DNA of 64,000 nucleotides. It comes from Brachionus koreanus. Taxonomy: Eukaryota > Rotifera > Eurotatoria > Ploima > Brachionidae. The position numbers were made by a program, and so were the translations under genes. The notes below the pieces were generated by a model. That model was not told the DNA's origin. It saw only the letters and a list, made by a program, of their open reading frames with translations, and did no database searches. Below, one piece after another: positions 1 to 64,000 of the stretch. The stretch's first letter is position 1, and every line of letters starts with the position of its first letter. Where the stretch lies: contig PJRA01000453.1 of NCBI GenBank assembly GCA_016987375.1, forward strand, positions 1,270,148 through 1,334,147, given 5' to 3'.

Positions 1-21
1 AAAATAGTAATAAACAATTAC

Positions 22-792
22 TCAGAAATTTCAATATTCTTATGTTTTTCTTTTTCTAAAATAGAATTTAACTTGTTTGTACAATCAATAAGCAAATAAG
101 ATAAATCTCTTAATTTTGCTGATGAAAATGTTGGATTTACAATATTTCTAATTATTTTCCATCTTGAACCCGAGGCAGTAAAGAGCATATGGTCAAGCGT
201 GTTGTCATCTCTAGAGCCAGGTACCCTCTTAATTTTGGAAATCTAATTTATTTTTATTTTTTGATTTTTTTTTTTTACTTTTCTTGCTGAGAAATTTCTC
301 GATTGTTTAACAAATACTTCTTGAATTATGTCTATATCGCTTGTGACCAATATAGGCAAATGTCCTTGATAGTAGCCATAAGTTTTGCCAAATTCTTTTG
401 TCCATTTCATTAATATCTCCGAATAATTCTTTAAAAAATATTTTTATTAATTTAAAACAAATGCTTAAAAAAATAAAATTGAATTACATTTTTAATGATT
501 TGCAAATTGTTTCCATAAAAAAAAGAATATCTAGGAGTTTTGATACCTTTTCGCTTGAAAAACCTGTAAGAAAACCAAATTTTTCTTTTAATTATTAATG
601 TAGAAAAAATTAAAATTTAGGATTTTATTTTGTTTTTTTATATTAAACTGACCCAATATAAAACAATGAAAATGCCAATGTAGAACTAGCGATTATTTTA
701 AGCACAAATATTGGATTTTGTATAGTATAAATTAAATTAGCTCCTGTATCAATAATTTGATTAAAAATGTTTTTTAAAATTTTAAATTTCAT
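22..792 (-). CDS. Cytochrome P450, CYP3-like, N-terminal part
   Basis: This is the 5' part of a microsomal P450 gene that continues past the left edge. I read four exons on the minus strand: 792-653, 563-488, 416-279 and 242-22, with GT...AG introns of 36-89 nt and a further donor at 21-20. Exon 1 encodes a short N-terminus with one hydrophobic membrane anchor. Exon 2 holds a proline-containing linker (RKGIKTPRYSFFYGN) that aligns with the CYP3A hinge. Exon 3 carries KEFGKTYGYYQGHLPILV. Exon 4 carries SRWKIIRNIVNPTFSSAKL, the helix C region in which W and R contact the haem propionate. The haem-binding Cys loop lies outside the window. The family oxidises lipophilic substrates at the ER with P450 reductase. 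The frame is open throughout; the exact CYP subfamily is inferred from memory of CYP3A. Confidence 0.88.
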
Positions 793-1087
793 TTTTGTTT
801 TATTTTATGTTTAAAATTTAAATGCTTCACAGTCTCAAATTTATATAACACTTGACTTTTTACTTAAGATAAATAACTTATTTTCAAGAGTATTTGTCCT
901 TAAAACTAAGGCATAATCTATATAAATAAATATGAAATGACAAACTAGAAATTTAATATCTATTATTTTTGAAGAGAGTTCTTTCAAAAACAAAATAATT
1001 GAGATAAATTACAGATCCATTAAATCAACAGCAACTAAAACAAAAAAGAATATTTATTAAATATTTATTTTATTTTAAAGTTATATT

Positions 1088-2462
1088 TTAATATTTTTCT
1101 AAACTATTAAACAAATCTTTAAGTTTAGTGTCTAATGATTGTTGATTTGCCAAATGTCTCAAAATTAAAATTAAATTATTGAAAAATATTTGAGCCCATC
1201 TGTCATCTAAAGCTGGATAAGTATAAGAAAAATTAAATGTAAATTTTTGCATAAAAGTAAAAGCATGGCTCATTATTGCAGCAGTTCCAGGTGTTATATT
1301 ATGGGCCGATCCAAGAAATCTTATATCTTTAATTTTGAAATTATTCAATTTTGACTCGTCCATTGAAATTACTCCCATTGAAGAGCTCATTACCGAAAAT
1401 CCTTGAAATTTAATTGAATTTTTTAGTTTTAGCCACCATTTTAAACCATAATTTTCGCTCAATAAACTTTTTATTTTTTCTGAATTTTCTTTAGCAAGAG
1501 GCCAGACAAAACTATTAGCTATATTGACTTTTTGAGGCCAAATTAAAGCAGAAGATCCGCATACAATGTCCTGTGAAGAAACATTATTTAACAACGATCT
1601 CATATTACATGGACATGAATTGACGAAAGTAATTTCCTCGTTTAATTTTTCTTTTGAATTAATTAAACAAAACATCATTGCTGTAGACAAAGCCGCTTGC
1701 ACAGTTGAATTATTTTTTCTACAATTAGAAATCAAATTTTGTGTTTCTTGCTCATCTAGTTGAAAAAATTTTGAATTTAAAAATGGCTTTGATTGATTTT
1801 GATCTTGATTTTGACCATTCAATACCTGAACTGGTTCCATATAATCGTCAATGATAGGATCTTTTTTCAAATCTTCTAAATCATACGAATGATCATAACT
1901 GCCATGTATGTCTAGAAATTCTCTTGATTCAATATTTAAGTTAGACTTTTGGCCTAGAATTAAATCAAGATAAGCACAAAAGTCTCTTATGGCTTGAAAA
2001 AGACCCGGGCCATCAATGCCTTTTTAAAATTTTAATAACACAATTATTTTATAAAAGGACAATTAAATTACCCGAATGATTTACATTGATATAAAGTTGA
2101 TGATCGTTCTCAAAAGAATATAATTCTAAGAAAAAAACTGATCTTGAGCTATCTCTGAATTTTGAACCAAAATTAATTAGTCTTGATTGCCATTCATTCA
2201 ATTCAGTTTTACTATTTAAATCAAATTTTTCTAAATAAATCGACTCAATTTCACTTTGTGTTGTCATTTCAACAAATTGAAGTGATTTGGTCTCGCTATT
2301 TGTTTCTATTTTCATTCGAAAATAAGGATGACGCTTTTTTACCATTCTAAAGGCTTCTTTTACTGCATTAGCACATAAAATTTTGCACTCAATGTGAACC
2401 ATTAGGTTGATATTTGAAGGCGAACAAATAAGCTCGTATAATCTTAAATCTCTTTTTGCCAT
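1088..2462 (-). CDS. Condensation-domain / CoA-acyltransferase-fold enzyme
   Basis: Two exons, 2462-2072 and 2019-1088, give a 440-residue protein from ATG at 2462 to TAA at 1088. The 51-nt intron splits a glycine codon inside the active-site motif: the joined reading gives NHSGIDGPGL near residues 128-137. This matches the HxxxDG signature of the chloramphenicol acetyltransferase / NRPS condensation / alcohol acyltransferase fold, where His is the general base. Further on, GSSALIWPQ and NFSYTYPALDDRWAQIFF resemble the late part of such single-domain proteins. No carrier-protein or adenylation domain is seen, so this is a stand-alone acyltransferase whose acceptor cannot be told. It shares a 630 bp divergent promoter region with CFAP144. 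Exact family is uncertain; the fold assignment is moderately firm. Confidence 0.75.
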
Positions 2463-3092
2463 TTTGAAATTTTTTATTTTCTTTTTTCTTACAAAAATTC
2501 TACTCTATTTTTTTCTTTTAAATATGTTGGTGTAATTTCTCCATATTGAGTAACAATGAATAAATTATCTAATTAGACAAAAATATCTTGTTATTTATTT
2601 ATAGATTTAGCTAGAAATAAAGTTTTTTTTCAAACGACATTTATTTTTAAAGTTCATGATACTATTCAAAATTAAAAAAAATATTTTTATAGATAATTTC
2701 TAGTATTCAAAAATAAAAAAAAGAAATTTACTGTCAAACCCTATAAAAAAGAGTAATAATCCTATTAGGAAAGTGATAAATTTATTAGTTTTTGTACTAA
2801 CAAAACAAACGGCTTTTTTTATAGTTAACTAAAAATAACTTTAATAATAAATTTTCTAAAAAAAAATATTTATATTTTATTTTATACAGATAAATAAAAT
2901 ATCAATTAAATTTTAATATATAAATTTTAATAATAACAAAACAAACCCTGTATTTTTCATAGAGGCGTTAATAGTTTCCATGGTAATTAAATTTTATGAT
3001 TTTTTTTAAAACTTAAATTTGTTATTAAATAGAGTTTTTATTATTCTTAAAATATTTAATTTATTCGTTTAAGTTTAGTTGTTTTGTAAAAG
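2463..3092. promoter_or_regulatory. Bidirectional intergenic region between the acyltransferase and CFAP144 genes
   Basis: 630 bp of AT-rich DNA separate two divergent start codons, so both promoters must lie here. The only clear motif is an X-box near the CFAP144 side (listed separately). No other gene or RNA is visible. Confidence 0.6.
2974..2987 (+). promoter_or_regulatory. X-box (RFX transcription factor site)
   Basis: The 14-mer GTTTCCATGGTAAT matches the animal X-box consensus GTHNYYATRRNAAC at all but the last base. It lies 106 bp upstream of the CFAP144 start codon, within the distance usual for ciliary genes. RFX factors activate ciliary genes through this motif in many animals, and CFAP144 is a ciliary protein. 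Function here is inferred from motif plus neighbour. Confidence 0.7.
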
Positions 3093-3614
3093 ATGGCTAC
3101 AGATGCCAAGAAGCCAAGCGATAAGCCACCAAAAAATATTGTTCACGAGCAAGCAATTTTGGTTGAAACAATAAAAAAAGAATTAAGAGAACAAAAATTG
3201 TATGAAAAATTTTCTATAAATCCGTTCACTAAGCGAGAAATATTAGCTGCCAAACCGAATACTTATCCAGATCTAGTTCAAGATGAAGCCGACTCGAATT
3301 TTATCGAAATGATCAAACGAGCAAATTTGGAACCAACTAAAAAATATCAATTTCCTCAAACTTCATCACAAGAAATTGGATGGTTGACAACACCATTGGT
3401 TTGTGCTAATAATAGTTTAAATTTAAATTTCTTATTCTAATTAAAAATTTTTTTTTTTGTTTAGATTGATGTGGACAAAAATGATCGAAGGTTCAATTTT
3501 AATCGTCATAAATCAGAAATAAGTGCATATGCTGAAGAGTACTATAAAATGTTTCCGAAAAAACCGGCAAATGCAGTTGGAACAGCTAGTTCAGGAGCTA
3601 AAAAAGAAGCATAA
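3093..3614 (+). CDS. CFAP144: Cilia- and flagella-associated protein 144 (FAM183 family)
   Basis: Two exons, 3093-3398 and 3465-3614, encode 151 residues. The family is a small axonemal microtubule inner protein of motile cilia. Diagnostic blocks are KLYEKFSINPFTKREI near residues 35-52, LEPTKKYQFPQTSSQEIGW near 80-98, and, straight after the splice, IDVDKNDRRFNFNRHKSEI; these match vertebrate FAM183A in order and spacing. The splice (donor GTTTGT, acceptor TTTAG) is in phase 0 and restores the conserved TPLIDVD stretch. An AATAAA polyadenylation signal is at 3679-3684. The X-box upstream fits ciliary expression. Length agrees with the family. Confidence 0.93.
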
Positions 3615-3804
3615 ACAAAAATTTTTTTTTTTCATTTTTTTAAGTAATTTTTATTTATTGTAATTTTCATATTTTAACAATAAAATAAAACAAAAAAAAA
3701 ATTAGTAAAAAAGTATAATAAATTATATTCAATTGAGAAGAAAAAAAAATTGATTCATGATTCATTTGGATTTTATTTTCTAAATTGATTGATTAGTAAA
3801 TTTA

Positions 3805-6800
3805 TTAATTTGGCAGAATGGTTGATTTTAGAGTGGCTGATTTAGAGCGTTGATTTTCAAGTGCTTTTGATATTTTCAAATATTGAATCCACTTTTCGGC
3901 ATCGTTACTGTTTTCGGCTTTCAGAATAAAACTGTTTGTATTCGTAAATATTTCAAATGCTTTTGGTACTTGTTTTTGTTTTGTGTTTGATTTTGATGCA
4001 CATGTCCGATTGCGAACCGATTGGATTTCTCTAATATATTTTACATTTAAACTTTCTTGTCTCTTTTGTGTTAAGTTAAATTTTAGAAAAATTTTTCTTC
4101 ATAATTTAAAAAATAAATAAAAATGACTAGTTACCATGTCTTTTTTAAAATAGACAATACTATCGCCAGTTAGAGTAAATAGACGTTTATGCCATCGGCG
4201 CAGAAATTTCCATTTTCCATGTTTTTCTTTTAATTGTCCTTGAATCAAAGGTTTTTCATCGAAAAGATCCGATGAACGCTCCGGATTAGCACAAATGAAA
4301 CACGACCAATTTTGATCCGAATTTTCTCTATATTCAAATAAATCAAACATTCGACTTTGAACAAGTTCACTTTTGAGATCATTCAATTGTTTTTCAGATG
4401 GAAATGAGGATGTAACAAGTAGATTAAATGGCATTTTCTCATTCAATCTTTCGTACAACTGTTTTAATTTCAAAAATTCCTGATTTTCTTGACTAATCGG
4501 TTCATTTAAACCGGCCTAATTAAATCAACAACAGCAACAACAAAAAAGTGAATGATAATTTTTTTATTTATTTTTAATTTTTTACTTGAATAGACAAAAT
4601 TTTGAGATGTATCCAAATAGATGCATAATTTGTGGGTATTTCACAAAAATTATAACTAAAGAGACAATTATCTTGGCACTTGATTTGACATGAAAATTTA
4701 ATAGATGCCTGGCTTCGTTTTGATTTAAATTTTTTCAATAAAAAATCTAAAATAATTAAATAGAAAAATTTATTTTAGTTTGAATTGAATGAAATTTGGT
4801 ATTTTTAGTTAATTTCTAAATTTTACCATTTAGACCTGTGTTAATGGCATTTCGACGCAATGATGAAACACGATAAGAAGCATATGTTGAATTGTGGCTT
4901 TTGTCAGTGCTTTCATCTAAACTAGTATTGTGATTATAAGTACTTTCAGTTTCAATTAGATCAGGCATTGGTAATCGAATATTTCTATTCAAATTGTCAA
5001 TATAAATTTTGACTTTTTGAATGTGTTTCATAAAAAATCTATAGACCATGTCCAATTTAGACTCTTGAATATCGGGCTGAATTCGAATAGTTGAACTAAT
5101 TGGATGACTGGCCTTGGATATCTTTTGATCAAGATGAATGCGAAATGAGTCAGAACTTGGCGATAAATTATTTATAATCAATGTTTCATTTGGTTCACTT
5201 TTTTCTTCAATTTTGCTCGATATAATCGAGTAATTGCACAATTCGTTTATTGGTTTATAGCTAGTTACCGATACTTGAATCGATTCGCATTCTTCATACT
5301 TTGGACTTTCACATTTCTGTTCCACATTCACATTGACAATTTTCTCATCTAAATTGTCATCTAAAGAGTCTTCATAGAAATTATTGTTATCCTCGTTTTC
5401 GGAAAAATCCAATTCTTGGTCAAATGTTTTCATAAAATCTTCAATTTCTTTTTTTGTCTTTTCATTTTGCGAATCAAAGTCATCCTCTTCTTCAATGTCT
5501 TTGTTTGAATCTTCAATTTTTAGTTTGCATACTTTGTTTATGTCATCTTTTAGTTTGCTTATTTCAATATTGAGCAAATCCTGTTCAACTTGTTGATCCA
5601 ATTTTTCCATGTCTGTTTTATTTGCATTTGAGTTTTGGTCCGAAATGTTATCTTGAACTAAATCACGATCGTCACGACTGCTGCTACTACTACAAATTCT
5701 TCATTTTTAGAAAATTAATTAAAATAAATTAATTAAAAAATAAAAATTACGATGAATTTTCAGCTTTTAAATTTTTGAATTTTTCAAATATATATTGAAT
5801 GTCTTCTGGTGGATTTTGAAATAAATCACATATTTTTTTGAAATAATGATCTAAATTTAAATTTATTTTTACAAATAAAATCTCTCTAAAATAAAAAAAT
5901 ATTCAATATTTACTTAATATGTTTGGAAACACATTGGCTATTTCGTATATTTCATTTAAAATTTGAATGTATCTTTTCTGATATTCGTATATTCTCATTT
6001 CTTTGTCAATTATACATTTTTCGACCAAATTTTCATCATCGCTTTCGGCCGACTTAGAATGACTAAGTCTTTTGTTTATGCTATTAATTTTCAATGTACG
6101 ATTTATCAAATATTTTATTCTTTCTATCAACAAATTAGTGCAATATTCAGATTTTTTCTATTTTTATTAAAAAATTAAAAATTAAATAAATAATTTAACG
6201 CACACACACACACACACATAAAAAATAAAAAATTCCTTTTACCCTAAGAGATTTTCCAATTGTGCTCAAAATTTTGTCAATTTTATACGATTCAAAATAG
6301 ATAGATGTTGGATTTTCGAACAAAATCATATAGCTTTCCAGAGCTATTGGTGCTTGAGTACTTATGCTATACATAATATCAAGTAGGATATCATTGAACA
6401 ACTCGTCACCAAGGAACACAATCAAATCGTCCAAATGAACAATAATGAGCTAAAAATTTGGATAGTTTAAGGAAAAAATTATTTTTTATTTATTTATTTA
6501 TTTATTGTTTTACTTGAACATGATTTATGCTAACCAAATACATTATTTGAAATATGTTTATCAAATCATTTGATGATGAAAGCACTCTGAGTGATCTAAT
6601 CAAATGTTTGACCAATGGATAAATACATTCAATATGAGCTTCGGCAATTTGAAACAACAAATGAGCAAGACCAAACTGATTAGTTGCAGTTTTAAGCATT
6701 CCATTTACTATATAGTACACATGATTTACCAAAAGATCTGGTGAACGACACGCTATTAAACTCAAATAGCTTGTAATTTCACGCATTAACTCATGTTTAC

Positions 6801-7482
6801 AATTGGGATGTTGAATTAGCTTAATACAATAGGGTATTGCTTTGACTGACAAGTCAACGTCTAAATAGTCCAACAAAATGCAACTAAGAATGTCGGATAC
6901 AATGTTAGCATGGGGCGTATTGTTTGCTGCTGTCGAGCCCGGAATTAATGTCATTGAAGTGTTCATAATTGGATCGTAATCGTAATAGTAATAGTAGTCT
7001 TTGTTTGATAATAAACTATTGCGAAAACTTAAATTACCTGGTAGCTTGGCACAATTTAGATTGTACTTTAGACAAATGTCAAGCAAATCTAAAAGATCAT
7101 CGTAATAGTTTAAAATCATTTTAGTTTCTCTTAGAGCCGAAATGCATCTAGTGAGAACTATTTCCACTATTGATTGTTGATTTAGATTGGTTATGTAAAA
7201 TTCCGAATCAATAATGCTTTTGATTAGTTCTAGAGTGAGCGGAAAATTGTTCAAAAGAAGATCGTTGTTCAAAGTAAACAAGTAGCCAGCTCTTGACAAG
7301 TCTTGTTCTTTCAAAATATCTTGAACTATGAACGATTCGTTTTTTTGGAATCTACTTCGACAACTGCTACGAAATAGCGGCGGACTGAGCGGTCTATCGA
7401 ATTGTTGATCGTACATATCAGTCGTGTCGTCTTGCATTGAATCGCCAAGCTTCAAATTCAATGCATTCGATTCACTCGTCAT
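3805..7482 (-). CDS. VEPH1: Melted / VEPH1 homologue, ARM-like repeats plus C-terminal PH domain
   Basis: Eight exons on the minus strand: 7482-6514, 6449-6243, 6157-5914, 5850-5751, 5689-4827, 4746-4586, 4515-4135 and 4062-3805, about 1060 residues. All phases agree. The N-terminus has the Melted start block (DILKEQDLSRAGYLFTLNND near residues 55-75) followed by alpha-helical repeats. Exon 5 is a low-complexity acidic linker. The C-terminus is a PH domain split over exons 7 and 8: PLIQGQLKEKHGKWKFLRRW, then FEIFTNTNSFILKAENS and AEKWIQYLK. Melted is a membrane-associated PH protein of insulin/TOR and FOXO signalling in flies; vertebrate VEPH1 is its orthologue. Intron 2 contains a (CA)n tract at about 6199-6219. 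The protein is somewhat longer than its relatives because of the linker. Confidence 0.88.
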
Positions 7483-9323
7483 TTCAAAATAATCTATTTA
7501 TATAAAGCAAAAAAAAAATAAATCTCAACAACAACAACAACAAAAAAAAAGAAAAAAAAAACAATTAACCCCACATAAAATAATAAAATTAGATTTTATA
7601 GTTGTTTACCTTAATATTATTTGAACGACTTAAATAAAAAAAAAAAAAAAAATCTCCTACAACTTCTAAGTCTATGGTATTTTTTGTTCTTTACCTTTAT
7701 TACAATTTTAGAATTTAAAAAAAAAATTGAACAAAATAAAAACCAAAGAAAAAAAGGGCTTTTTATTTTATGAATTTATTTTTATATGTACGTATAAAAA
7801 AATGAAAAAAAAAATAAAATATTAAAGAAATTATTTATTCGGTTGTTATTAGTTTTCGGTTCGTTTATACGCGAATATGTATATGTAGCGATGTAGCATT
7901 CAAATTTTAATTTTTTGCTCTCAAATCCATATGTTGTTGAGATTTAATGGAATAAAACAAAAATTTACAACTTAAGCAGGTAAATAAATAAATAACTAAG
8001 TTTTTTGAATAAATTTTGACGATATCAAAGACCAATTCAAAATTAGGAGGAGTTTTGTTTTTTTTTATTTTTTTTTTGTTGTAAATAATGTATTTGAAAT
8101 CGATCACTTTTGACTCGAGTCAATTATCATCAACGACAATAATATCGAAAACGAAAAAAAAAAACGATTTTGAAATTAGGTTAATAAATTTTTTTGACAA
8201 TTTCAAAAGTTTATCATTTTCATTAAAAACGCCTTAAGAAATTCAACACTCCATACACACACACACATAACTTAAATTTAACTCTTAATCAAATGCTATG
8301 CATGGGCATAATTTAAATATTATTTCTAAAGGTGTATTTTTATCTATCAATTCAACTAATATTCGACTACCTATTTTATTTGTTTACAAAATTAAAGCCT
8401 ACATGCAGACATCTAAAAAATACTATTTTTATTTTTTACTTACTTTTATTTTTAGAAACATTTTTGTCTTTAAAATAAAAAAAGTGAAACAAATGAAATG
8501 ACAAAAAAATTAATCATCATCATTCATAAAAATGATGTTTTAAAAGTGATTATTTTATTATGTTTATAATTAATCATATTTGGGTGAACCGTAAATAATT
8601 AAAAAAAAAAACACCTTTCAAAAAAATAAAAAAAATTTATCGATAATACTTTTATTTTCCAAACTATTTTGAATATTTTAGCTGATTATAAAATTCATGA
8701 ATATTAAAAAAAATACAAAAAGTATTTAAAACATGAAATTAGAAATGTTTTTTAATCTATTTTAAAAAAAAAAATTGAAATTTTATCGATTATTCATTTA
8801 GCTGTGTTTTGAACTAGCTATTTGAAAAAAATAACTAGAGCATGAACGTTCATTGAAGTGGCGGTCATCTTAGGAAAAAAAAAATTAGAAAAAAAAAGAC
8901 ATATAACATTTTGTCAGGCTAGCTACACTTTTGTTTTTTAATAGAATTAATTTTTATTTTTAAATTAATTATTGATTTTAAAATTGAATTTTCTTCTCAA
9001 ATTCTTGAAATTTTTTTAATTATAGGTTTGTAGTTTTTTTTTTTTTAATGAAATCTATAAATTAAAATTAAAACTTTTTTGGTAAAGTTATTTTTTTATT
9101 CGTTTATAAATGCACTATCTTGATTTTAAGAGAAAATATTTTTATCTAAATTCTATTATCGTTGAATAACTTATTGGAAATTTTAATCAAAATTAACTTA
9201 CTTAAAATTAAAAGAAATTTATTTTTTATAAACTTCTTTTATTTTGATTATTTTGAATATTGTAAATCTAAAAATCGTATTTATTATTATTACCTTAAAT
9301 AAAAATAAAACTCTTGAAAGCAT
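7483..9323. other. Intergenic, AT-rich, no gene seen
   Basis: 1.84 kb between the 5' end of VEPH1 and the 3' end of the 489-residue gene. It holds poly(A)/poly(T) runs, a CAA/CAACAA tract near 7526-7543 and a short (CA)n tract at about 8255-8267. Reading frames here are short and have no protein-like composition. The VEPH1 promoter must lie in the first part. Confidence 0.6.
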
Positions 9324-10793
9324 TTATCCAATTTTAAGTTTTTGTCTTATTCTGGTAAAAGCATTTTTAACACTTTTATTGTGTTTTAACTTGTTGTTAT
9401 TGTTGATATTATTTTCTATATAAATTGGTCTTTGTTCACCTTGATTGACTTGTTTTGTCGGTGCTTTGGGAGAACTTTGTGCTTGTCGAGAAGACTTTTT
9501 TTTTTGTCCCTGAACTTGATAAACTTCTAATAAATGATCTTTAACTATTACTGGCGATGATAATGGTTTTTGAATATTTGCTCTAGTTTTGTTTGCTTGT
9601 TCAACTTTTTCATTGTTAATCGAATTTTTTTCGGATATAATTGATGCTCTGTTATGAGTTTCTTTTGAATTTTTAAAATTTGTCTTTGAAGAATCATTAT
9701 CATCATTGGTTTTGTTACTAAACAAATCATTGCATAGTTGATCAATTTTAGTTTTATCTTCTTTATTTAATTTATTAAAGTTAATTGGGGAAATTTTCTC
9801 AAATTCAGAAATTAGTTCTTCATCTGTTTTTTCAATTGCATTTCTTTTTCCTTCTTGTAATTTTGTTTGTTTCAAATTAGGGTCTTCAATCGGTCTAAAT
9901 GCTGATTGACGATGTTTTTTTTTAACTTTTTTATCAATTTCATAGTCTGAGCTACTCAATTCATTATCCAAATATGTCATAACTCTTTGTCTGTTTCGTT
10001 TAGGAGGAATATTTTTTTTAACTTGTGAAATTTTTGTTTTCACATTTAAAATTTGTGGTGAAGAAGACGAAATAAATGACTGATTGTCATCAATTAAATC
10101 ATCATCACAATTCGATTTAAGTTCATCTGAAATTTTGTTCAGAGATTTTCTTTCCAAATTTTGTAGTGATTCATCCGATTTTGTTTCAATTGAATTTACT
10201 TTAGTACTAATCGATTTTGAATTGGTATGATCTTGCGAAAACACATTAATATTTGATTTGACTTTTTCGTACTCATTTAATAGTCTTGTTTCGTGAATGC
10301 TACTATTAGTTTGACTCAATTTTATTTGATGATTTTTGGTCAAAGTTTGATATATATTGGTTAGATTCTTTTGAATCTGAAGGCTAGTGAGCAAATCATG
10401 TGCATTATAGCATCCTTCATAAATATTTTTCGAATTTTCCAACATTGACACATTATATACTTTGGAAAATTTATCATTATTTGTTTTTGATCTAGGTATA
10501 GAGTTCTGGTCAGTTTTAGATGTAGACGAGTGAGAAGCGTTTTGATAAGTCTTAAAATTCGATTCATAATCGTCAATTGAAGCTAGCAAATGTTTTATAT
10601 TGTCTAATTTGTGAAACTCGTCCAAAGCTCGCCAGCATATAACTCCTTTGTGTGTGGGTGATTCATACAAATAGCCATTTAAATAATGCATTTTAGATTG
10701 ATTTGAATTGTGAGACATTTGAATGTAATCATCAATTAGATTTGATTTATTTGGGACATAATTTGTGTCCACTCGGGACAATTTTACTACCAT
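9324..10793 (-). CDS. Unrecognised 489-residue protein
   Basis: A single open exon from ATG at 10793 to a stop at 9324. I do not recognise the family. The N-terminal 80 residues look folded: hydrophobic and aromatic residues are evenly spaced (MHYLNGYLYESPTHKGVICW, then ALDEFHKLDNIKHLLASIDD). The rest is Ser, Asn, Lys and Glu rich and probably disordered, with short basic patches (KKVKKKHRQS near residue 290, RIRQKLKIG at the C-terminus) that would suit nucleic-acid or microtubule binding. It lies downstream of AF10 on the same strand, across the first N gap, so extra 5' exons in the gap cannot be excluded, although an in-frame ATG opens the ORF. Confidence 0.65.
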   Translation of the reverse strand: MVVKLSRVDTNYVPNKSNLIDDYIQMSHNSNQSKMHYLNGYLYESPTHKGVICWRALDEFHKLDNIKHLLASIDDYESNFKTYQNASHSSTSKTDQNSIPRSKTNNDKFSKVYNVSMLENSKNIYEGCYNAHDLLTSLQIQKNLTNIYQTLTKNHQIKLSQTNSSIHETRLLNEYEKVKSNINVFSQDHTNSKSISTKVNSIETKSDESLQNLERKSLNKISDELKSNCDDDLIDDNQSFISSSSPQILNVKTKISQVKKNIPPKRNRQRVMTYLDNELSSSDYEIDKKVKKKHRQSAFRPIEDPNLKQTKLQEGKRNAIEKTDEELISEFEKISPINFNKLNKEDKTKIDQLCNDLFSNKTNDDNDSSKTNFKNSKETHNRASIISEKNSINNEKVEQANKTRANIQKPLSSPVIVKDHLLEVYQVQGQKKKSSRQAQSSPKAPTKQVNQGEQRPIYIENNINNNNKLKHNKSVKNAFTRIRQKLKIG

Positions 10794-10941
10794 TTCAATT
10801 TAAAATTAACAATTCTATTGTCAAATGAATATTTAACTACGAAAGTATAAATCAGGCAATTTTTATTTTAAAAATAAAAAATTATTCATGGAATTTAAAA
10901 AAAAACATATTCAACAAAAATAGATAATTATTTTTAAAAAT

Positions 10942-11431
10942 NNNNNNNNNNNNNNNNNNNNNNNNNNNNNNNNNNNNNNNNNNNNNNNNNNNNNNNNNNN
11001 NNNNNNNNNNNNNNNNNNNNNNNNNNNNNNNNNNNNNNNNNNNNNNNNNNNNNNNNNNNNNNNNNNNNNNNNNNNNNNNNNNNNNNNNNNNNNNNNNNNN
11101 NNNNNNNNNNNNNNNNNNNNNNNNNNNNNNNNNNNNNNNNNNNNNNNNNNNNNNNNNNNNNNNNNNNNNNNNNNNNNNNNNNNNNNNNNNNNNNNNNNNN
11201 NNNNNNNNNNNNNNNNNNNNNNNNNNNNNNNNNNNNNNNNNNNNNNNNNNNNNNNNNNNNNNNNNNNNNNNNNNNNNNNNNNNNNNNNNNNNNNNNNNNN
11301 NNNNNNNNNNNNNNNNNNNNNNNNNNNNNNNNNNNNNNNNNNNNNNNNNNNNNNNNNNNNNNNNNNNNNNNNNNNNNNNNNNNNNNNNNNNNNNNNNNNN
11401 NNNNNNNNNNNNNNNNNNNNNNNNNNNNNNN
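10942..11431. other. Assembly gap (490 N)
   Basis: A run of 490 unknown bases between the 489-residue gene and the 3' end of AF10. Reading frames drawn through it are meaningless. The AF10 3' UTR and polyadenylation site may be inside. Confidence 0.99.
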
Positions 11432-11541
11432 CAAAATTTAAAGGCCTTTTTCAATTTTAAAATAGCAAAAAAAAAAAAGAGACTGAGAATTAAAAGAGTA
11501 AAGTTAATCTAATTTGAAACTAGGATACCCTGAGAATTTGT

Positions 11542-14500
11542 TCAAGTGTTGAAATTAGTCGATGTGGAAGGAGCTATTGATTGAGATGATGTATTTGAAG
11601 CCGCAGCCATATAATAGTAGCTTGCAATTTGTTGTTGTTGCATTGGATTCAATTGCTGGAACGATTGAAGCAATTGATTTTGATTTAGTAAAGAGCTTAA
11701 ACATGATGAATTAACATTATTTGGAGCAGAGATAGTTGATTTTGTTGGCGAATTGGATAATGCCGGATTCCAAGTAGTTGTAGTTTGAGTTTGATAATTA
11801 GCTTGAGAATTCGATTGAGCTGATGAATGATTTTGCATTTGTTTATTGTATAAATTTAGAAGACTATTGTTATTGTTGTTGTTTGAAGGCGATGATGACA
11901 AATGTGATGGTTTTGAATGTAAATAACTTAAACTTTGTTGAATTAAATTCGAATAATTCATTGAATTTGCACTTGATTGAAAAGATGACTTATTTGATAT
12001 CACATGATTTTGTACTTGATCATTTATAACTTTATTAAAACTAATCAAAGACGTTGTTTGTTCATTTAATGATGGAATTAATTTTTTTACTGATACTGGT
12101 TCCTCAACTTTAGTAAACGATTGAGATAGTTTTTTATTCATGTGTTCATTCTCTAAGTTAGTTTGTTCAAGAAGCTTAAGTTTTTTTTCCATTTCTAAAT
12201 TTTCTTGTTTACATTTATACAATAGATCAAGTAAATCCATGCAATCAAAATTTTTGCTTAAATTTTCACACAAACTAGAACCTAAATCCCATTGTTTTTT
12301 CAAAAGTTCCTCTAGACTACTAGCATTTTCAATCTCTTCTTCTCTAGATCTAGATATTGTCTCACAGTTCGCGTCTGTCATTTGTTTGTTGAGAAAATTA
12401 CCAAATGCGTCTATTGAATGCGTTTGTGAATGATTGATTAGTCTGAGATCAGATTGAATTGCTTTGCATTTAGGACGTAAATCAATCGAATCAGGTGATT
12501 TAGAAAAATTAGATGAAGTCGAAGATGCACAAGAAGACGTGGATGGAGTAACTATGCCTCCATGACAAGACAATTTGGTATCTTCTAAATTTATATGTAA
12601 TTCAGGAGGCATATTGGTCAAGTTGTCGTTTGAATCTTCATTATCTAATTTCGTTGTCTTAGACTTGATATTTTCATTGTCATTATTTGATTGTGTGTTG
12701 ATTAATTTTCGCTTTGTTTTTGATATTGAACGAGTTGTTGAGTTAGATTGAAACGATTTAATAGAACTGCAGTCGTCATTTTTCAAACAATCTACCTTTT
12801 CGGCAATAACTTCAATTGATTTTGTATCTTGCAATTTTGGAATAACATTTGAATTTACATCAGATTCTTTTCTTTCTTTTAAATTTATTTCCTTGAATTA
12901 AATTAAATTGAAAATTGTAAACTCAATTAAAATCAAAAGATGTAAACATCCTAAGTTTTATTTATTATTAAAACAATTTACAATATTTTTTTGAACAAGA
13001 AATTTAGTTATTTATAAAATTTAAATAAAGTTTTTTCTCTATTTTAATGATCAAAGAATAAAATGTTAAATTTTATTTATTTACTAAAGATTTTAAAATT
13101 CTAAAATTCAATATCAAATATTTCTTATTTTGTTAAGATTATAATGAAAAAGAAAGTATTATTTTATTTTTTTTAACATTAAACAGGCACAAATTAATTA
13201 ATCTCAGTCTATTCATATTTTCAAATAAACATAAAAATTCAACATGTTTTAGTCAAACCCTCAACTGAATATTTTTTTGAATAGAAAAAAAATAAATAAA
13301 AACTCATTCGTAATTTGATTAAATTATTCTTAATATTTTACTCTAGAATAAAATTCTATTTAACTGAATTTAAAAATAAATTTAGATAAAAAAAAAGAAA
13401 AGAAAAATAGCTTACATCAAGCTTTGACTCGACTTTTGAATCAATCGATTTTTTATCAGACTCATTTGTTTCATTTGATTCTAATTTAAATTTATTTACA
13501 TTAGTTGGCTTTGTAATAGTTCGTTGTTGATTAAGAGACGATGAATTATTAAAAGAAAATTTTTTTTTCTTTTTTTCGCTTAAATCAACTATAGGTTCTT
13601 TGCTAATCGACTGCTTGCTTGCTGTGCGGTAATTTTTCTTTGTCTCTTGTTTTAATTTTTCTTTATGCTTTTCTTTGTCCCGCTGTTCAAAAAATGAACT
13701 TAGGTCATTGTCAATTTTATTACTATTAATTGATTTATTAATAAAGTGAATTAAATTTGAAAGACTTTTGGCCAAGTTATTTTTATTTGACGGATTAGAC
13801 ACTGGGCATAAACTTATATTAAACGAGGGTAATTTTTTTACACAGTTTGTCGATTGATTTAAAAGCTTTTCAGAATGTAAATTACAATAAATACTATAAT
13901 TAAGATTATTTTTTGATTGAGTATTAGACTCTTCGCATAAAAGACCTTTTCGTTGAGCGCATGTAACATGAAACCATTCTTTACAGCCATTTTTATCTGC
14001 ACAGTTAACATAAACTCCTTGAGAGAGACTTGTCTCTTCATTTTGGCAAATGGAACATTTTCTCTCAAAACGTTCGGCTTTAATATCTTTCAGAATAATT
14101 GGTTCCATAGTTTTCACATTTCCAAAGCTAATTTCTGGCACATACAAAGCGCATACCACATGAGCCCATTTGTTGTTTTGTGTTCTCTTAAGTGCTCCAT
14201 CTCGACACGGGCATAGTTCACAACTAAGTTTTTTAAACTCGTCAAATAAATATTGGCCAGATAGTGTATTTTTTGTTTTAAACACACTGCTGGCTAAATC
14301 TATTTTGTGTTTGCACGAGCCACAGTACCAAGAATCATCGGGTACATTTAAAATTCCGTAGCAACATTGATGTACAGCTACTTTGCAATCGATACCATCA
14401 CAATAAACAAGCAAATTGTTCGAGGGTCCGGTGTCATCTCCGCATACACAGCATCCACCTAGCATTTGTTTATCACTTTCATCACTTTCATCTTCTTTAT

Positions 14501-14672
14501 TTTTGATTTCTAAATTAGATTTTAGTGAATTAAATTCAAAAACTGACGACGTTTGATCAACTGTCTCGTTCGATTCATTCTTAGTCGATTTAGTGTTTAT
14601 TTTGTTATTATTGTTTATTAAAGATTTCTTTTTTAACTTAATGCATTCATCTTCTGCGCTCATATTACTCAA
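11542..14672 (-). CDS. MLLT10: AF10/AF17-type chromatin reader (PHD-zinc knuckle-ePHD plus OM-LZ)
   Basis: Two exons, 14672-13416 and 12891-11542, joined by a 524-nt phase-0 intron, give about 868 residues. Residues 71-125 are a PHD finger (GGCCVCGDD, LLVYCDG, CKVAVHQCCYG, DDSWYCGSC). A zinc knuckle (CELCPCRDGALK) and an extended PHD (WAHVVCALYVPE, CSICQN, GCKEWFHVTCAQ) follow to about residue 270; this is the PZP module that reads unmodified H3K27 in AF10. Exon 2 contains the octapeptide motif-leucine zipper (SLEELLKKQW, then heptads through KLLEQTNLENEHMNKKL) at about 610-680, which in vertebrates recruits DOT1L. The tail is Gln/Asn/Ser rich. Drosophila Alhambra is the insect counterpart. 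Domain order is complete. Confidence 0.94.
12892..13415 (-). other. Long intron of the AF10 gene
   Basis: 524 nt, much longer than the typical introns here. Donor GTAAGC at 13415 and acceptor TTCAAG at 12892. Only AT-rich sequence is seen, with no ORF or repeat. Confidence 0.7.
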
Positions 14673-16109
14673 TAAAATCTTCTAAAAAAAAAATTTCTAT
14701 TTGAATTAAAATTTTGAATTTAGACAATTAGCCAAAAATAAGTTGTCCCTGGCAACTTGATGCTTATTGCAATTATTATATGTCAAAAAAAAAACTTGTC
14801 TAAAGAAAATCTAGATAAAAAAAAAAAACAATAATTTTTTTTTTTTCTCCTTTAGGGTGCGACTTATGCGTTTATTTAGTCGCAATGTCATTAATTACAA
14901 TCGTTTTAGCTATTAAGGATTTTTATCCAGATGATAGGGCTCTAATCAAAATTTATAAATTTATTTTAATGATTACAAAAAAATTTAATTCTATGCTCGA
15001 GAATAATTGTTATTTTATTTCGAATGCAACCAAAATTATTAAGTTTATTCTATATGGGTTTATTATTTTGGTTATAATTATTTTCTTTGAATTTTTTTCT
15101 ATTTTGCACGAGCAATAGTAATGCAAAATATTTTTGGTATAATTTATTTTTTTTTATTATCATAATAATTATAATTACAATAATAATGAAAAAAAGTGCA
15201 AAATAGTTTCGATTTTGTCTTAGAAATGAAACAAGTTATTTCTAATTTTTATTTTTTGTCTTCATTTTACCTAAATATTTTTCTTCCATTTTAATTTCTA
15301 ATTATCTCTTGAACATATTTTTTACATTTCATATTCAAAATTTGCTAACTTTTAAAAAGTTAATTTTTTTGCTTGTTTTAAAGTTTTAAAAAGGAAACAA
15401 ATAAATTTCTTTATTTTTATATTAAGGCGGTTCAAATTAGAATTTAAAGTTTTCAAAAAATAAAAAAATACAAATATAGATTAATTATTGAAAATTAATT
15501 TGATAAAGAAATTTAAGTCAAAAAATTTTGATTTTTGTTTAAAATAATTATTACAGCATAAATTTATGAAAATTTTTGATAGAAACTAAAATTTATAATA
15601 AAGAAGAGAATGCAAAAAAAGAAATCTAAAATTAATTCATAATTTTAATTTATTTTTATTATTCGGAATGAAATTACAAAGAGAAAAATTTAATTTAGAG
15701 AGAGAGAGAGTGAGAGAAATAAAGAATGAGAAATATTAATTTTCTTTAATTTGAATCTCGTTTAGTTTAGTAGAAATTCACAAAGCAAATATAAATATTC
15801 ATTTGGTAAATTTTAAACTAAAACCAAATAGAAATAATTACACAATGAACATTCACAATTTTTTTTCTTTTTATTTTTGTCTAATAAAGTATTGAAGCCA
15901 AGCGCGCTTTTAAAATTTTATCTCACTTTTTTCTTTCTTTTTTTTTTCTTTTTTTCTTAATTTGAATTATTGAGGCAATTTGAAAAATTATCAAAAATTA
16001 TTATTCTCAAATTATATTTCATCCTTTTACTATAGATCTTTAATACCATACGTAAAAGAATAATATCTATTGGCTTAAGTTAGAGATTTTTGAACTTGGT
16101 AGAAAAAAT
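14673..16109. other. Intergenic between AF10 and eIF4E (divergent promoters)
   Basis: 1.4 kb between two divergent genes. It contains a GA-repeat (about 15699-15717) and a short ORF at 14885-15118 that would encode 77 residues with one C-terminal hydrophobic segment. That ORF is preceded by a pyrimidine-rich AG and might be a small exon, but nothing else supports it. The inverted pair ATTTTGCA / TGCAAAAT flanks the end of this ORF (about 15102-15128). Confidence 0.5.
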
Positions 16110-17067
16110 ATGACCACTGAAGTTTTGTCACAACAATCGAACAACGATAATAAGCAATCACAAAATGCTATTGCTACAAAAGAACAAGTTCAAATGACAC
16201 TAAATGATCCGAATGTCAAATTTCCACTCGAAGATTCATGGTCATTTTGGTTTTATAAAAATGAAAGGACAAAAGAATGGAAAGAAAATGTTAAATTTAT
16301 TACTAGTGTAGATTTTGTTGAAGATTTTTGGGGGTTCGTAGTTTTATAATTTTTTTCATTTAGAATAAAAAAATTAATTTTTCTTTTTTAAGAGTTTATA
16401 ATCATATTCAATTAGTAAGTAAAGTAAATGTCGGATGCGATTACATGTTCTTTAAAGTGTGTTTTATTTTTATTATTATATTTTAAAGTATTGTATAAAT
16501 TAATTTTATTTTAAAAATAAAAGAAAGACATACCACCAATGTGGGAAGATCCTCACAATTGTGATGGAGGAAGATGGATTTTAAATTTAGACAAAAAATA
16601 TCATAATACTAATCTTGATATGTACTGGTTGAATACAGTAATTTAAAAATTTTTGAAAAATTTATCAAAATATTTTTTATTTTTAATTAGCTATTGGCTT
16701 TAATCGGTGATCAATTTTTGGAAGAAAGTCCTTATGTCAATGGTGTTTGGGTAAATATAAGATCTAAATTGGATAAAATATCTCTATGGACTAAAGTTGC
16801 TAAGAATGCCGAAGTTCAAATGAAAATTGGGTAAATTAGAAATCTTATCAATGATAAATTAAATTTGAAATCTTATAAATAAATAATTAATAGACGACGT
16901 TTCAAAGAAATTCTAAATCTAAAAGATAAAGACACAACAATAGCTTATGAAGTATGTAGTATTTTTAATTTTTTTTTGGTTTATAATTAAAAATATATTA
17001 TTTTCAAAAGGAACATCAAGCTGCTAATAGCGGATCATCTCAAGCAGAACCACTTTATATGATTTAA
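16110..17067 (+). CDS. EIF4E: Eukaryotic translation initiation factor 4E
   Basis: Six exons: 16110-16333, 16393-16456, 16524-16637, 16691-16830, 16894-16951 and 17011-17067, all phases agreeing, 218 residues. It binds the mRNA 5' cap in the cytoplasm and hands mRNA to eIF4G. The cap-stacking tryptophans are visible: WSFWFYKNE in exon 1 and the MWED block in exon 3, with E next to the second W. FVEDFW at the end of exon 1 and YNHIQL after the splice belong to the dorsal helix that binds eIF4G/4E-BP. GGRWILNLDKK, LALIGDQFLEES, VNIRSKLDKISLWTKVA and RRFKEILNL follow in order. Family length is about 217. Exon 2 is only 64 nt; its end (AAA|GTGTGT) and the start of exon 3 could shift by one codon. 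AATAAA at 17098-17103. Confidence 0.96.
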
Positions 17068-18229
17068 AATTTTTGTCTCATGATGCTTTTGTGTTCAAAT
17101 AAAATTTCAAGCATTAAAAATATTTATTTTTTTTTAGTACTTCTTAACCAGATATTTTGTTAAACCTTAATTTAGCTTTTCATTGAAACCAGTTTGCGAG
17201 TTGATTAAACTTAAAACGTTATATTTAACTTAGTATATTTTTTTATTCAAGTATAAAGAAAAAAATTGTTTTAATAAATATTGATTAAAAAAATTAAATT
17301 TTTGTTTTTAATTAAAAATTGTAGACAAACCAATAATTTTTTTTACCACAATTATCTTTGTTTTTTAAACAATATAAATGGTTTTATTTACCAAAAATCT
17401 TTTCATATTTTATAATCAAAATCAATTTTTATAAATCGGTCTTTATTGATCAAACAATTTATATTTTAATTGAATTGTTTTAATAATATTTTTTAGGTCT
17501 ATATTTTTTTATTTCTTTGGTAAAAATATGTTAAGTTAAAAATTTGGATTTATTTTAATTTTGAATTTTAACTTATTGAATTTTTTTGAAATCAATTTTA
17601 AATACCATTACTACCAATTTATAAGAAAAAACTAAACAAATGCTAATTTTTAGTAAAGCTTCAATCAAAATCTTTTATCTAAAGTATTTTTTTGCAATAC
17701 TTGAAATAATTTATATATTGAAATTAGTATTAGTGAATAATTTAGCAATTATTTTAAACTCCTGCTAGAGACTTTCAGAAAGTCTTAATTGGAAGAGCTC
17801 TTTGGTAGCTTTTTAAATGTCTATGGAAACCTCTATGCTACATCATGCATACGAACACAATATTTTATTCTTATAGAAGAGTAACAACCAAAATCAACCA
17901 AAATTTTTCAAATAAAATTTGATGGGTTTTCATTTCAATTTATTTTAGAAAAAATTTAAATCTAAGACTTTAATTTTCATCCATTGAATTATAAAATTTT
18001 GGATATATTTTTTTCAAATTATGCTAAATACTAAATTTATTCTAAATTTACGACAAAAACATGCATGTATAGAGCATTTAATAGCGAAAACAAGCTGTTT
18101 TGGTAAAATATAATGAAAAGCTTTGGATGTAATGCTTTTAATGGCACTTTTATCACAAAATGCAAAGTTAATCTTTCTTTCTCTCTAGGATTAAATTAAT
18201 TTAATTTTATCATATTAAGTAATTAGATA
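17068..18229. other. Intergenic between eIF4E and MPC1
   Basis: 1.16 kb of AT-rich DNA between tandem genes. No protein-like ORF or repeat is seen. It should hold the MPC1 promoter; a pyrimidine stretch CTTTCTTTCTCTCTAGG at 18173-18189 lies 40 bp before its ATG and could also be a 5' UTR acceptor. Confidence 0.5.
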
Positions 18230-18630
18230 ATGGCTTCAAATAAAATATCTTTGTTTCAAAAGATAGTTTCGACTGTAAAATCAAGAGAAACGCTAAATTA
18301 TTTCATGAGCACTCATTTTTGGGGACCTGGTAAGAAAAGATAAAATTTCTTATTAACACTTATTTTTTAAACCAAATTTTATTCTAAGTTGCTAATTGGG
18401 GACTTCCATTGGCAGCTTTGGCTGATTTGAAGAAAGATGTAAGCATCATTAGTCCAAAAATGACGTTCGCAATGTGCATTTATTCATTACTTTTTATGAG
18501 ATTTGCTATTATGGTCAAACCAATCAATCCTTTATTGTTTGCCTGCCATTTTACAAATGAATGCGCTCAATTAACACAAGGTGGTCGTCTCATTCATTAC
18601 AACTTAACACATAAAGAAAATCCAGTTTAA
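18230..18630 (+). CDS. MPC1: Mitochondrial pyruvate carrier subunit 1
   Basis: Two exons, 18230-18329 and 18389-18630, encode 113 residues. MPC1 forms a heterodimer with MPC2 in the inner mitochondrial membrane and imports pyruvate. Conserved blocks are [18 protein letters not shown] (spanning the splice), [36 protein letters not shown] and QGGRLIHYN, near-identical to animal MPC1. Two to three membrane helices are visible and the length matches the family (about 109). A phase-1 intron of 59 nt splits the valine codon in GPVANW. AATAAA at 18763-18768. Confidence 0.97.
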
Positions 18631-19216
18631 GAATTCTCATTAAATTTACAAATTACGATATCAAAGGCTTATTTATGCCAAAAATTAATCGTAAAAATTT
18701 TTTTTTTGGCAACCGTTTAAACAAAAAATATTTAAAACTATTGATTAATATTGCACCAAAAGAATAAAATACAAATTTTTTAACTTTTTTGTTTTATTAT
18801 CGAAAATTATGCTTAAAAAAATAAGAAAATATTTAATTGAATTACCTTAAATAAAATTAATAGTTATTTTCTAAAGCCTTAAGATAAGTTCAAAATAAAA
18901 TTTTATTTTTAATTTGAATATTTTATTTTGTTTTAATTTCAATGAATGTTATCAAGTATAAAAAATTTAAAAATAAAAATCACTATCAAACAAAAAGAAA
19001 AATTAAAATGGATTAATTTTACATTTTTTTAAATGAAATGATAAAAAATTAATTTTTTTTCCATACTTCCATACTATAGTGATAGCTTAACAAAATAAAA
19101 TCTAAAATTAAACAAAAAATATAAACTGTTTTATTTCAATTTTTTAATCAACAATATATCATTTAAATAAGTAAAGTAAAATAAAAAAAAAATAAAAAAA
19201 GTTTTTATTTTTAATT
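18631..19216. other. Convergent intergenic region
   Basis: 586 bp between the 3' ends of MPC1 and the 1137-residue gene. It holds AATAAA signals for both directions and otherwise only A/T-rich sequence. Confidence 0.6.
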
Positions 19217-22200
19217 TTAAGGCTTACTTAAATCTAAATCGAGCCTTGGTAATTCGTCATCTGACTCGATGCGAAGAAATTTATTAATGCTTGTTTTTTT
19301 TTGCCTATATTCATTTGTGATGGAATTAGCTAAATTTTGAGACAAAATGTTTGTTTCTGGACTTAAAGACTTTTTGCTTGTATTTTTTAACTTATCAATT
19401 TTTTCTTTTTTGACTAGACTAGATTGGTTAAATTTATTCAAATACTTTTTTACATCTATTCTATCTACAACTACTTTTGCATTTACACAAATATTAAAAT
19501 TTTTTATGTGTAACTTTTCATCAAATGAATCAGTTGAGTAAAGATCATTTTGATTTTGCTTTATTGCTGATAGATTTTTTGGTTCAACAATTTTTTTTGG
19601 AAGAAAATTAAAATGTTCATTTTCTTTTAATATCATGATTCGATCATCGGGCACAATAAAATTTAAATCTTTTTTTAGTTCTTTATCTTCAAAACTTAGA
19701 CGAGCTCGTTTTCTAAATTTGTCGACAATTTTGGATTTTTTACGTTTCATTTTATTTTTATCGTTGGTTTTATTTGGCGAATCGATTAAAAAAGGACAAT
19801 GATCAAGTAGATTTTTTGACTTTTTTTTAGTGCTAATTTCGTTTTTTATCGATTCAATAGTAGCAATTGGAAAAGTAACTTCTACATTGTTTTCTTCGTA
19901 GATTTCTTTTGAAGTCGATTGTAAATAATTTGATGTGAAAGGTTGAACGCCTAATTTAGTTTGAGTATGCTCAGTTTTTTCTTCTTTTATTTCTTTTATT
20001 CGATTTAAGCATTCATTTTGAACTTTTTTTCTACTACTAATTAAACTTTTTTCAATGTCTTTTTTTTTCAATATTTTATCCATGTAAGACAATACTTGAT
20101 TTTTGACCAAATCTTCTTTTTGAATAGTTACATCATTGTTCAAAAAATCTAGAGCTGTGCACGAATTTCTTTTCTTAAATAAATATTTGTATTTAATCAA
20201 TTGTTTTTCTTTGATCTTTTGAAATTTGTTCGAGAATTTGAGTAAAACAGAAGTCTCCGAGTAGGATCTCAATCTTGGCTTATTTTTAAAATCATCATGA
20301 GTAAATCCGATTGAATGTTTTTTATTCAAAATTGCTAGTGAAATGGTTTCAACAGGCTGGTCATCACTTTGAGGTGACATGAATACAGAATTTTGACTAT
20401 TTTCATCAGTATCACTAGGAACATGATTTGTTTTTTCAAAAATGTTCGTTTTAACTGATTTTGTACTAGATAGAGATAATGATTGTGTGTTGTCATTTTG
20501 TTTATTTTGAATGTCCATTTTATCTAAATCGTTAAGCCATGTTTTTGGAAAACTAGAATTAAATTCACATAATATTTTAAAATTGCTTGGAAGCATATCA
20601 AGCCATTTATTTATTCTAAAAAATAATGTGCTTTTTTTTGTAAACAAATCTTTTTTTATTTCTAATGAGAAATAAAATATTTGCAAACGAAAAAACTCAT
20701 TTATTTCTTCTATTAGCTTGGAATCTTTGCGCAAATCAAAATTTACTTTTTCATTTTCTTTTTGAGACTCATTTAAATTACGTGATTTTCTTATTATTTG
20801 AGCAAAATTGGATGAAACCAAAAGTTGATTAGTCAATCGAACAAATGGTCCAATATTTCGTCTGTTTTCAATAGGTACACACACCAAACCACCTTGCATA
20901 GACAAGATTTTTTCGTATTCAGCATAATAGTCAATTCCTGGCTCATTGAAATAGTACAAATTCTTGAAAAAAATAGCCTCTTTAGCATAAACATTTTGAA
21001 ATTGCATTACATTGACCAATTCTATTTTATTATCGGTTATTAGATCTAAATTCATGGGTGCATGATTTTTATTAAACCATTTTATTAGATTTCTAATTCG
21101 TGCATTATTTTCTATTATTTTTACTTTTAGATTTTTTTTCAAATCAATTTCACAGTTTATTTCAAAATTTTTCATCAAATGAACTAATAGTACATGTTTA
21201 TTACATTTGGGCAAACATCTATTGTATCGATAGAATGAATCATGTACATTTACATAGAGTAGTATTTTGTCGTTTATTTGTAGAAAACCATATGTTTCAT
21301 CATTGGAATCGATAAAATACTCAGGATCATTTTCGTTTTCAATTTGAAGTTTTTTTGTCGTTGATGAAAGCTCGTCATCAATTAAAAATATTTCTGTACT
21401 TGTATCAACTGGATTATTGTTGTCAATTTTTTTTGCTTGTTCTTTTGATTCAACTGAATCAATTGAATTAATTGGATCATTTTGATCACTGGCTAAATTA
21501 GTTATCATATTAGCTAAGGGTGTTAATGGTGGAGTTAAATTACGCATATTATTAGAAGTATTTGGCATTGTTACTGTTATTGATGAATCGTTGTGTGGAT
21601 GAAAATTTCTTTGAACCTGGTTATTGGCAAGATTATCCATTAGTAAATTTTGATTTGAATTTCGGAAATAATTCATTTGATTAATTGACGTTACGGGAAT
21701 AATAGGAACTGTAGGTCTTGGTGCCGGTAACACATTAACTACTTTATGTTGCATCTGATTAATTTGATTAGATTGAAAATTATTTATCATCGTTGGTCTT
21801 GAAATGTTTGCTTGAGAATAGTTAATAAAATAATTGGGATTAGAATTATCACTAACGTTAACATTAGCATTAGGATTACCATAAATATTACAATTGTTAG
21901 CGTATATAGTATTATTTTTATTATTGTTATTATATTGACTAAAATTAGGCAATCTTTGCACAAGTCTTTGATTTAGATTATTTGAAAAGTTTGAAAGAAA
22001 ATGATGATAAGCATTTGTTGCTATTCCAGGATTAATCATTCGAAAATTTTGAAAATTTGGTCTTTGTTGATGCAAATATTGATTATTATTTGGGACACTG
22101 TGATTTAATTTATTTGAATTATTTTCATTAGATGCATTTTTTAAGCGAACTGTTCGCTGTAAAATTTCAAAGAATTTTAGAAATTCTTCCAAACTAACTA

Positions 22201-22630
22201 ATGCATCAGAATTTATTAGGAATTTTTCTTTTCCATACAATCGATCAACATGATTTTCATTAATATCATTAAGTGTGAGTATTTCATCGGGCGTACAAAC
22301 AAATGTAGTTAAAACACCGAATTTTTTCGCTTCTTCTGATAAACATGGTTCAAATTTTGACAAAATAACTTTTTCCACAATTCTAACTGATACATATTCA
22401 TTTATGGAATCACCATTTCGAATAATGCACGGAATTGGAACGTCTTTGAATTTAAATTTGTCAATTACAATCCATTTCCAATTGACTAGATTTTGCTGAA
22501 CATAAACTTGATTTGATTTTGTAGGCTGTGTTTTATTTGAAAGTACAACATTAACTGTTGATTGATTTGTTTCAGTTGAATTTTGAACACGATTAATTGT
22601 CTGGTCATTTGTCTTTGATTCTTGTTTCAT
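19217..22630 (-). CDS. Unrecognised 1137-residue protein, possibly nuclear
   Basis: One unbroken exon from ATG at 22630. The family is not recognised. Two stretches look folded. The first (about residues 48-165) starts NWKWIVIDKFKFKDVPIPC and contains EYVSVRIVEKVILSKFEPC. The second (about 430-680) contains YGFLQINDKILLYVNVHDSF, IRNLIKWFNKNHAPMNLDL and KILSMQGGLVCVPIENRRN. Between them lies an Asn/Gln-rich, probably disordered linker (170-420). The C-terminal third is strongly basic, with clusters such as KNKMKRKKSKIVDKFRKRAR near residue 985 that look like nuclear localisation signals. A GC-rich patch lies about 200 bp upstream. The intronless structure is unusual beside its neighbours. A chromatin or transcription role is a guess from composition only. 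Confidence 0.75.
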   Translation of the reverse strand: MKQESKTNDQTINRVQNSTETNQSTVNVVLSNKTQPTKSNQVYVQQNLVNWKWIVIDKFKFKDVPIPCIIRNGDSINEYVSVRIVEKVILSKFEPCLSEEAKKFGVLTTFVCTPDEILTLNDINENHVDRLYGKEKFLINSDALVSLEEFLKFFEILQRTVRLKNASNENNSNKLNHSVPNNNQYLHQQRPNFQNFRMINPGIATNAYHHFLSNFSNNLNQRLVQRLPNFSQYNNNNKNNTIYANNCNIYGNPNANVNVSDNSNPNYFINYSQANISRPTMINNFQSNQINQMQHKVVNVLPAPRPTVPIIPVTSINQMNYFRNSNQNLLMDNLANNQVQRNFHPHNDSSITVTMPNTSNNMRNLTPPLTPLANMITNLASDQNDPINSIDSVESKEQAKKIDNNNPVDTSTEIFLIDDELSSTTKKLQIENENDPEYFIDSNDETYGFLQINDKILLYVNVHDSFYRYNRCLPKCNKHVLLVHLMKNFEINCEIDLKKNLKVKIIENNARIRNLIKWFNKNHAPMNLDLITDNKIELVNVMQFQNVYAKEAIFFKNLYYFNEPGIDYYAEYEKILSMQGGLVCVPIENRRNIGPFVRLTNQLLVSSNFAQIIRKSRNLNESQKENEKVNFDLRKDSKLIEEINEFFRLQIFYFSLEIKKDLFTKKSTLFFRINKWLDMLPSNFKILCEFNSSFPKTWLNDLDKMDIQNKQNDNTQSLSLSSTKSVKTNIFEKTNHVPSDTDENSQNSVFMSPQSDDQPVETISLAILNKKHSIGFTHDDFKNKPRLRSYSETSVLLKFSNKFQKIKEKQLIKYKYLFKKRNSCTALDFLNNDVTIQKEDLVKNQVLSYMDKILKKKDIEKSLISSRKKVQNECLNRIKEIKEEKTEHTQTKLGVQPFTSNYLQSTSKEIYEENNVEVTFPIATIESIKNEISTKKKSKNLLDHCPFLIDSPNKTNDKNKMKRKKSKIVDKFRKRARLSFEDKELKKDLNFIVPDDRIMILKENEHFNFLPKKIVEPKNLSAIKQNQNDLYSTDSFDEKLHIKNFNICVNAKVVVDRIDVKKYLNKFNQSSLVKKEKIDKLKNTSKKSLSPETNILSQNLANSITNEYRQKKTSINKFLRIESDDELPRLDLDLSKP

Positions 22631-25600
22631 ATTTTTGACTCAATTAAAAAAAAGTTCTATTCTTAGTTCATAATATTTTAATTTTTAAATAAAAGTATTC
22701 TAACAGTTAAAAAAAAACAGGAATATATTATGAAAAGAAAAGATTTATTTTTAAATAAAATTTAAATTTATTATAATTTTTTTATTTACAGAACTAACTT
22801 AACATAAATACAGAATAAATAATATTATTTGCGAGGAACGAGCGATCGCGTGACGAGCTTATTAAGCAGATGTTTGTGTGCGTACAGAGAATAACGGACT
22901 TTTTCAAAAAATTCTTGACATATTAGAATTTTTGACTATACACTAAGGAAAAAAATATTGATTATATTTCTTATAGATTATTTGCATTAATATCTTGACA
23001 TTTTTTAAATTTTGCTGTGGCTTATTAAATAAAAAAAAATTAAAGCTTATTTTTTAAATAATAAATAAGTAAATAAAAAAAATATAATCAACCAAAATAA
23101 AATAAATGTCCGTTTTTGGAATGGAAGATTTTTAAATCGTTTTTATTTATTCTAATGATCAAAACTAATTAATTGAATAATTTTTGAGGTTTCTTTAAAT
23201 AAATTTATGTTCTATCATCATGTAAATTGAGATTAATGTTTTTAAAATCTTAAGATTATTTTATAAAATTTATTCTTTATTTTAAAGTTCCTATAATAAA
23301 CAATAATTCTTTTTGATGTTTGATTATCTATTATTTTTTGCTCATTTTTTTACAAGTGAACAGAACAAAAACAAAAATGAGGCTAAAATTTCAGGCAATT
23401 TTAAAACGGCAAGCATTGTCGCTTTATTATTTGGGAAAGCATGCAGAAATTTCATTTCAATCAAATAACCAATTATTCATTCATTATGAAAATGATAAAC
23501 ATTAGAAAAGCAAATAATTTAGAATTGATGCAATCAAATTATCAAATATTACCGCAATAATATGAATAAACATCTTTTTTAACTTGAATTTTTTAAAATG
23601 TCCAAGTTATTTTTTGATTAATTTTTAATCATTTTGCTCAGATCTATTAAATCATATAGTTCAATGTTAACTCTTATATAACTTCAAAATGATAAAAAAA
23701 ATCTATTGAAGGGTGTAATTATTTAATTTAAATATATTCAAAAGTTGTTAATTTTAACAAAAAAACTATAAGTTTTTTTTTTTGTTATGATTCGAAGCTA
23801 TTCAAATATTTCAGGTAATTAAGAAAAAAAATCAATAATTTGAAGAAAAAATCGAATGAAAAACAATTAAACTTAAGTTCATAATTCAAATAATTAGCAT
23901 TTAAAAAAAGCTTTGAATTCTTGCGTTATATGACTAATCTTAATTAATTATTATTGTTAAATGGGATAACATTTTCCATACTATTCATTTATCCAGGCTA
24001 AATATTTATTTCACATTGGACCAAACCAAAACAAATTTTAATTGATCTTTTAGTTAATTTTCTTTACTTAAGAATACAAAAATATATAAATTAAATAAAA
24101 GCAATAGTTTTACGATAAATAAGAACTTTTAAATTTACAAAATATCTCGAAAATTTCTTTATAAAAGAAGCGTGATATTTTGTTTAAATTCACGCGTTTG
24201 GCATGTTTTGCTTGAACAAATTTTAAAAGTTTTTATTTTCATAGAACTTATGATATGAGCATAAGTTTTTTATTTTAGTTTAGTCAGTAAACTAAAATTG
24301 ATGTTTAGTAAAAACAAATCAGCTGGACACAATCTTTTAAAAGCATTTTTTTTTCAATTTATTTCGAAGATATTTTTTTTTAAACAACAACTATTTGTTT
24401 AGAGATTTAGCTTTGATTGTCAATTTTAAAGCCTAGTACAAATTTTCATTGTATTTTATTTAATCTAATGCTTAACAAAAAATATAATTTAGATTTCATA
24501 TCGCAATCACATATTTATTCAAATTTTAATTAAAACAAAATATCTTAATCTTTTATTATTATACCCAAATGAGTTTTGTTGCTTTTCTCTCATTGAATGT
24601 TTGTCTCACATGATGCGAAGCAGTCTGCAGATTTAAACTCAATAATCAAGAAATATATAATTAGGTTGATAATAAGCTCAAGTCGACTTCAAGACATAAT
24701 CTGATTATTAAAGAGAACGATTGAATCAAATAATTGTTTCTTGCGTATTTTTTTTAATTAAAATACCGTCATATCTTGTGTCAGGAATGTAAAATCTTTT
24801 TATTCTTTTTATGCGTTCTTAAAATGATTTTGCTAATGTTGGAAGACCAAATTAAGATAATACTTGTAAATAATTACTTTTTAGATATTTTAAGTAAAAA
24901 CTATACTAGGGTTAGTTAGTAATTTTTTTAAGGGGCAAAAATTTGAGCTAAATTTTATTGAAATGGATGGATAGATAGCTAGAGATGAATTGATAAAAAA
25001 AATAAATAAAATAACAAAGGGTGAATAAATTTTATTGACCTATATTTTGCCTATGTGATATATTTAGTAATAAATTTTTTAAGATTTAATAAAATAAAAA
25101 AAAAATATTTCAGTTATTTGAAAAATTGTTTGCTTAGTCTAAATTTTCACTAAACACAAAGTATTAAGTTAAACTCAATATCAAATAGCCAAGTAAAGTT
25201 GAGCCTAATAACACAAAGCTGAGCTGAGCTGAGCCGACCCATTATTGTCTTTGTATGCTTCTTTAATCCAAAGACCTCTTGTTGTCCTAATCAATTGTCA
25301 TTTTAACGAGCATGTTCATTTAGCAATATATGAAGATTAGTCGACATAGACAAATTCAATTCGATTGGCTTAATAAAATCCGTTCAAATAGAGCTAGCAA
25401 AATGCCGCATAAAAATAACATAGATAAATAAAACAAAGTCTAAGACCTACTAAAGAATATAAAAATCCAAATAGTAAGTTTTATTTTATAAATTTATACA
25501 CCAAATATAAAATAAAATTTTATCCTGGCAAATCGTCTTTCTAAAATTAGATACTAATAATTCTATACAGATATAAAAATAGATGAGTAGATAAATAAAA

Positions 25601-28262
25601 GCATGAATTTTATGTTATGATTGTTATTTAGACAAAATTAAAATTAGATATGATTTCATTTAAGAAATAACTAGCAGGTTCAATATTAAGCATAATAAAT
25701 ACAAACAGCAGTAGAAACTAATGATTGAGAGCTTGTGATTATTGAAATAACAAGACTAATAATTGATTTCATTAATTAGATATGATTTTTCTTTTATTTG
25801 AAATAACAATTTTGTCTGTTTTTTGAAATTAAAATAACAAATAAAAACAAAATAAATTCCGATTTAGCTGCTATATGCCTTGAACAATTGTTATGATAAC
25901 CTTTCTTTAGATTTAATCTAAACACTAACACAAACACACACACAAACAAAAACTGCATAATCAAAGTAAAGTCAACCTTAAGAAACCTTTTAAATATGAG
26001 AGCACCGAATAAAATTCATCGAGTTATCGTATATACGTTTTTTTTTTTTAGCAAATATTTCACTATTATTAATTCATGGATATTTTTTAGTAAGCTAATA
26101 AAACATGTATTTATTTATAATGGTTACGTAATTTATTCTTATAGAGATAAATAAAATAAATTAGTTTCTGTCATATTTGTGTAACATTGTGATAAAATTA
26201 TTCAAAGCCCATGTCATTTATATAATAATTTCATTTTTCTCTTTTTAAAATCAAGTTTTGAGAATTATGGGAAACAGTTAGGATTAGGTTTTTCTAAAAA
26301 GAGCATTAATGCTAGATTTTATTTTTATTGAATAAAATAAGAAATCAACTTTCAATTTCATTTTAATTAAAAGAAAAATATATTCAAAGAACATTTCAGA
26401 ATAAGTTTTTTTTTTCAATTTTTTTGTTGAACAGACAGTTTCACTCTAAGACTTTTTTGACGGACGTCTATTTTAGCTCTCATTAGCATTGGAGTTTTTT
26501 TGAGTAGAAATTATAATTATTTTTATTACTCTTAGCCGAGTTCGGCTTTTTAATTCAAACTTTTCAGAAATTTATTGAATTCTGATTGAATTTAGCAAAA
26601 CCAACAATTCAAATAAAAAAATAATCTTTTGTTATTTTAATGAGAATTTTTATTTTTACTACTATTATTTTTATTATTAACAACCACTGCTTATTTATTT
26701 AAGTTTTGAAATTAAAATTTTTCTTTTGAAAAAAAAGCTTAAAAATAAATTTCATTTTTTAAAATCAAATTGAATAAAAAAATATAAATTATCATGAAAT
26801 GCGCTCACAAATGTTTTTAGAAAAATTTTATTTATTTTTATTAAAATGTTGTCAAATGCAAAGTGAGAAAATCAATTAAATTTAGAGGATATTTACTTTC
26901 AATTTTCCGTTTTTACACACTAACAGACACACATACAAGTAAACATAAGTATATCCGTTGTGCAAACATTTGTAAACATTATAGATCTGCATTTTTGTAA
27001 TTTCAAAGGCCATTGTTTTTCTAACAACGACTGTTGTCTACATGGAGTACATTGATGAAAATTTCAATTATAAAAATCTTTCATATTAGTTTGAATTCAG
27101 TTTTGTTTTTTAAAACGAATATTCCAACGAAATGAGCTAGCTTGAATAAACAAACTTAACACGTCGCTAAGTGTATTTAACTATTAAGTTCTCATACTTT
27201 TTTCTTTTTATTTTGAAAACCCTTAAGTTTATTAACTCTAGTATCTTAGAATTTAATTATTCGATTACTCTCAGGTATTCCTATTTGAGTTTATCAAATA
27301 AATTATTAAGGAAAAAATAAAATATATAAAAGTAAGTTCGGACACAGAATGAATCAGAGCTCAATTTAAATTTTAAAAATTTTTTATTATTTTAAGAGAT
27401 TAAATTTTTAGCTTTTATTCTAGCGATTACATATATATATATTTTTTTTTTTCAAATATATATGTATAGATATATATAATGTTAAGTGTCATTTAGCCGA
27501 CTAGTGAATAAAATGTAAACAAGATCCAAAATTTAACACACAGCTTTTTTTTTTAGTTTTAATGTTCTTCCTTTTTTTGGGAATCAAATATCAACATATG
27601 AAATGACAATATATTGAAAAAATGTCATTCATGTTTTTTGTTTTAAGTGTCATGAGTGTTTGTGTTAAGAACTTGTTTTTGTTTTGAACATACGTTTTTT
27701 TTACTTGCCAAAAAATTTTTCTAATTTAGTTTTACAAGAAAAAAAATTAGATAAATAAAAAATTTATATGTTGATTTTTTTTGGTTTTAAAAAAAATTGG
27801 CATCTACATTTAGCAAAATATCAACCAAATGAACAAGTATTTTTATTTTAAAAATCTTTTATTTTTTTTAAATTAAATATTTAAATATAACTAAATGGAC
27901 TCTATACTATTTTAAAGCATATTTTTTTCTAATAATTTTATAAAAACGCCGAACAAATAACGCTTTTGAGCTTATTTAGTTTTTTTAGAAATGCCAAATT
28001 GTCATGTTCTCTTTTAATTTAGATAGAACTTAATATTGTTTTAAGAGTAAATATTTATTTCAAAATAATATTTGATTCATTTATTCAGAACAATTAATTT
28101 CGCATATTTTTAGTTCAATTCCAAAGTTTAAGCTTTTATTTTTACTATTTTTAGATAAAATCGATATTTGGTTTTTTTCGAAGTTGCCAATTAAATGCTT
28201 ATTTTTTGTTAAATCCAGCAAATTTGGTCTATTTGGTGCACTTTATTTATTATTTACTCATA
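22631..28262. other. 5.6 kb region without recognisable genes
   Basis: The longest gene-free stretch of the left half, bounded by the starts of two divergent genes (the 1137-residue gene and DDIT4). ORFs are short and non-protein-like; one of 61 codons at 23320-23505 is the most plausible but has no recognisable motif. Visible structures are a GC-rich patch (22831-22865), an AGCTG-type short repeat (about 25217-25236), CA-rich tracts (about 25925-25950 and 26915-26940), a TGACGGACGTC near 26457, and an AT palindromic tract near 27430-27480. I found no tRNA or familiar microRNA seed by eye. Long regulatory DNA upstream of a stress-induced gene is the likeliest explanation. Confidence 0.5.
22831..22865. 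promoter_or_regulatory. GC-rich, CpG-dense patch upstream of the 1137-residue gene
   Basis: Within DNA of about 20 percent GC, this 35-bp stretch is about half G+C and has several CpG dinucleotides (GAGGAACGAGCGATCGCGTG). It sits about 200 bp upstream of the minus-strand start at 22630, so a core promoter or transcription-factor cluster is plausible. Confidence 0.35.
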
Positions 28263-29325
28263 ATGTCTTGTTCGAATCAAGAATTTAACCAAAATGTCGA
28301 CCAACAACAAAAACAAAAACGTTTCATTGAAAAATTTAAATCGAAATTGATTGAGTTGTTTTTTACGTCAAATAAGAAAATAACCAAATTGAATGAGACA
28401 AACAAGAGTAAAAAAACCAATTATTGCAACACAACCTATTCTCCAAATTCGGTAATGCATTTCAAAGATAACAGTATAAGCAATTACTATTACGGTTATA
28501 TAACAATGAATGCAGTTAATAATTCAAGTAAAAATAGTATTAAAAAAAAAAGACAATCAGTGTCAATCACCAATGACAATATTTCTCAAAATTCATTTGG
28601 AAGTTCGTCTAAATCTTCATGTATCAATGAACATGATAATGAGTATGTTAACAATCCATTTTTAGATGCAAGTTTATGCGAGCTTTTGACTTTTGATAAT
28701 TTAAACAATTTTAGTAAAATTAAATCTCATTTTGAACAATTTGTGCACACGATTGAAAGTAATTTTTTTTGTCCAAAATTTAAAATAAAAATTAGTTTTA
28801 TAAATATTTTTTTTTTCTAAAATAGATGAGAATAATTTTTTCAACACTCTATTCATGACTAATTACATATCATTTTATTTAATGGACAATATATACAAGT
28901 CAAGTTTTTTGAGCGAAAATAATTTAAATCTAGTCACCAATGAATCGTATAATCAAGTGAAACAAATAGCCCGTGAAATATTTCTTCAATCAGAATGTGA
29001 GCCGTGTGGTCTGAAAGGATGTGCCATTAGAATATCTTTAGAGAGTGAAACCGATGACTTTACACAAATGCTTTGTAATTTTAGATTTGATACAAGTAGT
29101 TATTTGACAACATTTCAACTGGATCTCACTATTTTATGTCAATATCCAAATAATATCAAGTCTAAAATAGAGCATTTAAATGCAACAATTCAATCAGATA
29201 ATACATTAGCAAAATCATTGAAAAGTTTGATTAGTTTTAAAAATAGTAGCTGGGATAAATTTCCTCGAGTTTCGAATGTTTGTTTGAATGGACGATACTA
29301 TCTTAATAAAATCAAGCTCTATTAG
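28263..29325 (+). CDS. DDIT4: REDD1/RTP801-type inhibitor of mTORC1 signalling
   Basis: Two exons, 28263-28758 and 28826-29325, encode 331 residues. Start chosen at ATG 28263; the frame is open a little further upstream but without another ATG. DDIT4/REDD1 (Drosophila scylla and charybde) is a stress- and hypoxia-induced protein that restrains mTORC1 through TSC1/2. The C-terminal domain is diagnostic: AREIFLQSECEPCGLKG, then LTTFQLDLTILCQYPNNIK, matching the EPCGLRG and TFQLTL blocks of REDD1, with a terminal YYLNKIKLY equivalent to the KKLYSS strand. The first 170 residues are Ser/Asn-rich and poorly conserved, making the protein about 100 residues longer than human REDD1. AATAAA at 29372-29377. 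The long gene-free upstream region fits a highly regulated gene. Confidence 0.9.
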
Positions 29326-29930
29326 ATCCTTGATGATGAATTTAAACTTATTCTAAATTTTGAGTTTGAATAATAAATTAATATCTAAAAAAAAAATTTT
29401 TTTATTATTATTATTTATTGCTTTTACTTCTAAAACGAAATCTTAGTTTTTGTTGAAACAGAATTTTTTAAATAAAAAATTTCTTTTAATTAATACAATA
29501 TATGGAACAATTTTTTAATCATTAACACATAAATGATTAATATAAATTTATTAATAATTTAAAGAGTTATTGAAAGTTTTATACTTAAAAAAATATAATT
29601 AACTAGAAGAAACTCAGAGAAAATTTGTGTCATAAAGAGTTATATTAGTACGTATTTTATTTTTTATGTTATAATTTGGCTGACACTTTAAGACAAAACT
29701 GTAGCTAATTTTGTTTTATAATAAAAATTTTCTTCAGTAAAAAAAAGTACTAGATTAGGGTTTAGCGACTGTTTAAAAAAATTAAATGAACTCTCAATTA
29801 TCAAATCAAATGTCAATCTAGTTTTGCATTTTCTTTTCTAATATATATACTCCATGTATTTTTTTTTTAAATAGTCAAAAAATTTATTTGGTTCTTATTT
29901 ATAAAAAGAAAAATAAAGAATTAAATAAGA
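29326..29930. other. Intergenic between DDIT4 and TRRAP
   Basis: 605 bp containing the DDIT4 polyadenylation signal and, necessarily, the TRRAP promoter. A TATATATA stretch lies near 29841-29848, about 85 bp before the TRRAP ATG. Confidence 0.5.
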
Positions 29931-32900
29931 ATGGAAGTACAGTCTTTACAAAATTCGATCGAAGTTAGCCATCAAACATTTCAAACATGGATTGATCATT
30001 TAGTTGATGTCAATATTACGGAAGATCAAAAGCTCAAATCTGTTCAAGATTTAAGTCTCAATTTGGAATTGATGCAAACACTACCTACTTACGATCAATT
30101 AATTGAAGATGCTATGCAAAAAATAGTTCGTCTATTAACTGAGACCGAGCCGCAATTTTTGCTCGAATCATCTGTTCATCAATTAAGAAAAAAAACTCTA
30201 GAAATTCTTCAACGAACTCATCCGTATCTAAGCTCAACACAATCTGAAAAACGTCTTGTTCTATTTAGACAAGTTCTTTCAGTTATTTGTCAACTTTTGG
30301 AAAAAGAAAACGAAGAAAATGTAATTCTTTGTTTGAAAATAATTGTTGAATTTTACAAAAATCTAAAAAATGTGGTTCTTATTGGTGAGGTACAGCAATA
30401 TTTTAAATTTGTAAAAAATATGTACGAAGACCTAGCACAAAATGTAAATCTTGTCTTTCAATACAAATCGCTTATAAAAGTTAACGATTTAAATGAACTT
30501 GATGTTTCACAAATATTAAATGAATCATTTTCGTCATTTCAAATACAAACCGAAAAATTGGGTCAAAAAGAAAATCAATCGTATCATTTGATACCAAAAG
30601 GTACAAAAAGTCTCAAAGTTCTCGCCGAATTACCATTGAATACAGTTACAATGTACCAAAATCACAAGCCATTTTTATCACAAGAGATAAGTGTTCTTCT
30701 AGTATCAATCTCAAAAGTAATTGAGCTAAAGCCGACTGAAGAACAACGCAACAATCCAGAGCTAAAGGAAGTTATTGCAGATTTTGTAACTGCTCAAGTG
30801 CGTGCCTTATCGTTTATAGCTTATTTTAAAAATCATCAAGATTATTTGAAAAATAACGCTGATTTATTTGTAAAAGGAATAATTGATTTATTTAAAACAT
30901 GTCCACCTGAGCTTGTTACAATCAGGAAAGAACTTTTAGCATTATCGCGTCATATTATTAGTGATAATAAGATGAGTATGTATTTAATTTTTTTTAAAAA
31001 AAAAAAACGATTTTTTATATTTTTATTTTATCTAAAGAGTTTCTTCCACATTTGAGTGAGCTATTTGATGAAAATTTATTTTGTTCCAATGGATATGCTG
31101 CCTCCGAATCTCTCAAATCAAATGCTTGTTCGGTTCTAACTGATCTAGTTCATCACATGCGTAAAGAATTATCAACACAAGATTTGTGCAAAGCGATTCA
31201 GTACTTTCTAAAGAGCATACATGATCCTTTGTTAAACTCGAATTTGCAGCAAATGTGCTACAGAATTCTTATCAGTCTAACTGAAACAGTACGAACAAAA
31301 GAAAATGTAAGTAGACTTTTTTCATTTTTTGAATTCAAGCATTCATTTTTTAAAAAATTTTACAAGGCTAGAGATTTTATTCAAAAAATGCTTCAAGTTT
31401 TTGTCCTAAAGCTTAAAACAATAGCCAAGTATCAAATTCCAATATTATTGGAGCAAATTTCGTCATCAACATCAGCAAGTGCGAATCAAAGCTCGTTGGA
31501 AGAGAAATCCAACGAAGCGTTTAAGTGTATAACTCAATTCGCACAAAATCAATGTCAAAATGATAAAATTAAATTAAAACAAGGACAAATGTCCGAACTA
31601 GACATTCGTTCTACATTGCGCATAATAGTTATGTCAAGTAGATCGTTGACACTTGTTTTACTTGAGACCAAAAGTCAAAATCAAATAGACAATTTGCTTC
31701 ACAAGAATTTACAATCAACAGAAATAAAAATGTATTCCAATTTGCTCAAATATGCACTTCAAACACTCTTAATTTACACACAAATTAAATCAAATACACA
31801 AAAAGAAGAAAAAGAAATAATTGAAACACTTGGTCTCATTTATACTCATTTGAATCATAACAATCAAAAACTAATATTTGAGCAAAATATAGATTTAATT
31901 ATTAGTTTAACATTTAAGTATTCAAATTTATCGATTTTAACATCTTATTTTTTGGCAACATTGGCAACATCTTGCACTTTTTCGACTATTTTAATTGAAA
32001 ATTTACTCGACAAACTTGATCTAATGGGAGATTCGAATAGCGATCAATCCAATTTATATTTAAAACTATTTAAATTAGTGTTTGGATCTGTGTCAGTATT
32101 TCCACAAGAAAATGAAAAAATGCTCAAACCACATTTGCATTCAATCGTAACCAAGTCGTTAGACTATGCTCTCAAATCAAAAGAGCCACACAATTATTTT
32201 TTGCTTCTAAGAGCGCTATTTAGATCAATTGGTGGTGGCAATCACGATTTATTATATCAAGAATTCTTGCCACTTCTACCTATATTACTTCAAAGTCTTA
32301 ATGAATTGCAAACCGGAGTACACAAACAGCATTTAAAAGATTTGTTTGTTGAATTGTGCTTGACTGTTCCAGTTCGATTGAGTTCATTATTGCCTTATTT
32401 GCCAATGCTTATGGATCCGCTTGTATCAGCTCTTAATGGATCAACTACACTAGTTAGTCAAGGACTTCGCACATTAGAATTGTGTGTGGACAATTTACAA
32501 CCAGATTTTTTGTACGAACACATACAACCAGTAAGGCAAGATTTGATACATGGCTTATGGAAGCAATTAAGAAGTTCAAACGAAACTATAGCTTTGGCTG
32601 CTTACAGAGTTTTGGGTAAGCTTGGCGGTAGTAATCGAAAAATGATTGTTCAAGCACAAGAATTAACTTACGAAAAGCATCAATCAAATGGTTATCGTAT
32701 TCAAATTGAATTTAACGGTTACGAAAATCAAATAATAGATTTAGATATAGAAACGACAATAAACACATGTTTATACTGTCTCAAATTAAACAATAACTCG
32801 AATATTCAAGATTTGTCATTTTACAAGCTTGAAGCATTCAATTTTATTTCAAGTTTTTTGCTAAATTTAATTAAAATTAATGATCAAGATGTGCAAAATT

Positions 32901-35900
32901 CAATGGATTTTTTCTTTAGCTATAGGTGAAAATCTCTTATAATTTTTATTCATGTATTATTTTATTTTATTCTATTTTAAATATTTTTTTTTCAAGTCCA
33001 TTTTCTTCATCTCAATTGTCTCAGTATTTGATCAAAACTCAAAAAATTAATAATCAAAAACTACGAGATCAAGTAATTAGATCATTTGAATGTTTGTATT
33101 ACTCAAGTACGTTAAAAGAAAATCAAGAATACATAATTTCTTTGATTGACTCTTTTTGTGTGCATATAACTCTAATATCTTTGGCACATTACAATAATCA
33201 AAACGAACAAAATATAACTAATCTAATTCAATCAATGAATGTTTTAGCAAATTCGCTTGAACTAGACCAAATAAATAACCTTGAAAATAATACTTTTTTG
33301 GATTTTATGATTCTAGTTGATGCTTTATTTGTTGTTTTGTGCAATGATGACTCAGAATATTGGTATATAGTACAGCGTTCAATAACTATTATTATAGAAA
33401 CAAGCGAAATAATTTTGAGTATAAAATTCGATTCAATTAATTCAGAAGAATACAATGACATTTTAGCTGAATCAAATTCAATTAATTTTGCCATGTTTGA
33501 TTATTTAGGTGAAAAATTGAGTCAATTGTGTTATGAGAGAAGTTGGTACGCTAAAAAAGCCGGATGTTTGATTTTAAAGCTTTTAGTAAGCAAAATGCCT
33601 ATTCAATGGACACTACAACAATCGTTTGTATTTTTAAAATCAATTTTTAATGTACTAGTTTCAGTAACTGGAGAAGTAAGTTTGATTAGTTATTTGTCAA
33701 TTTGAATTTAAAAAATAAAGGTACAAAATCTTATGAATTAACTTAATTATTTTAAGATATCAAGTGGAGCTATAAATGTTGCTAAAGATACATTGAATAC
33801 TCTTGTAGAAACTTGTTTTACAAAATTTGACAAAGCAAATGTACAAGCCAAATTAAATGAAATACAACAAAAAGCACTTAATGACATTCTAAAAGAACTA
33901 GTTAAACAGGTAATTCATTTCTTTTATTTTATCAACAAAGAAAAATCTAAAATTAAACAACATTGCAAAAAATGTTACTCCATAAATTTATTTCATTTTT
34001 ATATTCTAATTAATAATAGAATGCTTAAGTTTATTTGGGACTGTTTGATTGTTTTAATTTTTGAATCTAAATTTTATTAAGATAACATCATCAAGTCAAT
34101 ATGTTCGTCATGAATCGATCGATTTAATAACCAAAATAAGCGAATTGCAATCAAAATCAATTTTTAATTTGTTACAACCATTTCAGGAAACTCTTCTTGA
34201 AACAGTTGGCCCTCGAAAGCACTTAAAATTGCGTCACTATTCTCATCAATTTCAAATTGGTATTCTTGAAAGTCTTGAATTTTGTTCGTCTACTCAGCCT
34301 CAATTATTAACCATACAATTTTCAAATCAAGATCATCAAAATTTATACAATGAAATAATATCTATTTGTGAACAAGACGATTCGAATTTAAGTAAACTTG
34401 CATGCTATAAATCGCTAACAGATTTAACTCCTGTACGCAAAGCAGCTTTAAATTGTCTTGCATCATTTTATCATTTACTTGATCAACGTGAACAAATCCT
34501 TAATATTCTTCATAAATCACTCGAAAATCAGCACAAACAAATTCAACAAGTATCATTCAATTGTCTTAAAAAATTCAACAAAAATAGTGAAAATTATGCA
34601 AGTCAAATGAACCAAAATCATACCTTGCCTTCGAATGAAACTCATCGACAAATAATACAAATAGCCGCTGATTATTTACGCGAATACCTTCATCCATTAA
34701 CTGAATACATTTACATGAAAAAAGATGTTGTGCAGCATTTAAGCTACATCACAAAATTGTATCCAACAATTTTGAACGATAAATTCACAGAATATTTACT
34801 TGTTCATTTGAAACGATGGCTTGAAGATACATTCAAGATTTTCAAAGAAAATCTTGAAAATCAATCACAAACACCAAAGCCTTACAACAACGAAATTGAA
34901 TTATGTTCGTCAATAATAAGCTTGCTTGCCGAATTGCAATCAGCTCCGTCAAAATTAGTCGAGTCATTAATTGCATTAGTACTAAAATATGAAAAAATAT
35001 TTGGCTTAGAGGCTAGTGAAAAATTTCGTCGACCATTGAGCGATTTCCTCAAACGTTTTCCATTTGAAACACTAAAATATTTACTTAACAATGATCGTAT
35101 CAAGGACATATACTGTTTTAGATTTATACTATACCTTATAAAAAAGCAAACAGTTCATTTTTGTCAAATATTTAAGAATGAATCGAATAGATTGGTTCAA
35201 ATGTTAAATGAATCACAGACATTTTTTTCAAATGGGATCAATCAACAAAATGCAGAATTGATAAACAAATCAAATCAAATACTTTACTTGACTGTGTTTG
35301 TTATTTATCGATTGATTAAAATAGAGACCAACAAGTAAGTAAAACTGATTTAAAATTTAACTCTAAAGTTATTAAGAAATTTGAAAAACATTTTTTGAAT
35401 ACAGTAAGTCTGCAAATGTGTCGGATTAATTTGTCTAAAACAGGCCTTAATTATTTTTTCTTTCTTTAAATAATTGAAAAATAAAGTTACAAAAATTAAT
35501 TGTTTTTGTGAAATTTGGTACAAAATAAACAAAAAGAGCAAACAAATTGAAAAATTTAATGCTAAAAATGGGTGTAAACTTTTTCTACAATATAGTGCAA
35601 CATTCACAGTTGCATCAATTGTTAAAATCTGCTAATGTGCTAATGTGCAAATCTCTGTAAGATCCATTACAGCCAAATTTGTCCAAATTTAAATTATCCA
35701 TATTTAAACATTTGCAGAGTTTTATCATAATTTTCTAAAAAATGCAACTTTAAATGCTGCACCATGATGTATTTACGGAACTTACTTTTTGATCTTTAGA
35801 AAAAAATTTATTAAAATTTCTAGCATTTTGCTCTGCTCTTCCGTATTAAATTTCACAAAACCAATTAGTTAATATTTTAACAATTTATTTTTTTAAATCA

Positions 35901-38900
35901 AAAGCAACTTCTCAATGATTAAATAGCAGCAGTCATTGCAGCATTCATTTATAGTTTCATTATTAATAACATGCCATAACTAATAACTTTGCAAATTCAG
36001 CATAATTTAAGATTTTGCTTATCCTAAACAGACTTTAAGTAGTGATACGAATCTGAATGTTGCACCATGTTGCATTTATTAAACTAGTAAAATCTAAAAA
36101 AAATATATATAAGCTTTTTTTTCCTAGGCATTTATTTCTGTTCTATTTTCATGTTTTGAAAAATTTACAATTTCACAAATCAACATTGTTTATGCGATAT
36201 TTCAGAAAAATTTTATTTTTATTTTAGTGTTTCAAGCTTTACTAATTTTAAAAAACTAAAATAAAATATTTGAAAATACTAAAGTATGAACATGTAAAAT
36301 AAAAACAATTTTGTCTTTTTTATTCTGTTCTAAAAGCTGATATTGAGTTAATTTGACTCGGCAAACTTTGTTATTTTAAATAAAATTTTCAAAAATTTAA
36401 AAATTTTATAAATTACTTAGTTTTATTCCATATAATCATTTTTTATCTTGTTTTTTTGAAAGCACTTGGCTTCAATCGCAAGGTCAATTGATTGAAGTTT
36501 TACTCAAAATATGGTGTGATGAAAAATTTCATGAAAAACATTCAAAAATCGATAATTTAAATCACATATATTGGAAAGAGCCAATTTATGTGCTTAAAAT
36601 ATTACTCAAATATCATGAAATTCAATTAGAACTGCACACTAGAAACCAAGCTGACTATCCAATAAATTCTAACATAGAACTATTGTTTAAATTATTAATT
36701 GCTTTTCATCAAAAATCTTTAAGTCAATTTGAATTTTTTCGTCTTTATCTAAGTCAACGTGTGGCCAAAGAATACTCGATTCAACTCAAACGAGATATTT
36801 TTTTTACTTTTGTACAAATATTCACCGATACAAATTTAAATACAATATACACTCAAAAATTAAAATCATCAATATTAGAATATATACTTATTCCATGTTT
36901 TACATATTCGTTTGAAAACGGAGAACATGAAGCTTTAATTGGCGGTGCACCGAATCCTGACATCGACTCATCAGATAATATCATATCGGTCTTTATTAAT
37001 AACGTAGTCGATCCAGATCAAAATCACGTTTATTCAGACTCAGTAAGAATTCATTTGCTTCAATTGTCTTCTTTGTTTGTTCAACATGCTCACGATTATA
37101 TACACAATGTTAACAACAAAAAACAAGGCACTAAATTGCGTCGTCTAATGACATTTGCTTGGCCATCTCTTTTGGCCAAAACATGTGTTGATCCATTCAA
37201 TAAATATCACGGTCTTTTACTACTTAGCTATATTATATCCAAATTTGCCATTCACAAACGAATAGTATTTCAAGTATTTCATTCATTGCTAAAAGCCTAT
37301 GCTCCAGAAGCTAAACAAGTCGTTAGACAAGCGCTCGAAATTCTGACACCCTCATTTCCTACAAGATCTGAAGACGGCTACATAACGCTTGCTTCATGGA
37401 CTAAAAAAATACTCATAGAAGAAAATCATTTGGTACCTCAATTAAGTCATTTGATATATATAATTGTGCGATATTTCAAAGTATTCTATTTTATACGCCA
37501 TATATTAATAAATCAGTTGATAGTTGCACTTCAAAAAGTTGGTCTATCTCAAAATTCAAACAATGAAAACAAATTGCTTATTGTCGATTTATGTGAAACA
37601 ATTCTAAAATGGGAAGCACAACGAATTATTGATTCACAAGATGCTAACTTTGATCAAAATACAAAAATTAAGCATCCAGATATTGTTAAACCATTTGACA
37701 AGCAAATTTGTGATTTTGTTATGAATTTTTTGATACGATTTGCATGTCAAATGGCACCACAAACAACCGATAGCTCACAAAATAGCAATCTAAACGAACA
37801 ATTGTGTAGAAAATGTTTGAATTTGTTTCAAATGGCAATTAAAAATGATCTATTGTCAAATTTTGATCTTAAACTTGAAATTTTGGACAAAATTTTAACA
37901 AATCTTGAGTCAACATTTGTTCAAAATCCACTTGTTAATAATATATTAGGTGTTCAAAATGTACAAGCAACACAAATAAATCTAAATCAAGTTTATATAT
38001 GTCTTGAAATATTGACTTTTTTGATCGAAAATACATCAAAACAAAAAATTCAATTAATACTCAAAAGTTTGCTTAGAGGATTTCAATACAGTATTGTGAG
38101 TACAAACGCCAAAGTAATTAAACTAATTGGTGTTATAATTGAAAAATTGATGTTGAACATACCCAACGAATTATTTAATACAATAACAAATGATAGTGAA
38201 ACATCGACTGAACCAATTTATTCTTTATTTGGACAACCAGACGGTGTTCTTTGTCGCATGATACTTGAAAGTTTGTCCTATTATGAAAAAATGAGTCTTA
38301 TAAATGCATCTGAAACTTCGAGTAACATTAATTTGGCTATCGATATATTAAACAATTGTCTGGTATTGATTAAGTCTGCATCTGTAAACAATAATCAATA
38401 TATTGATCGATTGATGGGACCAATAATGAAAATAATACAAAAATTGTATCGTGATCACTTGAATTCAATTGGTAGTGTGGGACAACTAGTTTCAAGTCAA
38501 GAAGGTGCCAATGTAATTCATGTTCAAAATTCGCTACAAACACAAAATTCACTTCAAGTTTATTCGTTTAGCGATTTGATTATTCAAGTTATTGATTTGG
38601 TTAAGAACAGAGTCGGTGTTATGAGCAGTGAAATGAGAAAAATATTTGTCAATCAAATTTTAGTTAATTTAATTGAAAAATCAATCGATTTAAGATTAAT
38701 CAAGTATCTAGTTAAACTGATTAACGATTGGATAAAAATGAATCAAGTGAACAATGTTTTACCAAATCAAATACCTACTATGAAAGAAAAACTAGTTCTT
38801 TTGCAAAAATTGACCATATGCATGGAAAAAAAATACTCGGACCAAGCCGAAATTCAATCAATATTTTTGGACACAATCAGCTTTGTATACCAGAATGATG

Positions 38901-41900
38901 CATATCTTGCACAGAATGAATTTAAATGTAAGCTAGAACAAGCGTTTTTACTTGGTATGAAAAGTTCAAATGTTAAAATGAGACAAAAATTTTACGATTT
39001 GTTTAATCGAAATTTTCAATCAAGTGATTTATATGAACGATTGTGTTTTATTATAGTAACACAAAATTGGGAACTATTTGGTACTTATTATTGGATAAAA
39101 CAGTGTATTCAATTAACACTTGGATCTTGTTACAATTCAAGTTTTGTGGGCACATTTGAGCCTAAATTTTTGAGTCTAATTGAAGCACAAAATTTGCCTA
39201 CAAATTACACTAATTCATCAATGCATACAGAAATCAATTCTCATAATTATCATATGCAAACTGAGGATCGACATTCAACTACATTAGATATTTGTCTACC
39301 ATCAATAGCTCCATTAAATTTTGAAATAGATTTTTATAAAAAAGGTATTTATTGTTTTTTTTTTCTTCTTTTTCGTTTTTCGTTTTCACTCTTATTTTTA
39401 ATTGATTTAAATTAAATTTAAATTTTTTTTTACTCTATTTTAAAAAAGACAAATTTTTGAACATCTATTCACAAGAAAATAACAACGAAGAAAACAAAGA
39501 ATCAATGGAAATCGATCAAAAATCTTTTAGAAACGATCTAATAACAAAATTGTTCAAAATAGAAAATTATCTATTAAAAAATGCAAAAAAAATCAAATTG
39601 TCTAATCTAATAGATCCTCTATGCAATATTTGTCACATAAATGTTGATCTATCTCATTCGATATGGACTCAAATTTTTTCAAAATTTTTCACTTTGTTTA
39701 ACGAAAAACAACAAATAAATCTAATTAATGAATTGACACCATTTTTTGCATCCGGAATTCATTGCATACAAAAAAATACGCATCTAAGTGTATTAAACAC
39801 ATTTTGTGAATCAATTGTAGAAAATGGTGAATTAAATTCACCTTTTGCACACATTCTCAAACCATCTCTTTTAAGCTATTTAGCTAAAAATCACAATTTA
39901 TGGCATAGATCTGTGCTTTTATGCGAAAATCAGTATTTAATTGAGTCAAATACAGATTTATTACAAGTTTTGATTCATCTATTAAATATTCTCAAAGAGG
40001 ATGACTTAAAAACAGGTCTTTTAATATTCAATAGGACAATAAATGATCCCACTCGAATAGCTTTGATATACGAGCAACAGGGTATGTATTTGCAAGCTCA
40101 AAAATTGTTCGAAGATATGATCTCAAAAAATATCGATTCGTATTTGAACGATAATTTGGGCAAAGAACAAGTTCTGGAATCAAATTTATGGGAAGAAAAA
40201 TGGGTAAGATGTTGTAAAGAACTGAATCAATGGAGTGAATTAAGTGAATACATATCGGCCAAAGATAACGATTTGAGTTTAAAATTAGAATGTGCTTGGA
40301 AATCTCAATCTGATTGGCAAATAATGAAAACTTGTTTAATTACACAAAAAGAAGCCAACATTCCAAAAGATCAGCTCTGGAAATGGTATTTGTATCAAGG
40401 CTACTATTTGGTTTGCAATCCTGATGATTTGCATCATTTGATGCTGCAAAGTCAATCGGTTTTTTCACTATCTGCAACAATTGAATCCAAAGTTGAAAAA
40501 TGCATGATATCTGCTTTGAAAGAATGGAGACGCTTGCCCAAATTGATAACACCTGCGCATACTTCACTGCTTCAGGCAGCTCAACAAATAATTGAATTAC
40601 AAGAAGCTTTTCAAATTCAACAAAATTTAATAGCAACACACATAAATCAAACACAAGCACTTCAAGAAACAAAAGGCATCATTAAAACTTGGCGAACTCG
40701 TTTGCCATTAATTAACGACGATCTTAGCTATTGGAACGATATATTTCAATGGCGACAATTTCATTATGAATCATTTACAAAGTATTTTGAAAAACCAAAT
40801 GGCAGCCAACAACAACCAAATTCAAACCAGGCAATGTTAGGCGTACATGCACTTGCCCAAGGTAATTTACTATTTTGATAAATTTTGAGTTTTTTTTTGT
40901 GGTTCAATTTAAATTTTTCCTAATCTAAAAAATAAAATTAGAGGAAATGTCTTTTTTAAAATTATTAAGAAATTTCAAAAAACTCTTTTCGACTAAAGTC
41001 TCTAAATTAAGGCAAATTGAAGTTTACGATCAAATTAAAATGATCATGCTCAAGAGTTATCACTGAAAAAAGATTTTAAAATATTTTTCAGTAAAAAATT
41101 TATTGCAGAAGCATGTTTTCAATGTAAACATTCAATGCTTAACTTGATTTTTTATGTCNNNNNNNNNNNNNNNNNNNNNNNNNNNNNNNNNNNNNNNNNN
41201 NNNNNNTGCTAAACATGAAAACATTTTTCTGCATTTAATTTTTCATTTAAAAAACTTCTTAGAAATATGTAAAAAAATTATATTTGAGCATGATCATAAA
41301 ATTTTGATCATAAGCTTCAATATGCCTAAATTAATTACATAAATTCGACTAAAAATAAATCCAATTATATTTAAATATTTCTAAATTTCGAATTTATTTT
41401 AAAAGAACAATTTTCGTTCAGAGCTTTTTATCCTAACCCCTCTCATCCACTATTTTTTTTTTTTAAACGAAAATATTAAATACAAAACAAAACAAATAAA
41501 CATTAAAAGTAGTCAAAAATGCATATTTTATTAATTTGAAAAAAAATCATTTAACACTAATAAACTTATATTTTAAAAAGGTATTGTTAATTTTGGCAAA
41601 ATTGCGCGAAAACAGCATTTGTATGACGTTTGCCTAGAAACATTGAACAAAATCCACAAAAAACAATCGGTACCCATAATTGATTGCTTCTTAAAGGTTA
41701 AACAAGAAATAAAATGCTATATTAATACATATGAATATTTGAGTCCAAAGCAAAGCAAAGAAATACTTGATTTAATTGAAGCGACCAATCTTCAATATTT
41801 TACAAAGGAAAGCGTAGCAGAATTAATATCTTTAAAAGCACAGTTTTTACAGTTGAATAATAAATTTGATGAGGCCAATCATTTATATTCGTTTTCAATT

Positions 41901-44548
41901 TATTTGAATGATTCATCAGCAAAATTATGGGGTGCATGGGCGGACTATTTAACTCAAGCGTTTGTAGATGTAACAAGTAGACAAGTGTATTCGTCACGTT
42001 CAATTGAGGCAGCCGAATCGGCTCTAATCGGCTTAATGAATGCTGCACGACACACTGGCGGCGAAGCAAAAACTCGCAAATATATTGCCAAAATATTCTG
42101 GTTGCTTAGCTATGACAACGAAAAAAGAGATCTCTTTAGCCAATTTGAAGCGCATGCTTTGTCAGCTATTGCGGTCCAAAATTGGATTCAATGGATTCCT
42201 CAATTGATAACACTAATTCTAAAAAATGACGACAACGGAAAATATTTGTACGGTCTTATAAATCAAATTATTCGTCAATATCCTCTAGCAGTCTATTATC
42301 CGCTTAGAACATTGTATTTCAAAATAAAACAAGACGAGCATGCTGACAAAATAAAACAACAATTGTTTTCGCAACAAAAGCACCAAGTTGACACTCAAAA
42401 CGAATTTAAAGAAGCTAAATCAAGCACATCATTTGATTCACTTGTACGTGGTGTTGTGGGTTTAATGCATGTTCAACGTGAAATGCATCCACTTTTATTT
42501 AATACTATTGAAGGCCTTATCGATCAGCTACTTATGCTCAAGTGTTCTTGGCACCAGGATTTACTCAAGAATTTTAAAAACACATTAAACTATGTGTACA
42601 CTTTTGCGTACGAAGTCAATCTAAACAGAAAGGTTGGTTTTAACATTTATAAAATAGTTTTAAATTTACTTTTTTATAAAAATAATTAAAATTAATCAGA
42701 AAGAATGAATGGGCTATGATCGAATTCAATCAAAAAATTATAATTACTAATTATTATTTTCTAGTTAGATTATATAAAAAATAATTTTAATTTTCAATTT
42801 TATTTTTTTAAATTTTTATGAGAAAAAAAATTCTATTAATTCAAAATTAAATTAGACTGAGTTAAAAAAAAAAACAAAAAAAAACAATAAATAGATAAAC
42901 GATATTTTAAATTTGATTTTTATTTTAAAATTTAAAATTTATATTATTAATATTAAATTCTTTTAAGAATGATTTTATTGAGACTATCGATCCATTCTCG
43001 ATCATATGGTTCAAAAGGATACACAAATTTTACGTTGATTTTCAATACCTTCAACTACCAAATCGATTGAATGCACAACAAAATTCTCCGTTGACAAGTA
43101 GCGCTTCTTCACCATTAACGCCAACATCAGCTGCTAGTCAACAAACCACAAGTAATTCATCGGGCGCTCAAAACCAACAAAACACACGACTTAAAAGCTT
43201 AATCGCCATTCTAAACGATCCTAATCATCAATCAACAAGACAAAAATTTCAACAAGATTTTCCTTTTAGCCAAAATACAGGCTCACAACAACAAATTAAT
43301 ATAAAAGTGTTTATAGATAAATTAAAATCTTGGATAAAAATGCTCCAAGTTTATAACGACCTAATGATACCTAAAACAAGTCTATTAGATGAACGATTTA
43401 AACTAGTGTCGCAATTTTGTTCGAGCACTGCTGAAATTGAACTACCCGGTGAGTATTTGGTTCCACGATCGACAAATTACTACGTTAAAATAAGTAGATT
43501 TTTGCCAATATATGAATCAGTTGAAAAGCATCAAATATTTTGCAGACGCATATCAATACGTGGCCATAATGGAAAAATATATCCATTTTTAATCATGAAT
43601 GAGCCAAATCATTTTTATGAATCAAGAAAAGAAGAGCATTGCTTGCAAGTATTTCGAATCATGAATACTTATTTGAACAAACAAAAAGAAAGCTCAAGTA
43701 GATCATTGAATTTTATTACACCAAGAATGGTCAGTTTATCCTATGATTTTCGAATGGTAGAAGACGAACCTAGTTCATTGAGTCTTCTAGACATTATAGG
43801 ACCTGATCTAAAACAAAAATGTTTGGATGCATATTTTTGCGAGCGCAGTACAAACTCAAAACTTGAGTTATTTAAGTTCATTAACGAGTCTATTTTGACA
43901 AAAAATTTTCTCAAAAAATGGGCAACTCAAAAATATACAAATTCTTGTGATTATTTCAATTTTAGAAAATTGTTCACTCAGCAATTGTCAATTTATAATA
44001 TTAGTGAATTTATTTTGGGTTTAAGCAGTCTGAAACCGAGCCAGTTTTATTTGAGTCAAAGTTCAGCTATTTGTCAAACAATTCGATACAAATTTGATTT
44101 AGATGAAAAATTGTCTCAAAGTTCGAAAATCGTTCCGTTTCGTTTGACACCCAATCTACTTGAATTTATTCAACAAGCTTCTGTTTATGGACAAATGGGA
44201 GCTGCAATGACAGCTTTTGCAAAATGCTTATACCAGCCACAATATGGATTTATTTGGATATTGAGAACCATACTAAAAGATGAAATACTTTATGCACTAA
44301 TAAGAAAAAAACATGAAGACTCAATTAAAAGTGCAACACAATTATCTATTTCCAATTTGAGTTTCGAATCAGAACAAGAAAATGTGGTAACTTTAGTAAA
44401 CAAGCTAGTTGGAACTATTGAATTAAGACTAAAAGAATGTGCAAATATGGATAATGGTAAGAATTATATTTTAAATGAGTTAATTCCAAAAGCGATGAAA
44501 ATTGAAAACTTATGCGAAATAGATCCAAATTGGTTTCCATGGTTTTAG
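29931..44548 (+). CDS. TRRAP: TRRAP / Tra1, pseudokinase scaffold of SAGA and NuA4/TIP60 complexes
   Basis: Ten exons with consistent phases: 29931-30975, 31038-31306, 31367-32925, 32997-33675, 33757-33909, 34082-35334, 36463-39344, 39449-40861, 41581-42632 and 42968-44548. The product is about 3961 residues; human TRRAP is about 3860, so this is full length. TRRAP is a nuclear PIKK-family scaffold that recruits histone acetyltransferases to activators. Exons 1-8 encode the HEAT and FAT solenoid (for example ENEENVILCLKIIVEFYKN near residue 120). Exon 9 starts in the FAT part (QGIVNFGKIARK over the splice). Exon 10 holds the kinase-like domain, with RRISIRGHNGKIYPFLI and RFLPIYE but no catalytic HxD/DFG equivalents, as expected of this pseudokinase, and ends in a FATC-like tail, DPNWFPWF. 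Intron 2 (31307-31366) is 60 nt, divisible by three and stop-free. Introns 6 and 8 are long and carry fold-back repeats. AATAAA at 44558-44563 and 44628-44633. Confidence 0.97.
35335..36462. repeat. TRRAP intron 6 with imperfect fold-back repeat
   Basis: This 1128-nt intron contains inverted similar segments. About 35499-35570 pairs with the reverse complement of about 35818-35867, sharing TTTTGTGAAATTT, AGAGCA and ATGCTA blocks. TGCAACATTC near 35597 pairs with GAATGTTGCA near 36055. The arrangement resembles a decayed non-autonomous DNA transposon inserted in the intron. Exact ends were not found. Confidence 0.45.
40988..41353. repeat. Fold-back (inverted repeat) element in TRRAP intron 8
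   Basis: Left arm 41011-41054 and right arm 41283-41325 are inverted copies (the right arm, reverse complemented, shares GATCATGCTCAA and TTGAAG). The arms continue inward with a second matching block (GCAGAAGCATGTTTTCA near 41107 against the complement of a segment near 41209-41230). The apex falls in the 48-N gap. The ten bases TTCGACTAAA occur directly repeated outside both arms (40988-40997 and 41344-41353), as a target-site duplication would. A third, solo copy of the arm lies at about 44731-44800 after TRRAP. Confidence 0.65.
41159..41206. other. Assembly gap (48 N)
   Basis: A run of 48 unknown bases at the tip of the fold-back element in TRRAP intron 8, presumably lost because of the hairpin. 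It does not touch coding sequence. Confidence 0.99.
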
Positions 44549-44730
44549 AGTCAATTGAATAAAATTAAATCTTATTGTAAATATTTTTTTTAATTTAAAA
44601 GCAAATTTTTTTTTTCTATTTCAAAATAATAAAATTAAAATAATTTGGATTGATTTTGATTTGGTTTTAATTGATAACTAAAAGTTTAATTTGCAAAAGA
44701 AAATTTAAAATTGAGAATTAAATTAAATTG

Positions 44731-44800
44731 ATGGCAAATTGAAGTTTATCATCAAAATTTTATGATCATGTTCAAATATATAATTTTTTTACAAATTTAG
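44731..44800 (+). repeat. Solo copy of the TRRAP-intron fold-back arm
   Basis: Begins GGCAAATTGAAGTTTATCAT and continues with TTATGATCATGTTCAAATAT, matching both arms of the element in TRRAP intron 8. It shows that the arm belongs to a dispersed repeat family. Confidence 0.6.
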
Positions 44801-45163
44801 GTTGATCAGGTGATTTAAATATAAACATATTCAAGGTTTTCAAAAAAAAAACTAAGTGTATACATACATACATAGAAAAACATGTTTCATGTGTATCATA
44901 ACATTTTTATTCATATCTAGTTATTGTGCATAATTCTGCATCCAGAAATCTTTTGCTGAACTTTGCAGATTTGAAGTATTTAATTGAGTTAAATACGAGA
45001 GAAAATTCAAAAATGGTCAAATAAAATTATCTATTTGCTTCTAAGAATCATGGATCATTGCTGGTGGTTTCTATCTCACTTTTAGCAAACTAATATGATG
45101 ATGTTTCGGTTTTTCTATTTTACAAAAATTTACACATAAAACTGTAAGTTTAACAAATTTTAC
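44801..45163. other. Intergenic, no gene seen
   Basis: AT-rich sequence after the TRRAP 3' end, with no convincing ORF. The short TACATACATACA repeat near 44861 is the only pattern. Confidence 0.4.
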
Positions 45164-46145
45164 TTAAAATCTAATAATTAAATTTGGTAATTTACGAAGA
45201 TTCTCGTTTAAATGTTTTGATGGTTTTTTACAACAAACTATTAAAAAGATTACGTAGATAGGAGCAATCAATAATAATATGTTAAAATAAATTAATTTGA
45301 TATTATAAAGTCTTTTATTAATATCAATTAATATTACAAAATTTACATTTTTTAGTATTGAACTAAAAAAAATCAATTCAGAAACTTGTTAAGTTTTTTT
45401 TGATTAGTCTTGAATATTATAACCCTTCTTAATTTTATTAATAACAATTGGAATTAAATTTTTGAATACTAAAGAAGATGATAAGTCAATCAATAAATTA
45501 ACATAAAAGACAGAACGACGATAATAATCATATATCAAAAAAATTCAACCAAGAATCGATTTAGGTCCAAATCTACCATTCGATAGTCAGCATGATAAAA
45601 AAACTGCCAAATATTGTACCAATCGTTTTTACAAGCATGTCGACTAAAAAATTTTAATTCTGAATAATTTTCAATAATTGCTTTGATTTTATTAATTATT
45701 GCGATAATTAAATCAATTAGAAGATCTAAAACCATCAGTAGTTTTGTTCTCGATGTTTCAATAATATCTACAAGATCATTTTTTAGCCTATCCATTTTAA
45801 AGTTATTTATCTAAAACTTTTGAAATCTTGAAATTTAACTTTCATTCGCTATATACTTATTTAAAATTTTTAAATCTTTGTTTTTATCTAAGAATAATTT
45901 TAAGTGACCAACATCCCAACCATTTTTTTTTTTTATAATTGAAACTACAATCCCAGAACGCTGAAACCATTCATTGGGAATATGGTTCAGTAATTCTTTT
46001 CTGGAAAAGCGTAAAGTAGCAAGATCGATCAAATACTTTTTCCATTTTGATTTTTAGTATTTTTTGATTCTTCATTAAATTTTATCAATTTATCTAAACT
46101 TAAGTTTATGTTAGCATCCCATTGAAATCGACTAATTAATTCCAT
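45164..46145 (-). CDS. Possible multi-exon membrane-protein gene or its remnant
   Basis: Three successive minus-strand ORF blocks have coding-like composition. Block one (46145-45835) starts ATG at 46145, shows RFQWDANINLSLDKLIKF and, after an apparent frame change near 46030, LRFSRKELLNHIPNEWFQRS and GWDVGHLKLFLDKNKDL. Block two (about 45795-45535) reads SRHACKNDWYNIWQFFYHAD. Block three (about 45360-45164) follows a TTTTTTTTAG acceptor and has a hydrophobic segment, YFNILLLIAPIYVIFLIVCC, like a C-terminal membrane anchor. No family is recognised, and the frame change in block one argues for a decayed copy. The exon joins are my guess. Confidence 0.3.
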
Positions 46146-46356
46146 ATTGTTGCATTTGAAAATATCTACCACTTTCAAGATCTACCAAGAGTACTATTAA
46201 TTAAGCTTAACTGCCAATAAATCTTTGTTTAGGGCCCCATCTTTCAGACCAAAAATGTTAATATAAGAACCTCTTTTATATTTTGAAAATATTTAAATTA
46301 AAGTCACTAGCATAAACAAAAAAAATATTAAGGTGTCTCTCAAAGAAGCTTTCTTA

Positions 46357-46388
46357 TTAGGGTTTAGGGTTGGGCCTAACCTAACCCT
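46357..46388. repeat. Head-to-head telomere-like motif
   Basis: TTAGGGTTTAGGGTT is followed after a few bases by CCTAACCTAACCCT, so two short telomere-like tracts face each other. It is too short for a telomere and lies inside the repeat-rich region. Confidence 0.6.
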
Positions 46389-46982
46389 CAAATCGATGGT
46401 TACATTTACAAAGTCTTCCAATAAAGAGGTTTTTTTTCAATTGTGATTCTCGGGAGATAAAATCTACATTTTCTTTTTTACTTTTTGTTGACCTTATGAA
46501 TCAGTAAATCACAATCTGATCTCCTTTTTAGTATAAATGTTCTCTTTTTGACTTTTATATTCACCTGAAAAGAGATTAAGTATCTTATTTTCCTCATCTT
46601 GCGGCGATTTAGCTGTCGAGGAAACCATATAACAAAGATTAGGCCTATCAAATGAACAAAAAAAATTTACTTAACACTTAATTGTTTTTACTGAAGAGGC
46701 ACGCTTTGTCCGATTTAGAAAAAAAAATTTCTTAAGCAAAATTGTGCAGTCATTGATAAGATGCCGCGCAATAGCTTGTGTTTTGCTGAACAAGTGAACC
46801 AATGCTTTTCTTCGTTCAAAGAATTTCATCCCTTTTAAGTAGCTGAATAATTGATTTTAAAGTATAAAATTGTTGCTATCAATTTTTTCCTCGTTCATTA
46901 TTTACAAAAATTTAGTTGAAGCTGTATCTAGTTATGTACATCAATATTCGATTTTGTACATCAATACCCGTTAGCGGTTTGT
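46389..46982. other. Repeat-rich intergenic stretch, no gene seen
   Basis: About 600 bp between the telomere-like motif and repeat copy A. Short ORFs only, without recognisable protein features. Confidence 0.4.
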
Positions 46983-47280
46983 GGTTAGGGTTTAGGGTTG
47001 CCTAGATTTTACTATAAAAAATAGTAAAAAAAAATCTAGCTATTAAGTTTGTCAAGTCTGTCTGTCCGTCCGTCCGTCAGTTGACAGGCCAAAATCGTCA
47101 AACGGAATGAGCTAGAGAGCTGAATTTTTGTACAGACAATGTCCAAGTGATGAGAAGGTGGCTTGCAAAAAATCAGAGCGATAGGCCACTCTCTTCTCAA
47201 AATAGGACAATTTTACGATAAAAAACGTCGATTTACGGACAAACAAAAGGATGTTTCACAAAACCAATACGAAATTTGAT
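46983..47280 (+). repeat. Dispersed transposon-like repeat, copy A
   Basis: Begins GGTTAGGGTTTAGGGTTGCC, followed by an 11-13 bp hairpin (CTAGATTTTACTAT ... ATAGTA...AATCTAG), then CTGTCTGTCCGTCCGTCCGTC and a unique body (GGAATGAGCTAGAGAGCTGAA, GTGATGAGAAGGTGGCTTGC). It aligns over about 290 bp with copy B at 48553, at close to nine bases in ten by eye. The right end seen in copy B is absent, so this copy is truncated. It encodes no protein. Confidence 0.75.
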
Positions 47281-47409
47281 TATCATCGTCTTCCCTATAT
47301 TTCTCTACTGCATTATTTTTAAACTGCATTTTTTTTAAATTGTTTGTATTTTGAGTTTGCAAAAAAAATCGTAATTGCATATGAATTGCAAAACCTAGCT
47401 CATATAAAT

Positions 47410-48280
47410 AAAGCTTAATGCTTAAAATATTTTATTAAAACTTTTTGTGTTAATTTTTAAATAAAATTAGTTATAAATCGAAAATTTCTAAGTTAATTAT
47501 ATTTATTTAATTTAAAAAAAATTAATATTATTGAAAAATAATCAAGGTAATATCACATTTCATTTTATTCATTGAGTTTTTTGTTGTGCATGTATTGGTC
47601 GAAGTATTACATATTGGTGTAGCTCCTGTGCAATCACTATTTGTTAAGCAAGCTTTACAAGAACCAGTACTGATTAAAGTATCACAAATTGGTTTGGTAG
47701 GATCAAGGCAATCACTTCTATCTCTGCAAGCTCTGAAAAACCCAAACCCAAGACCAAATGCAGGAACACAGAATGGTTTGGTAGATTCAGGGCATTCACT
47801 CCTTTTAGTACAAGGTCTGCAAGTACCATTCACGCCTGTTGTATCTCAAATAAATGCGATAGGATTAAGGCATTCACTATTTATTAAGCAAGCTCTGCAA
47901 GTACCATTCCCGCTTGAAGTATCACAAAATGGTTTGGTAGGTTCACTTTTTTCAAGGGAATGCAAATTTAAATACTAAAGAAATATTTAAGATTAAAAAG
48001 GTAAGAATTTTTATTCTCATTATCTAAAAATAATTATTTTGAATAATTTAAAACAAATGGATTTAAAACACTATTAACGATTTTTGAAAATCTCTACTTT
48101 TATTTAAGTAACTATTTTTATTAAGCTTTCTCCGATAACTAAATTTATGGTTTTTAGAAATGGAACGATCCGATTTTTATTGCTTATTTTATAAATAAAC
48201 CTAAAGCTTAATGCTTAAAATATTTTTTTAAAAGTTTTAGAAAATCTGTGCTAATTTTTAAACAAAATTTCTTAAAAAAA
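47410..48280. repeat. Direct repeat pair flanking the Cys-repeat fragment
   Basis: The segments 47410-47480 and 48209-48280 share AAAGCTTAATGCTTAAAATA and a following TTAATTTTTAAA block in the same orientation. They bracket the Cys-repeat pseudogene, so the fragment may have been moved or duplicated together with this repeat. Confidence 0.5.
47528..47978 (-). pseudogene. Fragment of a cysteine-repeat (extracellular-type) protein
   Basis: The minus-strand frame encodes at least three repeats of a Cys pattern, each roughly CxxCxxxSxCxxPTKPxCDTxxxxGTC (for example CRDRSDCLDPTKPICDT and CKACLTNSDCTGATPICNT). Such repeats are typical of secreted disulfide-rich proteins. The frame is broken: in-frame TGA at 47848-47846 stands exactly where the repeat needs a Cys codon (TGT/TGC), and further upstream the frame slips near 47955. 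No signal peptide or start is visible. It is flanked by two direct copies of another repeat (47410-47480 and 48209-48280). Remnant of a gene, or an exon island of one. Confidence 0.6.
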
Positions 48281-48552
48281 TTAAACAAGCTCTGTTCATT
48301 CAATTTTGGTTGCCTCTTGACAAAAGTTGAACACGTGTCGACAATATGTAAGGTTGTTTTTTTTTAGTTAAATCCTGTACCAATACGTACATTAACTACT
48401 TTTGTTTTCAAAAATGATTTTTATTCAATGCCGACAAAATGAAAGGTTGACAACAAGAAACTAAAAATCAAATTTAAAAAAATAAACAAACATTTTTCAT
48501 TTATTAATTTTATTCAGTTATATTTTTATCGTATTGAATCGATTGACTCGGC

Positions 48553-48965
48553 GGTTAGGGTTGCCTAGATTTTACTATAAAAAAATAGTAAAAAAAATCT
48601 AGGTATTAAGTTTGTCGAGTCTGTCCGTCCGTCCGTCTGTCCGTTGACAGGTCAAAATCGTGGAACGGAATGAGCTAGAGAGCTGAAATTTTGTATGAAC
48701 AACGTCCAAGTGATGAGAAGGTGGCTTGCAAAATTTCAGAACCAAAGGCCACTCCCTTCTCGAAATAAGACAATTTTTTGCAAAAAAACGTCGATTTACG
48801 GACAAACAAAAGGATGTATCACAAAACCAATTACCAACCAATTTGATTTTCTCATCAAAAATTACATTAGAAAATATATTTTATCAGGCTGAAAATAATT
48901 GACCAATGGTCAAAAAAAAAACACTAGTTTTAAATTGCATAACCCTAGTTTTAGTAAAATCTAGG
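48553..48965 (+). mobile_element. Small non-autonomous transposon-like repeat, copy B (about 413 bp)
   Basis: Left end GGTTAGGGTTGCCTAGATTT; right end TTAGTAAAATCTAGG preceded by AACCCTAG. The two ends are inverted versions of each other (CCTAGATTTTACTA with adjoining AGGGTT), giving a MITE-like unit. Behind the left end comes a local hairpin and the GTCCGTCC tract as in copy A. It carries no ORF of its own. It ends 20 bp before the 7.15 kb element. Confidence 0.65.
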
Positions 48966-48984
48966 CCAAATAAATTTTTTTAAA

Positions 48985-49188
48985 AGAACAATACCGGATT
49001 TCTGATAAAAACTTGCCCCTTATATTTTAAGCCTCTGTTAACCCTAAAACAAATTTATAATATACCATTCGATAGCCTTTTTTATATAAAATTGATTTTT
49101 TAAAAATATGATTAACCTTGGTCTTTAAAACTTTTCCAATTTGGAAATAAACTATAAAAAATTCAGACAAATCTAACTTAACATTTTG
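48985..49188 (+). repeat. Left terminal inverted repeat of the 7.15 kb element
   Basis: Matches the reverse complement of 55931-56134 along its whole length. Shared landmarks are AGAACAATACCG, AACTTGCCCC, CCTGTTAACC/CTGTTAACCC, CCAATTTGGAAATAAA and AACTTAACATTTTG at the inner end. Confidence 0.85.
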
Positions 49189-49325
49189 CATTTTAATTTC
49201 TAATAAATTGCTTTTTGGATAATGACATGTTTGTTTTTCTAAGTATATAAATCACAAACAATGCTTCATTTTTAAGTTTTTTTTCTTTACTTAAGCCGAA
49301 AAATTAAAATTGAAATATTGAAAAA

Positions 49326-49961
49326 ATGGCAATTAGCTTTAGCGACTATTTTAGATCTATACAAACTTCCTCAACTGGTTCAAGAATAAGTTCATCCGCC
49401 GATTCATTTTTTAGTTCTCCTGTCGATTCAGCAATTGGCTCTTTTAGTTCAAATTCTAATTCAGAAGAATTTGATTATAAAATTAAAATTCAGGGGACAT
49501 TGAATAATATTTTGAAAAAATTCATTGAAAAAAATGAAACGTGGTCGTTAAGCCTTAGTGATTGGATTCATTTTCACAAAAATCAAAATATATTAATTAT
49601 CTTGATACTTATCAATTTAATAATATCAATTGTTTTTTTCAGTATTAAATTGTGGAGAAAAAAAGAAATATCTATTTCGAATCAAAAATATAAAAACAGC
49701 CAAGTGTTAAATAAAAAAGCTGTGATAAAAATGGATTCAGATAATAAAATTCTTATGAAAAAAAACAAGTTTTTTTACGAGTTTCTTTTAATTGATTATT
49801 TTAAATATTTCATTTAGAAAGATTCGGTAGTATTAGATATACCAGAAGTACATTCAATTGGGATTGATTTGCCAAAGACTATACTAAAGTCGAATTCATG
49901 TCAAACAATTTGTGTTGAAGACTCAATTGAGTTCAAGGCTATGGCTAAATCTTTTTTATAA
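49326..49961 (+). CDS. Ser-rich single-pass membrane protein of the element (unknown)
   Basis: ATG at 49326 follows a TATATAA box (49244-49250) by 76 bp, just inside the left inverted repeat. The first 47 residues are Ser/Phe/Asp-rich (SSTGSRISSSADSFFSSP). An amphipathic stretch follows, then one clear membrane helix, ILIILILINLIISIVFF, and a basic flank WRKKE. The frame meets TAG at 49815, but a second exon starting after TTTCATTTAG at 49818 continues in the same frame to TAA at 49961 with coding-like sequence (DIPEVHSIGIDLPKT). A phase-0 donor is needed upstream; CAA|GTGTTA at 49704 is one possibility. Topology suggests an exposed N-terminal part and a short tail. No family recognised. Confidence 0.55.
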
Positions 49962-50203
49962 AAAAAAGTTTTTGAAAATTTTTTCATTATATATATGTAA
50001 ATATTGTAATTAGACCTTTTTGTATCATTGTAAATCCTGATTAAAAAAAATAAGTAAATAAGTATTTATTTTTTTGCGACTTATATTGTTTTGGATAATA
50101 ATAAATTAAACTAAAAGAAAGATTAAAATATTTTTTGCTTTTTTTATTAATGTTTTAAAAAAATTTTTAAAATCAAAATACAAAAAAGTCAACTTTTTTG
50201 TTA

Positions 50204-51034
50204 ATGTTATTTTTTATTGCTTGTTTTTTTTGTAAATATCAATTTAAAAGCCATATTTTTATGTATATGCTATTAAAAAACCTTTCTAAATCTTTTGATT
50301 TAATTCAAATAAAAAATTATTTGTCTAATTTAAAAATGAAATATAAATTCAAAAAATGGCAAAAGAGATTTTTTTTAAAAGATCAAATGGTCAGTTGATA
50401 AAATTAGTAATTTGTTTAAATTAAAGTTTTTTAATAATTTTTTAAAAAAAAGATATGGTACAGCAAGCACTAGTTTGGTGTATATGTGAAAATTCAGTTC
50501 TTGGAGTATATTGGGAAGAGAAAGAAAAACTATTTATAAAATATATAAAAATGGATAATGTTCTCAAACACCATGAAAAAATAACTTTTTGTTCAATTCT
50601 TTCTAGAATTTGTTTAATCAAATTAAAAACAATTTTCACAATTCTAGCTATCTTTTTATTTTTAAATGGAATTGTTAACAATTACCAAAGTTTTGATAAT
50701 GATTTTAGGCAAAGTTTATTGGAAAAAAAAGATTCTACATTTGATTTCATTTTTCAAGTAAAATGCAAGAATAATGCAACGATTTTAAATGTTTAAAAAA
50801 TAATTTTTTTAAAATAATTTTATTAATCACTTAATTTTTTAGGCTTTTTTCAAAACAATTTTGGATATTGGTGAATGTGTTTCGAGTTTTTTTGGAATAA
50901 TTATCAATTCTTTTACATCTAAAACATTCAATGGACTTGGAATAATTGATTTCTTCAAGTTAATGAGTGGTATTTTGACTGTTTGTCTATCAGTTTCATT
51001 TTTTCAGATTGTTGTTTTTCTGATGCATAAATAA
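50204..51034 (+). CDS. Multi-pass membrane protein of the element (unknown)
   Basis: I read three exons, 50204-50393, 50453-50757 and 50843-51034, with matching phases, giving 228 residues. Hydrophobic segments are at the N-terminus (MLFFIACFFCKY), in the middle (IFTILAIFLFLNGIV) and at the C-terminus (LMSGILTVCLSVSFFQIVVF). The third exon adds ILDIGECVSSFFGIIINSF. The last splice (CAA|GTAAAA ... TTTTTTAG|GCT) is clear; the first (donor AGTTGA) is weak, and the true start may be an ATG in exon 2. Unknown family. It lies between the other membrane-protein gene and the homeodomain gene, inside the inverted repeats. Confidence 0.5.
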
Positions 51035-51145
51035 AACAATAATTTGTTGTTTAAAAATTAAAATATTTTTTTTCATCAAATTTTTTTTATTAATAATTTA
51101 AAAATAAAAAATAGACTTAAAATTAATAATTTTTTAAGATCAAAA

Positions 51146-51528
51146 TTAGTAAATTTTTTTTAAATTATAGCGTTTTTTAGTGAACCAATACGCTATTTTT
51201 TTCTTATCTAAACCAGTTGACTCTGAAAGTAATCCTATTTCGTCAATTTTCGGCCGTCTACTCTTGTTAAAAAAGAAGTCTGACAATATAAATTTTTGTT
51301 CAAATGAAATAGAATTTTTTCTTTTATTCTCTTTTTTCATTTTTAGGCATCTTCTTTTATTCTTCAACCATTGTCCAACTTGTTTATAAGTCAAATTACT
51401 CTCTTTCGCCAATTTTTTTTTTGTTTCCATGTCCGCATATGGATTGTCAAAATGTTGGAAAAACCATTTCTCTAATATATATTTTTTTTTTTATTTTTTA
51501 TTGTCTTTTATTTACCAAAATTGTTCAT
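51146..51528 (-). CDS. Tandem homeodomain mini-protein
   Basis: Two exons, 51528-51516 and 51471-51146, encode about 112 residues. Residues 1-40 form the second half of a homeodomain: helix II and III read NPYADMETKKKLAKESNLTY and QVGQWLKNKRR, closest in style to TALE/SIX-type domains (NPY...LA...LT..QV..W). Residues 50-112 form another: ISFEQKFILSDFFFNK, then LSESTGLDKKKIAYWFTKKR. W-F and basic recognition-helix residues are kept, but the usual WFxNRR Asn-51 is Thr in the second domain, while the first keeps N. The protein is almost nothing but DNA-binding helices. It is the only gene on the minus strand of the element and ends back to back with the membrane-protein gene. A regulator or accessory DNA binder of the element is the inferred role. 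Confidence 0.75.
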
Positions 51529-51588
51529 ATTTTTAATGAAAATAAGAGAATATTTAGTCAATAGAAATTTTTTTGAAAATAGAGAGAA

Positions 51589-52458
51589 ATGTTCAATTCT
51601 AATATCGTGATTTTCCTTTTTTCTTATGTTCTTGCCTTAATGGAAACTTCGCCATCTGCAATTCATTTTATTAGACAAAAATGAGATACTTCTTTCCAAA
51701 AAGGCCCATTGAATAATTTTCAAATTCCTTTGGTCAAGGATGCGCATCTTTTCGTTTTTTCATCTCCACAGTACTGTCAAAAAATTGAGGAAATTACTAT
51801 TGCCGACAATTATACATTTAATTGTAATGAACTTTATCTGCCTATTAATTTTTATCCCAAATAAATAAAGAATAGAAAGGCAAAAAAAAACTTCATTATT
51901 TGGATATCTCCCACTTCAAGGTGGTCAAATATCAGATCATCAAAAATACACTGACGAATCTAGAAAAGTTCGAAGGTAAATATAAAAGAAGATTTAAGTA
52001 TTGAGACTTAAAAAGGTATTTTTATAATAAAGGTTTTCAATAAATGAACGATTCGATTTGATTTCTGTAGATGAAAATATCATTCTTTCGGAAAAGAGAA
52101 AAAATAATGTAATAATAAGTAATGAATTTTTTGCAAATTCATATTATTTTTCCTGGATGCTTTTTAAATTCCGAATTTATGATGAAGAAACTGATAGTTC
52201 TTTCTATTTTCTGGCTTTCAAAGTATAATTTCTGATTAAAATCCTAAAACAATTACAAATTTTAATTTTTAGGATTTTGTCTTTTACATTATGTGTGCTC
52301 AATATTTGTTAGCTTTCTGCAATTTGTACAGAGCTTATGTTTATCTTTTAGAAAATTACGATATGATTAAGCAAAGAGAATTTGACAATGAAGAAAATTC
52401 GAAAAAAAAATTTAAAATAAAGCAAAATAAGACAAAATTTTTTATTTATCCAATTTAA
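51589..52458 (+). pseudogene. Broken secreted/membrane protein gene of the element
   Basis: Starts at ATG 51589 with a textbook signal peptide (NIVIFLFSYVLALMETSP). In-frame TGA at 51682-51684 interrupts it, yet the same frame stays open to 51864 with two Cys and aromatic content (PQYCQKIEEITIADNYTFNC). A further coding-like frame then starts near 51880 (FGYLPLQGGQISDHQKYTDE), is spliced at 51975/52033 and 52222/52273, and ends at TAA 52458. Its third exon has a moderately hydrophobic stretch (DFVFYIMCAQYLLAFCNLYR) that could be a membrane anchor. The nonsense codon and the frame change between 51864 and 51880 suggest a decayed copy. Family not recognised. Confidence 0.5.
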
Positions 52459-52528
52459 ATTTTTCAGACATTATGATTTTTCTTAATAAATTGAAATATA
52501 AAAAAAAATTTAGATTATTTTTTTTAAA

Positions 52529-55472
52529 ATGCCAAAACATAACCAAAGAAAAGGAAACCTTTTAAAAACAGCTTTTTCCTCTCACAAGAAATGTTTTATC
52601 TGTAGAGTTCCAAATACTAAATGCTCATTAAAAAGAATAAAACAGGAAACAATTGTTGATGCTTATTTAAATCATCGAATTTTTATTAAAGAACATGCAA
52701 GATGTTGCGTTTCACATTTTGACCATAACTGGTTAATTAGAAAAGAAGATTTTAAATTAATAACTTTTAAATTAATTAAACCGACACGAAATATTTTACT
52801 AATGTTAAATTTAATCTTAAATTATCAAAAAAGAATTTTTGATCAATTCATTAACATAGATCTTTTAAACGATGACATTTGCATAAGATTACTGGCTGGA
52901 CTAAGGAGCAGTTTTTAAATTTTAGTGATTATATATCGAGTGTGAATGATTTTTACGGACGAACAAAAGAGCAGCTAGTAGCAATTTATCGTTATTGGTT
53001 AAAAAAAGGTATAGATCAAAATTCATTGGCCTTATTATTTAAAAATAATAAGACTCAAAATCAGATAAGTCATTATCTTAAACAGATAAGAAACGCAATT
53101 CACAAGGATTTCGTTCCTTTTTTCCTTGGATCTAAAAGGGAAAGAAATTTTTTTTTTCTCATAATAATTCAACTGTAAAAGAGCTATTCAACCTCCGAAA
53201 AGAAGATCTTGCTGTTTTTGCAGATGGAACGTATTGCAGATGTGAAAAAAGCTCAAATAATCAAGTTCAGTACGATTCTTATAGTTCTCAGAAAAACGAT
53301 TCACTTGTTAAGCCATTTTTAATTTGTTGCTCTGACGGTTACATTATTGATTGTTATGGTCCATTTAAAGCAAATATGAATTATGCAACTATTCTAGAAT
53401 TTATTTTAGATAAAGTGAAGATTTACTAAACATATTAGAACCGGAAAAAACATTTTTTCTTTTAGAAAGAGGTAAAAAAATATTTATTAGAATTTAATAT
53501 TTGGTTAAATAATATTATATTATAGGTTTCAGAGATATTTATTCAAAATTAAAAGAAGACTATAATTTTCGAACTTTTTTACCAACGTGCAAGCAACTTG
53601 AGAATTTAAAAAAAGATGAAATTAGTAGAGATAACCAGTTGACTGTCGAACAGAAAACACAAAGTCGATTTGTTACTAAAGTAATTGTCAAACCAAATTT
53701 TTTCATGTTTAATAGATAAAATAATTTTTAAAGTGTCGATTTATCATTGAAACTGTAAATGGAAAATTGAAAAGGTTAAAAGCATTGGATAACATTAGAA
53801 ATACACAATTAAATGACATCCAAAAAGATTATAGAAATGCTTGTGCAATGATTAATTTTTTACATAAGCCTTGTAATCCTGATGGCAAAGAGGGACGTAT
53901 CATAGCAAAAAAAATGAAAGTAAGAGCGGTTATAAAAACAAATGAGCTTGAGTTTTTGTTGAATAAGAGATTAGATACTAAAATGACAGAGCAAATTAAA
54001 TTATCGAAAATTAATGATTTTCCAAAAATTCCAATAAAAACTATATTAGAAGATATCCTTTTTAGAACGTATCAATATAAGGAGTGTCAAAGCTATTACG
54101 AAGATTTATTAGATATTGGATATGAATATCTTTTAAGTAAAAAAAACATAGAAAAAAACTCTGGAGATAGAAACATAAAAATAATAGCATTTGAAATATC
54201 ATCACGGCATACAAGAAGTGAAGTAAAAAATCCTCCTCTCCAAAAGGTAAATTTATACTCTAGAAAACGGCATTTTAAGAGAAATTACAAAGTATTTATC
54301 GAATATACGCCAAATATAGATTCACCTGCTTCTATAAAAGGTTTGTAAAATTTTTCATAGGATAAATTATAAAAAAACTTTAAAGGATATATCTGTAATT
54401 GTATGTCTGGGAAAAAAGTTGTTGGAACATGTGCTCATGTGGCAGCTGAAGTTTGTTATTTATCATACGACAAATATCATCATTTAATTTCAAACTCTCG
54501 TTATCTTCAAGACATTTTTATAGATAAAGATAGCAATGATCTACCGAATGTTCCTAAACAAATACAAAATAAAAGACGGAAAGTTGGACAAAATTTAAAG
54601 AAAAAAATTGTCAGAAATAAAATTTTACCAACAAAAACAGAAAATGATGGAAAAAATACGAAAATTGATTTTTTTGAAAATCATAATGCACCATTTATTG
54701 AGCTTTTTAAAAATAGAATTCACAATGTGGAGGCAAATATCACTTATAAAGGAATGTCAAACATCAAGTTAATAAATACTTGTTCGATTGATAACTTTCT
54801 ATTTTCCTTTTGGTGTGTATCAAAAATAACTTTATATTATCATTACCCAGTTAAGATTCAACTAATTCTTTAATAAAAATAATTCGATTTATTGATATTA
54901 ATAAATGGGATAAGGCCAGAGACCTCTGTGTAAATAAATTTATGAAACTGAATTATAAGTTGAGTGATAATGCAATTTCTTTTTTTCGTTCTGAAGGAGA
55001 TAAAAAAATAAAGTTTTTATCATCCTTTCAGATTCTTAAATTGATTCAACCATGCAGTCAAAAATGCATATTGAATAAAAACTTAATTCTTAGATATAAC
55101 TCAGAATTAATATTTTTTGTTAAGTTAAATAATGTAGTTAAGCTTGACTCATGCTTTACAGCTAATTGTCCAACTTGTTTAGAAGAAATTAGGTGTGACA
55201 TAGAATTTCAAAAGAATCCTAACTTTATTTTTATTAAGTCAAAGAACTTAGATATTTTATTAAAAGATATTCCAGAGGAAATTGAAGTTGGGAAAAAAAA
55301 ATTTAAACTTTTAACTACAACTATCATGAGATCAAATCATTTCATTGGAATATTTAAAATAAAAGAAAATTCTTATATAGTTGATGATCTAAAAAAAAGC
55401 ATAATAGAAATAAATAAAAAAAAAGAATTTCTTGAATATCCAATAAGTTCAACGTTTTACTTTTTAATTTAA
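52529..55472 (+). pseudogene. Transposase-like gene: zinc N-terminus, HTH, DDE, SWIM finger, USP-like peptidase (frame-shifted)
   Basis: Read in order from ATG 52529. An N-terminal CxxC...CCxxH segment comes first. A helix-turn-helix of HTH_Tnp_4 type follows (TGWTKEQFLNFSDYI, SLALLFKNNKTQNQISHYL). The DDE_Tnp_4 catalytic domain shows ADGTYCRCE for the first acid, LLERGFRDI for the second, and ETVNGKLKRLK for the third. A SWIM-type zinc finger (CNCMSGKKVVGTCAHV) is next, after the intron at 54341-54385. Last is a C-terminal domain with a USP-like Cys box (NTCSIDNFL), a CxxC (NCPTC) and a His/Asp box (NHFIGIF ... YIVDDL). Introns at 53472-53525, 53681-53733 and 54341-54385 are clean. Four single-base frame changes (near 52876, 53150, 53420 and 54855) break the gene. 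It may be dead, or the assembly may be faulty at homopolymers. Confidence 0.7.
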
Positions 55473-55930
55473 ATGATTTCTTTATTATTAATTTTACTGC
55501 AAACTTTTTTAATTTTTTAAATAAAAACAATTAAGTTAAAATTAAAAAAATCTTTTTTTTGTAATAATATTTTTTGTTTTATTAATTTTTATATATCAAC
55601 AAAAAATTCGGCTGTTTTTTAAAACTCATTACTATCCAAAACACAGGATTAATCTGATTTTATATTGTCATGGTAAATTTAAATCCTGCGACTACAACAT
55701 TATATCTATTAAGTCTATTTAAAAAAAAACTGTTCAAAATAAACTTGAATTAATACTTGAAACAATATATGAAAAACAGATTATTTCAATTGTTGAATGA
55801 TATATTAAATATTTATTTATTAAAAAATTTATCAAATGGAAAAAACTTTTTATTTTACTCGAATACATATAATTTTTAAAAAAAAGGAATAGAGAATCCT
55901 CTTTTAGAAAAAAAATAATTATTGCTAAAT
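55473..55930. other. Gene-free stretch inside the 7.15 kb element
   Basis: 458 bp between the transposase stop and the right inverted repeat. AT-rich, no ORF; it presumably holds the 3' UTR and polyadenylation signal (AATAAA near 55518-55523). Confidence 0.5.
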
Positions 55931-56134
55931 CAAAATGTTAAGTTAAATTTGTTTTAATTTTTTGCTTTTTATTTCCAAATTGGTAAAGCATTAAAGACCG
56001 ACATCAATTTTATATTAAAAAAATCAATTTGTTATATAAAAGGCTTTCGAATGATATATTTTAAGATTGTTTTAAGGTTAACAGGGGCTTAAAATAAAGG
56101 GGGCAAGTTTTTAATAGAAATTCGGTATTGTTCT
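55931..56134 (-). repeat. Right terminal inverted repeat of the 7.15 kb element
   Basis: Inverted partner of 48985-49188, the same length, ending TTCGGTATTGTTCT. Confidence 0.85.
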
Positions 56135-56583
56135 TTCTTTATAAAAAATAGAAATTACAAAAATAAGAGAAATTTGTCGAAATTAAAAAATTTACTTGTT
56201 TTTTTAAAATAAAAGTCCAAAAATTAATTATTCAACAAAGAAACCATGTTTAATAATTTCTATATCAAAAAATTTTCTGAATAATTTTTCTTAATGCTTA
56301 TTATTTTTTCTAAAACCAATTAAATCTTAATTTTGTGTTTGAAATAACGAAAATTTTTTATTTTAAATTTTAACATATAATTTTAATGATCAAATCATTT
56401 TGAAAATTAAAAAATAATTGATTTTTTATACTCTTGTATTTTAACTTAAATAAATAAATTTCTTTATAATTAATAGAAATTAGAAAAATAAGAGAAATAT
56501 TTCCAAATTAAAAAATTAACTTGTTTTGTTAAAATAAATGTCCAAAAATTAATTATTCAACGAAGAAACCATGTTTAATAATT

Positions 56584-56682
56584 TGTAACTCGTGAGAGTC
56601 AGGGAGAAGATTTAAAATACTGAGTGATTTATAAACGGTTTATTAGAAAACTCTGTTTTATTTGAGTGGGGTACGAGTTACA
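56584..56682 (-). repeat. 3' LTR of the Ty3/gypsy element
   Basis: 99 bp, bounded TG...CA on the element strand, containing AATAAA-type signals. About 9 percent diverged from the 5' LTR by eye, so the insertion is old. Confidence 0.88.
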
Positions 56683-56887
56683 TCCCTCCCCCGTTTTTTT
56701 TTTTTTTGTTTTTTTTTATTAAATTTAATTGTCTCATCGTCAATGATGAGATTAATTGAAAATGGTAATATAAATGAAACCTTATATACTTAATTATTGA
56801 CGATACTGAGTTAATAATAGTATTAAAATGGTCAAATACAATAAATATAAAAAAAATTTAAAGAAAGATAAATATTTTGTCAAATCT

Positions 56888-57205
56888 CTATTTATGGATT
56901 CTCATATTTGATCCTAGCGCACCACCTGTCTTAGTCTGAAATCCACACACTTTGCATTTGAATTCGGCTAGACCTTTGTTTGAATTTGTCACTGTGGTCT
57001 CGTGTGCATTTTCATTCGGTTTTATCTGCGGTGAACCGTAAATGGTTTGGTCCGCTGATTTTTCTTCCTCCGTCTCTTGAGCTTCATTTTCGTTATCTGA
57101 GCTACTTCGTTCATTTTGCATTATTTCGTAATCTGTTTTAAAGCCACTCGTCATCTTCAAGGACGTTTTCATTATCTTGTAAAGTATTATTCTCTCGTTC
57201 ATCAT
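56888..57205 (-). CDS. C2H2-like zinc finger ORF at the end of pol
   Basis: 105 codons directly downstream of the integrase frame, separated by a frame change. Acidic Ser/Glu-rich sequence is followed by one finger-like motif, FKCKVCGFQTKTGGALGSNM with RIHK after it. The two Cys and last His of a C2H2 finger are present, but the first His position is Asn. It may be a C-terminal extension of integrase or a separate product. Part of the decayed element. Confidence 0.5.
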   Translation of the reverse strand: MMNERIILYKIMKTSLKMTSGFKTDYEIMQNERSSSDNENEAQETEEEKSADQTIYGSPQIKPNENAHETTVTNSNKGLAEFKCKVCGFQTKTGGALGSNMRIHK

Positions 57206-57206
57206 A

Positions 57207-58787
57207 TCATAATACCATACGGTTATAATGAACTACTTGTGTCTTTCCATTTTCTTTGTTCTTGATCTCATAATTTACCTCATTGATCAATCTAGATACC
57301 ACAAAAGAACCAATTAATTTCTGCGTGAAACTACGGACTTCACCGACTTTTTGCCTTGAATTTACCAACATCACTAAGTCACCAATTTTGTATCTTACGG
57401 CTTCTCTTATTTTATTATCGTACTGTTTTCTTTGTTTCTCGTGGCTTTTTTCAAATTTCTTTTGAACATCTCCTGCAATTTCTTCCCCGGATTTTTCAAT
57501 ATGTGGTGGCTGAATTTCGAGCTTCCTGTCACTTGTTGTTGATAGAACTTTTCCAAAAATTATTTCATTGGGACTATAACCTGTTGATTCGTGTATAGCG
57601 TTGTTGTATCCAAAAGTCACTTCACCCAGAATCTCGTCCCAATCATCGTGTGATTTTGACACATATAGGCTTAACATTTGTTTTATTGTCTTTATTGTTC
57701 TTTCTGCTAGGCCATTACACTGTGGGTGATAAGTTGTGGTTCTAATCTTCAAAATTCTTCCATAATGCTGTGGTATTTGCAAAATTCTTCGAATACCTTT
57801 GCTTCAAAGTTTTTACCTTGATCACTAAGAATTGCGTAAAGAGATCCATAGATTTCAATCATTTTCTTTTTAATAAATATTTTTGTTTCCTCGGCTGTTA
57901 TTCTTGGTACGGCTAGAGTGATACAAAATTTAGAAACGTAGTCAATCAACAAGAGAAAGTAAATGTTCCCCTGCTTTGTTATTTTAATGGCCCAGCAGCA
58001 TCAATCCATACTAAGTCCCAAGCATTTTTAACTTGAATTGTAATTAGCTTGGTCCTGTTCGTGTGATTTTTTTGTTAAAATTTTTGACAAAGATCGCAAC
58101 TTGCACAATAATCATAAATCTCAGACCTCATCCTTGGCCAATAGTACCTGAGGGTAATAGCTTTATAAGTCTATTAAAACCTAAATTTATTGCAGTAATA
58201 GAATCATGGTATAGTTGACAAATTTGTCTTCTTAAATGCTTAGGTACTACTATAACATCTTCGCCATGATTGTTCTTAAGCATCAGAGTATTATTCTTAA
58301 CGCTTAAAAGGTACTTATAAGATTCGCAAAATTTCGCTTCTTCTAGTTCATTCAAGTCTTTTATATCACCCGTCTTGATAGCCATCTTTACAAGTGCAAC
58401 TTCTTTATCCTTGTCTTTTTCGTTATCCCACTCAACATCTAAATTAACATCTAATTTATTTACCTTGACAGCCTTTTTTATATTGTCGTTGGGTCTTGAT
58501 AATAAGTCAGCTGTTTTGTTTAGCTGCCCTGGCAAATAGATTATTTTATAGTCTAATTCCTGTATTTTTAGCAGTAGCTTATACAGTCTTTCATTAGGTT
58601 CTTTTGATTTTTCAAGTGTTGCCAATGGCTGGTGGTCTGTGAAGAATTGGATAGGTTTTCCATAGATGTAACTGTTAAATTGTTTTGATGCAAATACTAT
58701 GGCAAGCATTTCTTTCTTACTTGTAGTATAAGTTTTTTGTGTTTGTTCAATTTTCGACTTGCGTAGGCTATTGGGTACAGAATTCAT
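57207..58787 (-). pseudogene. RNase H and integrase region of the Ty3/gypsy element
   Basis: Three minus-strand frames in sequence. 58787-58128 holds RNase H (TSKKEMLAIVFASKQF, FFTDHQPLATLE) and the start of the integrase zinc domain (YHDSITAINLGF, where the second zinc His is Asn). CASCDLCQ near 58100 is the zinc-binding Cys pair. 57952-57749 holds the first catalytic Asp (DYVSKF) and second (LSDQGKNFEAKVF). 57782-57207 holds the Glu region (TTYHPQCNGLAERTIKTIKQ) and the C-terminal domain. The integrase core order is D, D, E, but three frames mean at least two frame changes. Confidence 0.85.
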
Positions 58788-58905
58788 TTATTGTCTGTAC
58801 TAGTACTGCGCCAATTGCATCATTTGAGGCATCGGTATAGATTTCAAACTCTAGGTCAAAATTTGGATTTTTTAGTATTGGTGCCATAACAAGCCTGCCT
58901 TTGAG

Positions 58906-60025
58906 TTAGTCAAAAGCTTTTTGACATTCGTCTGTCCACAAGAAGGTTGTCTTGTTCTGTGTTAAGTCAAAAAGGCTTGCTGCTATTTTACTAAAGCTTG
59001 GAATGAATCGTCTGTAATAGGAAAGCATTCCCAAGAATCTTTTAACGCCTTTCTTATCTTTTGGTGGTTTTAAGTCAGCGATTACCTTTGTTTTCTTAGT
59101 GTCTGGGCTTAGGCATTCTCTAGAAATTAAAAATCCAAAATAATTGACTTGTTCCATTCAAAATCTGCATTTTTCAGGCTAAAGCTTTAAGTTAGCTCGT
59201 TTGAGCCTCAAGAAAATCTCTTCAATCCTAGAAATGTGTGTCCCAAAGTCGTTTGAAAAAAGAATAATATCGTCTAGATACACCAAGCATTGTTTCCGTG
59301 TAAGACCACTCAACAGAGTGTCCATTAATCTATGAGATGTTCCTGGTGCATTAACCAAATGGCATCATTTGGAACTGATATAGTCGTTGATTTGCTATAA
59401 ACGCTGTTATGTCTTTATCATTTTGGTTTACTGGAATCTGCCAGTAACCACTCGACAGGTCAAAAGTCGAAAAATATTGTGAGCCACCCAATGCATCAAC
59501 GGTTTCGTCGATCCTCGGTAAGGGGTTTGAGTCCTTAACAGTTAGTTGGTTCAATTTTCTAAAGTTAATACAGAATCTGAATTCTTGTTTGCCTCCATCA
59601 TTTTTCTTTTTCTTTACTAGAATTATTGGACTTGCCCAAGAACTCTTGATCTCCTCAATTATATTATTGTCTAGCATTTGTTTGACTTGTTTTTCGATTT
59701 CAACTTTTGCTGCATCAGGTAATTTATATGACCTCTGTTTCACTGGTTCGGCATCCTTGGTGTTAATGATGTGTTCTGTTAGGCCAGTCTTCCCTGTGTC
59801 GTACTCTGACCACTGAAAAATTGTTTTATCTTTTTCAATTAAAGCTTTCATTGTTTTCCTTTGATGAAGAGATAATTTATTGTTTATTGTTATTTTTTCC
59901 CAATAGATAAATCCATCTTTACATAAATACTTTTCCTCTGGTTCTTCATCAATAACTTCTGCTTCTTCCCATTGACCAAATTCGGTTCCACAATCTACTT
60001 TTACTTTTGTGTCTGAAATATTCAT
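58906..60025 (-). pseudogene. Reverse transcriptase region of the Ty3/gypsy element
   Basis: Frame 60025-59351 shows the RT fingers and palm (SWASPIILVKKK, FRFCINFRKLNQLT, FSTFDLSSGYWQIPV, QFQMMPFG). A one-base frame change at about 59360 precedes APGTSHRLMD and the catalytic YLDD box near 59280-59270. 59157-58906 continues with FGFLISRECLSPDTKK and KGVKRFLGMLSYYRRFIP. Clearly Ty3/gypsy RT, interrupted by at least two frame changes. Confidence 0.88.
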
Positions 60026-60539
60026 TATACTGAGTTTGATTCTTCCATTGCTTGAAACTGTATCTACACTTCGAGCAATAACTATGCCTTTATTTGACTT
60101 ATTTTGTTTTGGTTCGAAAAGTATCAGTTTTCCTTTTGTTCCTGTGTCAACCTCAGCTAAAACAACGCTTCGAGCCTTTAATTCAATGTTTTTGTCAAGT
60201 TTAATTAGTCCACTTGATTTTGTATTATATATAGTATCGTCAATGTAGTGAATTTCATGTCGTATACTTTCATCCTATAGACTAATTGAATTCTTGTCAA
60301 AATCTAAAATTGCCTTATATTTTACAAGAAAATCCATTCCAAGTATTGCCTTTTCTGTAATGAACTCATGAAAATGTGAAAATGAACTCATGTTCACCTA
60401 TCCAAGTGTTTATTTTAATTCTTGCTTTCCCTTTAACACATGCTATTGCCTCTGAATTTAGAGCCGATTTTATTGTTGCTTAGATTCGCTGTAGTCCTAA
60501 ATTATTTGTGGGGCTGTTCCCTTTTATTATTTGATCAAT

Positions 60540-60665
60540 TTCTTCCTAAGTTACTCGGAAGGTGTTTTGTATTTATAAATAAAGCGGTTTCTCCACTGTC
60601 TAACAACATCTGAATATCAAAGTCTTCATTGCCCAGCTTTACTCTGGTGTTTACGCGATTCAGCG
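60540..60665 (-). pseudogene. Aspartic protease fragment of the retrotransposon
   Basis: Minus-strand frame NRVNTRVKLGNEDFDIQMLL followed by DSGETALFI gives the retropepsin active-site motif LLDSG (D-S-G codons 60600-60592). The frame stops shortly afterwards at about 60545, so the domain is truncated. Confidence 0.7.
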
Positions 60666-60762
60666 TTGTCATGTTTTCACAACTGAAGGTTTCATACTGA
60701 ATTGTATTTGATTCGAAATTATTTGTGTATGAATCAACTTCTGCTTCGAGCGTGAACTCACT

Positions 60763-61155
60763 TTATTTAACTTCATGTTGACCATATTCTCGATTTTTAT
60801 AGTTGGTATAGTTGTTCCTACTTGTTGTTTGTCTACATTGTTCAATGTTTAAGTTGTGTCTTTGATACCTTTGATTTTGATTGTAGCTCATAGTTGATGT
60901 ATTCAGTTGTCCTCTCGAGATGTTTTGTTGTCTTTCAACATCCAACATTCGTTCTATACTTTTGCTGTCTTGTTCACTAATGCCATTGTATGAACGTAAT
61001 GCTTTTTCTGATAAACAATATTGGATAACGTGTGCTTGTTGTACTTTGTCCGGTCCATACATGTCTGCATCGTATCCGAATGCCTTGTAAAATTCATCGA
61101 AATCTGCGTTCTCCCCATCATAGTTTAAATTACTTCCCATACCACGTTTTGCCAT
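60763..61155 (-). pseudogene. Truncated gag ORF of the retrotransposon
   Basis: 130 residues from ATG 61155. The first 60 residues look like a capsid N-terminal part (FDEFYKAFGYDADMYG, VQQAHVIQYCLSEKALRSYN). The rest is Gln/Asn/Arg-rich and no CCHC zinc knuckle is present. It is much shorter than a usual Ty3 gag, suggesting an internal deletion. Confidence 0.65.
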
Positions 61156-61423
61156 TTTCTAGCTTAAGCTTAGCTTAACTCCAAATAAATCACAAAATTA
61201 TTTTTTTTTTAAAAAAAAATATATTAATGAACTCTCTCTTTTAAAGTCTTCTAAAGAAAATAATCTTGCAATTCCCTCTCACTTTTTGTTGCTTTGGTTT
61301 TTTTTTTTTTTAAGCTTGTTTCATGCAATGCGCTCTGCCTCTAGTCTCGAACTTTTAGTTTTAACTGGCTTATCTTGTCGAAACTTTTGTTGGTTAGAAT
61401 TTAAGCTTAACCGCTATCACCAA

Positions 61424-61521
61424 TGTAACTCGTGAGAGTCAGGGAGAAGATTTTAAGTACTGCGTGATTAATAAACAGTTTATTAAAAATCTCTGTTTTA
61501 TTTGAGTGGGTACGGGTTACA
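61424..61521 (-). repeat. 5' LTR of the Ty3/gypsy element
   Basis: 98 bp matching 56584-56682. On its outer side, 61522-61554 carries a partial second copy of the LTR end (GAGTGGGTACGGGTTACA at 61537-61554), then resumes the interrupted 325-bp unit with AATTTCTC. Confidence 0.88.
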
Positions 61522-61929
61522 AATGCCTGAGTGCCTGAGTGGGTACGGGTTACAAATTTCTCAATCAAAAAATTTTAAGAATAATTATTCTTAATGCTTA
61601 TTATTTTTTCTAAAAGCAATTAATTCTTAACTTTGTGTTTGAAATTAAGAAAATTTTTTTTTTAAATTTTAATATATATTTTAAATGATGAAATCATTTT
61701 GAAAATTAAAATATAATTGATTTTTTGAACTTTTGTAATTTTATTTAAAAAAAAAATTTCTTTAAAAAATTAATAGAAACTACAAAAAAAGAGAAATTTT
61801 TCGAAAATAAAGAATTTAATTTTTTTATTCGCTGAATAAATGCCCAAAAGATTAATTATTCAACAAAGAAACAATGTTTTAAAAATTTCTAAATCAAAAA
61901 ATTTTCAGAAAGTTTTTTCTTAATGTAAA

Positions 61930-64000
61930 GAGCTTATAAAATAAAAATAAATTTATGATGCATATGAAAACATACGAGGTACATAAAATCTATTTAGAAT
62001 TTAAAAACAGGCTAATTTGGCGGATTAGAAAAAATGAAAATATTTTTTAGTCGATTTTTCGTTTAATTAAAAAGCTTTTTAAGTAAAAATAAATTTATGA
62101 TTCATATGAATGCATATTACGTACATAAAACCTATTCAAAATATAAAATTAGTCTTATTTAAAGAGAAAAAATGAAAATATTTTTGGTTCGATTTCTCGT
62201 TCAAATGAATAGCTTTTTAAATAAAATTATATTTATGATGCATATGAATGCATACTAGGTACATAAAATAAATTCAGAATATTAAATTAGTTTTATTTGA
62301 ACAGAAAATATAAAAATATTTTTTAGTCGATTTTTCGTTTAAATAAAAAGCTTTTTAAATAAAAATTAATTTATAATGCATATGAATGCTTATAACGGAA
62401 TAAAATCTATTTAGAATTTAAAATTAGTCTTATTTAAAGAGAAAAAATGAAAATATTTTTTATTCGATTTCTGGTTTATATGAAAAGCTTTTTAAATTAA
62501 AATAAATTTATAATGCATATAATTGCATACTACGTACATAAAATCTATTCTGAATTTAAAATTGGTCTTATATAAAGAGAAAAAATGAAGATATTTTTTG
62601 TTCGATTTTTCGTTTAAATGTAGACCTTTATAAATAAAAATAAATTTATGATTCATATGAATGCATACGACGTACAAAAAATCTATTTTGAATTTAAAAT
62701 TAGTCTTATTTAAAGAGAAAGAATGAAAATATTTTTTGTTCGATTTTTCGTTTAAATGAAGACCTTTATAAATAAAAATAAATTTATGATTCATATGAAT
62801 GCATATTAAGTACATAAAATCTATTTAGAATATAAAAACAGGCAAATTTGGCGGATTAGAAAAAATGAAAATATTTTTTAGTCGATTTTTCGTTTAAATG
62901 TAGACCTTTAAAAATAAAAATAAATTTATGATTCATATGAAAGCATATTAAGTACATAAATTCTATTTAGAATTTAAAATTAGTTTTATTTAAAGAGAAA
63001 AAATGAAAATATTTTTTGTTCGATTTTTCGTTTAAATAAAGGGCTTTATAAATAAAAATAAATTTATGATTCATATGAATGCATATTAAGTACATAAATT
63101 CTATTTAGAATTTAAAATTAGTTTTATTTAAAGAGAAAAAATGAAAATATTTTTTGTTCGATTTTTCGTTTAAATAAAGGGCTTTATAAAAAAAAATAGA
63201 TTTATGATTCATATGAATGCATATTAAGTACATAAAATCTATTTAGAATTTAAAATTAGTTTTATTTAAAGAGAAAAAATGAAAATATTTTTTGTTCGAT
63301 TTTTCGTTTAAATGAAGAGCTATTTAAATAAAAATAAATTTATGATGCATATCAATGCATTCGACGTATATAAAATCTATTTAGAATTTAAAAACAGGCT
63401 AATTTGGCGGATTAGAAAAAATGAAAATATTTTTTAGTCGATTTTTGTTTAAATAAAGAGCTTCTTAAATAAAGATAAATTTATGATGCATTTGAATGCT
63501 TATAACGTAGTAAAATCTATTCAGAATTTAAAATTAGTCTTACTTAAAAAGATAAAATAAAAATATTTTTTGTCAGATTTTTCGTTTAAATGAAGAGCTT
63601 CTTAAATAAAGATAAATTTATGATGCATATAATTGCATACTACGTACATAAAATCTATTCTGAATTTAGAGACAGGCTTAATTGATGAGAAAAAAATAAA
63701 ATATTTTTTGTTCAATTTTTCGTTTAAATGAAGAGCTTCTTAAAAAAAGATAATTTTATGATGCATATAAATGCATACTATGTACATAAAATCTATTTAG
63801 AATTTTAAAATTAGTTTTATTTAAAGAGAAAAAATGAAAATTTTTTTTGTTCGATTTTTCTTTTAAATAAAGGGCTTTATAAATAAAAATAAATTTATGA
63901 TTCATATGAATTAATATTAAGTACATAAAATTTATTTAGAATATAAAAACAGGCAAATTTGGCGGATTAGAAAAAATGAAAATATTTTTTAGTCGATTTT
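61930..64000 (+). repeat. Satellite array of about 139-bp monomers
   Basis: About 15 head-to-tail monomers run past the right edge. Each has a run like GAAAATATTTTTTGTTCGAT, TTTTTCGTTTAAAT, AAATAAATTTATGATGCATA and a palindromic ATGCATATGAATGCAT core, then TACATAAAATCTATTTAGAA. Two monomer types exist. The rarer one carries CAGGCTAATTTGGCGGATTA (markers at 62007, 62838, 63394 and 63949), giving spacings of 831, 556 and 555 bp, or 6, 4 and 4 monomers. A 107-codon minus-strand frame at 62492-62815 is only the repeat read through and is not a gene. Confidence 0.9.

Follow-up and report, generated by a model that had tools for sequence, protein, structure and literature searches.

A probable Spy-kind transposon with membrane, secreted-looking and homeodomain genes in the rotifer Brachionus koreanus

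In the 64,000 nucleotides of Brachionus koreanus DNA analysed here (the window), two inverted repeats enclose a compact group of genes for a transposase, a homeodomain protein, membrane proteins and a protein with a signal-peptide-like start (Table 1). This arrangement raises the questions of whether the repeats and genes form one mobile unit, to which group of transposons such a unit belongs and how it came to carry these genes.

Table 1 Features of the element and its right flank (positions in the window)
Feature	Position	Strand	Basis or remark
Left terminal inverted repeat	48986..49188	+	starts GAACAATACCGG; AAA directly before
Left terminal repeat, subterminal sequence	within 48986..49188	+	TTGCCCCTTAT
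Gene 1, protein with one membrane segment	49326..49961	+	sequence reading
Gene 2, membrane protein, hydrophobic segments near both termini	50551..51034	+	sequence reading, hydropathy
Homeodomain gene	51146..51528	-	Pfam; two homeodomains, KN/TALE-like first, then typical
Gene 4, signal-peptide-like start	51589..52458	+	by eye and hydropathy
Transposase gene	52529..55472	+	broken in window copy
Right terminal inverted repeat	55931..56133	-	terminates in CGGTATTGTTC; TTT directly after
Right flank repeat	56134..56262	+	second copy at 56459-56587, 91% identical

The window element comprises 7,148 bp (48986-56133) and is bounded by two inverted repeats of about 204 bp, as a preliminary description of this DNA had claimed. 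Its limits widen to 48983-56136 when, in a base-level reading, the flanking AAA and TTT are counted as parts of the element. The inverted pair 48983-49188/55931-56136 has 206 nt with 84% complementarity and no other inverted pair in 47000-58500 comes near it in length, the runner-up having 36 nt and 75%. A scan of 48500-56600 against Rfam gave no matches.

A search of the same genome with the left repeat (C numbers denote sequences of this genome) yielded at least four matches, namely the two arms in the window and the two arms of one element on C19, a contig other than that of the window. The C19 element (C19:567901-575925, 8,019 bp) is full-length, has the same ends and the same gene order, and is 96-98% identical to the window copy. 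It is longer by about 875 bp, and the extra DNA holds a further small minus-strand ORF with a signal-peptide-like start. Since a full second copy with the same ends lies on another contig, the repeats and the gene set are a single mobile unit, as had been proposed. Searches of the own genome with gene 1 and a gene-4 exon (both at E<=1) and with the homeodomain gene (E<=0.001) revealed no separate host locus and matched element copies only, the two copies in the cases of gene 1 and the homeodomain gene.

Target-site duplications had been suggested as a further check. None of 2-11 bp was present at the six elements with both ends read, nor was a TWA duplication of the PIF/Harbinger type; AAA/TTT flanks were found instead at all six and at the single ends (4/4). 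These triplets could be part of the terminal repeat instead of the target. Matches to the end motif with 2-3 mismatches were left out because their number was close to that of the reversed pattern used as control (14 vs 7, all matches counted). The second copy of the right flank repeat runs continuously across AAATTT at the point matching the right end of the window element. It appears to offer a view of the unoccupied target, from a single AT-rich repeat with a poor match on its left side. Insertions flanked by AAA and TTT, with no duplicated target, are given as the signature of Spy elements in the passages on this group in PMC11304231 and PMC4482050.

The transposase had initially been likened to those of ISL2EU elements. 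This assignment was near, Spy being the sister of ISL2EU, but inexact because there is no duplication, the flanks are AAA/TTT and no YqaJ match was obtained by Pfam in eight unspliced window ORFs. ISL2EU proper shows AT duplications and most of its autonomous members have a YqaJ gene, according to passages in PMC4482050; the window element carries membrane, secreted-looking and homeodomain genes instead. That it is nevertheless an ISL2EU element proper which lost its duplication through mutation is very unlikely. The THAP-like Cys/His spacing (by eye), the DDE domain and the animal host would all fit, and Repbase places Spy under ISL2EU (a passage in PMC12730594), but the six two-ended elements without duplication include C36/C6/C9, which are ~99% identical, and C8, whose 342-bp terminal repeats are 100% identical, and the missing YqaJ match argues in the same direction.

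The transposase consists, in this order, of a C2CH N-terminus (THAP-like spacing by eye; the Pfam scan gave no THAP match), a helical part, a DDE domain, a SWIM-like zinc motif and a C-terminal Cys/His/Asp domain. DDE_Tnp_4 was detected by Pfam in the transposase of the relative C36 (E=1.4e-13), with corresponding pieces in the window, and the structure model of P0002 is integrase/Tn5-like. The window gene is interrupted by introns and frameshifts and is changed at one catalytic-motif residue; the gene is broken in both full copies, between which its ratio of non-synonymous to synonymous changes is 0.89. As to the transposase-peptidase that had been proposed, the C-terminal domain does have Cys, His and Asp residues that are invariant across 4/4 aligned rows, together with a Cys-x2-Cys pair in these rows, and the C19 transposase also carries the Cys, His and Asp, but the peptidase was not confirmed by Pfam, PDB sequence search or structure models. 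Neither Pfam nor PDB sequences gave a match of note for this domain (the PDB rows were taken as chance). The Foldseek match to USP15 had an E of 0.08, with low pLDDT at the C-terminus of the model and no aligned range given, and a second model (P0005, five rows) was set aside at a mean pLDDT of 43.9. No USP row was among the 50 VIA-align matches listed, which span mainly residues 299-751. By its motif, the domain may be a cysteine peptidase of the USP/USPL1 type.

The five genes of the preliminary description are present, but introns, frameshifts and an in-frame stop amend their readings. Gene 1 has one short proposed intron (49769-49817), and its window copy carries a frame shift when compared with C19; gene 2 has a proposed intron at 50758-50842 and, in C19, a one-base difference close to its end. 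Both encode strong hydrophobic segments according to hydropathy, with a peak of 3.18 in the C19 reading of gene 1. Gene 4, with proposed introns at 51976-52032 and 52223-52272, shows an in-frame stop and a 10-bp difference in the window copy. Its relative P0019 is about 80% identical to a query which contained 30 wrong-frame residues, because P0019 reads through in frame one stretch that was first modelled as spliced. The homeodomain gene (proposed intron 51472-51515) matched the Pfam families Homeobox_KN (E=3.2e-14) and Homeodomain (E=2.5e-13), and the protein has a 78% identical relative, P0018. Its frame is open in the window copy; in C19, a one-base difference shifts it ahead of the first helix-turn-helix part. 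The ratios of non-synonymous to synonymous changes between the window and C19 copies were 0.14 for the homeodomain gene (from 5 changes), 0.41 for gene 1 (from 8 changes) and 0.98 for gene 4, whose splicing model is partly wrong.

This gene content had been compared to a small virus-like or domesticated genome, which our results do not bear out: the eight window ORFs scanned with Pfam matched no polymerase, capsid, packaging or replication family, and lesions are present in both copies. A virus-like element that travels from cell to cell or animal to animal by means of a surface or entry module made up of the products of gene 4 and genes 1 and 2, and that uses the homeodomain protein as a switch, is unlikely. 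The signal-peptide-like start of gene 4, its several Cys and its RPKR motif, which is present in C19 and P0019 and which we take to be furin-type, would agree with such a module, and so would the hydrophobic segments of genes 1 and 2 and the apparent age of part of the module. However, RPKR is absent from the gene-4 readings of the diverged relatives C11 and C32, gene 4 shows no hydrophobic segment >=1.5 past its start by hydropathy, and a scan of viral contigs with P0018 gave no relative, in addition to the missing replication, capsid and packaging families. A long-kept virus-like surface module of processed secreted and membrane proteins with a two-homeodomain switch, serving action at the cell surface or transfer between cells or animals without capsid or polymerase, is rather unlikely; a virus-like transmission role for the cargo is possible.

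Relatives in the same genome bear on the origin of the cargo. The cargo-less C36/C6/C9, C8 and C3 resemble the window element in transposase architecture, the TTGCCCC-type subterminal motif and AAA/TTT sites, but those with both ends read measure 3.6-3.8 kb, and no cargo match was seen in this group. The C36 transposase gene is intron-free and open over 1,046 aa. The subterminal TTGCCCCTT motif in the long terminal repeats is common to cargo-less and cargo-bearing relatives. C11 and C32 are a strongly diverged second family with the same terminal motif and part of the cargo, and the last 49 bp of the window element match the right end of C11 at 80%. C11's own left end was looked for and not found; a candidate at 2765 was discarded once C32 had revealed the left-repeat sequence. 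C7 carries only a 32-bp end of the window-element family; in the part of it that was read, which includes 4,048 masked bases, neither cargo nor transposase matched at better than E=0.5.

In C11/C32, a membrane gene, an opposite-strand homeodomain-like remnant and a signal-peptide-like gene follow each other in the order of the window element. The single matches are weak to moderate, and it is the order that would make the case for shared cargo. The gene-2-like stretch scored 69 in C32 (as high in 0/500 shuffles) and 53 in C11 (2/500 shuffles; tblastn E=1.0), the homeodomain-like remnant gave E=0.027 (as high in 20/1000 shuffles), and the gene-4 exon was matched in C11 (39% identity, E=7.5e-6) and in C32 (E=0.18 genome-wide). 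The cargo branch rests on two independent rows, because the window and C19 elements are near-copies, and label shuffles equal it in 47/500. Much of the cargo seems to be an old, retained part of one lineage, because this order is shared and the homeodomain and signal-peptide-like proteins have relatives of ~80% identity.

A recent capture, in which an ordinary Spy/ISL2EU transposon took unrelated host genes once as passengers without a role, is improbable. The two broken transposases, the number of full copies (two), the neutral drift of gene 4 between them and the shifted homeodomain frame in C19 are consistent with it, and neither gene 1 nor the extra C19 ORFs had a counterpart in C11, C10 and C32. 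Against it, the gene-2 stretch, the homeodomain-like remnant and gene 4 keep their order and strands in the diverged C11/C32, and searches with gene 1, the gene-4 exon and the homeodomain gene turned up no host locus from which they could have come. It is most improbable that the cargo represents a different element inserted downstream of the left repeat and upstream of the transposase. The existence of the short cargo-less relatives would suit such nesting, but the cargo order is common to two deeply separated families, no second long set of inverted repeats surrounds the cargo, and the same three genes yielded no free copy.

The element is probably a Spy-kind cut-and-paste transposon, Spy being the sister of ISL2EU within the PHIS superfamily, and its lineage kept extra genes. 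The placement in Spy is provisional, the named transposase rows in the comparison being those of Brachionus and Hydra. The transposase would bind the subterminal TTGCCCCTT motif, cut bluntly and then join the ends of the element into the target AAATTT. Most likely, the homeodomain protein serves as a transcriptional regulator belonging to the element itself, and the membrane and secreted-looking proteins as rapidly evolving accessory proteins, whose effect on the host cell or on neighbouring cells would aid the persistence of the element. The element moves as a single unit, and its window and C19 copies presumably depend on an outside transposase or are dead.

Described members of the Spy/ISL2EU group are parasites of one or two genes. 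A branch in which genes for membrane, secreted-looking and homeodomain proteins have stayed in the same order despite deep divergence would represent a new level of gene content, and regulator-like, membrane and secreted-looking cargo, some of it apparently long-travelled, is unusual for a small cut-and-paste transposon. Its retention raises the testable question of what a transposon gains from such a module, for which cargo-bearing and cargo-less relatives in one genome provide a natural comparison of cost and benefit.

Mavericks/Polintons and Teratorn have terminal repeats and several genes in common with the window element; they are far larger and carry polymerase and capsid-type genes. No transposon with the gene set of the window element appeared in titles and abstract openings on ISL2EU, Spy, rotifer and cargo-bearing transposons, among the matches listed, and in passages of the giant-transposon review PMC6431247 none of the words starts with 'homeo', 'Harbinger' or 'envelope'. 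Protease-domain transposases are described in passages of PMC2836005, namely Ginger1 (OTU, Ulp1), Mutator (Ulp1) and a Trichomonas protein with transposase_11 and Peptidase C19. Like our element, they combine a DDE transposase with a domain of the cysteine-protease type, provided that the C-terminal domain here is such a domain. Unlike here, the DDE domain of Ginger1 resembles Gypsy integrase; these passages mention no cargo of the window-element kind, and 'homeodomain' in them denotes a PHD finger.

The published Spy elements are the closest counterpart. According to the passages on them in PMC11304231 and PMC4482050, intact elements are 1.165-5.91 kb long with one reading frame and terminal inverted repeats of 5-691 bp, and their hosts are arthropods, cnidarians and molluscs. 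The cargo-bearing elements differ from this description in their size (7.1-8.0 kb), in their five or more genes, in the rotifer host, to which the Spy-type insertion signature would thus extend, and in the C-terminal Cys/His/Asp domain, which these passages do not mention. The window element agrees with it in the DDE transposase, terminal repeats within the published range, AAA/TTT flanks without duplication and an invertebrate host, and the cargo-less C36 and C8, with one reading frame and <=5,910 bp, fit the published Spy description.

The terminal inverted repeats reported in the preliminary description were confirmed at 48983-49188 and 55931-56136 (206 nt, 84% complementary). In the AT-rich host genome (83 Mb, 92 contigs), the left repeat gave at least four matches, two within the window element (the transposon copy in the window) and two around C19:567901-575925, a locus of the same genome. 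The genome search with the terminal repeat, which the preliminary description had suggested, thus revealed a further copy with both repeats. The C19 copy lies in the opposite orientation and matches the window element at 97.7% in the left part and 95.8% in the remainder; the similarity ends where the repeats end and the flanking DNA differs. C19 exceeds the window copy by one 875-bp stretch, which C19 has gained or the window copy has lost; the alignment puts it opposite window position 51503, within the intron proposed for the homeodomain gene. This stretch, contained in the retrieved sequences L005/L006, carries a minus-strand ORF for a basic product with a signal-peptide-like start.

Insertion sites were compared in the window element, C19, C36, C6, C9 and C8, the six elements of the transposase group measurable at both ends. 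All six lie between a left AAA and a right TTT, with no direct 2-11 bp duplication at any of them. The four single ends (C11 right, C32 left, C7 right and C3 left) agree with AAA/TTT as well. Each triplet occupies ~8% of the window positions, and, if independence is assumed, six elements matching on both sides would arise by chance with a probability of roughly 7e-14. The repeat at 56134-56262, to the right of the window element, has a second copy 325 bp onward which runs uninterrupted through AAATTT at the corresponding point, so that insertion between AAA and TTT fits; the left side of this second copy matches the left flank of the element poorly. An AAATTT target and blunt insertion with no duplication are described for Spy in two papers (PMC4482050, PMC11304231), and the AAA/TTT flanks without duplication found here are this published signature. 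The subterminal motif TTGCCCCTT is common to the window family, C36/C6/C9 and C11; C32, C8 and C3 have it with a single-base change. The anatomy of the element lends good support to a model in which it would be moved by a Spy-type transposase in a cut-and-paste manner.

Elements measured at both ends and features surrounding the window element
Feature	Location	Length	Remark
Window element	window 48986-56133	7,148 bp	both ends measured
C19		8,019 bp	both ends measured
C36		3,644 bp	both ends measured
C6		3,647 bp	both ends measured
C9		3,646 bp	both ends measured
C8	L048 4058-7812	3,755 bp	both ends measured
MITE-like repeat	window 48563-48967		limits by eye; ends ~18 bp left of window element
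Gypsy-like retrotransposon ORFs (integrase and reverse transcriptase parts)	window 57207-60025		by eye; right of window element
~78-nt repeats within cysteine-patterned ORF	window 47528-47978		minus strand
Long exon run resembling host TRRAP gene	window 29931-44548		by eye

The left part of the MITE-like repeat has an 88% copy at 47000-47268.

The cargo is located between the left repeat and the transposase gene. Gene 1 encodes a single strong membrane segment (hydropathy 3.18) and gene 2 hydrophobic segments close to both ends; all Pfam rows for these two ORFs fell short of the cut-off. The gene-4 protein has a signal-peptide-like start, followed by RPKR in C19 and in its relative P0019. The minus-strand homeodomain gene encodes two homeodomains, the first KN/TALE-like (Pfam, E=3.2e-14) and the second typical (E=2.5e-13). 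This gene is open in the window copy and frame-shifted in C19 by a one-base difference; gene 1 is frame-shifted in the window copy and reads on in C19, and a stop interrupts gene 4 in the window copy only. Genome searches located gene 1 and the homeodomain gene at two places each (window and C19). The gene-4 exon was located at four, these two plus C11 (E=7.5e-6) and C32, where the match lacks significance on its own (E=0.18). In the protein collection, the homeodomain protein had a single relative from outside this genome (P0018, 78%), as did gene 4 (P0019, 82% over 38% of the query), both encoded on contigs of at most 1.7 kb; no named relative of gene 4 was found in that search. The homeodomain protein is plausible as a putative regulator of the element, and the membrane and secreted-looking proteins may, judging from topology only, have an accessory or surface role. 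The boldest reading, virus-like transmission by the cargo module, is quite unlikely.

The cargo-less relatives C36, C6 and C9 (~99% identical to each other, 3.65 kb) and C8 (Spy-type, 342-bp terminal repeats 100% identical, transposase ORF of 1,033 aa) look like young insertions. The ORFs between their ends are the transposase alone in C36, and the transposase and a short antisense ORF in C8. A search with the C36 transposase gave at least 50 matches (44 scored of 169 candidates), among which the neighbourhoods of C36, C6, one C9 copy, C8, C3, C10 and C11 were examined; the remaining matches may include further cargo-bearing families. Close to C36 lies another element-like unit of ~5.7 kb (L025/L026, joined coordinates 9739-15450), which has unfamiliar ORFs and, at its limits, inverted repeats (257 nt at 96%, with shorter neighbours).

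Part of the cargo was detected in a diverged family. C11 has transposase stretches 25-56% identical to the window transposase; its gene-4 exon matches at 39%, and its right end terminates in GTATTGTTC. C32 is a copy of the same family, with three long stretches at 81-88% DNA identity, and retains the left end, a 180-bp stretch that matches the C11 right repeat in inverse orientation. Between this end and gene 4, C32 has a stretch similar to gene 2 (aligned without gaps over 56 residues, score 69, 0/500 shuffles as high); the corresponding part of C11 scored 53 (2/500 shuffles as high). A 41-residue homeodomain-like remnant lies on the minus strand of C32 between genes 2 and 4 (Pfam E=0.027, 20/1000 shuffles as high). 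The single matches are weak to moderate; because order and strand agree, the partial cargo is considered common to both families. Gene 1 was not seen in the C11/C32 family. The remainder of C32 is hidden by masked stretches. C10 is another broken member, interrupted by other insertions. At the DNA level (E<=0.01), the window and C11 families resemble each other only in the transposase, a gene-4 exon, the terminal 49 bp and three short stretches.

The cargo-bearing rows (window, C19 and C11) group as one branch (support 100/100) in a tree built from 23 transposase cores, and the cargo-less rows fall elsewhere. In a label-shuffle control 47/500 were as low, a weak result as the three cargo rows include two near-copies. 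C11 is ~1.36 changes per site distant from the window element, and we infer that proteins recognisable across this distance were probably constrained for much of that time. Window and C19 differ by 2.7%, with non-synonymous/synonymous ratios of 0.89 for the transposase, 0.98 for gene 4 (computed on a splicing model partly contradicted by P0019), 0.74 for gene 2, 0.41 for gene 1 (8 changes) and 0.14 for the homeodomain gene (5 changes). The first two ratios suggest that the transposase and gene 4 have drifted after insertion. The transposase has its best named matches in Brachionus calyciflorus (57% over 82%) and B. plicatilis, and Hydra is represented too; in the tree, C8/C3 adjoin the B. plicatilis row and the Hydra protein stands next to the cargo-bearing branch (93/90, under the star level of the tool). 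The Brachionus matches and the tree position of C8/C3 make a rotifer host probable.

No published transposon with this gene set was found in the literature searched, the coverage of which was incomplete. According to PMC11304231 and PMC4482050, intact Spy elements are 1.165-5.91 kb long with one reading frame, and their hosts are arthropods, cnidarians and molluscs. In contrast to these published Spy elements, the window lineage is larger, contains multiple genes and apparently resides in a rotifer.
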